Positions 1 through 35,595 of a DNA stretch of 35,595 nt are shown piece after piece. A program made the position numbers and the translations under genes. The notes under the pieces are model-generated. The model saw only the letters and a program-made list of their open reading frames with translations. It was not told the origin of the DNA and did not search any database. The stretch is from positions 1 to 35,595 of IMG/VR virus record IMGVR_UViG_3300049218_000483, one strand, 5' to 3'. This DNA comes from a virus. How positions within the stretch are numbered: the first letter of the stretch is position 1; each line of letters opens with the position of its first letter.

Positions 1-522
1 TCAGGGCCGGGCGTGCTCGAACCGGCTGAGGCTGGCGCGCTCAGCCGTGATCCAGCCCTGAAGGTCGATCAATTGCTGCCGGATGGCCCGGCAGGCGCCG
101 TAATTGCCGGTGACGGTGCGGCCGACGGCAGAGAGTTCAATGCCGGCGGGATCGTCATCAGATTGGCCGGGGGCGAGGGGAATGGCGGGCAGACCGGCGG
201 CGGCGCTGTCGTGCAGGCGGACAAAGCCGCGAGGCACAACACAGCGAGCATCGGATTTGGGCGTGACATAGCGGGGCACCTCGATGATTTGGGTTTGGGT
301 GAAGGTCTGGATGGCCTGTTCGGCGATTTCGGCTTTCGCGACGAAACCATCGGTGATGGCGCCGGCCGCCCGGGTCTGGGCGATGACCGCCGTCTCGGCG
401 CCGGCCAGGGCGGCCCGATCCTGAAGGTCCTTGTAGTGGTAGCCGCCGAACAGGCAGCCGGCGCACAGAGCGAGCACGACGACGAGCGCGCCGAGGATCA
501 GCGTTGGGTTGAAGCCGAACAT
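1..522 (-). CDS. Inner-membrane spanin (Rz-like), 173 aa
   Basis: The protein begins with a hydrophobic helix at about residues 7-28 and continues as a soluble, presumably periplasmic domain rich in Ala, Gln and Glu. This is the architecture of i-spanins, which join an outer-membrane lipoprotein to fuse the envelope at the last step of phage lysis. The start chosen is the ATG just before the membrane helix, with AAGGA about 9 bases upstream; a longer reading up to 594 runs into repeat DNA. The best support is the embedded proline-rich lipoprotein in another frame, the classic Rz/Rz1 arrangement. The C-terminal half has Cys residues and no strong coiled coil, so i-spanin function is inferred from topology and context rather than sequence identity. 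The stop codon is the first three bases of the window. Confidence 0.75.
   Translation of the reverse strand: MFGFNPTLILGALVVVLALCAGCLFGGYHYKDLQDRAALAGAETAVIAQTRAAGAITDGFVAKAEIAEQAIQTFTQTQIIEVPRYVTPKSDARCVVPRGFVRLHDSAAAGLPAIPLAPGQSDDDPAGIELSAVGRTVTGNYGACRAIRQQLIDLQGWITAERASLSRFEHARP
69..269 (-). CDS. Outer-membrane spanin lipoprotein (Rz1-like), fully embedded in the i-spanin gene
   Basis: This 66-residue reading frame lies wholly inside the i-spanin gene on the same strand in another frame. It starts with a short signal sequence ending in the lipobox LAALSAC, so the mature lipoprotein would begin at Cys19. It continues with a strongly proline-rich stretch (TTAPPPVCPPFPSPP), as expected of an Rz1-type o-spanin. 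An alternative start at 251 would put the lipid-modified Cys at residue 13. Lipobox, proline-rich body, small size and nesting in an Rz-like gene are together diagnostic of a two-component spanin pair. The protein would sit in the outer membrane and contact the i-spanin across the periplasm. Confidence 0.8.
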   Translation of the reverse strand: MSRPNPMLAVLCLAALSACTTAPPPVCPPFPSPPANLMTIPPALNSLPSAAPSPAITAPAGPSGSN

Positions 523-544
523 TTGGGGGAATCCTTGTGAAGGG

Positions 545-756
545 TATCCGCGGATTTCGCAGATTAACGCAGATAAAAGTCTTTGAATCACCACAGAGAC
601 ACGGAGGCGCGGAGGAACAGCCGAAAGAAAATGCCCGCGGCGCTTCTGAATTCATGGCCGCCGGAGGCAATAGGATTTCGGTTTTCCTCCGTGCCTCTGT
701 GCCTCCGTGGTGAATTCAAAGGCTTTCATTTACGAAATCTGCGAAATCCGCGGATA
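545..756. repeat. Nested palindrome, copy 1
   Basis: An outer pair of arms (545-574 and 729-756), built from repeats of CGCAGATT/AATCTGCG and ending in ATCCGCGGAT, encloses an inner pair (585-616 and 684-719). The inner arms are built from CCACAGAGACACGGAGG-type repeats and their complement. The loop carries GCCCGCGGCGCTTC, also found in other copies. It fills the gap between the spanin gene and the small gene at 763-942 and contains no credible gene. Confidence 0.9.
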
Positions 757-762
757 GGGCTG

Positions 763-942
763 TTATTTCGCGTCGGGCGAGCCGGGGTCGCGGAGGAGGA
801 CGGCGAGACCGGCGCAGATCGCGCAGGCGGTGAACGCCCAGACATTGGCCGGCGGCGGCAGGCGTTCGCCCAGCCCCGCCAGCGCCGCCGCGAAACCGCC
901 CCAGGTGGACGCCTCACGCAGGCGGCAGCGGACGAAGTTCAT
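763..942 (-). CDS. Small phage membrane-associated protein, 59 aa (lysis region)
   Basis: The ATG at 942 is four bases downstream of the stop of the holin-like gene, so the two are probably cotranslated. The sequence has an N-terminal segment with STWGGFAAALAGLG and a hydrophobic C-terminal half (WAFTACAICAGLAVLL), consistent with one or two membrane passes. Proteins of this size and composition are common beside holins and endolysins in alphaproteobacterial prophages, but I cannot assign a precise function. It may be a second holin or antiholin. Confidence 0.6.
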   Translation of the reverse strand: MNFVRCRLREASTWGGFAAALAGLGERLPPPANVWAFTACAICAGLAVLLRDPGSPDAK

Positions 943-946
943 CGGC

Positions 947-1111
947 CTAAAGGATGATGGTGAGGCCGATGACAACCGCGAGCAGGCCGCCGATCGCGAT
1001 CGACAGCGTGGTCCTGGGATGGGCGTCGATCCAGGCGGCGAGGCCCTTGCTGGCGATCATAGCGCCGGCTTCGGCGTCTTTGGTCACTCCGGTGATGATG
1101 GGGTCGGTCAT
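947..1111 (-). CDS. Holin-like small membrane protein, 54 aa
   Basis: The reading frame has an acidic N-terminus (MTDPIITGVTKDAEAG), a short amphipathic stretch ending near Pro32, and one strong C-terminal membrane helix at about residues 35-54. A purine-rich AAAGGA lies about 6 bases before the ATG. It sits between a peptidoglycan-hydrolase-like gene and the spanin genes, where a holin is expected. Size and topology fit a one-helix pinholin or holin, but there is no recognisable signature, so the role is inferred from position. Confidence 0.6.
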   Translation of the reverse strand: MTDPIITGVTKDAEAGAMIASKGLAAWIDAHPRTTLSIAIGGLLAVVIGLTIIL

Positions 1112-1159
1112 GATGATGTCCTTTCAGGGTTGGGGATTTTGAAAAAAGTTGATGAAGAA

Positions 1160-1344
1160 GAATTCACCACAGAGGCACGGAGGCGCGGAGGAAAGCCTAT
1201 GAATATTGCCCGCGGTGCTTCATGAACTCACAAGCGCCCCCCGCTTTCGTGAGGGCAAACTCCGCGATAGGGTTTCGGATTTACTCCGCGCCTCCGTGCC
1301 TCCGTGGTGAGTTCAAGGGATTTCATCTGCGAAATCCGCGGATA
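1160..1344. repeat. Nested palindrome, copy 2 (left outer arm missing)
   Basis: Inner arms at 1160-1192 and 1283-1316 carry the CACCACAGAGGCACGG-type microrepeat and its complement. Only the right outer arm (1326-1344, TCTGCGAAATCCGCGG) remains; the left one is absent. The loop again carries ATTGCCCGCGGTGCTTC. It lies between the holin-like gene and the endolysin-like gene. Confidence 0.9.
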
Positions 1345-1348
1345 GACT

Positions 1349-1816
1349 TCAGAGAGCGGATGAAACGGCGGCGGACAACATTTCGCTATCGTACAGGCAG
1401 CGGCCATTTTCCTCGGTGATGAAGCCGGGGAGGACGGCCAGCAGGGTGGCGAGGTCGGTCAGGTCGATGCGGGCCGAGGGATCGATGCCGGAATGGGCGG
1501 AGACGGTCCGGGCATAGGAATCGGGGTCGTTACGGTCGGCGGCGGGGGCCCAGCCCCAGACCGGATCGCCGATGATGTCGGCGATGGTGTGGAGGCCATG
1601 GCGCGTGTTATCGATCACCAGCTGTTTCGCCATAGCGCGAATGCCGCTGGCCGGGGTGTCGTAGCGGCCGAAACGGGGCGTGTAGGCCTCATTTTCGGGA
1701 ACCTGCTCGATGCCGATCTGGCCGCGCCAGGATCGGGCCGGATCGGCGACATAGTCGATATTGCCGGGATTGTTGTTGCGCTCGCCCCGCGTGGGCGTCA
1801 AGCGGGGATCGGTCAT
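1349..1816 (-). CDS. Phage peptidoglycan hydrolase / endolysin-like protein, 155 aa
   Basis: The N-terminus contains RGERNNNPGNI (residues 10-20), a signature of a small phage family often labelled structural protein P5 or virion lytic transglycosylase. In that family the motif is followed, as here, by conserved FGRYDTPASGIRAMAKQL and a later segment with GWAPAADRNDPDSYARTVS. Such proteins cleave or bind the glycan strands of the cell wall. Here the gene lies upstream of holin-like and spanin genes, so I take it as the lysis muramidase. There is no signal peptide, so export would need the holin. A GAGG precedes the ATG. A virion-associated role remains possible. Confidence 0.75.
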   Translation of the reverse strand: MTDPRLTPTRGERNNNPGNIDYVADPARSWRGQIGIEQVPENEAYTPRFGRYDTPASGIRAMAKQLVIDNTRHGLHTIADIIGDPVWGWAPAADRNDPDSYARTVSAHSGIDPSARIDLTDLATLLAVLPGFITEENGRCLYDSEMLSAAVSSAL

Positions 1817-1840
1817 AGGCGCCTCGCGGATGAACGGGGA

Positions 1841-2287
1841 TCAGGTTCCGGCGGGATAGGCCGGCTTTGTGGGGAGCGTTCCGGGCGTGCCGCTGGACGC
1901 GGACACGATGGCGCGGAGCGACCTGCGGTAATCGACCCAGGCCACCACGTCGGTTCCGGTCCATGAATTGAGGCCCAGAGAGACGGCTTCGGCGATGCGG
2001 TGCATGGTAGTGTCGGAATCGTCCAGCGCCGCCTGGGCCGTTTCCTGATAGGCCCGCCAAAGCGGGCCCGCGGGAACCGGCTGGCTTGCCGGCCGGGCGA
2101 TCAGCGCGGGCGCGGCGGGATCGGCGAGATCGAGGACATACAATGTGGGGTCGGTCGAGGCGGGGGCTTGGACGGCGTAGACGCCCAAGGACGGCTGGTT
2201 CTGGCTGGCCATGTCCGCCGCCGGGCAGCTGCCCCAGCCGGTGATTTCGCCGGCGGAATCGGCGACGACGAAGGTGACGTTCGCCAT
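1841..2287 (-). CDS. Unrecognised phage tail-region protein, 148 aa
   Basis: The start codon follows a clear TAGGAG ribosome-binding site that overlaps the stop codon of the hub/fibre gene, suggesting coupled expression. The N-terminal half is beta-rich (MANVTFVVADSAGEITGWG, later TLYVLDLADPAAPALI). The C-terminal half is helical with YQETAQAALDDSDTTMHRIAEA and a Trp-containing SWTGTDVVAWVDYRRSLRAI. The helical part resembles segments of tail-fibre assembly or small tail proteins that follow fibre genes and end in a WVAYRQALRD-like motif. I infer an accessory tail or fibre-assembly role, without certainty. Confidence 0.6.
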   Translation of the reverse strand: MANVTFVVADSAGEITGWGSCPAADMASQNQPSLGVYAVQAPASTDPTLYVLDLADPAAPALIARPASQPVPAGPLWRAYQETAQAALDDSDTTMHRIAEAVSLGLNSWTGTDVVAWVDYRRSLRAIVSASSGTPGTLPTKPAYPAGT

Positions 2288-2295
2288 GATCGCTC

Positions 2296-5200
2296 CTACC
2301 GCTTGAACTGGATGATTTGCAGGGTGTTGGAGCCGGCCGAAGCGTCGGCGAAGTGCGTCGGTCCGATTTCCTGCGTGTACGCTGCGACGGCGGTGTACAA
2401 GACGATCGTATAGGTATGGCTGCCCGCCGCCGGCGTATCCTGCACGAAGGTTGCGATGTTGCCGTAGTCCGACACCGGAATCGTCAACAACCCGGAATTG
2501 GAGCCGTCCCGATAAAGGTATACGCCGATCGTGTACTGGTAGTTTCCAGCCTGCTCCAGGTCATTGATCGAGACGTTGATATTGAGCGTGGCGGCTCCGT
2601 CCGCCGTCACTGTGACCGATGCGAGATTGAGTGCGTTCGTCTGCGCGCCCGGAGCGGATTGCGTGTTGCTGGAGCTGACCGAACCGCCGCTGTTGGTGGC
2701 GCTCGCCTGGGCCGTGACCGCCCCGGTCGCGATGTCGCCGGTCTGGACGTAGTTGGTCGTGACGCTGACCGGGCCGTCCTGGGTGGCGGAGGCGTTGCCG
2801 GACGTGTCGACCGAGCCGGCCCAGAAATAATAGGTCGTGTTATTGGCCAGCGTCGCAGCGGTGAAATTGGTGGTCTGCGATTGCCCGATCAGCGTCGCGG
2901 CGGCGAAGGTCGAGGATGTTCCCTGCCAGATGCGATAGCCGGCGATGTCGGTGTCGCTGGGCGCCGTCCAGGTCAGCTTCGCGACGGCGATTCCCGCCAC
3001 GGCGGAGAGGCCTGTGGGTGGATTGGGGGTCGCGGTCTTGCCGATCGTCGTCACGTTCGAGAGCGAGGCCCAGGGCGAATAGAACGGGCCGCTGCTCCTG
3101 ACCGCGCGCACCTGGACGTCATAGGCCGTCGCCGCCGGCAGCGGGCTGATCGTGTAATTGACCGCGCCGGCGCCGCAGCGATAGCTGGCGCTCCACGGTC
3201 CGGGGCCGGCGTGCAGGCGATATTGCAGCTCGTACTGATCGAACAGAGGATCGGGCGAGGCGGTCCAGGTCGCGACGCCATAGGAAATCCAGGCGCCGTC
3301 CTTCTGCTGCTGGACGCCGACGGTGAAGCCGACGCCGGAGGGCGGCGCCACGATCGTCCCGGCGCCGCCCGGCGTATAGGAATAGGCCGAGACCGAGGCC
3401 AGGGTTTCCTGCGCGCCGCCGTACACGTTGAAGGACAGGAATTTGAGATAGAGCGTCTGCCCGACATAGGAGACGGGCGTCACCGGCAGATCGACCCACA
3501 GGATGTTGTCGTCGAGCCGGCAGAATTCGCTGCCCACCGCGTGCGCGCCGATCGCCGTGCCGTACACGCCGCGGCGAAGCGTGGTGAGGGCATACTGGCT
3601 GGCCCCGGTCAGCGTCGCGGTCTCATAAGCGATCAACTCGCCATCGACATAGCAGAGGGTGCGGAAGGCGTTGGCGTCGGCCAGTGCGCCCGACAGCAGG
3701 ACGCCGCCGGATTCGGTCAGGTCGACCGCGAGGGTATCGGTCGTGTCGGGATCGGAGGCGCTGGGCAGGACCGCTTGCAGGACGCCCTGCCGGGCCGGGC
3801 TGTCGATGCGGCCCATCCGCTGATAGGTCGCGCCGTCGAGCGATAGCCACACGTCGCAGCCGCCCCAATTCGCCCCGCCCGACGCGCCGATCAGGATTTG
3901 CGGCGCGGTGATCGAACTGGCCGCCAGCATCGCCGGCGGCGGTTCGAAGATGAGCGGCGCGTTCACCGAGCCGGGCCCGGTGTTGTAATTGGCGATGAAC
4001 GGCGCGCCGCTCTGATAGGCATAGAGCGGCGCCGAGCCCGCGCCTGGCAGGTAATCCTCCGCCACCACTTTCAGATTGCCGGTGTCGTCCTCCTCGATCG
4101 AGACGATGCGGCACCATTGCTGCGAGAGGCCCAGAGCGGCGTCGGTGATCTCGATGATGTCCATCGGGTCCAGCAGGCAATAGCGCCAGCCGAGGGTGAA
4201 GCTGTATTGGTTGCGGACCGCCTGGCGCTGCAGCTGGAGCGTCGCCGACATGGTGGCGGCGGCGAGGTTACAGAACCAATGGGATTGCGACGGCTGAGCG
4301 GTGCGCAAACCGTAGGTCTCGATCGCGGCTTGGTCGGCCGCCTCGACGATCTCGATGTTGTACTGGTTCGCCCGGTTGAGCCATTCGAGCTTGACCGAGT
4401 TCATCCGGTCGCTCGGGCGGGCGCGGCCGCACTGGACCGGGTCGCTGGTCCCGCCATCGAGAAAATCGTCGTCGGTCAGGCTGTAGAGCGCGACCGCGGG
4501 CGCGGTATAGGTCGCGCCGTTGGCCGAGAGATTCGCATCCCCATAGGGGACGATGGTGAGGCTGGCGCCGGACCACACGAACTCGGCATTGCAATCCTGG
4601 ACGATCTGGTTGACCTGAGTCGCCGCGTCCTGCTGGGTGTCGAACAGCGGCGACACCAGCAGTCCGGCGGCGCGGCAGTAATTCGAGAATGTCGAGAGAT
4701 CGCCCAGCCGGGCGGACGGGAAGCCGATGCCGTAGCGGCCGTTGGTGAGAACGTCGACGACGATGTCCTTCGGGTCGGCGTCGGGCAGGCCCGCGATCGC
4801 GTTTGGGAACAGGCCGGTGACCTCATAGGACAGGTTCGGCAGCTCGGCCGAGGCCCCCAGATCATAGGCCGCGGCGCAGACATAGCCGGTTCCGGCATAG
4901 GCCAGGTTTTTGCCGGGGAAGTTGGTGGTGAGATAGCCCCAGGGGGATTGCGCGAGATCACCGTTTGCGAAGGACAGGTTGGACGCGCCGAACGCCGTTT
5001 CGGATTTGGACGACCAGACATTCGAGACGCCGCCCAGCGTTCCCTCCGCCAGCGCGAAGGCGAACGACGCCTTGTAATCGGTGCCGGTGGAGCCGGAGCC
5101 GCCCTTGCCGCCCGACCCGCCGCCACCGCCCTTGCCGCCGCCGGAGCCGCCGGAGTTGGGCGCGATCGCCTGAAAGCCGCCATACCAGATGAGGTTGCCG

Positions 5201-5319
5201 GTCATCCGCGTCCGCCCATAGACCACGGGCACGACCGAGCCGTAGATCGACGTCTGGATGGTGACGCCGGATGCGATGGTCTGGGTCGACGCCTGGGTCT
5301 TGTTGCCGAAGAGGGACAT
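2296..5319 (-). CDS. Tail hub/central fibre protein (GTA gp15 'megatron'/gpJ-like), 1007 aa
   Basis: This is the largest gene of the window and the last of the GTA-type tail set. The N-terminus has VVPVVYGRTRMTGNLIWYGG (residues 29-48), typical of this phage tail family, followed by a Gly/Ser/Lys linker at about 56-79. The middle (about 85-470) corresponds to the baseplate-hub region with conserved VDVLTNGRYGIG and DPMDIIEITD segments. Two fibronectin type III-like domains follow at roughly 640-850 (for example TGLSAVAGIAVAKLTWTAPS), and the last 140 residues form a beta-rich tip ending LQIIQFKR. The protein would form the tail tip and contact the host envelope. A nested palindrome separates it from the NlpC/P60 3' remnant upstream. 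Confidence 0.88.
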   Translation of the reverse strand: MSLFGNKTQASTQTIASGVTIQTSIYGSVVPVVYGRTRMTGNLIWYGGFQAIAPNSGGSGGGKGGGGGSGGKGGSGSTGTDYKASFAFALAEGTLGGVSNVWSSKSETAFGASNLSFANGDLAQSPWGYLTTNFPGKNLAYAGTGYVCAAAYDLGASAELPNLSYEVTGLFPNAIAGLPDADPKDIVVDVLTNGRYGIGFPSARLGDLSTFSNYCRAAGLLVSPLFDTQQDAATQVNQIVQDCNAEFVWSGASLTIVPYGDANLSANGATYTAPAVALYSLTDDDFLDGGTSDPVQCGRARPSDRMNSVKLEWLNRANQYNIEIVEAADQAAIETYGLRTAQPSQSHWFCNLAAATMSATLQLQRQAVRNQYSFTLGWRYCLLDPMDIIEITDAALGLSQQWCRIVSIEEDDTGNLKVVAEDYLPGAGSAPLYAYQSGAPFIANYNTGPGSVNAPLIFEPPPAMLAASSITAPQILIGASGGANWGGCDVWLSLDGATYQRMGRIDSPARQGVLQAVLPSASDPDTTDTLAVDLTESGGVLLSGALADANAFRTLCYVDGELIAYETATLTGASQYALTTLRRGVYGTAIGAHAVGSEFCRLDDNILWVDLPVTPVSYVGQTLYLKFLSFNVYGGAQETLASVSAYSYTPGGAGTIVAPPSGVGFTVGVQQQKDGAWISYGVATWTASPDPLFDQYELQYRLHAGPGPWSASYRCGAGAVNYTISPLPAATAYDVQVRAVRSSGPFYSPWASLSNVTTIGKTATPNPPTGLSAVAGIAVAKLTWTAPSDTDIAGYRIWQGTSSTFAAATLIGQSQTTNFTAATLANNTTYYFWAGSVDTSGNASATQDGPVSVTTNYVQTGDIATGAVTAQASATNSGGSVSSSNTQSAPGAQTNALNLASVTVTADGAATLNINVSINDLEQAGNYQYTIGVYLYRDGSNSGLLTIPVSDYGNIATFVQDTPAAGSHTYTIVLYTAVAAYTQEIGPTHFADASAGSNTLQIIQFKR

Positions 5320-5331
5320 GGGACGACACCT

Positions 5332-5621
5332 GAATTCAAAAATTTCACCACAGAGGCGCGGAGGCGCGGAGGAAAGCCCTTGAATTATTGCCCGCGGCGC
5401 TCATGACTTCACGGTCGGCCCCCGCTTTCGCACCAGGGCGCTCACGCATCTGTCATTTCGCTCATATATCGTCATGCGCGGGCTTGACCCGCGTACCCAC
5501 GCGTTGCCGCGAGGTGCGAAACTCAGGCCTTTGCACTGGCGGATAGGCGTGGGTACGCGGGTCAAGCCCGCGCATGACGGGCGATTAAATTGAAGGGATT
5601 TTCATCTGCGAAATCCGCGGA
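5332..5621. repeat. Nested palindrome, copy 3, disrupted by another palindrome
   Basis: The left inner arm (5332-5373, CACCACAGAGGCGCGG type) and the loop motif TTATTGCCCGCGGCGCTC are present. The right inner arm is missing; an unrelated perfect palindrome (5470-5579) lies where it should be. The right outer arm (5605-5621, TCTGCGAAATCCGCGGA) is retained. It looks like one repeat family inserted into another. Confidence 0.85.
5470..5579. repeat. Perfect 33-bp inverted repeat (CGTCATGCGCGGGCTTGACC type)
   Basis: Arms at 5470-5502 and 5547-5579 are perfectly complementary and separated by 44 bases. Each arm also contains a shorter internal hairpin (GCGGGCTTGACCCGC). Intergenic repeats of this type (CGTCATGCCCGGGCTTGACCCGGG and variants) are common in alphaproteobacterial chromosomes, which supports a resident prophage. 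Confidence 0.9.
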
Positions 5622-5628
5622 TGAACAT

Positions 5629-5777
5629 TCATGCCGATCGCCACAGGGTGAAGAATTTGCGGGCGCGGCCGGCGAGTTGGCCGGACTCGCCGTCATCCTC
5701 GGTGACGCCGACATGGATGAGGGCGTGGATGATGCGGGGCCAGGCTGTGATGATCGCGCCATGGGCGAAGGCGCGGC
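5629..5777 (-). pseudogene. 3' fragment of NlpC/P60 peptidase gene (duplicated end)
   Basis: In frame this segment encodes the last 47 or so residues of the NlpC/P60 tail peptidase (AFAHGAIITAWPRIIHALIH onward). It ends FFTLWRSA where the intact copy ends FFTLWG. It has no start region. It is 135/137 identical to the end of the intact gene and marks the left flank of the TIGR04255 cassette. The downstream palindrome and hub gene make this the likely original end of the peptidase gene, separated from its body by the inserted cassette. Confidence 0.85.
5641..5777. repeat. Left copy of 137-bp direct repeat flanking the TIGR04255 cassette
   Basis: Identical to 8000-8136 except for two substitutions (CAGGCTGTG versus CAGGCAGTG, and GCGCCATGG versus GCGCCGTGG). 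The sequence comes from the 3' end of the NlpC/P60 gene. Confidence 0.95.
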
Positions 5778-5899
5778 TAGATCATCGCTAAATTAAAGTT
5801 GCCCAGGTGGTTGGTCGGGACATCGGAGCGTTCTCGGATCCTGTCGGGATTCCATGGCCTTCCGACTCCCCACCGCCAGACAATCAGGCACAAAATAAG

Positions 5900-6298
5900 T
5901 TACGTAACGTCCGCAGGTTTTTTTACCCAAATGGCTGCATGGCGGAAGGCGTTCGAAATAGCTCCCGTTTTCTTTCCAGCCACCTCTGCATGCGCCGGAT
6001 TCTCGGCCAAAGGGTTAGCCGGATCAGCCGGCACGGGCTTATGCTCTATGCTCTGGCCATTCTGTCTCATTAATACCGCCGTCAAACGGACCAACCAATG
6101 CTGTGGATGAGCACGAAGAGAAAAATTCCAATCTTTCCCCGACGCTTCCAGCATATTCTCGACGTCAACGGACATATTGGGATCTTTGAAGGCGGCCGAA
6201 GACAACCGACGCGCGCCCGGTTCCCCGATCACATGGTTAGGGTGGATGCGCCGGAGAAGCGAACTGTGATCCGGTATCTTATCGAGGTCGTCCGCCAT
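5900..6298 (-). CDS. Third gene of TIGR04255 cassette, unrecognised 132-aa protein
   Basis: The coherent features are an N-terminal HSSLLRRIHPNHVI, then SSAAFKDPNMSVDVENML, and a C-terminal ENPAHAEVAGKKTGAISNAF. From memory, a family of small proteins of unknown function shares this order (RRI-P-H, SSAAF-D---SVD, NPAH-VVGKK); they often sit in accessory clusters and some act beside toxins or defence genes. It begins 17 bases after the stop of the 169-aa gene and is the last gene of the three-gene unit. Base composition is closer to phage GC than its two upstream partners. Function unknown. Confidence 0.65.
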   Translation of the reverse strand: MADDLDKIPDHSSLLRRIHPNHVIGEPGARRLSSAAFKDPNMSVDVENMLEASGKDWNFSLRAHPQHWLVRLTAVLMRQNGQSIEHKPVPADPANPLAENPAHAEVAGKKTGAISNAFRHAAIWVKKPADVT

Positions 6299-6315
6299 CC
6301 CTTTGACAAGGAAGA

Positions 6316-6825
6316 TTATCTGTCGAGTCGAGAAATTTGGCGAGCGAGTTCAGAAAACTCAGTCGTTATCGACATGCCGCGGCTTTCCCCTGAGACTCGA
6401 TCTTCAAACCAAAGTTCAGACTCATAGGGTGCGGCGATATAAAGTTCCAAATCAAAGTCAGGCTGATGCCATTCGAATTGCACACCACCTGTGCTCACCG
6501 GAACGACAACAGGTTCAGGCGTTCGTGAATTCATTACGGAGTTGAGTATCTGCAAGGCAAACATTCCTGTATCGTGCTTAAGCGGTTTTCCAGTATAGCT
6601 ATCCCATCCGTTAGGCAATTCTAAATACTGGAGAAGCTTAGATAGAATTGGCTTTTGCCAATCGACATTCTGTGAATATCTCCTTTGATAATCACTAAAG
6701 CGAAGATATTGTCTATCCCGCAAATACGAATCTCCACGTTTCGTAGTAGCAGAGAAAAAGTCAAACGTATCGTTTGGCGTGACCTCTGAATCCAGAAGGT
6801 TGCGCGCTGGTACAACGTCAAACAT
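6316..6825 (-). CDS. Second gene of TIGR04255 cassette, unrecognised 169-aa protein
   Basis: The start overlaps the end of the TIGR04255 gene by 8 bases, so translation is probably coupled. The middle holds LPNGWDSYTGKPLKHDTG and STGGVQFEWHQPDFDLELYI. This GWDSY...GGVQ-EWH pattern occurs in a widespread family of small uncharacterised proteins, as I recall, often paired with another small gene. No catalytic motif, membrane helix or signal peptide is visible. The gene is clearly poorer in GC than the tail genes on either side, a sign of separate origin. Its role is probably bound up with the TIGR04255 partner, but no activity can be named. Confidence 0.75.
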   Translation of the reverse strand: MFDVVPARNLLDSEVTPNDTFDFFSATTKRGDSYLRDRQYLRFSDYQRRYSQNVDWQKPILSKLLQYLELPNGWDSYTGKPLKHDTGMFALQILNSVMNSRTPEPVVVPVSTGGVQFEWHQPDFDLELYIAAPYESELWFEDRVSGESRGMSITTEFSELARQISRLDR

Positions 6826-7645
6826 CTTTTCTCCCCCATGTCTTATGCACTTCCGGCCGCGTCAACGATGTAAATCCGCGAACGATCGCATTACGCCCGA
6901 CATCTAGCCACGCAAGCGCTGACTCAATCGTTTGAGCTTCCGGGCGCCCCCTTGCGACCAGCGAAAATTGAATTATCTCCTGTGAGGTGACTTGGTTATA
7001 AGCCATCTGAGCCGAGACATGCAATCTCCCGACGGCGTCGTCACGATCTCCTCGGATAATGAAGCTAATATTAAACTGGCCTTGTTCAGTCATTTGGATG
7101 TACGAATCGCTATAAGATTCTGACCAAACGGTAAATATTCGACCTAATTTACCTTGACCTTCATCTTTTGCAGCCATATGGTTAATGTAAGTTACTTCAC
7201 ATTGATTTGGTGCAATCCTACCCAAATTTTTCTCGCTAAAAAACTTCTCAACATTATAAATTTCTCTCGCAAATTTTTCCTTTATCGGCTCATAATGAGG
7301 ATATATAGTATCTAATGTCTGCCGCCTCCAATTATGGATCAACCGATCTTTTTGAATTTGAATGAGCTCTGTTTCATCATTGCTGATGAACCAGTACCGC
7401 GACATTTCAGGGCCAGTCATGAGCTGAAGATGTGGTGGCGAAGCTTGGATAGGAAGCCCGAAAGTTTCAAAGGCTGGCGGAATTGGTGGAAATTCCATTA
7501 CCCTTGGGTATTCCAGCACAAACCTCTCGCGCAACAATCCGGCGTGAATGTTTTGTAGGTTCTCAATAGATGCGAACTGAATCGATAGAGCCACCTCGGA
7601 TACGGGCGGCCGATCGAAATCTGGGAGATCGGCGGGTCTTGTCAT
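6818..7645 (-). CDS. TIGR04255 family protein, 275 aa
   Basis: The N-terminus (FDRPPVSEVALSIQFASIEN) and C-terminal end (GFTSLTRPEVHKTWGRK) match the hallmarks of TIGR04255, a sporadically distributed family of unknown function. Between them lie FETFGLPIQ, FISNDETELIQIQKDRLIHNW and CEVTYINHM, also typical of the family. Length is normal for the family. The start chosen is the ATG of MTRPADLPDF; no good ribosome-binding site precedes it, and an upstream in-frame start at 7696 is possible. It heads a tightly packed three-gene unit with lower GC than the phage background. Members are found on mobile elements next to one or two small genes, so a defence or toxin-linked role is plausible but unproven. 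Confidence 0.82.
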   Translation of the reverse strand: MTRPADLPDFDRPPVSEVALSIQFASIENLQNIHAGLLRERFVLEYPRVMEFPPIPPAFETFGLPIQASPPHLQLMTGPEMSRYWFISNDETELIQIQKDRLIHNWRRQTLDTIYPHYEPIKEKFAREIYNVEKFFSEKNLGRIAPNQCEVTYINHMAAKDEGQGKLGRIFTVWSESYSDSYIQMTEQGQFNISFIIRGDRDDAVGRLHVSAQMAYNQVTSQEIIQFSLVARGRPEAQTIESALAWLDVGRNAIVRGFTSLTRPEVHKTWGRKDV

Positions 7646-7993
7646 TTCAACAAACGTTCTAAGGTCATTCCATACTGATTCGAAGCGCCATCGCAACGGT
7701 TATCTAACATAGGTGCTAAATGGTGTCGCGGTTAGAAATGTCATTCCGTTCGAAGCCCTGACGATACCTTTCCGTCGTTTTCACTGCGAGACCCGACGTT
7801 GAGAAGGACGCGAGGAGTGGCGGAGTCGTTTTATCTCGAAATGCTCTGGCATGATTCGCAGTCGCGAACGGGCGATCCAGTCTGTCGACATCGCTATAGC
7901 CGCGGCAACCGTCGCGGAGGCGGCTAAAGTCGCGATCTCGGCGCCCACTACGATCAACCGCCAACAGCCCCGTGAAGCGATTCATTTTGGCCC
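7646..7993. other. Intergenic region upstream of the TIGR04255 cassette
   Basis: No convincing gene is visible in this 350-base stretch. It must hold the promoter of the cassette, and the AT-rich segment near 7696-7745 is the best place for it. Short open frames on both strands lack ribosome-binding sites and recognisable content. A weak plus-strand frame at about 7850-7990 (IAIAAATVAEAAKVAISAP) could be a gene remnant. Confidence 0.4.
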
Positions 7994-8425
7994 CTAACCC
8001 CACAGGGTGAAGAATTTGCGGGCGCGGCCGGCGAGTTGGCCGGACTCGCCGTCATCCTCGGTGACGCCGACATGGATGAGGGCGTGGATGATGCGGGGCC
8101 AGGCAGTGATGATCGCGCCGTGGGCGAAGGCGCGGCCCCAGCGGTAGAGCACGAAATCACCCGGGCCCGTCGGCGCCGCGACTTCCGACGCGTGCATGGC
8201 GACGATGTCGAGATAGCGTTCGGCGTCGCGGTGCAGGTGCCAATCGGCGGGATAATGATCGATGGAGAAATCTGGGATCAGCCCCGCCGAACGGTAGACG
8301 GCCAACGGCAGCATGGCGCAGTCGGCGCCCGCGCCCCTGACGCCGGCGGCGTGGTGATAGGGCGTGCGCAGCCAACGCCGCGCCTCGATCACCACGGCCG
8401 CGCGCTCGGACGACTCGGTGGACAT
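7994..8425 (-). CDS. NlpC/P60-type tail peptidase (GTA gp14-like), 143 aa
   Basis: The catalytic Cys lies in GAGADCAML (Cys36) and the His in FAHGAIIT (His102), with the preceding PGDFVLYR segment, as in NlpC/P60 cysteine peptidases of phage tails. The N-terminal RRWLRTPYHHAAGVRGAG is also typical. The enzyme would cut peptidoglycan during DNA entry. In GTA-type phages it sits between the DUF2163 hub and the giant hub/fibre gene; the order is kept here, but a three-gene cassette intervenes. The C-terminal codons come from one copy of a duplicated 137-bp segment and end LWG, whereas the copy at 5629 ends LWRSA. Confidence 0.88.
   Translation of the reverse strand: MSTESSERAAVVIEARRWLRTPYHHAAGVRGAGADCAMLPLAVYRSAGLIPDFSIDHYPADWHLHRDAERYLDIVAMHASEVAAPTGPGDFVLYRWGRAFAHGAIITAWPRIIHALIHVGVTEDDGESGQLAGRARKFFTLWG
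8000..8136. repeat. Right copy of 137-bp direct repeat flanking the TIGR04255 cassette
   Basis: The partner of 5641-5777, with 135 of 137 positions identical. It forms the functional 3' end of the NlpC/P60 gene. Outside 8000 the two flanks share nothing obvious, so 8000 is a sharp junction. Confidence 0.95.
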
Positions 8426-8461
8426 GGCGGAGCCTCTTGCGATTCGATGACCTGAAGTCTA

Positions 8462-8485
8462 CCAATTCATTATTTATAGAATTGG
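8462..8485. promoter_or_regulatory. Palindrome in front of the plus-strand gene at 8490
   Basis: CCAATTC (8462-8468) and GAATTGG (8479-8485) form a perfect 7-bp inverted repeat around an AT-rich centre (ATTATTTATA). It ends just before the start codon of the plus-strand gene and 36 bases upstream of the NlpC/P60 start on the other strand. It could be an operator with part of the promoter, or a short RNA hairpin. This is inference from symmetry and position. Confidence 0.45.
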
Positions 8486-8489
8486 GATA

Positions 8490-8909
8490 ATGGAGAAATA
8501 TTCAGTGTCTGATCAATCCGTGTCTGATCAATCCGTGTCTGATAAATCAGGGCCGCAACTTAAGCTCATCGTCGATGACGATAAAAAGAATATGAAATTC
8601 GCCATTACCAACGATGGCAAGCTGCGCTCCGGCATCCTGCTGTCGGCGGCGCAGCTGAGCCACCTGATGGAGGGCATGGCGCGGGTGCGGGCCCAGATGG
8701 AGCCGGCCGCGCCCATCGACTTCCCAGAGGACGCGCCGCCGGCTGCGATCGACGCCACGCATTATCATTTCGGAATTGACGATGAGTCCGGGGCGTTGAT
8801 CCTCTCAATGCGCAACCCCGGCCTCGGCTGGATCTCCTTCCGGCTGACCGTGGGCGTGCTCGAGCGGATGCTGCGCGTTGCGCGCATAACGGCGAAGCGG
8901 CCGGGGTAG
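8490..8909 (+). CDS. Unrecognised plus-strand accessory protein with SVSDQ repeats, 139 aa
   Basis: The gene runs against the surrounding tail operon. The N-terminus contains three copies of a five-residue repeat (SVSDQ SVSDQ SVSDK) encoded by three tandem 15-bp units at 8505-8549. The remainder alternates beta-like and helical segments (LKLIVDDDKKNMKFAITNDG, SAAQLSHLMEGMARVRAQM, SGALILSMRNPGLGWISFRL) without a recognisable family, membrane helix or signal peptide. Codon third positions are GC-rich after the repeats, as expected for a real gene. Its own promoter is probably the AT-rich palindromic region just upstream. It looks like a moron-type gene carried between tail genes. Confidence 0.68.
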   Translation: MEKYSVSDQSVSDQSVSDKSGPQLKLIVDDDKKNMKFAITNDGKLRSGILLSAAQLSHLMEGMARVRAQMEPAAPIDFPEDAPPAAIDATHYHFGIDDESGALILSMRNPGLGWISFRLTVGVLERMLRVARITAKRPG

Positions 8910-8946
8910 GAGGAGGAGACGGAGCAATAAGCGCGGTTATGCGGTT

Positions 8947-9480
8947 TTAGGTATGCGGCCGTTCCGACCCTGTACACCATTTCTTTGCCAGATATTCGAA
9001 CTCGCAAAAGAAGGTCGGGGTTTGCGATAAACGGCGGACTTCCATGACGAAGGGTTTCAGGGATATCCAATCAGCGACGAGGGTGGTCCGGTAGGAACGC
9101 CTATATAATGCCTCGTCCAGGGTATGCTCGCGAATGCCAATGGCGACGAACTCATAAAAATTCAGCGTCGCGCGAATGGCGCGTCGTTCAGGCGAGTCAG
9201 GCAGGTGATTGCCAACCCAATCCAGCAACTTCTGCTCGTTGCGAATTTTGATGAACAGGCGACGATCTTCGATGATGATCGCGTTCGTCTGTTCCATCAG
9301 AAGCAAATCAAGCGTTGCGCGCCGACGCGCGATGGACCGATTTGTCCAGAGGGTGAAAACCAGCCCCGTGGCGGATGCAATTATGGCCCCTCCTTGGAAG
9401 AAGAGGCCATAAGTTTGTATCTCCTCGGGCGTAAGGGGTATTTAGCCGCCCCAGCCTTCGCGGGAAAGAAGGATCGTCAT
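8947..9480 (-). pseudogene. DUF4760-like membrane protein interrupted by an early stop codon
   Basis: A strong ribosome-binding site (AGGAGGAAACC) precedes the ATG at 9480. That frame runs only 12 codons (MTILLSREGWGG) before TAA at 9442-9444. The same frame then continues open to 8947. It encodes a membrane helix (GLFFQGGAIIASATGLVFTL), a basic stretch with ARRRATLDLLLMEQ, and a soluble part with LNFYEFVAIGIREHTLDEAL and TLVADW, features I associate with DUF4760 proteins. Without the TAA it would be about 177 residues. The alternatives are a TTG start at 9306, giving a 119-residue protein lacking the membrane helix, or stop-codon readthrough. A recent nonsense mutation is simplest. Confidence 0.6.
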
Positions 9481-9735
9481 GGTTTCCTCCTGAGGGTTTG
9501 GATGAGCATCGCAAGCTCCGGTGGATAAACTGGCAGGTTGCGAGGGGACGTGCAAGACGGTTGATGAACGCAATATCCTTACTGACAGGAAGCATGTTGG
9601 CATGCTTGAGAACGCCGTCAAGGCTTCACGGGTTGGCGCCAAGTTCGCGTCAGGGCGTAAGAGATGGTTGTGCCAGCTTCCCACAACGCCACCTCTTTCA
9701 CCCTTCGCGCGCTTCGCATGAACGCCTGAACCATC

Positions 9736-10593
9736 CTACGCCGCGGTTTCCGGCACGGGAACATACGGGAACCCCTCGAAATGCTGGAGGTTCGCGAATT
9801 TGGTCTGGCAGGTGGTTTGCTGCTTGTCGCAGCCGGGATAGACGGTGATGGCGTCGCCGGCGGCGGGCGGGATGGGGATCGGGACGGTCAACAGGAAGAC
9901 GCCGCCGGTCTGCTGGCGGATGCTGTAGGATTTGCCGGCGAGCGCGCCCGAGGTGAAGGTCAGCGTGCCGAGCGAGGCCATGCCGTTCGGCTGGGCGTAG
10001 TTGGTTTGCAAGGTCGTGGTGGTGGAACCGGCGGCAATCGCATAGGCCCCGCCGAAGCTGGATTTGGTGAGACCGCAGCCGGAATCGAACAGGGTGCGGG
10101 AACAGCCCGGCTGAAACAGGCGCCAGGGCCATTGCAGGTTCAACAGCTCCAGATGCGTGTTGGCCTTGATCGTCGCCTGGGTTCGGCCGATGTCGACCTC
10201 GGTGACGCGGCCGGCGAAGAGGGTGACGAGGCCGGCGGAGGTGTCGCCGAAGCTGGGCATGAAGGCGCGGTCGAGCTGGATTTCCGCGCCGTCCATAATG
10301 CCGGCGACGAGCGCCTGAAACCAGGGCGCGCCCTCCAGCAGATCGGTCGGCTTGGCGGTGAGCGTGATGTCGAGCTCGTCGACCTGGACGCCGCGGCTGA
10401 ACTTGACCTTGGAGCGCTCGAAATACGGGCCGCCGGAGGCGTAGATATTGCCGGTGGCGGCGTCGATCAGGTCCCGGTCGGCCGAGGTATAACGGGCGAC
10501 GGCGCCGTCTTGCAGGGTGAAGCCGTAGCAATCGGCCATGAAGAACTGGCTGGAGCCGAGGATGGCCATGAGGGCGGAGCTGGCGGGTTTCAT
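9736..10593 (-). CDS. Tail hub protein, DUF2163 / BR0599 family (GTA gp13-like), 285 aa
   Basis: The N-terminal half carries the DUF2163 pattern (FFMADCYGFTLQDGAVARYT, then VDELDITLTAKP and AEIQLDRAFMP). The C-terminal part carries the BR0599-like pattern with Cys residues in PGCSRTLFDSGCGLTKSSF and GCDKQQTTCQTKFANLQHFEGF, ending VPVPETA. In the Rhodobacter GTA the equivalent protein forms the tail hub, and its conserved cysteines bind an iron-sulfur cluster; four matching cysteines are visible here. It follows the DUF2460 gene, separated by palindrome copy 4, as expected for this module. Confidence 0.9.
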   Translation of the reverse strand: MKPASSALMAILGSSQFFMADCYGFTLQDGAVARYTSADRDLIDAATGNIYASGGPYFERSKVKFSRGVQVDELDITLTAKPTDLLEGAPWFQALVAGIMDGAEIQLDRAFMPSFGDTSAGLVTLFAGRVTEVDIGRTQATIKANTHLELLNLQWPWRLFQPGCSRTLFDSGCGLTKSSFGGAYAIAAGSTTTTLQTNYAQPNGMASLGTLTFTSGALAGKSYSIRQQTGGVFLLTVPIPIPPAAGDAITVYPGCDKQQTTCQTKFANLQHFEGFPYVPVPETAA

Positions 10594-10620
10594 GGGCGGG
10601 CTCCTGGAGTTATGAGTTTT

Positions 10621-10742
10621 TATCCGCAGATTACGCAGATTTAAGGCAGATTAATGAATAAGATTATTCGCTGCGCGGCCCGGAGTACGACTGAAATACT
10701 CTGTGTATTTTAATCTGCGTTAATCTGCGAAATCCGCGGATC
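10621..10742. repeat. Nested palindrome, copy 4 (outer arms only)
   Basis: Arms at 10621-10653 (TATCCGCAGATTACGCAGAT type) and 10710-10741 (AATCTGCG repeats ending AATCCGCGGA) enclose a loop with TTATTCGCTGCGCGGCC. The inner CCACAGAGG arms of other copies are missing. It lies between the DUF2460 and DUF2163 genes. Confidence 0.9.
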
Positions 10743-10747
10743 AATCT

Positions 10748-11350
10748 TCATGGCCAGTTTTTCAGGGTTACGAAATCGAGTTTTTTCTGTTCCCAGAGGC
10801 GGTTCATGAATTTGCTGAAATCGTACTGGTCGGCGAGGAAGCGGCAGGGCCAGTAATAGGTGAAATCGGCGGTGATCGCCGCGCCGGTGGCCGGAGCGGC
10901 CGACAGGGTGAGGACGCCACCCAAGGGGTTCACCGTGAAGGCGGAGCCGATCGACGCGCCGTTCACGTAGACGGCCGAGACGGCGTTGGGCGCGAGGATC
11001 GGCTCGACGAAGCCGGCGAAGGCGCGGACCAGCTGGAACTGGGTCTGGCCGGCGGCGGCGGTTCCAAGCGCCTGGCCGGTCACGGAATTGTCATCGGGAT
11101 CGTTGAACAGGAAGGAATCGAAGGCGCCCTGGCGGGCCAGCAAGAAGGCGACCAGGGTCCGGAACTCGTTATTGGCATCGTCGCGCAGGAAGTTGAACGA
11201 CAGCTGATATTCGCGGCAGGGCGTCGTCCACAACGCGGCGCGGTTTTCCCTGCCGGAGACCGAGGTCTGGATCAGCGTCTTGCCGGCGACGGGAGTCCAG
11301 ACGACCGGGTATTCGAGGCCGGCGAGGCTTGGGAACACGGCGCTGCTCAT
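10748..11350 (-). CDS. Distal tail protein, DUF2460 family (GTA gp12-like), 200 aa
   Basis: The protein shows the DUF2460 course: PSLAGLEYPVVWTP at the start, RENRAALWTTPCREYQLSFN, then LVAFLLARQGAFDSFLFNDP and the C-terminal YYWPCRFLADQYDFSKFMNRLWEQ. The family forms the distal tail ring joining the tube to the hub in gene transfer agents and related siphophages. Its start overlaps the tape-measure stop by four bases (ATGA), implying coupled translation. Confidence 0.93.
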   Translation of the reverse strand: MSSAVFPSLAGLEYPVVWTPVAGKTLIQTSVSGRENRAALWTTPCREYQLSFNFLRDDANNEFRTLVAFLLARQGAFDSFLFNDPDDNSVTGQALGTAAAGQTQFQLVRAFAGFVEPILAPNAVSAVYVNGASIGSAFTVNPLGGVLTLSAAPATGAAITADFTYYWPCRFLADQYDFSKFMNRLWEQKKLDFVTLKNWP

Positions 11351-12498
11351 GCGAACGCGCCTTCGCGGTGGGCCTGGCGCAGCGCCGCGACGACCATCGT
11401 CTTGACCTGCGCCGGCTGAACCCCGGCGCCGAAGGTGGCGTTGCTGAAATCGGCATGGATTTGGGCGCCGCCGGAGCCGCCGCCGGCCGCGAGGCTGGCG
11501 CGGAGCGGGTCGGCGATGCCGGCGGGCAGCACCATCTCACGGGCATGCAGCTGCGTGACCGGGTTGAGGCCGGCGGGCACGTCGAAACCGCCGGCGGCGG
11601 AGAACACGTCGAACGCCATCACGGCGGCGAAGGCCCCGGCGGCGGCGATGGGCGCGAGCACGGGGCCGACGATGGGGATGTCGGCGGTCGACGCATAAGT
11701 CGAAGCCGCCGCCTTGTTGGCGTCGCCGAACACCGAGGCCGACCCAGCCGCCGCGTCGGCGGCCTTGCCGGCGGCCTGCCCGGATTGCATCGCGGCCAAT
11801 CGCGCCGCCTCCCCCGACTGGGTGGCGGTGGTCATGGTGAGCTCGGATTCGAGCCAGGTCTCGGCCCGCTTCACCGCCATGTTGACGAAATCGGAGACGA
11901 CGGACTCACCGAGCTTGGCGACGGCCTGGCGCAGGGTTTCGTTGCCGTTGATGATGCCGGACAGCGACGAACTGAAGGCGTTGCCGATGGGGGCGATGAT
12001 GCCCTGCCAGGCCTGCTCGGATTCCGTGATCGATTTCTGGTCGAGCTGCCGCAGCTTCGCATAATGCTGTGTCTCGATCTGGTCGAGCTGGGATTGCAGC
12101 TTTTTCTGGCCCTCCACGGTGGCGTCGGCGGCATCGAATTCCGCCTGGAGCTCGGCCTGAAGCGCCGCGAATTTGGTGTTTTCGATGCGGATTTCCTGGG
12201 CGATGGCGTCATCGGCGGACATCTGGTGGAGGGCCTTCTCGCGCTCCACCTGGGCGACCTCGGCGGCGTAGAAATCCTCCTGGGCCTTGCGCTGGGTGGC
12301 GCCGGTCCCTGCCCCGTTGAGCGCGGCGTTGAAATCGACCAGCGCCGGCTTGGCGGTCATCGCGGCGTTGGCGATGGTCTGGAAATAATTTTGGATGACA
12401 TCCGCGGTCGAGGCGATCTGTTGGAGCGAGCCGGACAGTCCCGCCGCCAGATCGTCATTGGCGACGGTGAAGCCGATATCGATGGTGTTGTCGGCCAT
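11347..12498 (-). CDS. Tail tape measure protein (short), 383 aa
   Basis: The N-terminus is helical (LSGSLQQIASTADVIQNYFQ). A long charged coiled-coil region at about 70-160 (RKAQEDFYAAEVAQVEREK, LQAELQAEFDAADATVEG) leads to IIAPIGNAFSSSLSGIINGN, a segment typical of tape-measure C-terminal regions. Then come Ala-rich hydrophobic stretches (VGPVLAPIAAAGAFAAVMAF) and a conserved AAGGFDVPAGLNPVTQLHAREMVLPAG motif region seen at the end of many prophage tape measures. It sits directly before the distal tail gene. At 383 residues it predicts a short siphovirus tail. An AAGGAGG ribosome-binding site precedes the start. Confidence 0.88.
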   Translation of the reverse strand: MADNTIDIGFTVANDDLAAGLSGSLQQIASTADVIQNYFQTIANAAMTAKPALVDFNAALNGAGTGATQRKAQEDFYAAEVAQVEREKALHQMSADDAIAQEIRIENTKFAALQAELQAEFDAADATVEGQKKLQSQLDQIETQHYAKLRQLDQKSITESEQAWQGIIAPIGNAFSSSLSGIINGNETLRQAVAKLGESVVSDFVNMAVKRAETWLESELTMTTATQSGEAARLAAMQSGQAAGKAADAAAGSASVFGDANKAAASTYASTADIPIVGPVLAPIAAAGAFAAVMAFDVFSAAGGFDVPAGLNPVTQLHAREMVLPAGIADPLRASLAAGGGSGGAQIHADFSNATFGAGVQPAQVKTMVVAALRQAHREGAFA

Positions 12499-12528
12499 GG
12501 GCGCCTCCTTTCGGGGCGCGCGGGCGCC

Positions 12529-13188
12529 CTATTTCCGGATGATTTCCGCCACCTTGCCGTCGAGGAAGGTAATGCGGGCGTTTTCGGGGTAGAACCAGAT
12601 CTGTTCGGTCGTGGTGCATGCACGCCGGTGGCAGGGATCGCGGGTTTCCCGGGACAGAGGCGCGCCCCAGGCGCTGGCCAGAACCTGATCCGGCGTCATC
12701 TCGAACACCACGCCCGGCAGTTTGAGCCGCCACGCGGCCTCCGCCGGCTTCAGATGCGCCAGGAACAGGGCGTAGCTGCCGATGTCGTAGCGCGTGTCAT
12801 GATCGGTGAAATAGGCGCTGAACGGCTTGGCGATGTCGAAGCCCATATAACCGGGGCCGCCGTTTTCGAAGGTGACGTGAACCCGGATTTCCTTGGTATA
12901 GGAATAGGTCGGCTCGACCCCGCTGTAGGAATCGATGGTGAACTTGCCGGATACAAGCGCGCACTGGGGACCGTTCGGACCGGGATCGAGGAAGAAGTAG
13001 TAATCGGGCCGGTCGCAGAGCAGTTTCCGGCTGGCGCCGATCAGGTAATAGGTATGGCCGATATAGGGCGCGATGACGGGCCGCTCGGCCTCCGTGTCGC
13101 GATCATGCTCGAGTTTCGCGCGCTGCGCGGCGGGGTCGCAGGCGGCGAGGAGGAGGGCGATGCCGAGCGTTGTTAGTCTGTGTAGCAG
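12529..13188 (-). CDS. Putative lipoprotein with apparent CTG start, about 219 aa
   Basis: The frame is open from 13264 to 12529 without an ATG, GTG or TTG before residue-level evidence of the mature protein begins. A CTG at 13188 is preceded by GGAG at good spacing. It would begin a normal lipoprotein signal: basic LHR, a hydrophobic stretch (LTTLGIALLLA) and the lipobox LLAAC, giving lipid attachment at Cys17. The mature part has YIGHTYYLIGASRKLLCDRP, QCALVSGKFTIDSYSGVEPT and DPCHRRACTTTEQIWFYP, with four or more cysteines suited to a secreted protein. I do not recognise the family. The nearest internal ATG (12846) would cut away the signal and half the protein. A phage-borne lipoprotein could act in superinfection exclusion, but that is a guess. 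Confidence 0.65.
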   Translation of the reverse strand: MLHRLTTLGIALLLAACDPAAQRAKLEHDRDTEAERPVIAPYIGHTYYLIGASRKLLCDRPDYYFFLDPGPNGPQCALVSGKFTIDSYSGVEPTYSYTKEIRVHVTFENGGPGYMGFDIAKPFSAYFTDHDTRYDIGSYALFLAHLKPAEAAWRLKLPGVVFEMTPDQVLASAWGAPLSRETRDPCHRRACTTTEQIWFYPENARITFLDGKVAEIIRK

Positions 13189-13267
13189 TTCCGCCTCCGC
13201 CGTGCTTAGCCAGCAGAGCCGCGGGATTGAGTATTCGGCGTTTGCATCGATGGGACCGGAACTCTAT

Positions 13268-13819
13268 TTATTTGTGTTGATTCCCAAAGGAGGGTTGAGG
13301 TCCAGCGTCGGACGTCGGCTGAGGAGCCACTTTATCCCCACCCAGGGCATCGGAAAACTTGGTTGGCGTGACCATGAAATGGTCATACGCACCCGCGGCA
13401 ACAATAATTGCGCCGATGATGACAGGAGCGAGAACCGCTGTGACCATCGCCAAGCCAGCTTGCTTCCAAAAATTTCCAGCAGATTTTATGGTCGTGACGG
13501 CGGATTGAACGGATGACACTATGGCTTCGTCTATAGCCTTTTTCCGCGCTTCTTCGAACTCATCAGCAAGATAAAGACGGGCGGATTCGTCGAAGAACTG
13601 CGCGGCGCGTTCACGGGCTTGCTGAACGCGACCCGTCGTTATCTGGCTGATCCAACCATCCATCTCAGCTTGAGTAGGAACCGCGTTGCGCTTTTCACAC
13701 TCCTCGACCCACTCGAACTTATCGAGTGTCAGAAGAGCGAACGCCAAAAGATCAATCTCGAACCTTGTTCCCGCGTGGGACCTAAGATGATCAAAAAGCT
13801 CACGTTCGTTAGCCGGCAT
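13268..13819 (-). CDS. Unrecognised protein with one membrane helix, 183 aa
   Basis: The N-terminal two thirds are charged and helical (DLLAFALLTLDKFEWVEECE, VQQARERAAQFFDESARLYL). A strong membrane helix at about 124-146 (LAMVTAVLAPVIIGAIIVAA) follows, and then a short polar tail. The start overlaps the end of the 62-residue gene by 11 bases, so the two form a unit. The pair lies between the putative immunity gene and the lipoprotein gene within the tail module, so it is accessory cargo. Function unknown; a cytoplasmic domain tethered to the inner membrane is the visible architecture. Confidence 0.7.
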   Translation of the reverse strand: MPANERELFDHLRSHAGTRFEIDLLAFALLTLDKFEWVEECEKRNAVPTQAEMDGWISQITTGRVQQARERAAQFFDESARLYLADEFEEARKKAIDEAIVSSVQSAVTTIKSAGNFWKQAGLAMVTAVLAPVIIGAIIVAAGAYDHFMVTPTKFSDALGGDKVAPQPTSDAGPQPSFGNQHK

Positions 13820-13997
13820 TCCTCTTCACAGGCGACATTTTTTCGGGATAGCCCAGTTTATCGGCCGCCCTTTCGAACGCCCGCTCAACCCGTTGAATAC
13901 GCTCGGCGCCCACGATGAACTTGCCGGCGCTCTTTGATCGAGGAACGATCGAGTCGCGCGTTGCGATTGACCGGGCCTTGGCATCTACATCAGACAT
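13809..13997 (-). CDS. Small basic protein, 62 aa, paired with the 183-aa membrane protein
   Basis: The short, basic, helical protein (ERIQRVERAFERAADKLGYP in the middle) is preceded by GGAG nine bases before the ATG. Its 3' end overlaps the next gene by 11 bases, the usual look of a coupled pair such as a small regulator or antitoxin-like partner and its effector. No known motif is present, so the pairing is the only functional hint. Confidence 0.6.
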   Translation of the reverse strand: MSDVDAKARSIATRDSIVPRSKSAGKFIVGAERIQRVERAFERAADKLGYPEKMSPVKRNAG

Positions 13998-14318
13998 TTT
14001 TACAAGCTCCGCGAGGGGTTAATCCACGCATCCGGTCAACCATCGCACATTGTTTCCAAATCGCCAAACCACTTTCTTGGATTGATACGGTAGGAAATGA
14101 GCGTGCTGGATAGCGATTCATCCATTAAAGCTATATGGCGCGGAGCAACGACTTTCGCAAACTCGCGCTTGACGCCTCACCAGATTCGTCTGCCACCAAC
14201 GGGCGGGCGCTTTCGGCGAAGTGTTCTCGCCGGGTCTTTTTCGCCGGTTTCGCCGTGGGCAAGTTTCTGAGTGTGGACGTGCGGATGCGCTATTCGCCGA
14301 TTGCGCGGCAACCGGCTT
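13998..14318. other. Intergenic gap between the immunity-like gene and the small gene pair
   Basis: About 320 bases with no gene that I can support. A plus-strand frame (14135-14338) lacks a ribosome-binding site, has an unnatural composition and overlaps the immunity gene end. The gap presumably holds a promoter for the 13997 gene, in the AT-richer part near 14040-14110. Confidence 0.4.
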
Positions 14319-15014
14319 CTATTGATCGACCACTTTGAAATGCGACCAGTTGTATTCCGTGACGCCCATGAGTTGCGCCCGCAGGCCATCGGCATCGGAA
14401 TTCAGCTTGGCCAAGCTGTCTTTCGCTTCTGCGATCGCATCCGCGTATCCTGGGCGTCCGTCCTGAAAGGCGTACTCCAAAGCGTTGTTCAGCAACTCGC
14501 GGGCTTCGTCGTACTCTCCGATGTAGACGGCGCATTGCGCGAGGTAGATGTTCGGCCACGGCACTGCGAGGCGCGGGCGCTCAGCCACTATTCTGTCAAT
14601 CCTGCCCTCGGCGATCATCGCGGGAAGATCATCCTTGATAATTGCCTGATGCAGGGTTTCCGCCATGGCCTGAGGCCCGGAGTCGAAGCGCGCGGAGCCT
14701 TGAATTTTGGGACCGGACATCGCCGTGTTCAGATCGAGCGCGTTCCGAAACATCATCTGATAGCAGATATAAAGCCCCGTTCGGGTGTAATATTTGTTGC
14801 AAGTAAATCGCAACCTTGGTACGATCGGTCCGTGGTTTGTAAAACAAACCTCGATCGGCCAATCATGATCGGGGGGCGCCGCCAAGTCGTAGCGCCGAGG
14901 CGTGCTTCCGGGCAGCATCTTTGTGAGGATCAGGCTCATCTGATCCAACAGCTTAAAAGCAGAGAGCTCGTCGTAATTCTCCGGCATCTTTGCCCAGGAA
15001 TCCGTTATGCTCAT
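14319..15014 (-). CDS. Putative immunity protein for the upstream nuclease toxin, 231 aa
   Basis: The ATG overlaps the toxin stop codon (ATGA at 15011-15014), the tight coupling typical of toxin-immunity pairs. The protein has no signal peptide or membrane helix. Its C-terminal part carries helical repeat-like segments (NIYLAQCAVYIGEYDEAREL, DAIAEAKDSLAKLNSDADGL) resembling TPR-type helices, and the N-terminal half is mixed alpha/beta (PDHDWPIEVCFTNHGPIVPR). I do not recognise the family. Assignment as immunity protein rests on order, overlap and cytoplasmic character. Upstream in-frame codons to 15188 overlap the toxin and are not needed. It could instead be a chaperone or adaptor for the toxin. 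Confidence 0.65.
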   Translation of the reverse strand: MSITDSWAKMPENYDELSAFKLLDQMSLILTKMLPGSTPRRYDLAAPPDHDWPIEVCFTNHGPIVPRLRFTCNKYYTRTGLYICYQMMFRNALDLNTAMSGPKIQGSARFDSGPQAMAETLHQAIIKDDLPAMIAEGRIDRIVAERPRLAVPWPNIYLAQCAVYIGEYDEARELLNNALEYAFQDGRPGYADAIAEAKDSLAKLNSDADGLRAQLMGVTEYNWSHFKVVDQ

Positions 15015-15871
15015 TTTAACTGCTCCCGAACCAAGAAATAGCTGTAGACTGGTGGACCAGGCAAATTTCGCATCGCGGCTTCGCGCTGCTTCCGCGTTGC
15101 CGTGGCGCTGGTGTCCGCGGCTGTGCCGGATTTCACCTCGAAAGCGGCCAGTGGATGCCCAGGCGGCCCGAAGATAACATCCGGGCATGATGAACCCAAG
15201 GGTTTACGCTTACCTGCCAGAAGCTTTCCGTCTTTATAGACGTTATTGATGTGGAGGTTCAGGTCTTTTGGAGCGGCTTCGATCTCCTCCTCCAACGTAT
15301 CATGCAGTTTCTGTCCATAACCGAGCATTCCGGGTCTGAAAGTCAATGTCGTGACTTTTAGAATAGCCAACGCGACCATGGTCTGAACGAGCCGTTGCGC
15401 GAGGTCAATGTCCGCCCCATGAATTCCATATTCATAATCTGGATAATACTGGACGCCTAGCGTTTGAGCCGCCGGTTGAAGGTCAGACCGGCCAGGCCCG
15501 CCTCCCCCCGCCTGAGCACCGCTGGTAAACTGCCCGCCGCCGGGGCCGGGTGGCTTGTGGAACGGATTGTATTTGGCGATGACCGAATTCGGGTCGATTT
15601 GCAGAAACAGCAGCAGGAGGGGCGCGCGGACGGCGTCGCCCTTATCCAGGGCGCGGGCGAGCGCCGAGATCCCGGAGCGGCGGTCGGCCAGGCCGATCAG
15701 CCCGCCGGAACAGGTCGCCTTGGTAAAAGCCAGGGTTTCTTCCGCTGGCGTGACGCGGCCGTAGCGGTCTGATTTCGTCAGAGGCGTTCCGTCGGCCAGA
15801 TAGGCGTGGCCTTCGAACAGGAACGGCAAGCCGTCCGGGTTCACACCCTCCGCGAGGCGGTAGATTGGCAT
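15011..15871 (-). CDS. Phage-borne toxin with PD-(D/E)XK-like nuclease C-terminus, 286 aa
   Basis: The N-terminal 100 residues (start MPIYRLAEGVNPDGLPFLFE) are an unrecognised domain. It is followed by KYNPFHKPPGPGGGQFTSG (100-118), a linker resembling the NP...P-GGQ(W/F)T-G motif that precedes variable toxin domains in many alphaproteobacterial proteins. The C-terminal domain (about 130-286) ends with CPDVIFG (Asp231) and AAFEVKSG (Glu245, Lys247), the Asp...Glu-X-Lys core of PD-(D/E)XK nucleases, and KQREA just after. Gene start is the ATG at 15871 behind GGAG. The next gene overlaps by four bases and is the likely immunity gene. Located directly after the tail chaperone, it may be virion-delivered or expressed from the prophage. 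No secretion signal is visible. Confidence 0.72.
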   Translation of the reverse strand: MPIYRLAEGVNPDGLPFLFEGHAYLADGTPLTKSDRYGRVTPAEETLAFTKATCSGGLIGLADRRSGISALARALDKGDAVRAPLLLLFLQIDPNSVIAKYNPFHKPPGPGGGQFTSGAQAGGGGPGRSDLQPAAQTLGVQYYPDYEYGIHGADIDLAQRLVQTMVALAILKVTTLTFRPGMLGYGQKLHDTLEEEIEAAPKDLNLHINNVYKDGKLLAGKRKPLGSSCPDVIFGPPGHPLAAFEVKSGTAADTSATATRKQREAAMRNLPGPPVYSYFLVREQLK

Positions 15872-15970
15872 CGCGGTTCTCCGGTTGGGTTTAGGGCGCT
15901 GTCGGACCGGACGCGCTTGCCGCGGCGTCACCCCCACCCGGCCTCCCCCATCAAGGGGGAGGAGCATGAA

Positions 15971-16198
15971 TCACGGCTGCCGCCCAAACAGCGGGAGCAG
16001 GTCGGCCAGGTCGGCGGGTTTCTCGGGTTTGGGGGTCAGCAGCGCGGCCAGCAGGATGTGGGCCGGGGGGTGGTCGCGCCAGTAGGATGCGAGGGCGTGG
16101 AATTGGGGGAGGGTCAGGTCGTCGATTTGGGGCCAGGTCCAGCCGCAGGAGGTGGCGATCAGGGCGTAGACTTCGCCCCAATCCCAGCCGCGGCTCAG
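15971..16198 (-). CDS. C-terminal extension of tail assembly chaperone in the -1 frame (gpT-like), 75 codons
   Basis: Directly after the stop of the 96-residue chaperone, the -1 frame is open to 15971. It encodes LSRGWDWGEVYALIATSCGW, then WPQIDDLTLPQFHALASYWR and ILLAALLTPKPEKPADLADL. It has no ATG, GTG or TTG start, but good GC-third-position codon use. Tail genes of siphophages commonly make a second, frameshifted chaperone product (gpG and gpGT in lambda) whose downstream part is of this size and has such Trp-rich helical content. The overlap is immediate, with GGGGGAA just upstream of the stop. I therefore read it as the frameshift extension, not a separate gene. Confidence 0.7.
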   Translation of the reverse strand: MSRGWDWGEVYALIATSCGWTWPQIDDLTLPQFHALASYWRDHPPAHILLAALLTPKPEKPADLADLLPLFGRQP

Positions 16199-16485
16199 GC
16201 TTCCCCCGGGGCGCCGGCCCTGGGCCGCAGCCCGGAGAGGGTGGCGATGGCGGAGACGGCGGCCTGGAGTTCAGGGATTGTGGGCGTCAGATCGTCGAAG
16301 GCCTGGCGGGTGAAGGCGGGGTCGCCGGTCTGGATCGCGGCGGTGACGATGTCGCCCTGGGCGTCGAGCTTGGCCTCGGTGTCGATACCGAGCGTCAGGA
16401 ACAGGGGCAGGATGCGCTTGAGGTCACGGAACTTGAGCGGCGCGATGGGGTAGGTTGCGCCGGCGAGGGTGATGGTTTGGGTCAT
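16195..16485 (-). CDS. Tail assembly chaperone (gpG-like), 96 aa
   Basis: A short protein (MTQTITLAGATYPIAPLKFR start; then IVTAAIQTGDPAFTRQAFDD) lies between the major tail protein and the tape-measure region, the position of tail assembly chaperones. PLKFRDLKRILPLFLTLG is reminiscent of phage tail chaperone N-termini. The start at the ATG 16485 is preceded by AGGAAT. The stop is followed in the -1 frame by the extension at 15971-16198, so a longer minor product of about 170 residues is expected. It would bind tape measure and tail tube subunits during assembly. Confidence 0.78.
   Translation of the reverse strand: MTQTITLAGATYPIAPLKFRDLKRILPLFLTLGIDTEAKLDAQGDIVTAAIQTGDPAFTRQAFDDLTPTIPELQAAVSAIATLSGLRPRAGAPGEA
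16201..16207 (-). promoter_or_regulatory. Candidate slippery run for -1 frameshifting
   Basis: The minus-strand run GGGGGAA lies three bases before the chaperone stop codon. The zero-frame codons are CCG GGG GAA GCC TGA. The GGG codon can re-pair perfectly one base back, but GAA to GGA would be a mismatch, so the site is not a perfect X-XXY-YYZ heptamer. Position is the main evidence. Confidence 0.35.
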
Positions 16486-16509
16486 GGGATTCCTGTTTAA
16501 TAAATGGTT

Positions 16510-16589
16510 GTCATCCCGTTGAAAAACGGGACCCATTTTCCCGCCATCTCGGCTGCCGATAGATGGGTCCCGGCCTTCGCCGGGATGAC
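16510..16589. repeat. Intergenic palindrome, GTCATCCCG...GGGACCCAT type
   Basis: Arms at 16510-16536 and 16563-16589 are complementary at their outer and inner parts. Each arm is also a small hairpin of its own (CCCGTTGAAAAACGGG and CCCGGCCTTCGCCGGG). This repeat type is widespread in alphaproteobacterial chromosomes. It lies between the major tail and chaperone genes. Confidence 0.9.
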
Positions 16590-16618
16590 GGGATTTGGGG
16601 ATTTTCGTAAACTGGCGC

Positions 16619-17353
16619 TTATTCGCTGAGCCAAACGTTGCCGATGGCGCCGGCGGTGTCGGCGGCGGCTTGGAAGTCGAATTCGGGGATCATGAAATCC
16701 TCGTTCTTGAAGGCGAGGGAGAGTTTGGGGGAGATGACGGAGTTGAGCTCCAGGTTGAACAGCTTGCCCTGGTATTGCTCGTTGAGGATGAGCTTGAAGG
16801 TGGGCTGCGAGCCCATCAGCGCGTTGGTGAGCGCGAGGCTCGTGCCGGTCGTGGTGGTGTAGGTGTAGGTGAACAGGAGGGCGGCGTTGGCGTCGCCGGC
16901 GCCGAGGCTGTAGACGCCGCCGGCGACGGAGTACTGGCCGGTGGCGGGGGCGCTGGCGACGGGGGTCAGCAGCACGCCGGTCGCGGCATAGGCGACGCCG
17001 AGATCGGCGACGAAGGTGGCGTGGTTGGCGACCGTGACGGTGTAGGCGGAACTGGCGGGGACGGTTCCGGCCTCGCTCAGCTGGGTCAGGGTGTTGCCGG
17101 TCGAGAGCGTCTGGCCGAAGAAGATGTTGTTGAAATTGGCGGCGGTGATGCGGGCGGCCTTGGCCTTCCCCGTGATCTTGAGCGCGCCCCGGGCGAGCGC
17201 GGCCGCCGCCTGAAACTGGCCCGTCAGCTCCTTGACGGTGAAGCTCATATCGAGCTGCACGTCCTGCAGGGTGCCGAACTGGGCCGGGGTGGCGATGGCG
17301 GTGTCGGTGCGCAGCGCGACCAGCGCGCCGATGCCGAAGGCGTATTGGGTCAT
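16619..17353 (-). CDS. Major tail (tube) protein, 244 aa
   Basis: The protein begins MTQYAFGIGALVALR and contains FGTLQDVQLDMSFTVKELTG and ARGALKITGKAKAARITAAN, a pattern typical of alphaproteobacterial siphophage tail tube proteins. A beta-rich middle with a likely inserted Ig-like segment (TVPASSAYTVTVANHATFVA to GDANAALLFTYTYTTTTGTS) and a conserved tail-tube C-terminal part (SQPTFKLILNEQYQGKLFNL) follow. It lies between the tail-terminator-like gene and the chaperone, the usual site for the tube gene. Many copies would form the tail tube. Confidence 0.87.
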   Translation of the reverse strand: MTQYAFGIGALVALRTDTAIATPAQFGTLQDVQLDMSFTVKELTGQFQAAAALARGALKITGKAKAARITAANFNNIFFGQTLSTGNTLTQLSEAGTVPASSAYTVTVANHATFVADLGVAYAATGVLLTPVASAPATGQYSVAGGVYSLGAGDANAALLFTYTYTTTTGTSLALTNALMGSQPTFKLILNEQYQGKLFNLELNSVISPKLSLAFKNEDFMIPEFDFQAAADTAGAIGNVWLSE

Positions 17354-17377
17354 GGGGCTTTCCTTATCTGTGCGGGG

Positions 17378-17812
17378 TCAGGGGACCAGGATTTCAACGG
17401 GCACGATGGCGTAGGCGTATTCGCCGAGCAGGCCCTCGTCGGTGTCGATGCGGCCGTTGATGGTGACCCGCCTTGCCAAGCCGCCGAGGGTCTGGACCCG
17501 GGCGGGGTCGCCGGCGCCGAAGGCCGTGTCGATCGCGTCGAGCAGCGGGTTCAGGAGCGACGAGGTCGGGAAGCTTTTGTCGCCGGAATGGACGTAGAGG
17601 ACGAGTTCGATGTGCATCAGGCGCTTCAGAGGCTGCATGCCGGTCCACTCGACGGTCTCGCCCTTATAGATCTGGAAGAGCGCGGGGCAGTTGCCGGCGC
17701 CGACATCCTGCGGCGGCTTCAGCCGGCGCGAGGCGATGCGCAAAGCGGTCAGGCCCGTGGCGTTGGATGTCAACAGCGTGAACAGGGCGGACTGGATGGC
17801 TTCGCGGTTCAT
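17378..17812 (-). CDS. Tail terminator / minor tail protein-like, 144 aa
   Basis: This helical N-terminus (MNREAIQSALFTLLTSNATG), followed by RLKPPQDVGAGNCPALFQIYKGE and a beta-rich body ending AYAIVPVEILVP, fits the tail terminator or tail-completion proteins that lie just before the tube gene (gpU/DUF3168-like position). Its start overlaps the stop of the gp10-like gene by four bases. Function is inferred mainly from gene order. Confidence 0.7.
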   Translation of the reverse strand: MNREAIQSALFTLLTSNATGLTALRIASRRLKPPQDVGAGNCPALFQIYKGETVEWTGMQPLKRLMHIELVLYVHSGDKSFPTSSLLNPLLDAIDTAFGAGDPARVQTLGGLARRVTINGRIDTDEGLLGEYAYAIVPVEILVP

Positions 17813-18282
17813 GGGACGAGCGCCTCGGCGGTGGCGGCTTGCAGGGTCGCGGCGATCATGGGGGCGAGTTCGGCCAGCGCGGAGCGCAGATAGGAATGCG
17901 CCGGATAGTCGACCTTGCGGTCATAGGCGCGAACCTGGGCGGTGACCGGCGCGATGGCGCGGCCGAAGGCCTGACTTTGCTGGCGCAGATGGGCGCGGAC
18001 GTTTTCGGTTCCGGTGAAGCCGTATTCCTGGAAGGCGGCGTAAGGCGCGCTGGCGGTCACCGTCGCGCGGAGTTTGGAGCCCGGATCGACCGCGGCGGCG
18101 AGCGAGGCGCGGAGCGCGCCGGTGCGGGTGTTGAGGACGTCGCCGGACAGGTTGCGGTCGGCGATGGCGAGCAGCCGATCGGCGAGGTCGGACGCGGCGA
18201 TCTGGGCCGCGGCCTCGGCCTTGGGGCCGAGCGATTCGAGCCAGGCGGCGAGCGCGGCGGTGGAGAGGGTGGCGCTGATCAT
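17809..18282 (-). CDS. HK97 gp10-like neck/tail protein, 157 aa
   Basis: The protein has helical N-terminal LESLGPKAEAAAQIAASDLA and a middle with GDVLNTRTGALRASLAAAV, followed by APYAAFQEYGFTGTENVRAH. The motif of a tail-component protein that starts from NTRTG-L and ends in YA-FQEYGT is typical of HK97 gp10 family proteins. It overlaps both neighbours by four bases. Family members act at the head-tail joint. Confidence 0.82.
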   Translation of the reverse strand: MISATLSTAALAAWLESLGPKAEAAAQIAASDLADRLLAIADRNLSGDVLNTRTGALRASLAAAVDPGSKLRATVTASAPYAAFQEYGFTGTENVRAHLRQQSQAFGRAIAPVTAQVRAYDRKVDYPAHSYLRSALAELAPMIAATLQAATAEALVP

Positions 18283-18836
18283 GCCAGGTTCGCCCGTGTG
18301 TAGCGGGCGATGACGCTGGCGACGAAGGGGCTGACATCCTTCTGCGCGTAGCTGGTCGTCGCCATGCCGCCGAGGCCCTCGGAGGTTTTGCCCAGCCGTT
18401 CCTTGCCCCGATAGCGCAGGCCGGCCAGCTCCATCACCGCCTCGGCCACGTCCTGAGGCGGGGTGGCGTAACCGGCCGTGTAGGTCACCGCGATGTTGGC
18501 GAGGCCGGGGGTGAAGGTGAAGCCGTAAAGCAGGATGACGTTGCCGTTCAAGGTCCAGCCATGCTGGCCGGGCGCGGCTTGCGGGATCGGGCGGCCGTGG
18601 ATGGCGAGCGACGTAACCGCCGTGACGGGATATTGGCGGAGATAGAGGCGATGGCCGCCCTTGCCGTCGTAGAGCTCGGTATAGCTCTGGGACAGGATCG
18701 AGCAGGCGCAGGCGGTGACGAAGAAGGCGCTGGCGGCGGAGATCAGGCGGGTGAGGACGATGTCGTCGTTGGATTGCAGGTCGCCGCCAAGATAGGCCTT
18801 GAGGTCGGAGAGGGTGACGAGGTCGCCTGGGGCCAT
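18279..18836 (-). CDS. gp6-like head-tail connector protein, 185 aa
   Basis: The start (LVTLSDLKAYLGGDLQSNDD, then VLTRLISAASAFFVTACACS) matches the helical N-terminus of gp6-like connector proteins. The YDGKGGHRLYLRQYPVTAVT segment and the final AGYATPPQDVAEAVMELAGL segment are equally typical. Twelve copies normally attach to the portal to join head and tail. It follows the capsid gene and overlaps the gp10-like gene by four bases. Confidence 0.88.
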   Translation of the reverse strand: MAPGDLVTLSDLKAYLGGDLQSNDDIVLTRLISAASAFFVTACACSILSQSYTELYDGKGGHRLYLRQYPVTAVTSLAIHGRPIPQAAPGQHGWTLNGNVILLYGFTFTPGLANIAVTYTAGYATPPQDVAEAVMELAGLRYRGKERLGKTSEGLGGMATTSYAQKDVSPFVASVIARYTRANLA

Positions 18837-18858
18837 GGGGGTGCTCCTATTCTATTGT

Positions 18859-18941
18859 CGTCATTGCGAGGAGCGCTTGCGACGCGGCAATCCAGAGCGG
18901 TGCGAGCGGCCCTGGATTGCCGCGCTGCGCTCGCAATGACG
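18859..18941. repeat. Intergenic palindrome, CGTCATTGCGAGGAGC type
   Basis: Arms at 18859-18895 and 18912-18941 (CGTCATTGCGAG...GCAATCCAG and its complement) form a long hairpin. This repeat type is well known from many proteobacterial chromosomes. It sits between the capsid and connector genes. Confidence 0.9.
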
Positions 18942-18951
18942 GAAAAAGGGA

Positions 18952-20445
18952 TCAGCCGTTGGCGATGTTGCTGATGACGCCCATGGCGAAGGGGGCGTAG
19001 ACGGCGAGGACTTCCTCGGCGTAGACGCCGAATTCGTAGGCCCGGGTCTTGAGCGGCCAGTCCATGCGGTAATAGTCGCGGCGGGTCTTCACCTCGGCGA
19101 CGTTGGGCACGTTGGAGGACTGGTACTGGGCCGGCAGGTTCTCGGACCAGCCGATGATGGTGCCGGGCGGGACGAAGGGATGGATCTTGACCGGGATCTT
19201 GTAACCGCCGTCGAGCGCGAAGGGGTTGTAGTAATACTCGACCACGCCGTTGGCGACGATGGCGAGCGGGTCGGCGCCGTCGGTGGTGTAGCGGAGCAGC
19301 GGCGAGGAGGAGGCGTTCAGCACCTTGTTGGTGATGTTCTTCTGTTCCTGACTGTTGACGTAGAGCACGGTCGGGCTGACCTGGGCCGTGTCCCACATCT
19401 TTTCCAAGAGGACGTCGATCTCGTTGACCGAGCCCCGGCCGGAGGCGGTGAGCGGCGTGCCGGTTCCGGCGGTTCCGCTAGCCAGGTAGTTGACATAGGC
19501 GCCGGAGCCGGATTTGAGCGCGGAGGTCAGCAGCCCGTCATAGGCGAGGCCGGGATTGGCCGAGCTGTCGGCGGTGATCGCGCTGGCCGCCTGGGTTCCG
19601 GTCGTGAGCGGGGCGGAGAAGGCGACGCTGTTGATGGTGGTGATGGCCTGAAGCTTTTCCGAACCGGCGGGGCCGGCGAACCAGGCATAGCCGACCGCGC
19701 CGGTGACGGCGGCCACGGTCGCGGACAGGGTTTGGCCCAGGGTGACGGCCTGGGTCGCGTTGGCGGACGGGGCGGAGGAGCCGCCGTTGAGGGTGAAGCT
19801 GACCCCATCCGCGCCGGTGATGGTCTTCGACGTGGCGACGCCGGCGGTCAGGCTGGAGTTGCGGTAGCCCTCATAGGTCAGCGCCACGGCGATGACCGAC
19901 CATGTTCCGGCCGGCAGCGTGGCGCCGGAGCCGGCGGCGGCGAGAGTCGGGGTCGGCGCGGTTCCGAGCTGGAGCGTGCCGTTGCCGCCGAGGAAGGCGT
20001 TCTCCTCCTTCAGCATCATCTTCTGGAGCAGGCGCATGGTGGCGGCGGCCTGCTCGTCCTCGAAGCCCTGGGCGGCGGAGACGGCCTCGAAGGTTACCGA
20101 ATCCTCTTCGCCGACGGTGGCGTAGGAAGCGGAGCGGGTGGACGTGCTATAGCTCATGCGGCCGGAGCGCTGGCCTTCCGGCACCCAGCCCATCGCGTCC
20201 CAGCCGGAGCCGATGATGGCGTTGACCTGGCGCCAGTTGGTGGCCGTGCCGGTTCCGCCGCCGACCCGGGGCAGGACGTTGCGGATCGGCGTCGCCGCCG
20301 GATAGAGGTTCTTGGCCGAGGCCTGCAAATCATAGGCGACGAGGCCCGTGGCGGTGGTGATGGTTTTCGAGAGGGTTTGCGGCTCGCCGTTGGCGAGGGC
20401 CTCGCGGAGCAAGGACAGGGTTTCGGCGGTTGCGTTGGCGTTCAT
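18952..20445 (-). CDS. Major capsid protein with inserted Ig-like region, 497 aa
   Basis: The N-terminal region (residues 1-160) has PQTLSKTITTATGLVAYDLQ and SYATVGEEDSVTFEAVSAAQ, and the final third has EIDVLLEKMWDTAQVSPTVL and RDYYRMDWPLKTRAYEFGVY. Both resemble HK97-fold major capsid proteins lacking a scaffold-like delta domain. Between about residues 163 and 290 lies a Gly/Ser/Thr-rich beta segment (LPAGTWSVIAVALTYEGYRN, then TAVTGAVGYAWFAGPAGSEK) that looks like an Ig/FN3-type insertion. The gene follows the protease and precedes the connector. The AGGAG ribosome-binding site is clear. The insertion is probably displayed on the capsid surface. Confidence 0.85.
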   Translation of the reverse strand: MNANATAETLSLLREALANGEPQTLSKTITTATGLVAYDLQASAKNLYPAATPIRNVLPRVGGGTGTATNWRQVNAIIGSGWDAMGWVPEGQRSGRMSYSTSTRSASYATVGEEDSVTFEAVSAAQGFEDEQAAATMRLLQKMMLKEENAFLGGNGTLQLGTAPTPTLAAAGSGATLPAGTWSVIAVALTYEGYRNSSLTAGVATSKTITGADGVSFTLNGGSSAPSANATQAVTLGQTLSATVAAVTGAVGYAWFAGPAGSEKLQAITTINSVAFSAPLTTGTQAASAITADSSANPGLAYDGLLTSALKSGSGAYVNYLASGTAGTGTPLTASGRGSVNEIDVLLEKMWDTAQVSPTVLYVNSQEQKNITNKVLNASSSPLLRYTTDGADPLAIVANGVVEYYYNPFALDGGYKIPVKIHPFVPPGTIIGWSENLPAQYQSSNVPNVAEVKTRRDYYRMDWPLKTRAYEFGVYAEEVLAVYAPFAMGVISNIANG

Positions 20446-20466
20446 GTGAGACTCCTTGGATTGGGG

Positions 20467-20769
20467 ATGAAGATGGCGTTAGCCGAGAGCGGGGTGATGG
20501 AAGACGCCGAGGCGTTGCTGACGAGGATCGGCGCGGATGCCGAGCTGCACCGCCGGTTCATGGCGATGCTGGCGGATATGCGCGAGGGCGAACTGGCCGA
20601 GGCCGCCCGCGCGATCGGCGGGTGCGACCAGGGTCGGTTTCGCCAGCTGAGGCTGGTCGAGCATCAGCTGTACGAAAGGCTGCTGGCGGGGTTCGCCAAC
20701 GCGCTGGCGACGATGCCGTCGGGGATCGAGACGGCGCTGGGCATGGCGGCGCAGGTGCTGCCGCGGTGA
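20467..20769 (+). CDS. Unrecognised plus-strand protein between capsid and protease, 100 aa
   Basis: The frame opens with ATGAAGATGGCG (a start at 20473 is also possible) and encodes a helical, acidic-basic patterned protein (MEDAEALLTRIGADAELHRR, MLADMREGELAEAARAIG, LRLVEHQLYERLLAGFANAL). Third codon positions are strongly GC, unlike the antisense reading, which supports the plus strand. It sits back to back with the capsid gene start (21 bases apart) and is convergent with the protease. No family is recognised. It may be a small regulator with its own promoter inside the late operon. The upstream ribosome-binding site (GGATTGGGG) is poor. Confidence 0.6.
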   Translation: MKMALAESGVMEDAEALLTRIGADAELHRRFMAMLADMREGELAEAARAIGGCDQGRFRQLRLVEHQLYERLLAGFANALATMPSGIETALGMAAQVLPR

Positions 20770-20779
20770 TTTTATTTTT

Positions 20780-20981
20780 TATCCGCAGATGTCGCAGATT
20801 TCGCAGATGAAAGCCTAAGAATTTTACCACGAAGGACACGAAGTATGAAAAGAATTATTTGCTACGCAGCCATGAATTGATACACGCAGTAGGTAATGAT
20901 TCATATGCCTCCTTAGTGTTCTTAGTGCCCTTCGTGGTAAAATTCATAAAATCTGCGTTAATCTGCGAAATCTGTGGATAA
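20780..20981. repeat. Nested palindrome, copy 5
   Basis: Outer arms (20780-20809, ATCCGCAGATGTCGCAGATT type, and 20949-20981) enclose inner arms of a different sequence (20820-20843 TTTTACCACGAAGGACACG and 20921-20944). The loop has ATTATTTGCTACGCAGCC, a variant of the GCCCGCGGCGC loop. It separates the plus-strand 100-aa gene from the protease gene. Confidence 0.9.
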
Positions 20982-20999
20982 ACTCATCCACGGATTACT

Positions 21000-21794
21000 C
21001 TACCTGTTGGCGAGTTTTTCGATCTGGTGGAGGGTGAGGGGGCGGCGCAGCGCGCGTTTGGTGAGTTCGAGGGGGTCCTGGGTTTCGGGCTCGTCGGGCG
21101 GGGGCTGGCGGTCGGCGGATTTGGCGATGGCGCGGAGCGCGGCCCTTCGCGGCGCGGGGGCGCGGGACAGGAGCTTTTTGAGGGCGTCGCGTTCGGCGAT
21201 GAGGCCGGCGATCTTGTCCGACAGGGTGTCATCGTCGTTGTCTTCATCCGTGTCTTCCATGGCGTCGGGGTCGCAGCCGGGACAGGCGGCGCCGAGGGAG
21301 ACGGCTTGGTCGTGGATGGCCTGGATCAGGGAGAGATCGGCGGCGGAGTTGCGGGCGCCCACTTTGGCGGCGGTGTCGGACTTGAACATGGTGAAGATGG
21401 CCTCTGGGTTGGCGGGTCGGTCGACCAGGCTGATTTCGGACAGGCGGATGCCGGTGATGACGTGCTTTTGGGCCTGGTCGCGGGCGACCACGCTGCCGCC
21501 GATCGAGAAGCCCTTGTAGACGCCGGAGGTGACTTTCTCCCACGCCACGGGGTCGACGATGTGGGCGGCGAGGAAGAGGCCGCGGGCGTCCAGTTCGGCC
21601 TCGGTCGCGATGCCGACGGCGGAGGGCTGGTGCATCTCGCGGATATTGGCGAAGCGCATGTAGTCCGGCAAAGCGGCCTCCAGGGCTTCGCGTTTCACGA
21701 TCTCGCCCTGGCTGTCGAGCGCCTCGGTGGAGGCGTAGCCGAAGACCATGTGCTGGGCCTCGTCGATTTTGGTGATGGCGGCGTAGAGTTTCAT
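21000..21794 (-). CDS. Prohead protease (XkdF/HK97 U35-like), 264 aa
   Basis: The start MKLYAAITKIDEAQHMVFGY, then ASTEALDSQGEIV, is the usual beginning of phage prohead proteases. It continues with FANIREMHQPSAVGIATEAE (His in REMHQ as a candidate catalytic residue) and VYKGFSIGGSVVARD (Ser in GFSIGG as nucleophile), and ends the domain with ISLVDRPANPEAIF. A charged C-terminal region with EDTDEDNDDDTLSDKIAGLI and helical segments follows, which may serve as a scaffold. The start at 21794 is preceded by AGGAG. It lies between portal and capsid as expected. Confidence 0.9.
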   Translation of the reverse strand: MKLYAAITKIDEAQHMVFGYASTEALDSQGEIVKREALEAALPDYMRFANIREMHQPSAVGIATEAELDARGLFLAAHIVDPVAWEKVTSGVYKGFSIGGSVVARDQAQKHVITGIRLSEISLVDRPANPEAIFTMFKSDTAAKVGARNSAADLSLIQAIHDQAVSLGAACPGCDPDAMEDTDEDNDDDTLSDKIAGLIAERDALKKLLSRAPAPRRAALRAIAKSADRQPPPDEPETQDPLELTKRALRRPLTLHQIEKLANR

Positions 21795-21822
21795 GGGGTT
21801 CTCCTGGGATATGAAATGATTG

Positions 21823-21966
21823 AACCGCCAAGTCGCCAAGGACGCCAAGATGAATTAACCGCAGAGGCGCAGAGGCGCGGAGAAAAGAATATAATTTTCT
21901 TATTTCTCCGCGCCTCTGCGTCTCTGTGTTAATTTTTGTCTTGGCGTCTTGGCGTCTTGGCGGTTT
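21823..21966. repeat. Nested palindrome, copy 6 (third arm type)
   Basis: Outer arms (21823-21850 AACCGCCAAGTCGCCAAGG type, and 21939-21966) are built from a nine-base CGCCAAGA unit. Inner arms (21855-21882 TTAACCGCAGAGGCGCAG type, and 21906-21932) are the GAGGCGCGGAG type. It lies between portal and protease genes. Confidence 0.92.
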
Positions 21967-21973
21967 AATTTCT

Positions 21974-23353
21974 TTATAGATCAGCAGGCGTGTTGTTCTG
22001 TCCCTTCAGGACGCTTTCCAGCGTCACGGCGCCGGCGGCGGTGTAGATGAGGGGGGCGTCGCCGCCGGCGATGGGGTCGTCGCCGGATTCGGCGCGGGCT
22101 TCGTTGATGGTTTTGAGGCCGGATTTGACCTTGAGATCGGTGATCTGGGCCTGTTGCAGGAGGTTGGAGGATTTTTCGTCGACCCATTCGAATTCGAGGT
22201 CGGGAAAGCCGAAATCCTCTTCGATCACCTGGTCGACCAGGCTTTTGATCCACAGCATGATGGGGCCGAGGCCCTCGCCCAGCGCCATTTCCTGGGCGTT
22301 GTCGGCGGTGGCGCGGTTCATCTGCTTGGTGAAGGGGGCGGGCGAGGTGGAGAAGGCGTAGCAGACGATGCGGGCCAGCCACTCGTCGAAATCATCCTTC
22401 AGCGGCGGCTCGCGCATCGGCTGATAGCGGAAATCGGCCGGGACGAAGCGGGCGTGGCGGCGCTGCCCGGTGTTGCCCGCCATCATGCTGTCCCAATAGT
22501 CCTGGAACTCGCCGATCTGCCGCATGGTCCAGCCCTGGGGCACGCCGATCAGCGCCTCGGGCATGTTGCCCTCGGTGAAATATTGCAGCTGCGCGATCTG
22601 GCGACGGAGCGCGATGTTGACGGTGGTGATGATCTGCTCCACCGGCGAGAAGCCGTAGACCCGGGCGGTGCGCGGGTTGCGCGGGAGATAGAGCATCTCA
22701 TCGGCGGAGAAATCGGCCTTGGGCACGCCGTGCAGCACCTGCTGATAGGCGGGATCGGGCGCGGTGGGCATACGGCCCTGGTCGTCGATCAGCACCTTGA
22801 TGGTGGCGCCGTCGACCGGCTCCAGCGCCATCAGGCCGCCATCGTTGGTCCGCGCCCGGTAAAGGGTGGGCGCGTCGATGACGAACAAGTCTTCGAGCAG
22901 CATGCGCAGCCAGGGGCCCCAGCGATTGACGCCGTCGGGCTTGCGGAAGAAGGCTTCGAGCGCGGTGACGCGGGGATCGGCGGCGGCGGGTTTGGCGGCG
23001 GCGATTTGGGCGCCGGGGACGATTTTGGGGCGGATGTTCCAGCGCAGGCGCTCGACCTGGTCCTTGCGGGTTTCGATCACGAGGCGGAGCACGTCATAGC
23101 TGTCAGCCAGGGCGCGCATCTGCTGGAACGACACCCCCTCCTCGCCGCGCGGGCGGTATTCGATATTGAGGCCGGTGCGGTAATCGAACCGGCGGGGCTC
23201 GACGAAGGCGGGCGCGACCGGCTCCAGCGGCTGGAGCGGGCCGAACCAGTTGTCGGGCGCGACGCCGCGGATGGCGTAACGGACGCCGGCGGTGAGGCGG
23301 GAGATGAAGCCGGGCGGGTTCGTCAGGGGCGTGAGGGTTCCGTCAGGCGGCAT
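21974..23353 (-). CDS. Phage portal protein, 459 aa
   Basis: The sequence contains SFQQMRALADSYDVLRLVIE near the N-terminus, TLYRARTNDGGLMALEPVDG, DEMLYLPRNPRTARVYGFSP and IAQLQYFTEGNMPEALIGVP, all conserved in phage portal proteins of this group. The C-terminal region (INEARAESGDDPIAGGDAPL) is typical of HK97-type portals. The portal forms the DNA entry ring at one capsid vertex. The start overlaps the end of the 155-residue gene by 11 bases. Confidence 0.92.
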   Translation of the reverse strand: MPPDGTLTPLTNPPGFISRLTAGVRYAIRGVAPDNWFGPLQPLEPVAPAFVEPRRFDYRTGLNIEYRPRGEEGVSFQQMRALADSYDVLRLVIETRKDQVERLRWNIRPKIVPGAQIAAAKPAAADPRVTALEAFFRKPDGVNRWGPWLRMLLEDLFVIDAPTLYRARTNDGGLMALEPVDGATIKVLIDDQGRMPTAPDPAYQQVLHGVPKADFSADEMLYLPRNPRTARVYGFSPVEQIITTVNIALRRQIAQLQYFTEGNMPEALIGVPQGWTMRQIGEFQDYWDSMMAGNTGQRRHARFVPADFRYQPMREPPLKDDFDEWLARIVCYAFSTSPAPFTKQMNRATADNAQEMALGEGLGPIMLWIKSLVDQVIEEDFGFPDLEFEWVDEKSSNLLQQAQITDLKVKSGLKTINEARAESGDDPIAGGDAPLIYTAAGAVTLESVLKGQNNTPADL

Positions 23354-23810
23354 CGGGGATCCCCTGGGCGGTGAAGAATGAATGCAGCTCGACCCGGCGG
23401 CCGCTGACGGTCGAACAGGTGAAGCCGAGCAGGTAGCGGGCGGCGGCGGGCTGGGTGATCGCCTGCGCGGCCACCGTGCCGATGAAGGCCGGGGCGCCGT
23501 CGAGCGCGGCCTGGTAGCCGGTGACCGGAATGTCGACCGGGAAGAACAGGGTGGCCAGCGTGGCGGGGTTCAGGCTGTCACCCGCGTCGAGCGCGACCGA
23601 GAGGTCGATGCCGAACACGTCGTCGGCCGCCGTGGAGAGCGCGGGAAAATCCCGGCCGGCGTAGCCGGAGGGGAAGATCGGGATCAGGGTGCGGGCGGCG
23701 CTGAGCGTCATTGTGGTCGCTCCCGATTGAGGTTGCGCGGTGAGGCCGTATTCCAGGAACGAGACGGGGCCGCCGGCGCCGAGGCCGATTGTGATTGGCC
23801 AACCGGACAT
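23343..23810 (-). CDS. Unrecognised phage protein upstream of portal, 155 aa
   Basis: The protein is beta-rich (MSGWPITIGLGAGGPVSFLE, then SAARTLIPIFPSGYAGRDFP) with a helical end and one Cys (LLGFTCSTVSGRRVELHSFF). A strong AGGAG ribosome-binding site precedes the ATG, and the 3' end overlaps the portal start. Its first 7 codons and ribosome-binding site are repeated at 24119-24162 in front of a chimeric mini-ORF. It is probably structural, but I do not recognise the family. Confidence 0.65.
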   Translation of the reverse strand: MSGWPITIGLGAGGPVSFLEYGLTAQPQSGATTMTLSAARTLIPIFPSGYAGRDFPALSTAADDVFGIDLSVALDAGDSLNPATLATLFFPVDIPVTGYQAALDGAPAFIGTVAAQAITQPAAARYLLGFTCSTVSGRRVELHSFFTAQGIPDAA

Positions 23811-23840
23811 GGGCTTTCTCCTGCTGGCGGTGAAGAATTA

Positions 23841-24056
23841 TTATCCACAGATGTCACAGATGACACAGATGAAAGCCTTTGAAGATTATGAATTAACCAC
23901 AGAGGCGCGGAGGCGCGGAGCCTGAATATGAATTACTCGCTGCGCGGCTGATGAATTCATGAGCGCCGCGGGCAATAATTCAGTGGCTTTCCTCCGCGTC
24001 TTAGCGGCTTCGCGTTTCATTCATGCATCTGTGTCATCTGTGACATCTGTGGATAA
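23841..24056. repeat. Nested palindrome, copy 7
   Basis: Outer arms (23841-23871, TTATCCACAGATGTCACAG type, and 24022-24056) enclose inner arms (23891-23920 AACCACAGAGGCGCGG type and a degenerate right partner at 23991-24017). The loop has TTACTCGCTGCGCGGCTGAT and its inverse GCCGCGGGCAATAATTC. It precedes the 23343-23810 gene. Confidence 0.9.
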
Positions 24057-24066
24057 ACCTCATGCG

Positions 24067-24132
24067 TTACGCGGTGCGGCGGCGTATTGTAGCGGCGGTG
24101 GGGCTGTCGAGGGTGATGGGCCAACCGGACAT
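24067..24132 (-). pseudogene. Chimeric mini-ORF: start of one neighbour fused to end of the other (21 aa)
   Basis: The frame begins MSGWPIT, exactly like the 155-residue gene downstream, behind the same AGGAG site. It ends TLDSPTAATIRRRTA, nearly identical to the C-terminus of the 176-residue gene upstream (TLDSPTAPTTRRRTA). It sits between two nested palindromes. It looks like the scar of a duplication followed by an internal deletion that joined the ends of two neighbouring genes. Confidence 0.6.
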
Positions 24133-24160
24133 GGGCTTTCTCCTGCTGGCGGTGAAGAAT

Positions 24161-24398
24161 TTATCCGCGGATTTCGCAGATTTTCGCAGATTTTATGAAT
24201 AAGAGATTCACCACGGAGGCACAGAGGCGCGGAGGAAGAATATAAATTATTCGCTGCGCGGCCATGAATTCATGAAGCGCCCCCCCGCCTTCGCGAGGGC
24301 AGGCTCAAAAGCATAATTCATCGGCTGTTCTTTGTGTCTCCGTGCCTTTGTGGTGAATATTTTCTTAATCTGCGAAAATCTGCGTAATCCGCGGATAA
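24161..24398. repeat. Nested palindrome, copy 8
   Basis: Outer arms (24161-24192 TTATCCGCGGATTTCGCAG type, and 24365-24398) enclose inner arms (24207-24235 CACCACGGAGGCACAGAGG type, and 24330-24357). The loop has TTATTCGCTGCGCGGCCAT. It lies between the 176-residue gene and the chimeric mini-ORF. Confidence 0.92.
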
Positions 24399-24400
24399 CC

Positions 24401-24931
24401 TCACGCGGTGCGGCGGCGGGTTGTGGGGGCGGTGGGGCTGTCCAGGGTGAAGGTCATGGCGGGGGTTTCGCCGTCGAGTTTGGCGGCGGTCAAGGTGGCG
24501 CCGGATTGCGAGACGTTGCCGAGGATCGCCAGGATGCCATAGAGCAGCTGCGCCAGCGTGGCCGGCTGCCCGTTGGCGGCGTAGCTTTCGGCGAGCGCGC
24601 CGGTGAGCACGGCGAGATCGGCCAGGCCCAGCGCGGCGGGATCATAGGGGCTGAACGCGACCACCTGGCATTTGACATCGGCCGGATCGGCCCCCGACGC
24701 GGCGGCGTGGAGGAGCAGGACGCCATCGGTCGTGACGTCCGACCCCGCGGGCGTCAGGCTGTACCAACCGTCGCCGAGCTCGGCCACCGCCCCGGCCGGC
24801 GCGGCGAAGGCGCCGCCGTTGCGGGAGATGAGAACCGAGGGCGCGGCCCCGGTAAGCCCGGTGACGTGATCCGCGGACGCGGCGAGAAAGAACGGCACCG
24901 GCCGCGCATCGCCGTTCAATATCAATTGCAT
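24401..24931 (-). CDS. Unrecognised phage protein, 176 aa, possibly fibre/baseplate associated
   Basis: The N-terminus has the beta-rich course of phage baseplate or fibre accessory proteins (PVPFFLAASADHVTGLTGAA, SVLISRNGGAFAAPAGAVAE, LGDGWYSLTPAGSDVTTDG). A middle VVAFSPYDPAALGLADLAVL resembles the end of such domains, and the tail is Gly/Thr-rich and basic (RRRTA). The GWY-L element is common in proteins placed near tail fibres. It lies between the toxin-antitoxin region and the portal region. A likely AAGGA ribosome-binding site precedes the ATG. Confidence 0.6.
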   Translation of the reverse strand: MQLILNGDARPVPFFLAASADHVTGLTGAAPSVLISRNGGAFAAPAGAVAELGDGWYSLTPAGSDVTTDGVLLLHAAASGADPADVKCQVVAFSPYDPAALGLADLAVLTGALAESYAANGQPATLAQLLYGILAILGNVSQSGATLTAAKLDGETPAMTFTLDSPTAPTTRRRTA

Positions 24932-25012
24932 GACAGATCCTTACCTGTTGACGAACGATGTTAGGCAGCGACGAATGGGAGGAGATGCGAATCGGAGGGA
25001 GGGGAGAGACGG

Positions 25013-25204
25013 ATGTCGAGCCTGGTCAGGAATGAGCGATTTAAGCTGGGCGCCAGCGCGCTGAGTACGCTTGGGATCGCCTTCATCGTTACCGGCATTG
25101 TCGCGCCCGCGGCGACGGCCATTTATGGCGGCGCAGCACGGAGCGGCTTTAACGAGTGGTGGCTCTTGGTTTTCGCAGGTTGGTTTTTGGGCGGCGCCGC
25201 ATGA
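25013..25204 (+). CDS. Small membrane protein, 63 aa
   Basis: Two hydrophobic helices are visible (LSTLGIAFIVTGIVAPAATA and WLLVFAGWFLGGAA) after a polar start with NERFKLGASAL. A purine-rich GGGAGGGGAGAG lies before the ATG. Similar NER-KL-A-AL...AP proteins of unknown function occur in many alphaproteobacteria, as I recall. Its stop overlaps the next start (ATGA), so the two plus-strand genes form a unit opposite to the phage operon. Confidence 0.65.
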   Translation: MSSLVRNERFKLGASALSTLGIAFIVTGIVAPAATAIYGGAARSGFNEWWLLVFAGWFLGGAA

Positions 25205-25335
25205 CATTTCGGCGGACAGGGGCTGCTGGGGCGGATGAAATGACCGGACTTATGATCTATTTGACGATCGCTCCGCTGGTGACCGCCGCCATCTGCGTCG
25301 GCGGAATGTTGTGGTGGGCAAGCCGGCTGAAGTGA
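25201..25335 (+). CDS. Tiny membrane protein, 44 aa, coupled to the 63-aa gene
   Basis: One membrane helix (LMIYLTIAPLVTAAICVGGM) is followed by a Trp-rich end (LWWASRLK). The start overlaps the previous stop by four bases; an internal ATG at 25240 would give a 31-residue product with the same helix. The coding frame ends 13 bases before the stop of the convergent MqsA-like gene. Confidence 0.55.
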   Translation: MTFRRTGAAGADEMTGLMIYLTIAPLVTAAICVGGMLWWASRLK

Positions 25336-25348
25336 GTGACGTCGAACT

Positions 25349-25942
25349 CTACTGGTTGATCACCCCGTCCGTCGGCTTCGCGCTGGTCGGCGGCGGGGGG
25401 CTGTTCCGGAACAGAGGGGCATAGAGTCTGTCGAGATGGGCCGCCCGGATGGTTTCCTGGATCAGGGCGGCGTCGCTGGCGGTCGTCGCGATCTTCGCGC
25501 CAAGCGATGATTTACCGAACAGATCGGGCCGCTCCATCGCCAGTTTCAGCAACCGCTTGGTCGGCTTAGACGGTCGAATCTGGCCAGCCTCGTATTTCTC
25601 GAACGATTTTTCCCCGGTGCCGAAGATTTCGCCGGCATCACGCTGCGTCAAGCCGCAGCGCACCCGAATGGCCCGGATCGCGAGCGGGGTAAAAAGCTCC
25701 CCCTTCACGATCGCCTCGGCTGTCCGCCTGGCCATCTCCGCCACCAGGTTATCGTCATCGACCAGCTGGCCGTCCAAATCCGCCGGATCATCGAGCGAAT
25801 ACCACCAGCCGGGCTGAAGGTATTCGAAGGTCTGGCCTTCGACCGTCAGCGCAACCAGCTTCTCACCTCGGATCATCGGCCGGCCGCTTTCCGGGCTGGG
25901 CATCGCATCCGGGTAATTCCTTGGGTTCTTAGCCATGGTCAT
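25349..25942 (-). CDS. MqsA-family antitoxin without the usual zinc site, 197 aa
   Basis: The C-terminal half has the XRE-type helix-turn-helix of MqsA (AIRAIRVRCGLTQRDAGEIF, then EKSFEKYEAGQIRPSKPTKR). The N-terminal half corresponds to the zinc-binding toxin-neutralising domain. However, the CPxCGxxM knuckle is replaced by SPESGRPM (Ser16, Ser19), and no other cysteine pair exists. The only Cys is in the DNA-binding domain. The start ATG overlaps the toxin stop (ATGA), which fits the toxin-first order of E. coli mqsRA. It would neutralise MqsR and repress its own promoter. It is longer than E. coli MqsA (131 residues) because of a C-terminal extension with GAKIATTASDAALIQETI. Confidence 0.82.
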   Translation of the reverse strand: MTMAKNPRNYPDAMPSPESGRPMIRGEKLVALTVEGQTFEYLQPGWWYSLDDPADLDGQLVDDDNLVAEMARRTAEAIVKGELFTPLAIRAIRVRCGLTQRDAGEIFGTGEKSFEKYEAGQIRPSKPTKRLLKLAMERPDLFGKSSLGAKIATTASDAALIQETIRAAHLDRLYAPLFRNSPPPPTSAKPTDGVINQ

Positions 25943-26244
25943 GCCTCTTTGAAACTGATCAGGTAAAACGCGCCGGCCGCGTCGAGCGTGAATTTCACAT
26001 ACAGTTCCTTTCCGCTCAGCGTGGGCTTGTAGACATCCTGCCAGATTTGATGATTGGCATAGGAGGTCATGGACTTGTCGAAATCGGCCTGGCTCAAAGC
26101 CTGGATCGCGGCGACCACACCCGAATCGTCCAATTTGAGGGCATCGGCCCCTTGCTTGGACGTGAAAGACCGGTTCAGCGTGGTTGGGTCGGCGAACGCC
26201 GCCTTGATGTCTTTCAACCGGAAATGTGGTTTTCGCTTCTCCAT
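25939..26244 (-). CDS. mqsR: MqsR-type mRNA interferase toxin, 101 aa
   Basis: The start MEKRKPHFRLKDIKAAF and the core QADFDKSMTSYANHQIWQDV and KELYVKFTLDAAGAFYLISF match E. coli MqsR (98 residues) closely in order and spacing, including the catalytic region around KSMT-Y and IWQDVY. MqsR cleaves mRNA in a RelE-like fold. The start chosen matches the E. coli N-terminus; an upstream MMDFS start is possible. The antitoxin gene follows with a four-base overlap. The pair is a type II toxin-antitoxin module that may stabilise the prophage. Confidence 0.9.
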   Translation of the reverse strand: MEKRKPHFRLKDIKAAFADPTTLNRSFTSKQGADALKLDDSGVVAAIQALSQADFDKSMTSYANHQIWQDVYKPTLSGKELYVKFTLDAAGAFYLISFKEA

Positions 26245-26286
26245 TGAAAAGTCCATCATAGGGCATAACACACATAGACTCAACGA

Positions 26287-26301
26287 CCCCCATAATGGGG
26301 G
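26287..26301. promoter_or_regulatory. Palindrome upstream of mqsR, candidate operator
   Basis: CCCCCATAATGGGGG is a perfect inverted repeat with a five-base centre, 42 bases before the toxin start. MqsA-type antitoxins bind palindromes in their own promoter, so this is a reasonable operator candidate. The sequence differs from the E. coli AACCT-AGGTT operator. Confidence 0.45.
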
Positions 26302-26369
26302 CATACCCATGATCGTCGCGCAGCGCCCCGCGCCGGGATGGCGCCCTCGCCCGAAACGATGAACGCGCG

Positions 26370-27299
26370 TTAACCGTTGACCACGCGGGCGCGGCTGTAG
26401 CCGGCGAGGGTCGTTCCGCCGCCCATCGCGGCGCCGATCTGCTTCGCATAGGCCGCGCCGATGCGGGCATGGCCGAAGGCGAGCGGGTGGACGCCGTCAT
26501 AGGTCCATTGGAACGGGTTGCCGCTGTAATTGAAAGCGATCGAGAACACGCCGGCGGGGAACAGGGATGTGGCGTCAATGAAACAGACATTGGCGTCGCC
26601 GGAGGACGCCTTATAGGCCGCCACCGCCGCGGACAGGTTGCCCTCATACGCGCCCATGCACTCGACGATCACGAAGAGAATGGTGGACGGCCCGGCGGCG
26701 GCGCGCATGGCGGTGAGCCACGCCCCGCACGCCGATTGGATGGCGGAGCCGGCGACGCCGCCGCGCAGATCGTTGCCGCCATGGATGACCGCGATGTAAT
26801 CGAGCCCCGCGAAGCTCCGGCTCCGGCCGATGCTGTGGGTTGCATAGAACGTGTCGAACGCCGGCGCGTTGCTTCCGCCGGACACCGTCCACCCTGAGCC
26901 GCCATAGCCGAGCTGCCCGTATTCCGCGCCGAGCGCCAGGGCGATGTCGCAGGCGAAGCTGACCGTTGCGTCATCCGAGCCGTCCGTGTTGGCGTGGCAG
27001 CCCTGGGTGATGCTGTCCCCATAGATCAGCATGCGTTTGGAGCGCAGCGCCGCCGGGGAGACCGAGGCCGAGCCGTCGATCGTGACGCCGTTGATCCGCA
27101 CGACATTGGTCGGCGACACGCCGCTCGACCCCGCCACGTCGCCATAGCTGTTGGTTTGCGACGATTGCCGGAAATACAGCTCAACGGAATAGGTTGTGGT
27201 GGGGGTGAGGGATGCGGACAGGACGAGCGAGGTCTGAGACGGCGCAAGCTGAACATCGGTGAACGCGCCGCCGTTGAGCGAATACCGCAAAACCGGCAT
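26370..27299 (-). CDS. SGNH-hydrolase fibre tip, second module without own N-terminal fibre, 309 aa
   Basis: The catalytic elements are GDSITQG (Ser96), HGGNDLR (Asn176) and DGVHP (Asp268, His271), which are blocks I, III and V of SGNH/GDSL esterases. The last residues (TLAGYSRARVVNG) repeat the end of the preceding fibre. The frame is open upstream through ALSLSLDNATTSGFPSGD to the TAG of the fibre gene with no start codon other than the ATG at 27299, and that ATG has a poor ribosome-binding site. The missing start suggests that it is the C-terminal part of a longer fibre, now a spare tip or made by readthrough. As a tip enzyme it would deacetylate a host surface sugar. Confidence 0.75.
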   Translation of the reverse strand: MPVLRYSLNGGAFTDVQLAPSQTSLVLSASLTPTTTYSVELYFRQSSQTNSYGDVAGSSGVSPTNVVRINGVTIDGSASVSPAALRSKRMLIYGDSITQGCHANTDGSDDATVSFACDIALALGAEYGQLGYGGSGWTVSGGSNAPAFDTFYATHSIGRSRSFAGLDYIAVIHGGNDLRGGVAGSAIQSACGAWLTAMRAAAGPSTILFVIVECMGAYEGNLSAAVAAYKASSGDANVCFIDATSLFPAGVFSIAFNYSGNPFQWTYDGVHPLAFGHARIGAAYAKQIGAAMGGGTTLAGYSRARVVNG

Positions 27300-27353
27300 G
27301 TCACCGGACGGGAAGCCGGAAGTGGTGGCGTTGTCGAGGGAGAGGGAGAGGGC

Positions 27354-29864
27354 CTAACCATTGACGACGCGCGACCGCGAGTAGCCGGCGAGGGTTGCGG
27401 GGCCGCCGCTGGGCGTAAGGGCAACGATCACTTCAGTCGCCCACATCGCGCCCGCCGCCTGGTCACCGTAGTCGTTTGGATGCACGAGATCGGCGCTGCG
27501 CTGTAGACTATTTGCGCGCCGCTGGAAATAATTAAACGGCCCGAGCGGATTGACATGAAAAACCGTGCTTCCATTTGAAAGCGCGGTCATCTCGGCATCG
27601 TACTGGATCAGTAATGCTGAGTTTATCACACTTTCGTCGCCCGACGCTTCGTTTTGAGACATCACTCCGAACAGATGGATTGACTTCAGCGTGGGCACAT
27701 TCGCCTGGATATAGGCGATGATCGCCGCCATGTTCGATCGATAGGTCGATGCCGAGTTGGCGACGCTTTCCTGTGCGTCCGCGCCGCCAAGTTCGGTTAC
27801 CACGCGCGTCACGCCGGCAGCGGCCCAGGCAGTACAAGCCGCAGGAAGATACGATCCCCCAGGTAACCAATTGTTCGAATATGATCCTGATACCGAGTAG
27901 TTCAGCGACAGGTTAGTGTTTGTCCCGTTCGGGCCGTTGGTCGGTGCGCCACCATACCATTCCTTCGACGGCATGCCGAAATTCAACTGGTCGATCATTG
28001 CTGAGAAAGGCGACTGAACCGTCGAATAGGCACCCTCTTCGATGCTGTCCCCGAAGCCGCCGACGATTTCCAGCGCGCTTGACGCCTTGGTTGTGACGTG
28101 GACTTGCGCCGTGAGCACCTGCGCGCCGCCGGTCGTATCCGTGTATTGCAGGGCGTAATAATAAGTCGTTGCCGCCGCGATGCTCGTATCGATGTAGGCT
28201 TCTGTCGTCGCGCCGCTGATCGCCGTTCCATTCGATCCTGCCGTCGTCGACCTGTACCATTGATAGGTATAAGTTCCACTGCCGCCGATGGCGTTGCTGG
28301 CCGAAAGCTGTACGGTCTTGACGCCAACATAGGTAGCATAGGCGGTGCCGGCGGAGAATGTCGCGCTGGTGGTGAGCGAGGCCTGCGAGGAAAACGCCGT
28401 GCTCGAATGCGAATCGGTGACTTCAATGACGTAGTAATAGGCCGTTGACGGCGAGAGGCTGGTGTCGTTCAGAGTTAGCGACGTTCCGCCGGAAATCAGA
28501 TAGCCGGACCCGGGCGTGAACCCTGGCGTCGTGGACCGATACCACTGGTACGAATAGGCAGGATAGCCGCCGCTAGCCGATGTAGACGTTAGGGTCGCCG
28601 TCGTTGAGCCGATATTCGACGGCGTGACGCTGCCGGCCGTCAGCGAGGCAGGGGCGGATGTTGTGACGCTAATCTGCGCGGCGGTTACCGTCGCGCTTGC
28701 CGAATCGGTACTAACCAACTTGTAATAATAGGTGGTCGACGGCGACAGGCCGCTGTCCATGTAGATCAAAGTAGAGGCGCCGGAAATGATGTTGCCGGAG
28801 CCCGGCGTGAACCCGGATGTGATGGACCGATACCATTGATATAAATAGGGCGACGTGCCGCCCGATGCGCCGGTGTTCGTGACGCTGCAGCCGGTGCTAG
28901 TGATCGAGGACGCGCTCGAGGTGCCGGAGGTCAGGGCACCGACCGATGTGGTGATCGAGGCTTGGCTCGACCATGCGATTGCGCCGGTGGAATCCGTGAC
29001 GACCTGAAGATAGTAATAGGTCGTACTTGAGTTGAGCCCACTGTCGTTTAGGACAAGCGAGGTTGGGCCGGAAACCATATTTGATGATTGTGGGACGAAG
29101 CCCGCGCTGGTCGAGCGATACCACTGATAGGTGTATGGGCTGGAGCCGCCGGTCGGCGCGACGGCGCTGAGCGTCGCGGTCGAACCGGTAATGCCAGAAG
29201 AAGTTATCGCTCCGGCGGCCAGCGACGAGTTGCCGAATGCCTCCAGATTGTCGATGCCGTTCCCGCCGCTGCCTCCGCTGTTCGCAAATCTGAAAGCTGC
29301 GTAGCCGGGCGTGTCCAGCGACAAATCGGTGATGTTGACTTGGTACCCACCCGGCTCGCTTGATCCGGTCAGCCAGACCTTTGCGCTGATTGTGGACCCG
29401 ATGGCGGCGACGCGGAACGCAAGCGATGTCCCGGTGCTCCAGGCGATTCCGCTGACAGTCTGCGAACCGCCAACCGCGCCTGCCGACCCGCCTACTGATT
29501 TGTAAAGCTGGAACGTGATCGCGCTTCCGCCACTGCTCCCTGTGATCAAGAAGCCGTACCAGTTTTGGGCGCTGCTGGACCCGCTATATCGGACGAGCGG
29601 CGTGAACCCGTTTCCCGTTCCGTCGAACGATTTGCTGACGAAATACAGCCCCATATCGGCGGTGGCCGGGATCGACACGCCGCCACCCCCCGCCAGAACG
29701 ACAACATCGCCGTCGGCACGGGATACGCCAGATAGGATGTTCGGCGACGAATAGGCCAGCGACCCGCCGGCCGTGACCTGCCATGTACCGACGACGGATG
29801 TAAACCATACCGGCAGCGCGCCGGCTATATCCGTGTCGAAATTGTCGAGGAAATACAGGTTCAC
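27354..29864 (-). CDS. Tail fibre with Ig-like repeats and SGNH-hydrolase tip, 836 aa
   Basis: The start is GTG, behind GAGGGG. The N-terminal 210 residues resemble a concanavalin/LamG-like lectin domain (FLDNFDTDIAGALPVWFTSV, GNGIDNLEAFGNS). Four Ig/FN3-like repeats of about 90 residues follow, each with YxYQWYRS and TTYYY. The C-terminal 230 residues are an SGNH-hydrolase domain with GDSIEEG (Ser607) and DLVHP (Asp792, His795). The usual GxND block is GGAD (position 695 Ala, not Asn), so activity may be altered. The end TLAGYSRSRVVNG matches that of the next module. The protein probably binds and cuts a polysaccharide receptor. It is placed upstream of the portal rather than after the hub gene. 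Confidence 0.85.
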   Translation of the reverse strand: MNLYFLDNFDTDIAGALPVWFTSVVGTWQVTAGGSLAYSSPNILSGVSRADGDVVVLAGGGGVSIPATADMGLYFVSKSFDGTGNGFTPLVRYSGSSSAQNWYGFLITGSSGGSAITFQLYKSVGGSAGAVGGSQTVSGIAWSTGTSLAFRVAAIGSTISAKVWLTGSSEPGGYQVNITDLSLDTPGYAAFRFANSGGSGGNGIDNLEAFGNSSLAAGAITSSGITGSTATLSAVAPTGGSSPYTYQWYRSTSAGFVPQSSNMVSGPTSLVLNDSGLNSSTTYYYLQVVTDSTGAIAWSSQASITTSVGALTSGTSSASSITSTGCSVTNTGASGGTSPYLYQWYRSITSGFTPGSGNIISGASTLIYMDSGLSPSTTYYYKLVSTDSASATVTAAQISVTTSAPASLTAGSVTPSNIGSTTATLTSTSASGGYPAYSYQWYRSTTPGFTPGSGYLISGGTSLTLNDTSLSPSTAYYYVIEVTDSHSSTAFSSQASLTTSATFSAGTAYATYVGVKTVQLSASNAIGGSGTYTYQWYRSTTAGSNGTAISGATTEAYIDTSIAAATTYYYALQYTDTTGGAQVLTAQVHVTTKASSALEIVGGFGDSIEEGAYSTVQSPFSAMIDQLNFGMPSKEWYGGAPTNGPNGTNTNLSLNYSVSGSYSNNWLPGGSYLPAACTAWAAAGVTRVVTELGGADAQESVANSASTYRSNMAAIIAYIQANVPTLKSIHLFGVMSQNEASGDESVINSALLIQYDAEMTALSNGSTVFHVNPLGPFNYFQRRANSLQRSADLVHPNDYGDQAAGAMWATEVIVALTPSGGPATLAGYSRSRVVNG

Positions 29865-30086
29865 CCGTCGTGCCCCTCGTGCTAGAGAAACTTACAGACT
29901 GTCGCTAAAAGCGTCGAAACCGAGACAAACTCCGATGCGTCACTGGATCGTTTTGCCTTACCCGCACGCCATAACCTCGCCGGTCTGGTTCTTTGGATGC
30001 CGTCCTGCCCAAAGAGACGGGAAATTTGAGGCTATCGGGCAATCTGTCCTCAGGCCAGAACAACACGCTGAAATTGCATTTAAGCA

Positions 30087-31352
30087 ATGAAAAGCGTAGT
30101 GGGATTTACCAAAGTGCATATTAGCCGCCGACCCGCTCCTAAAAGCATCGGTGAAATCAGTAAAGAAAATAAAGGGCTCGGACCCGGTTTCGATTTTCTC
30201 CGTGTTGCACTCGCCTTTGGCGTCGTGTTCATTCACGCGGAAACGGTAGCAACCGGACAGAACTATGAATCCTCACGTGTCATATGGCTACCTACTTATG
30301 CAATCCTGATCATGTTCTTTGGGCTGAGTGGTTTTCTGATCACCGGTAGCGCCCAGCGTTTAAGCCTAAAGAACTTTATGATCAATCGGGGCATGAGAAT
30401 ATTTCCAGCTCTTTTTATCGAAATCACTATGTCGGCACTTATTCTTGGTGCCATATTTACTAATATTCCCGTTCTAGAATATTACCTGCAAGGCGGGACA
30501 TGGCGTTATTTTACGAATGTATTTGGTTTGATTAATTATCATCTGCCAGGAGTCTTCACCCATAACCCAAAAAACACTGTCAATTGGTCCCTCTGGACCG
30601 TTCCGTATGAACTTGGTTGCTATGTCATCATGGCCGGATTAATGATCTTTAAGCTGGTGCACCGTCGCAGGGCTATCCTAGTTATCGTCGCGATCTTTCT
30701 TGCACTTGGCTTTATCGTTCCAATGTTCATCACCGATCTGCAATCGCAAGATATATTAACGCAGACTTTGGGGCCGATCTTTGTAGACCGGGGCTCCAAG
30801 CTCTACGTCTCGTTCCTGCTCGGCATCGCGGCCTATCTTTATCGGGATCGCATTCCCTATAGCCCAAGGCTGTTCGCCGGGTGCGTGGCGTTCTGCGCAG
30901 CTTTGTCGCTGCTGCGGCCGGCGCCGTGGATGACGATTCCGCTGCTGAACCTGATCGTCGGGCCGATGGCGGTGTATATCACGATCTTCATCGGCCATAC
31001 CCGGATCCCCAGGCTGCCGATCTATGGGCGCGGGGATTACTCCTATGGCGTCTATCTGTATGGCAACCCGATTCAGCAATCGGTGCGGGCGGCGCTGCCG
31101 TGGACGAATAACGCGTGGCTCAACCTGCTGTTTTCGGTGCCCCTGATCACGCTGTTCGCCATGTTCTCGTGGCACTGCCTTGAAAAGCAGGCCCTGAAGC
31201 TGCGCAAGCGGTTTTCCTTCGTGGCCCGCGTGCGCGGCGTGGAGGGGCCGGGGGAAAGCAAGGTCGGGGCGCCGCCGCCGGTGGAGGAACAGGCGATGGC
31301 GCATGCTTCGCCGGAGACGGGAGACGCGGCCAGGGTTTCACCCTCGGCGTAA
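30087..31352 (+). CDS. Acyltransferase-3 family membrane protein (OafA-like), 421 aa
   Basis: About ten membrane helices are visible. Arg39 and His50 lie in FDFLRVALAFGVVFIH, the hallmark of the family, and INRGMRIFPALFIEITMSAL and LGRGDYSYG-like motifs later (IYGRGDYSYGVYLYGNP) fit too. Such enzymes O-acetylate surface sugars, so phage copies often change the host receptor to block reinfection. The first 700 bases are AT-richer than the last 560, as if two sources were joined near 30790. The end is 4 bases from the convergent acyltransferase. The cytoplasmic tail after residue 380 is disordered and Pro/Glu-rich. Confidence 0.87.
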   Translation: MKSVVGFTKVHISRRPAPKSIGEISKENKGLGPGFDFLRVALAFGVVFIHAETVATGQNYESSRVIWLPTYAILIMFFGLSGFLITGSAQRLSLKNFMINRGMRIFPALFIEITMSALILGAIFTNIPVLEYYLQGGTWRYFTNVFGLINYHLPGVFTHNPKNTVNWSLWTVPYELGCYVIMAGLMIFKLVHRRRAILVIVAIFLALGFIVPMFITDLQSQDILTQTLGPIFVDRGSKLYVSFLLGIAAYLYRDRIPYSPRLFAGCVAFCAALSLLRPAPWMTIPLLNLIVGPMAVYITIFIGHTRIPRLPIYGRGDYSYGVYLYGNPIQQSVRAALPWTNNAWLNLLFSVPLITLFAMFSWHCLEKQALKLRKRFSFVARVRGVEGPGESKVGAPPPVEEQAMAHASPETGDAARVSPSA

Positions 31353-31356
31353 AAGG

Positions 31357-32373
31357 CTAAGCGGTGCGCAGGACGTATCGAACGGAACGTCCGCCATATT
31401 TCTCAACAAACGCGTTGGATAGCGCCGCGACGCCGAGAACCGCCGCGATCGATCCGACGAAAAAGACCAGCAATTCATCATGCCCGACCGCGCGGGCGGC
31501 CATCCGGACCGTGAGCAAAGTCGGCACCTGAACCAGATAGATCGAGTAGGACACCCGGCCAAGCCAATGCAGCGGCCCCCAGGACAGCGCACCGGCCACG
31601 GCGCCCCTGTCCCACGCCAAAGCGCCGACCATCGGCACAAGCATCGCGACGGCCAGAACGTCCACCCCCAGAATCGCGGCGGCGACCAGGCCGATCAGCG
31701 GAATGAGGAAATATCGCACCCGCGCCAGCCACGCCGGAAACACACCCCGCGCCACGATGACCCCGATCGCAAATTCCGACAGGCACCGCGATAACGGCAG
31801 CCAGCCGCGGGAGCTGGAGGCGTCCATGCGCCATCCGCTGTCACCGGCCACGATCAGGACGCCGGCGACGCCCAAGGCGCCCAGACACGCGGCCGCCCCG
31901 GCCCGTCTCAAGCCCAGGAGCGCGAAGGCGGGAAACAACAGGCTCGCCGCCCATTCCGTCGAAATCGACCAGTCCGGCGGATTGATGGATGTGCCGGAGG
32001 CGGGGAATATCTTCCACATATGAACGAGCAGCGCCTCATCGACCGCGTAGCGCCAATAGGGCAGATCGTGGTTCACGGCCAACGCCGCCGTCGCGCAGGC
32101 GAGAACCAGAAGATGCAGCGGAAACAACCGCGCGATCCGTTTCACGAGGAACGGCCAGTACGATCCGAGCGGGTCGGCCGTGAACTCGGCGCCGTGCCGC
32201 CGCGCCAGGATGAAACCGCTGAGAACGAAGAAGAAATCGACCGCCAGATAGCCCCGGCTGATGAACGGAATATCATCCCAACCCGGCGTCGGCGACCACC
32301 GGCCGAGATGGAACAGCAGCACCCACATGGCGAAGACGCCGCGCAGCGATGTCAGTGATTTGATTTCCCTCAT
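31357..32373 (-). CDS. Acyltransferase-3 family membrane protein, 338 aa
   Basis: The family signature is LRGVFAMWVLLFHLG with Arg11 and His22. Further conserved elements are AVDFFFVLSGFILARR, WPFLVKRIARLFPLHLLVLA and DWSISTEWAASLLFPAFALL. About ten membrane helices are predicted by eye. The start MREIKSLTSL is the usual one for the family; twelve more codons upstream are open but not needed. It is convergent with the first acyltransferase. The two are only distantly alike, so they are not recent duplicates. Confidence 0.88.
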   Translation of the reverse strand: MREIKSLTSLRGVFAMWVLLFHLGRWSPTPGWDDIPFISRGYLAVDFFFVLSGFILARRHGAEFTADPLGSYWPFLVKRIARLFPLHLLVLACATAALAVNHDLPYWRYAVDEALLVHMWKIFPASGTSINPPDWSISTEWAASLLFPAFALLGLRRAGAAACLGALGVAGVLIVAGDSGWRMDASSSRGWLPLSRCLSEFAIGVIVARGVFPAWLARVRYFLIPLIGLVAAAILGVDVLAVAMLVPMVGALAWDRGAVAGALSWGPLHWLGRVSYSIYLVQVPTLLTVRMAARAVGHDELLVFFVGSIAAVLGVAALSNAFVEKYGGRSVRYVLRTA

Positions 32374-32482
32374 GGGGTTGGAATAGCACCGGATTTCCGG
32401 GTTTTCCATCGTTTGATGGGCGTCGACGTGACGGCGGGCCGTCCGCCGTCAGCGTAAAGGCATCCGCGCCGGAGCGTGGGGC

Positions 32483-33088
32483 TCAGCCGGTCTGGGACGG
32501 CTGAATCGGCGGCGGCTCCGCGCGCGGCGACGTTTCAAGCGGCGTGGATTGACCCGGCCGTCCGCGCGCCGAATCGATAAACGCCTTTGCCACCGCCATA
32601 ACCGGCACGCTTAAAAAAAGGCCGGCCACAAGCTCCGATCTCAGATAGACGGCAATCAGCGCGCCCACCATCGCCAAAATCGTCGTCGCCGCGCCCAAGT
32701 AATGGCCGCGCTTTTGATCGGCATGCAAAAAGTTCTGAGATCGGTTGGCTTCCGCGATTTGCGCTTCCTGTAAGCGCTCCGCCATGCCGATCATCCTGTC
32801 GAACGTGCCCGGCAGAATCTTCTCGTAGCGTTCGACCGCTTCCGGCGGCGGATAAGGGCCTTGCCAGGATTGCAAGGATTGCTGAATTTGCGCGGTTAGC
32901 ATCGGAACGTGAACAGGCTCTCCTATCGGAATGGAGCCAGCCAGATTTGGAACCACGCCGTCCCGCGCAAGCATCTGGGCTAAACTGTGCGGCGGGATCT
33001 GTACCGCTGGACTCGGTTGCGGCCGAGGGGCCGCTTGCGGCTCAGGAGGCTGGCTGTTCGGTTCCGGCGGCGAGGGATTGTCCGTCAT
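32483..33088 (-). CDS. DUF2335-like membrane protein, 201 aa
   Basis: The N-terminal third is Pro-rich and disordered (PPEPNSQPPEPQAAPRPQPS). Then come YPPPEAVERYEKILPGTFDR and MIGMAERLQEAQIAEANRSQ, a pattern typical of DUF2335 proteins (P--L--Y---PG---RI--MAE-Q--HR). Two membrane helices follow (AATTILAMVGALIAVYL and VAGLFLSVPVMAVAKAF) and a Pro-rich C-terminal tail. The family is of unknown function and often found on mobile elements. The start overlaps the end of the 71-residue gene by 47 bases. Confidence 0.75.
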   Translation of the reverse strand: MTDNPSPPEPNSQPPEPQAAPRPQPSPAVQIPPHSLAQMLARDGVVPNLAGSIPIGEPVHVPMLTAQIQQSLQSWQGPYPPPEAVERYEKILPGTFDRMIGMAERLQEAQIAEANRSQNFLHADQKRGHYLGAATTILAMVGALIAVYLRSELVAGLFLSVPVMAVAKAFIDSARGRPGQSTPLETSPRAEPPPIQPSQTG

Positions 33089-33257
33089 CGACCACTTGTG
33101 CGTATGAATGGCTGAGCGCCAATCCCACCTGGGCAAAACTCAAAGGAACACTGTACGATCCGATGTAGGTGGAATACGAGACCGGAGAAGCATAGATCGC
33201 CACCGGGCTCGCCAGTCCAGCCCAGAACGCCGAGCGAAAGACCGCGTTTCGGTTCAT
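33042..33257 (-). CDS. Small secreted or membrane protein, 71 aa
   Basis: The N-terminus is hydrophobic after MNRNAVFRSAF (WAGLASPVAIYASP). It is followed by SYSTYIGSYSVPLSFAQVGL and a polar end. Similar small proteins with WAGLA-P--YA-P--Y--Y---SV--SFA-VG occur in alphaproteobacterial prophages, as I recall. The 3' part overlaps the DUF2335 gene in another frame. AAGAGA precedes the ATG. Confidence 0.65.
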   Translation of the reverse strand: MNRNAVFRSAFWAGLASPVAIYASPVSYSTYIGSYSVPLSFAQVGLALSHSYAQVVDDGQSLAAGTEQPAS

Positions 33258-33597
33258 ATCGATCTCTTAACCATTTATCGGTTCGTCGCACACTATATCG
33301 GAATTCCCGCGCGTGTTTCCAAGCCGAATCATAGACAGGTTCTTTCCGCCCCTGTTAGCGGAAAATGCATATCCGCGATTCTTCGTCACCCCGTGATCGG
33401 CCCCACCACGGGAATGCGGTCCACCGCCAGATAGAAGCTGTCGAAAATCGGAAGCGGCCGCCAGCCCGTAGCGGGTTTCCTATGGTCTGTCGGGCATGCG
33501 CTTGAAGGCGGGCCGTCGGCCGTGACCTCCCATGTCCCGGCGTGTGGGGTGAACCGCGCCGGCGGCGCGCCGGGCTATCTCGGGCCAGGAGTCCAGC
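33258..33597. other. Intergenic region between the DUF2335 unit and the coiled-coil array
   Basis: About 340 bases hold no gene I can support. The AT-richer part near 33260-33330 (TTAACCATTTATCGGTTCG) may be the promoter for the 33257 gene. The region 33440-33590 (AAGCGGCCGCCAGCCCGTAG, later CCCATGTCCCGGCG) is GC-rich and looks like coding remnants without an intact frame. Confidence 0.4.
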
Positions 33598-33927
33598 TTA
33601 AGGGCGAAGCAGCCGAAAGAGGCCGAGCGTGCCGCCCATCACGGTGAACACGACGCTGAGGACGATGATGACAAGGTTCCATGTCGTCGGCATCTGGCTG
33701 ATCCTGCCCTCGATCCCGGCGACGCGCTCGGCAAGGGCGGACAGGTCAGCCTTCGTCGCCATGCGCTCTTCGATCCGCACAAGCGTCAGGTCGATCCGCG
33801 CCAGCGTGGCGCGAGTGTCCCGCGATTCCGATTCCAGCGCGTCGATCCGTGCGTCCATGTCCGGATTATGGGGACCGCCGCCGCCTGGCGCGAGCGGTTG
33901 GGGCGGACGGGGCTCGGCTGGACTCAC
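33598..33927 (-). CDS. Coiled-coil/one-helix membrane protein, paralog 5 of the array, 109 aa
   Basis: The shared plan is a Pro-rich head (MSPAEPRPPQPLAPGGGGPH), then NPDMDARIDALESESRDTRA, a coiled coil (LVRIEERMATKADLSALAER), and a C-terminal membrane helix (NLVIIVLSVVFTVMGGTLGL) ending FRLLRP. A C-tail-anchored coiled-coil protein is the likely form. It resembles small phage proteins of the XhlA or DUF1640 kind. Shortest paralog. Confidence 0.75.
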   Translation of the reverse strand: MSPAEPRPPQPLAPGGGGPHNPDMDARIDALESESRDTRATLARIDLTLVRIEERMATKADLSALAERVAGIEGRISQMPTTWNLVIIVLSVVFTVMGGTLGLFRLLRP

Positions 33928-33942
33928 GCCACGCGGCCGAGA

Positions 33943-34290
33943 TCAGGGATGGAGCAGCCGGACGATCCCGAACGCGCCGCCCATGACAGTGAAGACCAAG
34001 GCGATGACGAACCCGAGAAGCTGAAGCGTGGTCGGCAGCTTTTCCACCATGCCTTCGACCTTGGCGACGCGCTCGGCCACCGCCGATATGTCGGTTTTTG
34101 TCGAGAGGGCGAGCGCGGCCAAATCAGCCTTCGTCGCCATGCGCTCTTCGATCCGCATAAGCGTCAGGTCGATCCGCGCCATCGCGGCGCGGGTCTCCCG
34201 CGTTTCCAATTCCAGCGCGTCTATGCGTGCGTCCATGCGCGGATTATGGGGACCGCCGCCGCCTGGGGCAAGCGGTTCGGCCGAACTCAC
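33943..34290 (-). CDS. Coiled-coil/one-helix membrane protein, paralog 4 of the array, 115 aa
   Basis: Same plan as its neighbours: MSSAEPLAPGGGGPHNPRMD head, DALELETRETRAAMARIDLT, coiled coil with MATKADLAALALSTKTDISA and VAERVAKVEGMVEKLPTTLQ, membrane helix (LLGFVIALVFTVMGGAFGIV), and RLLHP end. Compared with the 109-residue paralog it has a two-heptad insertion (ALALSTKTDIS). Confidence 0.78.
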   Translation of the reverse strand: MSSAEPLAPGGGGPHNPRMDARIDALELETRETRAAMARIDLTLMRIEERMATKADLAALALSTKTDISAVAERVAKVEGMVEKLPTTLQLLGFVIALVFTVMGGAFGIVRLLHP

Positions 34291-34305
34291 GCCAGGTCGC
34301 CGAGA

Positions 34306-34674
34306 TCAGGCACGGAGCAGCCGGACGATCCCGAACGCGCCGCCCATCACTGTGAAGACCAAGGCGACGATGAACCCGAGAAGCTGAAGCGTGGTCGGCA
34401 GCTTTTCCACCATCCCTTCGACCTTGGCGACGCGCTCGGCCACCGCCGATATGTCGGTTTTCGTTGCGAGGGCGAGCTCGGAAATTCTGGCGTTCACGGC
34501 TGCGATATCGTCCTTCGTCGCCATGCGCTCTTCGATCCGCACAAGCGCCAGGTCGATCCGCGCCATCGCGGCCCGAGTCTCCCGCGGTTCCAGTTCCAGC
34601 GCGTCGATGCGTGCGTCCATGTCCGGATTATGGGGATCGCCGCCGCCTGGGGCAAGCGGATCGGCCGAACTCAC
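34306..34674 (-). CDS. Coiled-coil/one-helix membrane protein, paralog 3 of the array, 122 aa
   Basis: Head MSSADPLAPGGGDPHNPDMD, coiled coil with MATKDDIAAVNARISELALA and the shared ISAVAERVAKVEGMVEKLPT, membrane helix LLGFIVALVFTVMGGAFGIV, and RLLRA end. The 15-base spacing to both neighbours is the same across the array, as expected of tandem duplication. The last 60 residues are nearly identical to paralogs 2 and 4. Confidence 0.78.
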   Translation of the reverse strand: MSSADPLAPGGGDPHNPDMDARIDALELEPRETRAAMARIDLALVRIEERMATKDDIAAVNARISELALATKTDISAVAERVAKVEGMVEKLPTTLQLLGFIVALVFTVMGGAFGIVRLLRA

Positions 34675-34689
34675 GCCAGGCCGCCGAGA

Positions 34690-35130
34690 TCAGGGACGGA
34701 GCAGCCGGACGATCCCGAACGCGCCGCCCATCACTGTGAAGACCAAGGCGACGACGAACCCGAGAAGCTGGAGCGTGGTCGGCAGCTTTTCCACCATGCC
34801 TTCGACCTTGGCGACGCGCTCGGCCACCGCCGATATGTCGGTTTTCGTTGCGAGGGCGAGCGCGGCCAAGTCATCCTTCGTCGCGAGCGTGTTCAGCCGC
34901 TCTTCGATCCTGGAGACCCGCTCCGAAACGCCGGCAATGTCACCCTTCGTCGCAAGCACGCTCATGCGCTCGTCGATCCGCGCCAGCGTCACGTCGATCC
35001 GCGCCATCACGGCCCGAGTCTCCCGCGTTTCCGATTCCAGCGCGTCGATGCGTGCGTCCATGTCGGGATTATGGGGACCGGCGCCGCCCGGGGCAAGCGG
35101 ATGGGCCGGACGGGGTTCGGCTGGACTCAT
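34690..35130 (-). CDS. Coiled-coil/one-helix membrane protein, paralog 2 of the array, 146 aa
   Basis: Head MSPAEPRPAHPLAPGGAGPH, then LARIDERMSVLATKGDIAGV and SERVSRIEERLNTLATKDDL, two extra coiled-coil segments relative to paralog 3, before the shared ISAVAERVAKVEGMVEKLPT and membrane helix. The extra segments appear to be duplications of the SERVxxIEERxxxLATKxDL unit. Confidence 0.78.
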   Translation of the reverse strand: MSPAEPRPAHPLAPGGAGPHNPDMDARIDALESETRETRAVMARIDVTLARIDERMSVLATKGDIAGVSERVSRIEERLNTLATKDDLAALALATKTDISAVAERVAKVEGMVEKLPTTLQLLGFVVALVFTVMGGAFGIVRLLRP

Positions 35131-35145
35131 GCCGGGCGGCCGAGA

Positions 35146-35595
35146 TCAGGGATGGAACAGACGAAAGAGGCCGAGCGTGCCGCCCATAACGGCGAATACC
35201 AGGGTGACGATGATCGTGATCAAGGTCCAGGTGGTCGGCAGATTGCTGATCTTGCCGTCCATCCTGGCGAGATCGACCTTGGTCGACAGGGTGAGCGCCG
35301 CGATGCTTTCCCTGGTTTCGCCGCGTAGCGCGCCGATCCCCTCCCTGGTTTCGTTGCGCAGCGCGCCGATCCCTTCCCTGGTTTCGTTGCGCAGCGCGTC
35401 AATCGCTTCCCTGGTTTCGCTGCGTAGCGCGCCAATCGCTTCCCTGGTTTCGCTGCGTAGCGCGGCCAAATCCTCCTTCGTCGCCATGCGCTCTTCGATC
35501 CGCATAAGCGTCAGGTCGATCCGCGCCATCGCGGCGCGGGTCTCCCGCGTTTCCAATTCCAGCGCGTCTATGCGTGCGTCCATGCGCGGATTATG
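35146..35595 (-). CDS. Coiled-coil/one-helix membrane protein, paralog 1 of the array, 5'-partial
   Basis: The gene runs past the right edge of the window, where the HNPRMDARID context shows that the usual head lies beyond. The coiled coil is expanded by five 11-residue repeats (RSETREAIGAL, RNETREGIGAL and variants), encoded by 33-base tandem units at about 35305-35465. Eleven-residue repeats form long right-handed coiled coils. The C-terminal membrane helix (TLITIIVTLVFAVMGGTLGL) and FRLFHP end are like paralog 5. Confidence 0.78.
   Translation of the reverse strand, partial: HNPRMDARIDALELETRETRAAMARIDLTLMRIEERMATKEDLAALRSETREAIGALRSETREAIDALRNETREGIGALRNETREGIGALRGETRESIAALTLSTKVDLARMDGKISNLPTTWTLITIIVTLVFAVMGGTLGLFRLFHP

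Follow-up and report, generated by a model that had tools for sequence, protein, structure and literature searches.

A second SGNH module lies in frame directly behind the stop codon of the tail-fiber gene in the viral DNA described here, and it is probably a displaced ("orphan") fiber tip left behind by an exchange of tips. The window, meaning the whole stretch that we analyzed, is a complete IMG/VR virus record of 35,595 bases, taken without a host genome. Fiber tips contribute to the host range of a phage, and evidence that they have been exchanged generally comes from mosaic alignments; the phage group examined here displays one clean swap, between two near-identical phages, together with an apparently failed or partial one in the window, and this pair of cases provides a testable picture of tip exchange. 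It also illustrates that an in-frame second tip behind a stop codon need not mean readthrough.

Two tips behind one another in one reading frame

The locus, all of it on the minus strand, comprises the following features.

27354..29864 (-): tail-fiber gene, consisting of an N-terminal domain, Ig-like repeats and tip A; 836 aa, GTG start, TAG stop, syntenic homologues in L003, L004 and L005
27357..28085 (-): tip A, the SGNH-fold tip of the expressed fiber (GDSI...GGAD...DLVHP; block-III Asn absent), assigned by alignment and by an AF2 model with Foldseek
27357..27395 (-): C-terminal motif of tip A, TLAGYSRSRVVNG, assigned by repeat and alignment
27354..27356 (-): TAG stop, the junction between the tip-A fiber and the probably displaced tip B; the GTCAAT shortly before the stop is similar to GTCAAC at the equivalent place in several intact tip-B genes
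26370..27353 (-): putative orphan, decapitated tip B, with a CE2-like jelly-roll remainder and an intact SGNH domain; 327 codons in frame with the fiber, ending in TAA at 26370
27030..27353 (-): remainder of the tip-B jelly roll, including an ATG at 27299 devoid of a Shine-Dalgarno sequence, assigned by alignment, start of the HMM match, model strands and Shine-Dalgarno energy
26463..27023 (-): SGNH/GDSL catalytic domain of tip B (Pfam PF13472, Lipase_GDSL_2, E 6.5e-12; alignment)
26373..26411 (-): C-terminal motif of tip B, TLAGYSRARVVNG, assigned by repeat and alignment

This layout agrees with an earlier note on the same DNA, which had described the 836-residue fiber ending at the TAG, a second SGNH module open in the same frame from that TAG, 18 codons with no start followed by a poor one at 27299, and a common TLAGYSR-RVVNG ending with similar DNA ends. 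Each of these descriptions held, whereas the proposed consequences fared differently, as set out below.

The fiber starts at its GTG behind a good Shine-Dalgarno sequence (dG -7.0). Its tip A matched Pfam Lipase_GDSL weakly (E 0.0027, under the curated cut-off), and its AF2 model, of low confidence (pLDDT 53), was matched by Foldseek to SGNH esterases (1yzf, E 2e-5). Alignment of the SGNH blocks revealed that GDS and DxxHP are kept in tip A and that GGAD replaces GxND, leaving the Ser/Gly/Asn/His series of blocks incomplete. The same GGAD occurs at block III in L034 (263-946), while the other tip A sequences of relatives have GxND, which suggests a non-catalytic or altered tip-A lineage comprising the window and L034. 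Given GGAD in place of GxND, the window tip A may bind its target instead of cleaving it. The two esterase tips named in the earlier note are therefore uncertain: module 2 is a GDSL/SGNH domain, but tip A lacks the block-III Asn.

In tip B, by contrast with tip A, the aligned catalytic motifs are all kept (GDSITQG, GGND, YDGVHP), and what is missing is the beginning of the module. Intact tip B in relatives consists of a CE2-like jelly roll followed by the SGNH domain, fused to the fiber stem. The intact tip of L112 was modeled with a mean pLDDT of 84 and a pTM of 0.85, and its best structural match in Foldseek was CE2 (2waa, E 5e-19, TM 0.67-0.75); the order of jelly roll and SGNH domain that characterizes CE2 is therefore present in the intact tip, and a CE2_N match under the cut-off was obtained in L029. 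The L112 model strands at residues 2-4, 17-20, 31-34 and 40-46 all precede residue ~51, which corresponds to the start of the window module. Tip B of the window begins one codon past the TAG, in the middle of a domain, and its jelly roll is incomplete, lacking about 50 residues that form four beta strands in intact homologues; the shortened domain would be expected to misfold. Its HMM match runs from ORF residue 2 at model position 48, and against 61 other loci with matches to the tip HMM it is the sole tip B starting at that point and the sole tip not fused to a fiber stem, with L034 and L035 starting at a contig end within the gene. Module 2 shares no more than about 54% identity with its nearest homologue; searching PDB sequences with it found no match, and neither did single-sequence scans of viral contigs, genome contigs and phage collections.

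Relatives carry one tip per fiber

Searching with the fiber yielded three syntenic relatives (L003, L004, L005), each with a single tip A, fibers ending in ...SHQLKRARS and the next tail gene directly behind. The tip-B relatives were reached solely through the portal gene, which finds many more relatives than the fiber does. The survey for single-tip alleles that the earlier note had proposed gave a uniform picture: each of the 13 distinct relatives has tip A (L003, L004, L005, L028/L108, L034/L109) or tip B (L026, L027, L029, L031/L114, L035, L110, L111, L115) in the same slot, never both, and our HMM survey of the collected loci found no relative with tips in series within one fiber.

Two other unusual fiber loci were encountered. 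L118 (5203-9972) and L146 (1515-7974), from more distant phages, each carry two complete tip-B fiber genes in tandem on one contig, an arrangement distinct from that of the window. L029 (4187-8008) has one frame of 1274 codons with two different fiber N-terminal domains in series and then tip B, which is devoid of the C-terminal motif and fused to the 154-aa protein ordinarily encoded ahead of the portal; this frame is another unusual product of fiber recombination.

A natural exchange of tips is visible in L034 (tip A) and L035 (tip B), which are 99.9% identical across 3,648 nt. Their identity begins exactly at the start of the motif, CCAACCCTTCCGGCTAC, in the DNA CC AAC CCT TCC GGC TAC, and upstream of it the two contigs encode unrelated tips. 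The tip-A version recurs in a third sample, L109, in which the stem is visible. Because the two sequences are nearly identical from the motif onward and unlike in the tips upstream, tips have been exchanged between otherwise near-identical phages, with the motif as the 3' boundary.

The shared C-terminal motif

The 3' ends of tip A and tip B in the window form a 53-nt direct repeat of 75% identity, within which 39 coding nt give TLAGYSR[S/A]RVVNG in both tips, with 5 of the 13 codons differing and one difference being non-silent; just outside the motif, identity between the tips drops to 30-40%. A GYSR-like motif ends the fibers of all 13 relatives except L003-L005 and L029, in modified form in L031 and L115. 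Scanning the viral collection with the DNA pattern of the motif returned nine contigs only, all nine of them at fiber ends of this phage group, and a pattern requiring ...VNG plus a stop returned no match. Outside the L034/L035/L109 and L028/L108 groups, the motif DNA of different fibers is 47-89% identical; with such DNA divergence and conservation as protein, the idea of a general DNA recombination site was rejected. As judged from these alignments, it is a protein motif, usable as a crossover where donor and recipient are close enough, and not a dedicated recombination site.

These findings bear on the proposal that module 2 is a silent archive from which tips are switched by recombination at the shared ends. 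The part of this proposal that stood is the motif itself, which is common to both 3' ends in the window and is the observed boundary of exchange in L034/L035. The spare-tip role did not stand, since the shared ends are direct repeats located before and at the end of module 2, and recombination between them would merely delete the module. Moreover, the 5' part required for rebuilding a tip-B fiber is lost, making the module unusable by itself, and the Pfam-scanned ORFs of the window gave no match to a recombinase, invertase or reverse transcriptase. We therefore consider an archive of this kind highly improbable. The orphan could act as a donor in trans, solely to a phage already having tip-B sequence. 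An invertible cassette was likewise rejected, the shared ends being direct repeats only and the scanned ORFs having no recombinase match.

Start signals and the stop codon

Independent expression of module 2, as a free or co-assembled esterase made from the ATG at 27299 or by reinitiation, is unlikely. This ATG, the first in frame behind the TAG (codon 19, about 50 nt past the fiber stop), would still leave a full SGNH domain, and the codons of the module are native-like; the signals expected of a gene are, however, lacking. Its Shine-Dalgarno energy of -2.3 kcal/mol is at the level of the random median (-2.1), compared with -4 to -12 for most structural genes, and promoter matches for module 2 were at chance level, so that neither the independent promoter nor the start that the earlier note had regarded as decisive against a joined protein was found. 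The ATG also sits within the jelly roll, at a position occupied by Phe in L035 and L112, and no standalone homologue exists among the 61 loci.

The earlier note had favored readthrough of the TAG into a protein of about 1160 aa, and programmed or suppressor-dependent readthrough producing a minority of fibers with two tips in series would be of some consequence: were the TAG read through occasionally, one gene would give one virion two polysaccharide specificities. The common frame, the 327 open codons, the intact catalytic residues and the common end motif are all in keeping with this idea, and yet readthrough would append a module that begins in mid-jelly-roll, four strands short, and the extension is conserved in no relative. 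The RNA behind the TAG folds like its shuffles (z = 0.01), and no tRNA, suppressor or other, is encoded in the window; a suppressor supplied by the host is possible. Recoding of TAG was rejected, several other genes of the window stopping at TAG, as was a programmed frameshift, both modules being in the same frame. In-register open frames also follow the stops at 12529 (TAG, 393 codons) and 17378 (TGA, 252 codons), in-frame continuations without meaning. Coding sequence behind a stop has a one-third chance of sharing its frame. Given this chance and the two other same-frame continuations, the shared frame is not remarkable, and it is the presence of the second tip, not its frame, that calls for explanation. 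Taken together, readthrough appears very unlikely. Nothing in the window indicates either readthrough or separate initiation of tip B, while low-level expression would be possible.

Codon composition and the proposed displacement

Codon composition breaks at the TAG. GC3 was 0.714 for the fiber and 0.667 for tip A, whereas tip B, at 0.859, came close to the portal (0.885); the two tips differed significantly (p = 8e-8) and portal and tip B did not (p = 0.33). Module 2 thus has the composition of the phage's own genes and the tip-A fiber looks foreign, a pattern suggestive of an incoming tip-A fiber laid over a resident tip B. Across the relatives, tip A is low in GC3 throughout and tip B ranges from about 0.65 to 0.95 by segment, so composition is no proof of which tip came first.

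We propose displacement by tip exchange as follows. The resident fiber would have carried the CE2-like esterase tip B, and an incoming fiber, bringing SGNH tip A together with a stop codon of its own, would have overwritten it. In contrast to the L034/L035 exchange, the 3' crossover would have missed the shared motif and fallen within tip B, perhaps at a short GTCAA similarity, leaving the last 327 tip-B codons behind the new stop, deprived of a start signal and of the first four strands of the jelly roll. The junction reads GTC GTC AAT GGT TAG GCC CTC in the window and ACC GTC AAC CTG GCG or similar in several intact tips, and an illegitimate crossover at this short similarity is possible. 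The order of events is the one that we infer from these patterns, and the orphan would then be absent from the virion protein. Two observations weigh on the other side: the frame is intact over 327 codons with the catalytic motifs kept, as would also be expected under selection for expression, and the microhomology spans few bases, with an inexact breakpoint. An intact frame with intact motifs (GDSIT, GGND, DGVHP) means either that the event was recent or that the module is maintained, and under displacement a recent event would account for it.

The junction was found in no independent contig, and the arrangement is known from one contig alone, which raises the question whether assembly joined two tip alleles from one sample into a chimera. 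The window is indeed a single metagenomic contig, its junction pattern recurs in no other, and tip-A and tip-B alleles coexist in the phage group. Nevertheless, the few bases common to both sides at the junction are far below the usual assembler overlap, and the contig is coherent on either side, making a chimera extremely unlikely.

Neighboring genes

Behind the putative orphan tip lie two further features.

25349..26310 (-): toxin-antitoxin pair, MqsR (25939-26310) and MqsA (25349-25936), separating the putative orphan tip from the following tail gene
24401..24931 (-): 176-aa tail protein, directly behind the fiber in most relatives

In the slot behind the fiber, L027 (5441-6199) and L031 (5336-6184) carry a small protein and a GNAT acetyltransferase, and L110 (5876-6655) carries DUF4258 and HTH proteins; with its varied toxin-antitoxin-like pairs, this slot may be a cargo hotspot beside a host-range gene. 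At 24069-24453, part of the 176-aa tail gene is repeated: a 51-nt copy (88%) of its 3' end is found 334 nt beyond it, nested inverted repeats (32 nt at 97% and 32 nt at 78%) lie between the copies, and the segment resembles a small mobile or REP-like element inserted at the end of that gene. Just upstream of the fiber (30087-32409) is a pair of oppositely oriented Acyl_transf_3 (O-acetyltransferase-like) genes, whose homologues adjoin the fiber in most relatives. Their position makes acetylated surface sugars a plausible target of the tips, and lysogenic conversion by these genes, acting on the very sugars targeted by the tips, is possible. Toward the end of the record (33598-35583, minus strand), five tandem paralogous genes of 109-146 aa, about 16 nt apart, encode coiled-coil-like proteins with a C-terminal hydrophobic segment that are up to 84% mutually identical, the fifth lying near the record end; such a tandem is unusual for a phage.

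Comparison with known systems

Modular receptor-binding tips and mosaic fiber C-termini are well known in tailed phages. The phages examined here conform to this pattern, one family of stems carrying alternative distal domains that are delimited by a short conserved sequence (L034/L035), and the window departs from it in that the old tip, usually lost, is kept behind a stop. In the invertible fiber cassettes of the Mu/P1 type, alternative fiber ends are flanked by inverted repeats and switched by a DNA invertase. The window likewise has two alternative fiber ends at one locus; unlike those cassettes, its second copy is in direct orientation with direct repeats, and an invertase was not found.

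Tip B resembles the CE2 enzymes 2waa, 2wao and 3u37 in its architecture of jelly roll plus SGNH domain, and differs from them in sharing 16-18% identity and, in the window, in its incomplete jelly roll. SGNH fibers are active esterases in other phages and are represented in Klebsiella prophages (PMC13123978); the same paper refers to phage G7C and its LPS deacetylase as a further case. The tips of the window share with these an SGNH domain at the fiber and Ser/Asp/His motifs; they differ in that tip B is CE2-like and tip A is devoid of the block-III Asn, for want of which its putative activity would be expected to be weak or absent. From their fold, and by analogy with the characterized SGNH fibers, the tips presumably bind or deacetylate surface polysaccharide.

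The closest parallel to the proposed displacement is the C-terminal displacement of Rhs proteins, in which dissociated tips lie downstream of rhs genes, as also described for mafB (PMC2935791). As in Rhs, alternative tips occur on the same stem and are exchangeable between strains, an old C-terminal tip probably lies without a start signal behind an intact gene that has received a new one, and composition breaks between the parts. In contrast to Rhs, the gene encodes a phage tail fiber and not a toxin, there is one orphan and no array, the orphan lacks the 5' part of its tip, no copy of a conserved core precedes it, and it is the 3' end that is shared. Among the titles and abstracts covered by a limited literature search, we found no described case of tip exchange or an orphan module of this kind for a phage fiber. 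A retained, in-frame, decapitated tip behind a new stop codon is an uncommon trace of tip mosaicism.

Follow-up and report, generated by a model that had tools for sequence, protein, structure and literature searches.

The window, meaning the whole stretch of DNA analysed, comprises all 35,595 bases of a linear IMG/VR virus record from a soil phage, and its right end carries five consecutive minus-strand ORFs of one family (g1-g5), identified from the ORF list and a profile search. We interpret this array as a cargo (moron) gene amplified in tandem by a tailed phage of Alphaproteobacteria and encoding putative trimeric inner-membrane stalks that perhaps exclude competitor phages, and assign this reading as a whole a probability of about 0.38. 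A phage cargo gene and a small coil-plus-anchor protein with β-layer motifs are both known kinds; a tandem, mosaic, length-graded phage array was not found elsewhere in the collections or open-licence literature searched.

All five genes were recovered by one profile, itself built with them, at E-values of 4e-37 to 8e-48, and on sequence similarity g1-g5 are paralogs (Table 1). GC content by codon position in the array genes (~0.7/0.5/0.8) is coding-like, and homologs elsewhere confirm the minus frame rather than the long plus-strand ORFs. The near-equal 15-base spacing reported in the first-pass annotation proved exact in all four gaps, a regularity attributable to tandem duplication. g1-g4 are complete; g5 is cut by the contig end, so its start and Gly/Pro-rich head lie outside the window. 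Of the four promoter-like matches found, three fall inside the array, where they coincide with the repeated heads and probably reflect coding sequence.

Table 1. Positions of the array genes, their gaps and repeats, and other features of the window
Feature	Position	Strand	Details
Rz-like gene	1-594		window lysis gene
Endolysin-like gene	1349-1816		window lysis gene
Fibre-like protein with GDSL-like region	27354-29864	-	836 aa; after cargo slot
Second acyltransferase	30087-31352	+	profile match; strand opposite to array
OafA-like O-acyltransferase	31357-32409	-	profile matches; same strand as array
DUF2335 membrane protein	32483-33136	-	next gene downstream; Pfam 37.0 bits, cut-off 25; syntenic with L155
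Decayed fibre-gene fragment	33513-33581	-	like 5' end of fibre-like gene, 77% over 69 nt; just downstream of array
g1	33598-33927	-	109 aa from a GTG start; 23-residue stalk, type A anchor, one loose β-layer-like motif
g2/g1 intergenic gap	33928-33942	-	15 nt; homologous 15-nt gaps at 34291-34305, 34675-34689, 35131-35145
g2	33943-34290	-	115 aa from a GTG start; 34-residue stalk, type B anchor, two loose motifs
Internal copy of contig-end repeat	34128-34248	.	within g2
g3	34306-34674	-	122 aa from a GTG start; 41-residue stalk, type B anchor, two motifs (MATKDD, LATKTD)
g4	34690-35130	-	146 aa from an ATG start; 60-residue stalk, type B anchor, three motifs
g5	35146-35595	-	≥149 aa, truncated at the 5' end by the contig end; 82-residue stalk, type A anchor, two loose motifs
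Five 11-residue (33-nt) units in g5 stalk	35296-35460	-	33-nt period, 4.9 copies
Exact 121-nt repeat at contig end	35475-35595	.	copy of 34128-34248; assembly break point or recent gene conversion

Each protein combines a Gly/Pro-rich head with a conserved first coil, a stalk whose length varies, and a single C-terminal hydrophobic segment, an anatomy that is well supported. The shared proline-rich head described earlier is visible in g1-g4 (for example, LAPGGGGPHNPDM), with that of g5 lying beyond the contig end. The proposed C-terminal membrane helix is matched in all five proteins by one hydrophobic segment with 19-residue means of 2.3-2.5 and none elsewhere; hydrophobicity windows revealed no signal peptide or N-terminal hydrophobic segment. 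Stalk length, measured between the fixed points ERM and PTT, differs from that of g2 by -11 residues in g1, +7 in g3, +26 in g4, and +55-7 in g5. These differences are all in frame, leave all five frames intact, and sit in the unit-bearing stalk, and g5 does contain the five 11-residue repeats ascribed to one of the genes. The first-pass picture of five tandem paralogs whose coiled coils are graded by insertion of whole units holds for the array itself and for the steps, mostly 7s and 11s; it does not extend to g4, whose step of 26 is not one whole unit, and g5 is incomplete. Assignment of the stalks as coiled coils is likewise partly sustained: ILMV residues recur with a period of 3.4-3.8 residues, a signal reached by 2, 4, 3, 0, and 19 of 500 shuffles for g1-g5, respectively, and the same shuffle test with Ala counted as core gave no signal in any of the five. 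Stalk length varies across the whole family and not in the array alone, so graded length by itself is no evidence for a designed set.

The stalks are enriched in β-layer motifs of the general type (M/L)(A/S)TKxD, scored in a loose form ([ILVM][AST][ST][KR]x[DE]) and in the strict published form ([aliphatic]-A-T-K-[polar]-[DE], with Gly counted as polar). Together they hold 10 loose sites against 0.14 expected and 6 strict sites against 0.009 expected, values reached by 0 of 2000 shuffles in either case. Strict motifs occur in g3 (two), g4 (three), and g5 (one); g1 and g2 match the loose form only. Outside the window, even the loose motif is present in just 5 of 22 family members, and three phage singletons have none. 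The paper defining the motif describes β-layers formed in parallel trimers, and its authors do not expect the motif in other coiled coils (PMC4786415). Formation of trimers by the stalk chains is thus moderately supported by motif content, and in such trimers unequal chain lengths would work in favour of rods with a single length each.

Structural evidence is consistent with helical stalks. The family profile matches the MATKDD protein 5apz in the PDB (E 8e-6), partly through its GCN4 adaptor. AF2 models, made as single chains for nine sequences, included a weak one for g4 (mean pLDDT 69) in which the head is disordered and three helices make up the stalk, followed by the anchor helix; the stalk helix is broken at two of the three motifs and continuous at the third. 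For g5, one 113-residue helix followed by an anchor helix (pLDDT 84) was predicted, the long helix running through the MATKED site with no break at motifs. Fold prediction, proposed earlier as a check, yielded a helical stalk and anchor in both proteins, with low confidence in g4 and without motif breaks in g5. A Foldseek structure search returned no match.

The array proteins resemble the DUF1640/CCDC90-MCUR1 family (PF07798; yeast Put6/Put7) in their coiled-coil stalk, C-terminal membrane anchor, and β-layer motif of the same consensus, features described for these integral membrane proteins of prokaryotes and mitochondria, in which the motif sits at the stalk start (PMC4786415). In the array, the motif, strict in g3-g5 and loose in g1 and g2, lies at the start of the C-terminal stalk, and all five proteins carry the anchor. 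Put6 and Put7 are reported to be matrix-facing and to cooperate in one hetero-oligomeric complex (PMC7519068), a feature that the paralogous phage array may share. The array proteins differ in their short Gly/Pro head and their phage-borne tandem arrangement, and they miss the PF07798 cut-off of 33.5 bits (g5 18.4, g1-g4 not listed; the chromosomal relative L146 reaches 31.8), with 2 of 13 family members matching at E≤0.01. Tcar0761-type α/β coiled coils (PDB 5apz; Hartmann et al. 2016) share MATKDD-type units inside the coiled coil; the array motifs, however, are spaced rather than direct 9-residue repeats, and the match involves in part the GCN4 adaptor of the crystal construct. The phage proteins of phrog_6136, with no assigned function, are matched by g1-g4 at E 1e-6 to 1e-8 over the head and first coil only (~50-60 residues) and weakly by g5 (0.003); this family has no curated cut-off. 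No array gene matched DUF1515 (PF07439), for which the singletons of G011 and G024 reach 20.6 and 18.6 bits, respectively, below the cut-off of 22.2.

Members of the family are sporadic in phages. A search with the major capsid gene gave 523 loci in IMG/VR, of which 80 were kept, and 27 in genomes; many belong to Alphaproteobacteria. Among 50 virus records (the L009 record and 49 of the 80 retained capsid relatives), five have a family match at E≤0.01 and four hold credible members (G011, G024, G030, and G050). The weak match in G026 (E 0.002) was rejected, the ORFs read there being unrelated. G011, G024, and G030 each carry a single gene between a Gp84-type baseplate-hub gene, which we take to be DUF2163, and a minor tail gene read as NlpC/P60-like, a reading unconfirmed by Pfam. 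Across the scored loci (54 rows, with some contigs counted twice), the length of this cargo slot ranges from 3 to 1623 nt. That the gene occurs only here and there between conserved phage genes, and in two separate slots, argues for cargo rather than core virion machinery.

In bacterial genomes, members were detected in 2 of 25 capsid-bearing genomes (E≤0.01) and, scoring the best 11 candidates per genome, in 5 of 385 genomes in the class (E≤0.001) and 8 of 397 in one order (E≤1e-4); three small orders gave 1/9, 1/4, and 1/23 genomes, all re-finding known ones. One genome, G337, has three members on three contigs. Chromosomal members whose neighbours were read stand alone beside ordinary genes, not in defence or phage loci, and some possess long repeated stalks of their own (L146, 245 aa). 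One member, L144:7363-7866, lies between genes that by eye resemble pyruvate dehydrogenase E2 and lipoamide dehydrogenase, an unusual setting for a gene unrelated to them. No fetched locus around a family match, apart from the window, has two copies side by side. Searches of IMG/VR with g4, g1, g5, the five-gene alignment, a degenerate 21-mer, and a 23-mer found no second array, returning a distant singleton (L009) and a chance match in the wrong frame (L105), and genome contigs queried with the five-gene alignment likewise contained none; the searched collections may leave out the window's own record, which bears on the lack of an identical array elsewhere. No homolog was detected in annotated phages by tblastn with g4, g1, g5, and one singleton, and plasmids yielded one Azospirillum locus. 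Titles and abstracts of the open-licence literature contained no description of a phage array of such genes.

The array occupies a second variable position. In 11 relatives (L154-L160 and L162-L165), an ORF read as the large terminase, profile-confirmed as TerL in both of two tested, precedes the corresponding slot, which extends to an O-antigen-type acyltransferase/fibre and holds various small ORFs or nothing; the array profile matched none of these 11 slots. L155 has no array, and its alignment to the window (65%) covers the DUF2335 gene plus ~120 nt on the upstream side of that gene. The 119-aa ORF at L157:2878-3237, just after the terminase, displays by eye a Pro-rich head, a coil, and a C-terminal membrane helix; it matched neither the array profile nor the family libraries. 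In the window, the two acyltransferases near the array both match Acyl_transf_3, in agreement with the surface-modifying neighbours noted earlier.

For the cargo reading, we propose that the proteins would be made in the lysogen or infected cell as parallel trimers that their anchors fix in the inner membrane, leaving head and stalk on the cytoplasmic side. The lack of a signal peptide together with a terminal anchor makes a cytoplasmic stalk with an N-in tail anchor more likely, a topology for which the matrix-facing yeast DUF1640 proteins offer a reported precedent (PMC7519068); against this, the C-terminal RLLRP end could suit the opposite orientation. The trimers could act as inner-membrane scaffolds or spacers holding a target at a set distance. 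The benefit, the weakest step, may perhaps be to keep competing phages out at the stage of DNA entry, in parallel with the O-antigen-type acylation that the neighbouring enzymes would carry out. P22 SieA and HK97 gp15, described as inner-membrane exclusion proteins of prophages (PMC10883804), exclude phages by other means and are analogous solely in the proposed way of working, a small cargo gene for an inner-membrane protein, rather than through any demonstrated sequence relation. Array genes had no match of note among defence families.

Sequence comparison within the array reveals uniform heads joined to diverged anchors. Heads (111 nt) are 88-100% identical among the five genes, and anchors (90 nt) fall into type A (g1 and g5, 76% identical) and type B (g2-g4, 93-97%), with 67-69% identity between types. 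Third-position differences between g1 and g2, g3, and g4 number 4, 3, and 6 of 37 in heads against 14, 13, and 13 of 30 in anchors (Fisher p 0.002, 0.001, and 0.03; the pairs are not independent), indicating that heads were homogenised or anchors exchanged. The type A anchor resembles that of the singleton in phage record G030 (77% identity for g1), and a plasmid protein from Azospirillum aligns with the stalk and anchor of type B (56% over 59 residues). The combination of uniform heads with two diverged anchor types points to an array shaped by recombination, which may have grown by unequal crossing-over and gene conversion, swapping stalk length and anchor under one head. It provides a clear case, within a phage cargo array, of one domain kept uniform beside another diverging.

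Several explanations compete at the level of how the array arose. The contig terminates in an exact 121-nt copy of part of g2, and beyond it no exact repeat in the array is longer than 74 nt; the assembly thus appears to have stopped in the one repeat long enough to stop it. Since the contig ends inside this repeat, five copies are a lower bound, as the suggestion that the array extends beyond the window had anticipated, and the g5 head is possibly not its own. Collapsed or misjoined copies, above all at the g5 head, would account for this ending and for g2 and g5 heads that are identical yet joined to anchors 68% alike. We nevertheless consider an artefact of assembly very unlikely for the array as a whole, given that g1-g4 are distinct, share no exact repeat above 74 nt, and include a mosaic gene, g1, even without g5. 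Amplification of a repeat-prone gene as a by-product of recombination, with little or no selection on copy number, is a stronger competitor, if still rather unlikely: adjacent copies are confined to this locus among those examined, head Ka/Ks is 0.38-1.0, and the same contig holds further repeats and duplications, but the five intact frames with purely in-frame size differences, an anchor Ka/Ks of 0.25-0.82 (few sites), and the kept motifs and anchors speak against it. A more elaborate possibility, which we regard as doubtful, is a recombination-driven generator of stalk variants, in which gene conversion would keep the head uniform and unequal exchange at ATKxD/11-residue units and between the two anchor types would produce graded trimeric inner-membrane spacers, letting the phage population vary the reach or partner of one head, for example against changing competitor phages.

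Other alternatives concern function. The array proteins, like the singletons, could serve in tail-tip assembly or as virion proteins, as the position of all three close phage singletons between baseplate-hub and minor tail gene might suggest. This is improbable: the gene is credible in just 4 of 50 records and its slot varies from almost nothing upward, which implies that it is not essential there, and the array is located elsewhere. XhlA, a small phage membrane protein (PF10779), has a coil-plus-anchor design. An XhlA-like lysis accessory aiding the holin would fit a weak g4 match (20.0 bits, E 8e-4). In B. subtilis, vesicle production is reported to need xhlA, xhlB, and xlyA, the membrane protein XhlA being predicted to work with the holin XhlB (PMC5589764). 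Such a role seems doubtful as well, because the g4 score misses the cut-off of 34.7 bits, even a weak match occurs in 1 of 13 family members, the window's lysis genes lie ~32 kb away at the opposite contig end, leaving the array without a lysis cassette context, and five copies of a lysis helper would be unexpected. The first-pass proposal of surface or periplasmic rods of graded length survives in part: membrane-anchored rods are supported by paralogs with 23-82-residue stalks, and acyltransferases do adjoin the array. Surface exposure, however, is not supported, there being no signal peptide or any other hydrophobic window, and we judge it highly improbable.

The length series with swappable anchors poses the question of whether stalk length or anchor type alters protein action. 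We know of no settled bacterial role for DUF1640-like membrane stalks. Such stalks are described from both prokaryotes and mitochondria (PMC4786415), and a phage amplifying one constitutes a compact natural experiment.

Further features of the contig were recorded. A DUF4760 gene (8947-9306, minus strand; E 2e-27) occupies the tail-gene cargo slot and is 84% identical to an ORF between the portal and capsid genes of the relative G017 (L029, L163). Two copies of the minor tail gene's 3' end, which form a 137-nt direct repeat (98.5%) at 5641-5777 and 8000-8136, bracket a 2.2-kb block of low GC (0.48-0.49) with at least three foreign-looking ORFs, an arrangement that may mark a cargo insertion route. 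Related intergenic repeats, often self-complementary and like a small mobile or palindromic element, lie at 545-756, 1160-1351, 5344-5579, 20778-20988, 21819-21969, and 23841-24401. Among the fibre genes, on the minus strand at 25349-26647 and 25939-26310, are an MqsR toxin (Pfam E 2e-26) and an MqsA-type antitoxin (E 1e-12). The C-terminal tail TLAGYSRxRVVNG is common to the GDSL protein (26370-27299) and the 836-aa fibre-like protein (27354-29864).
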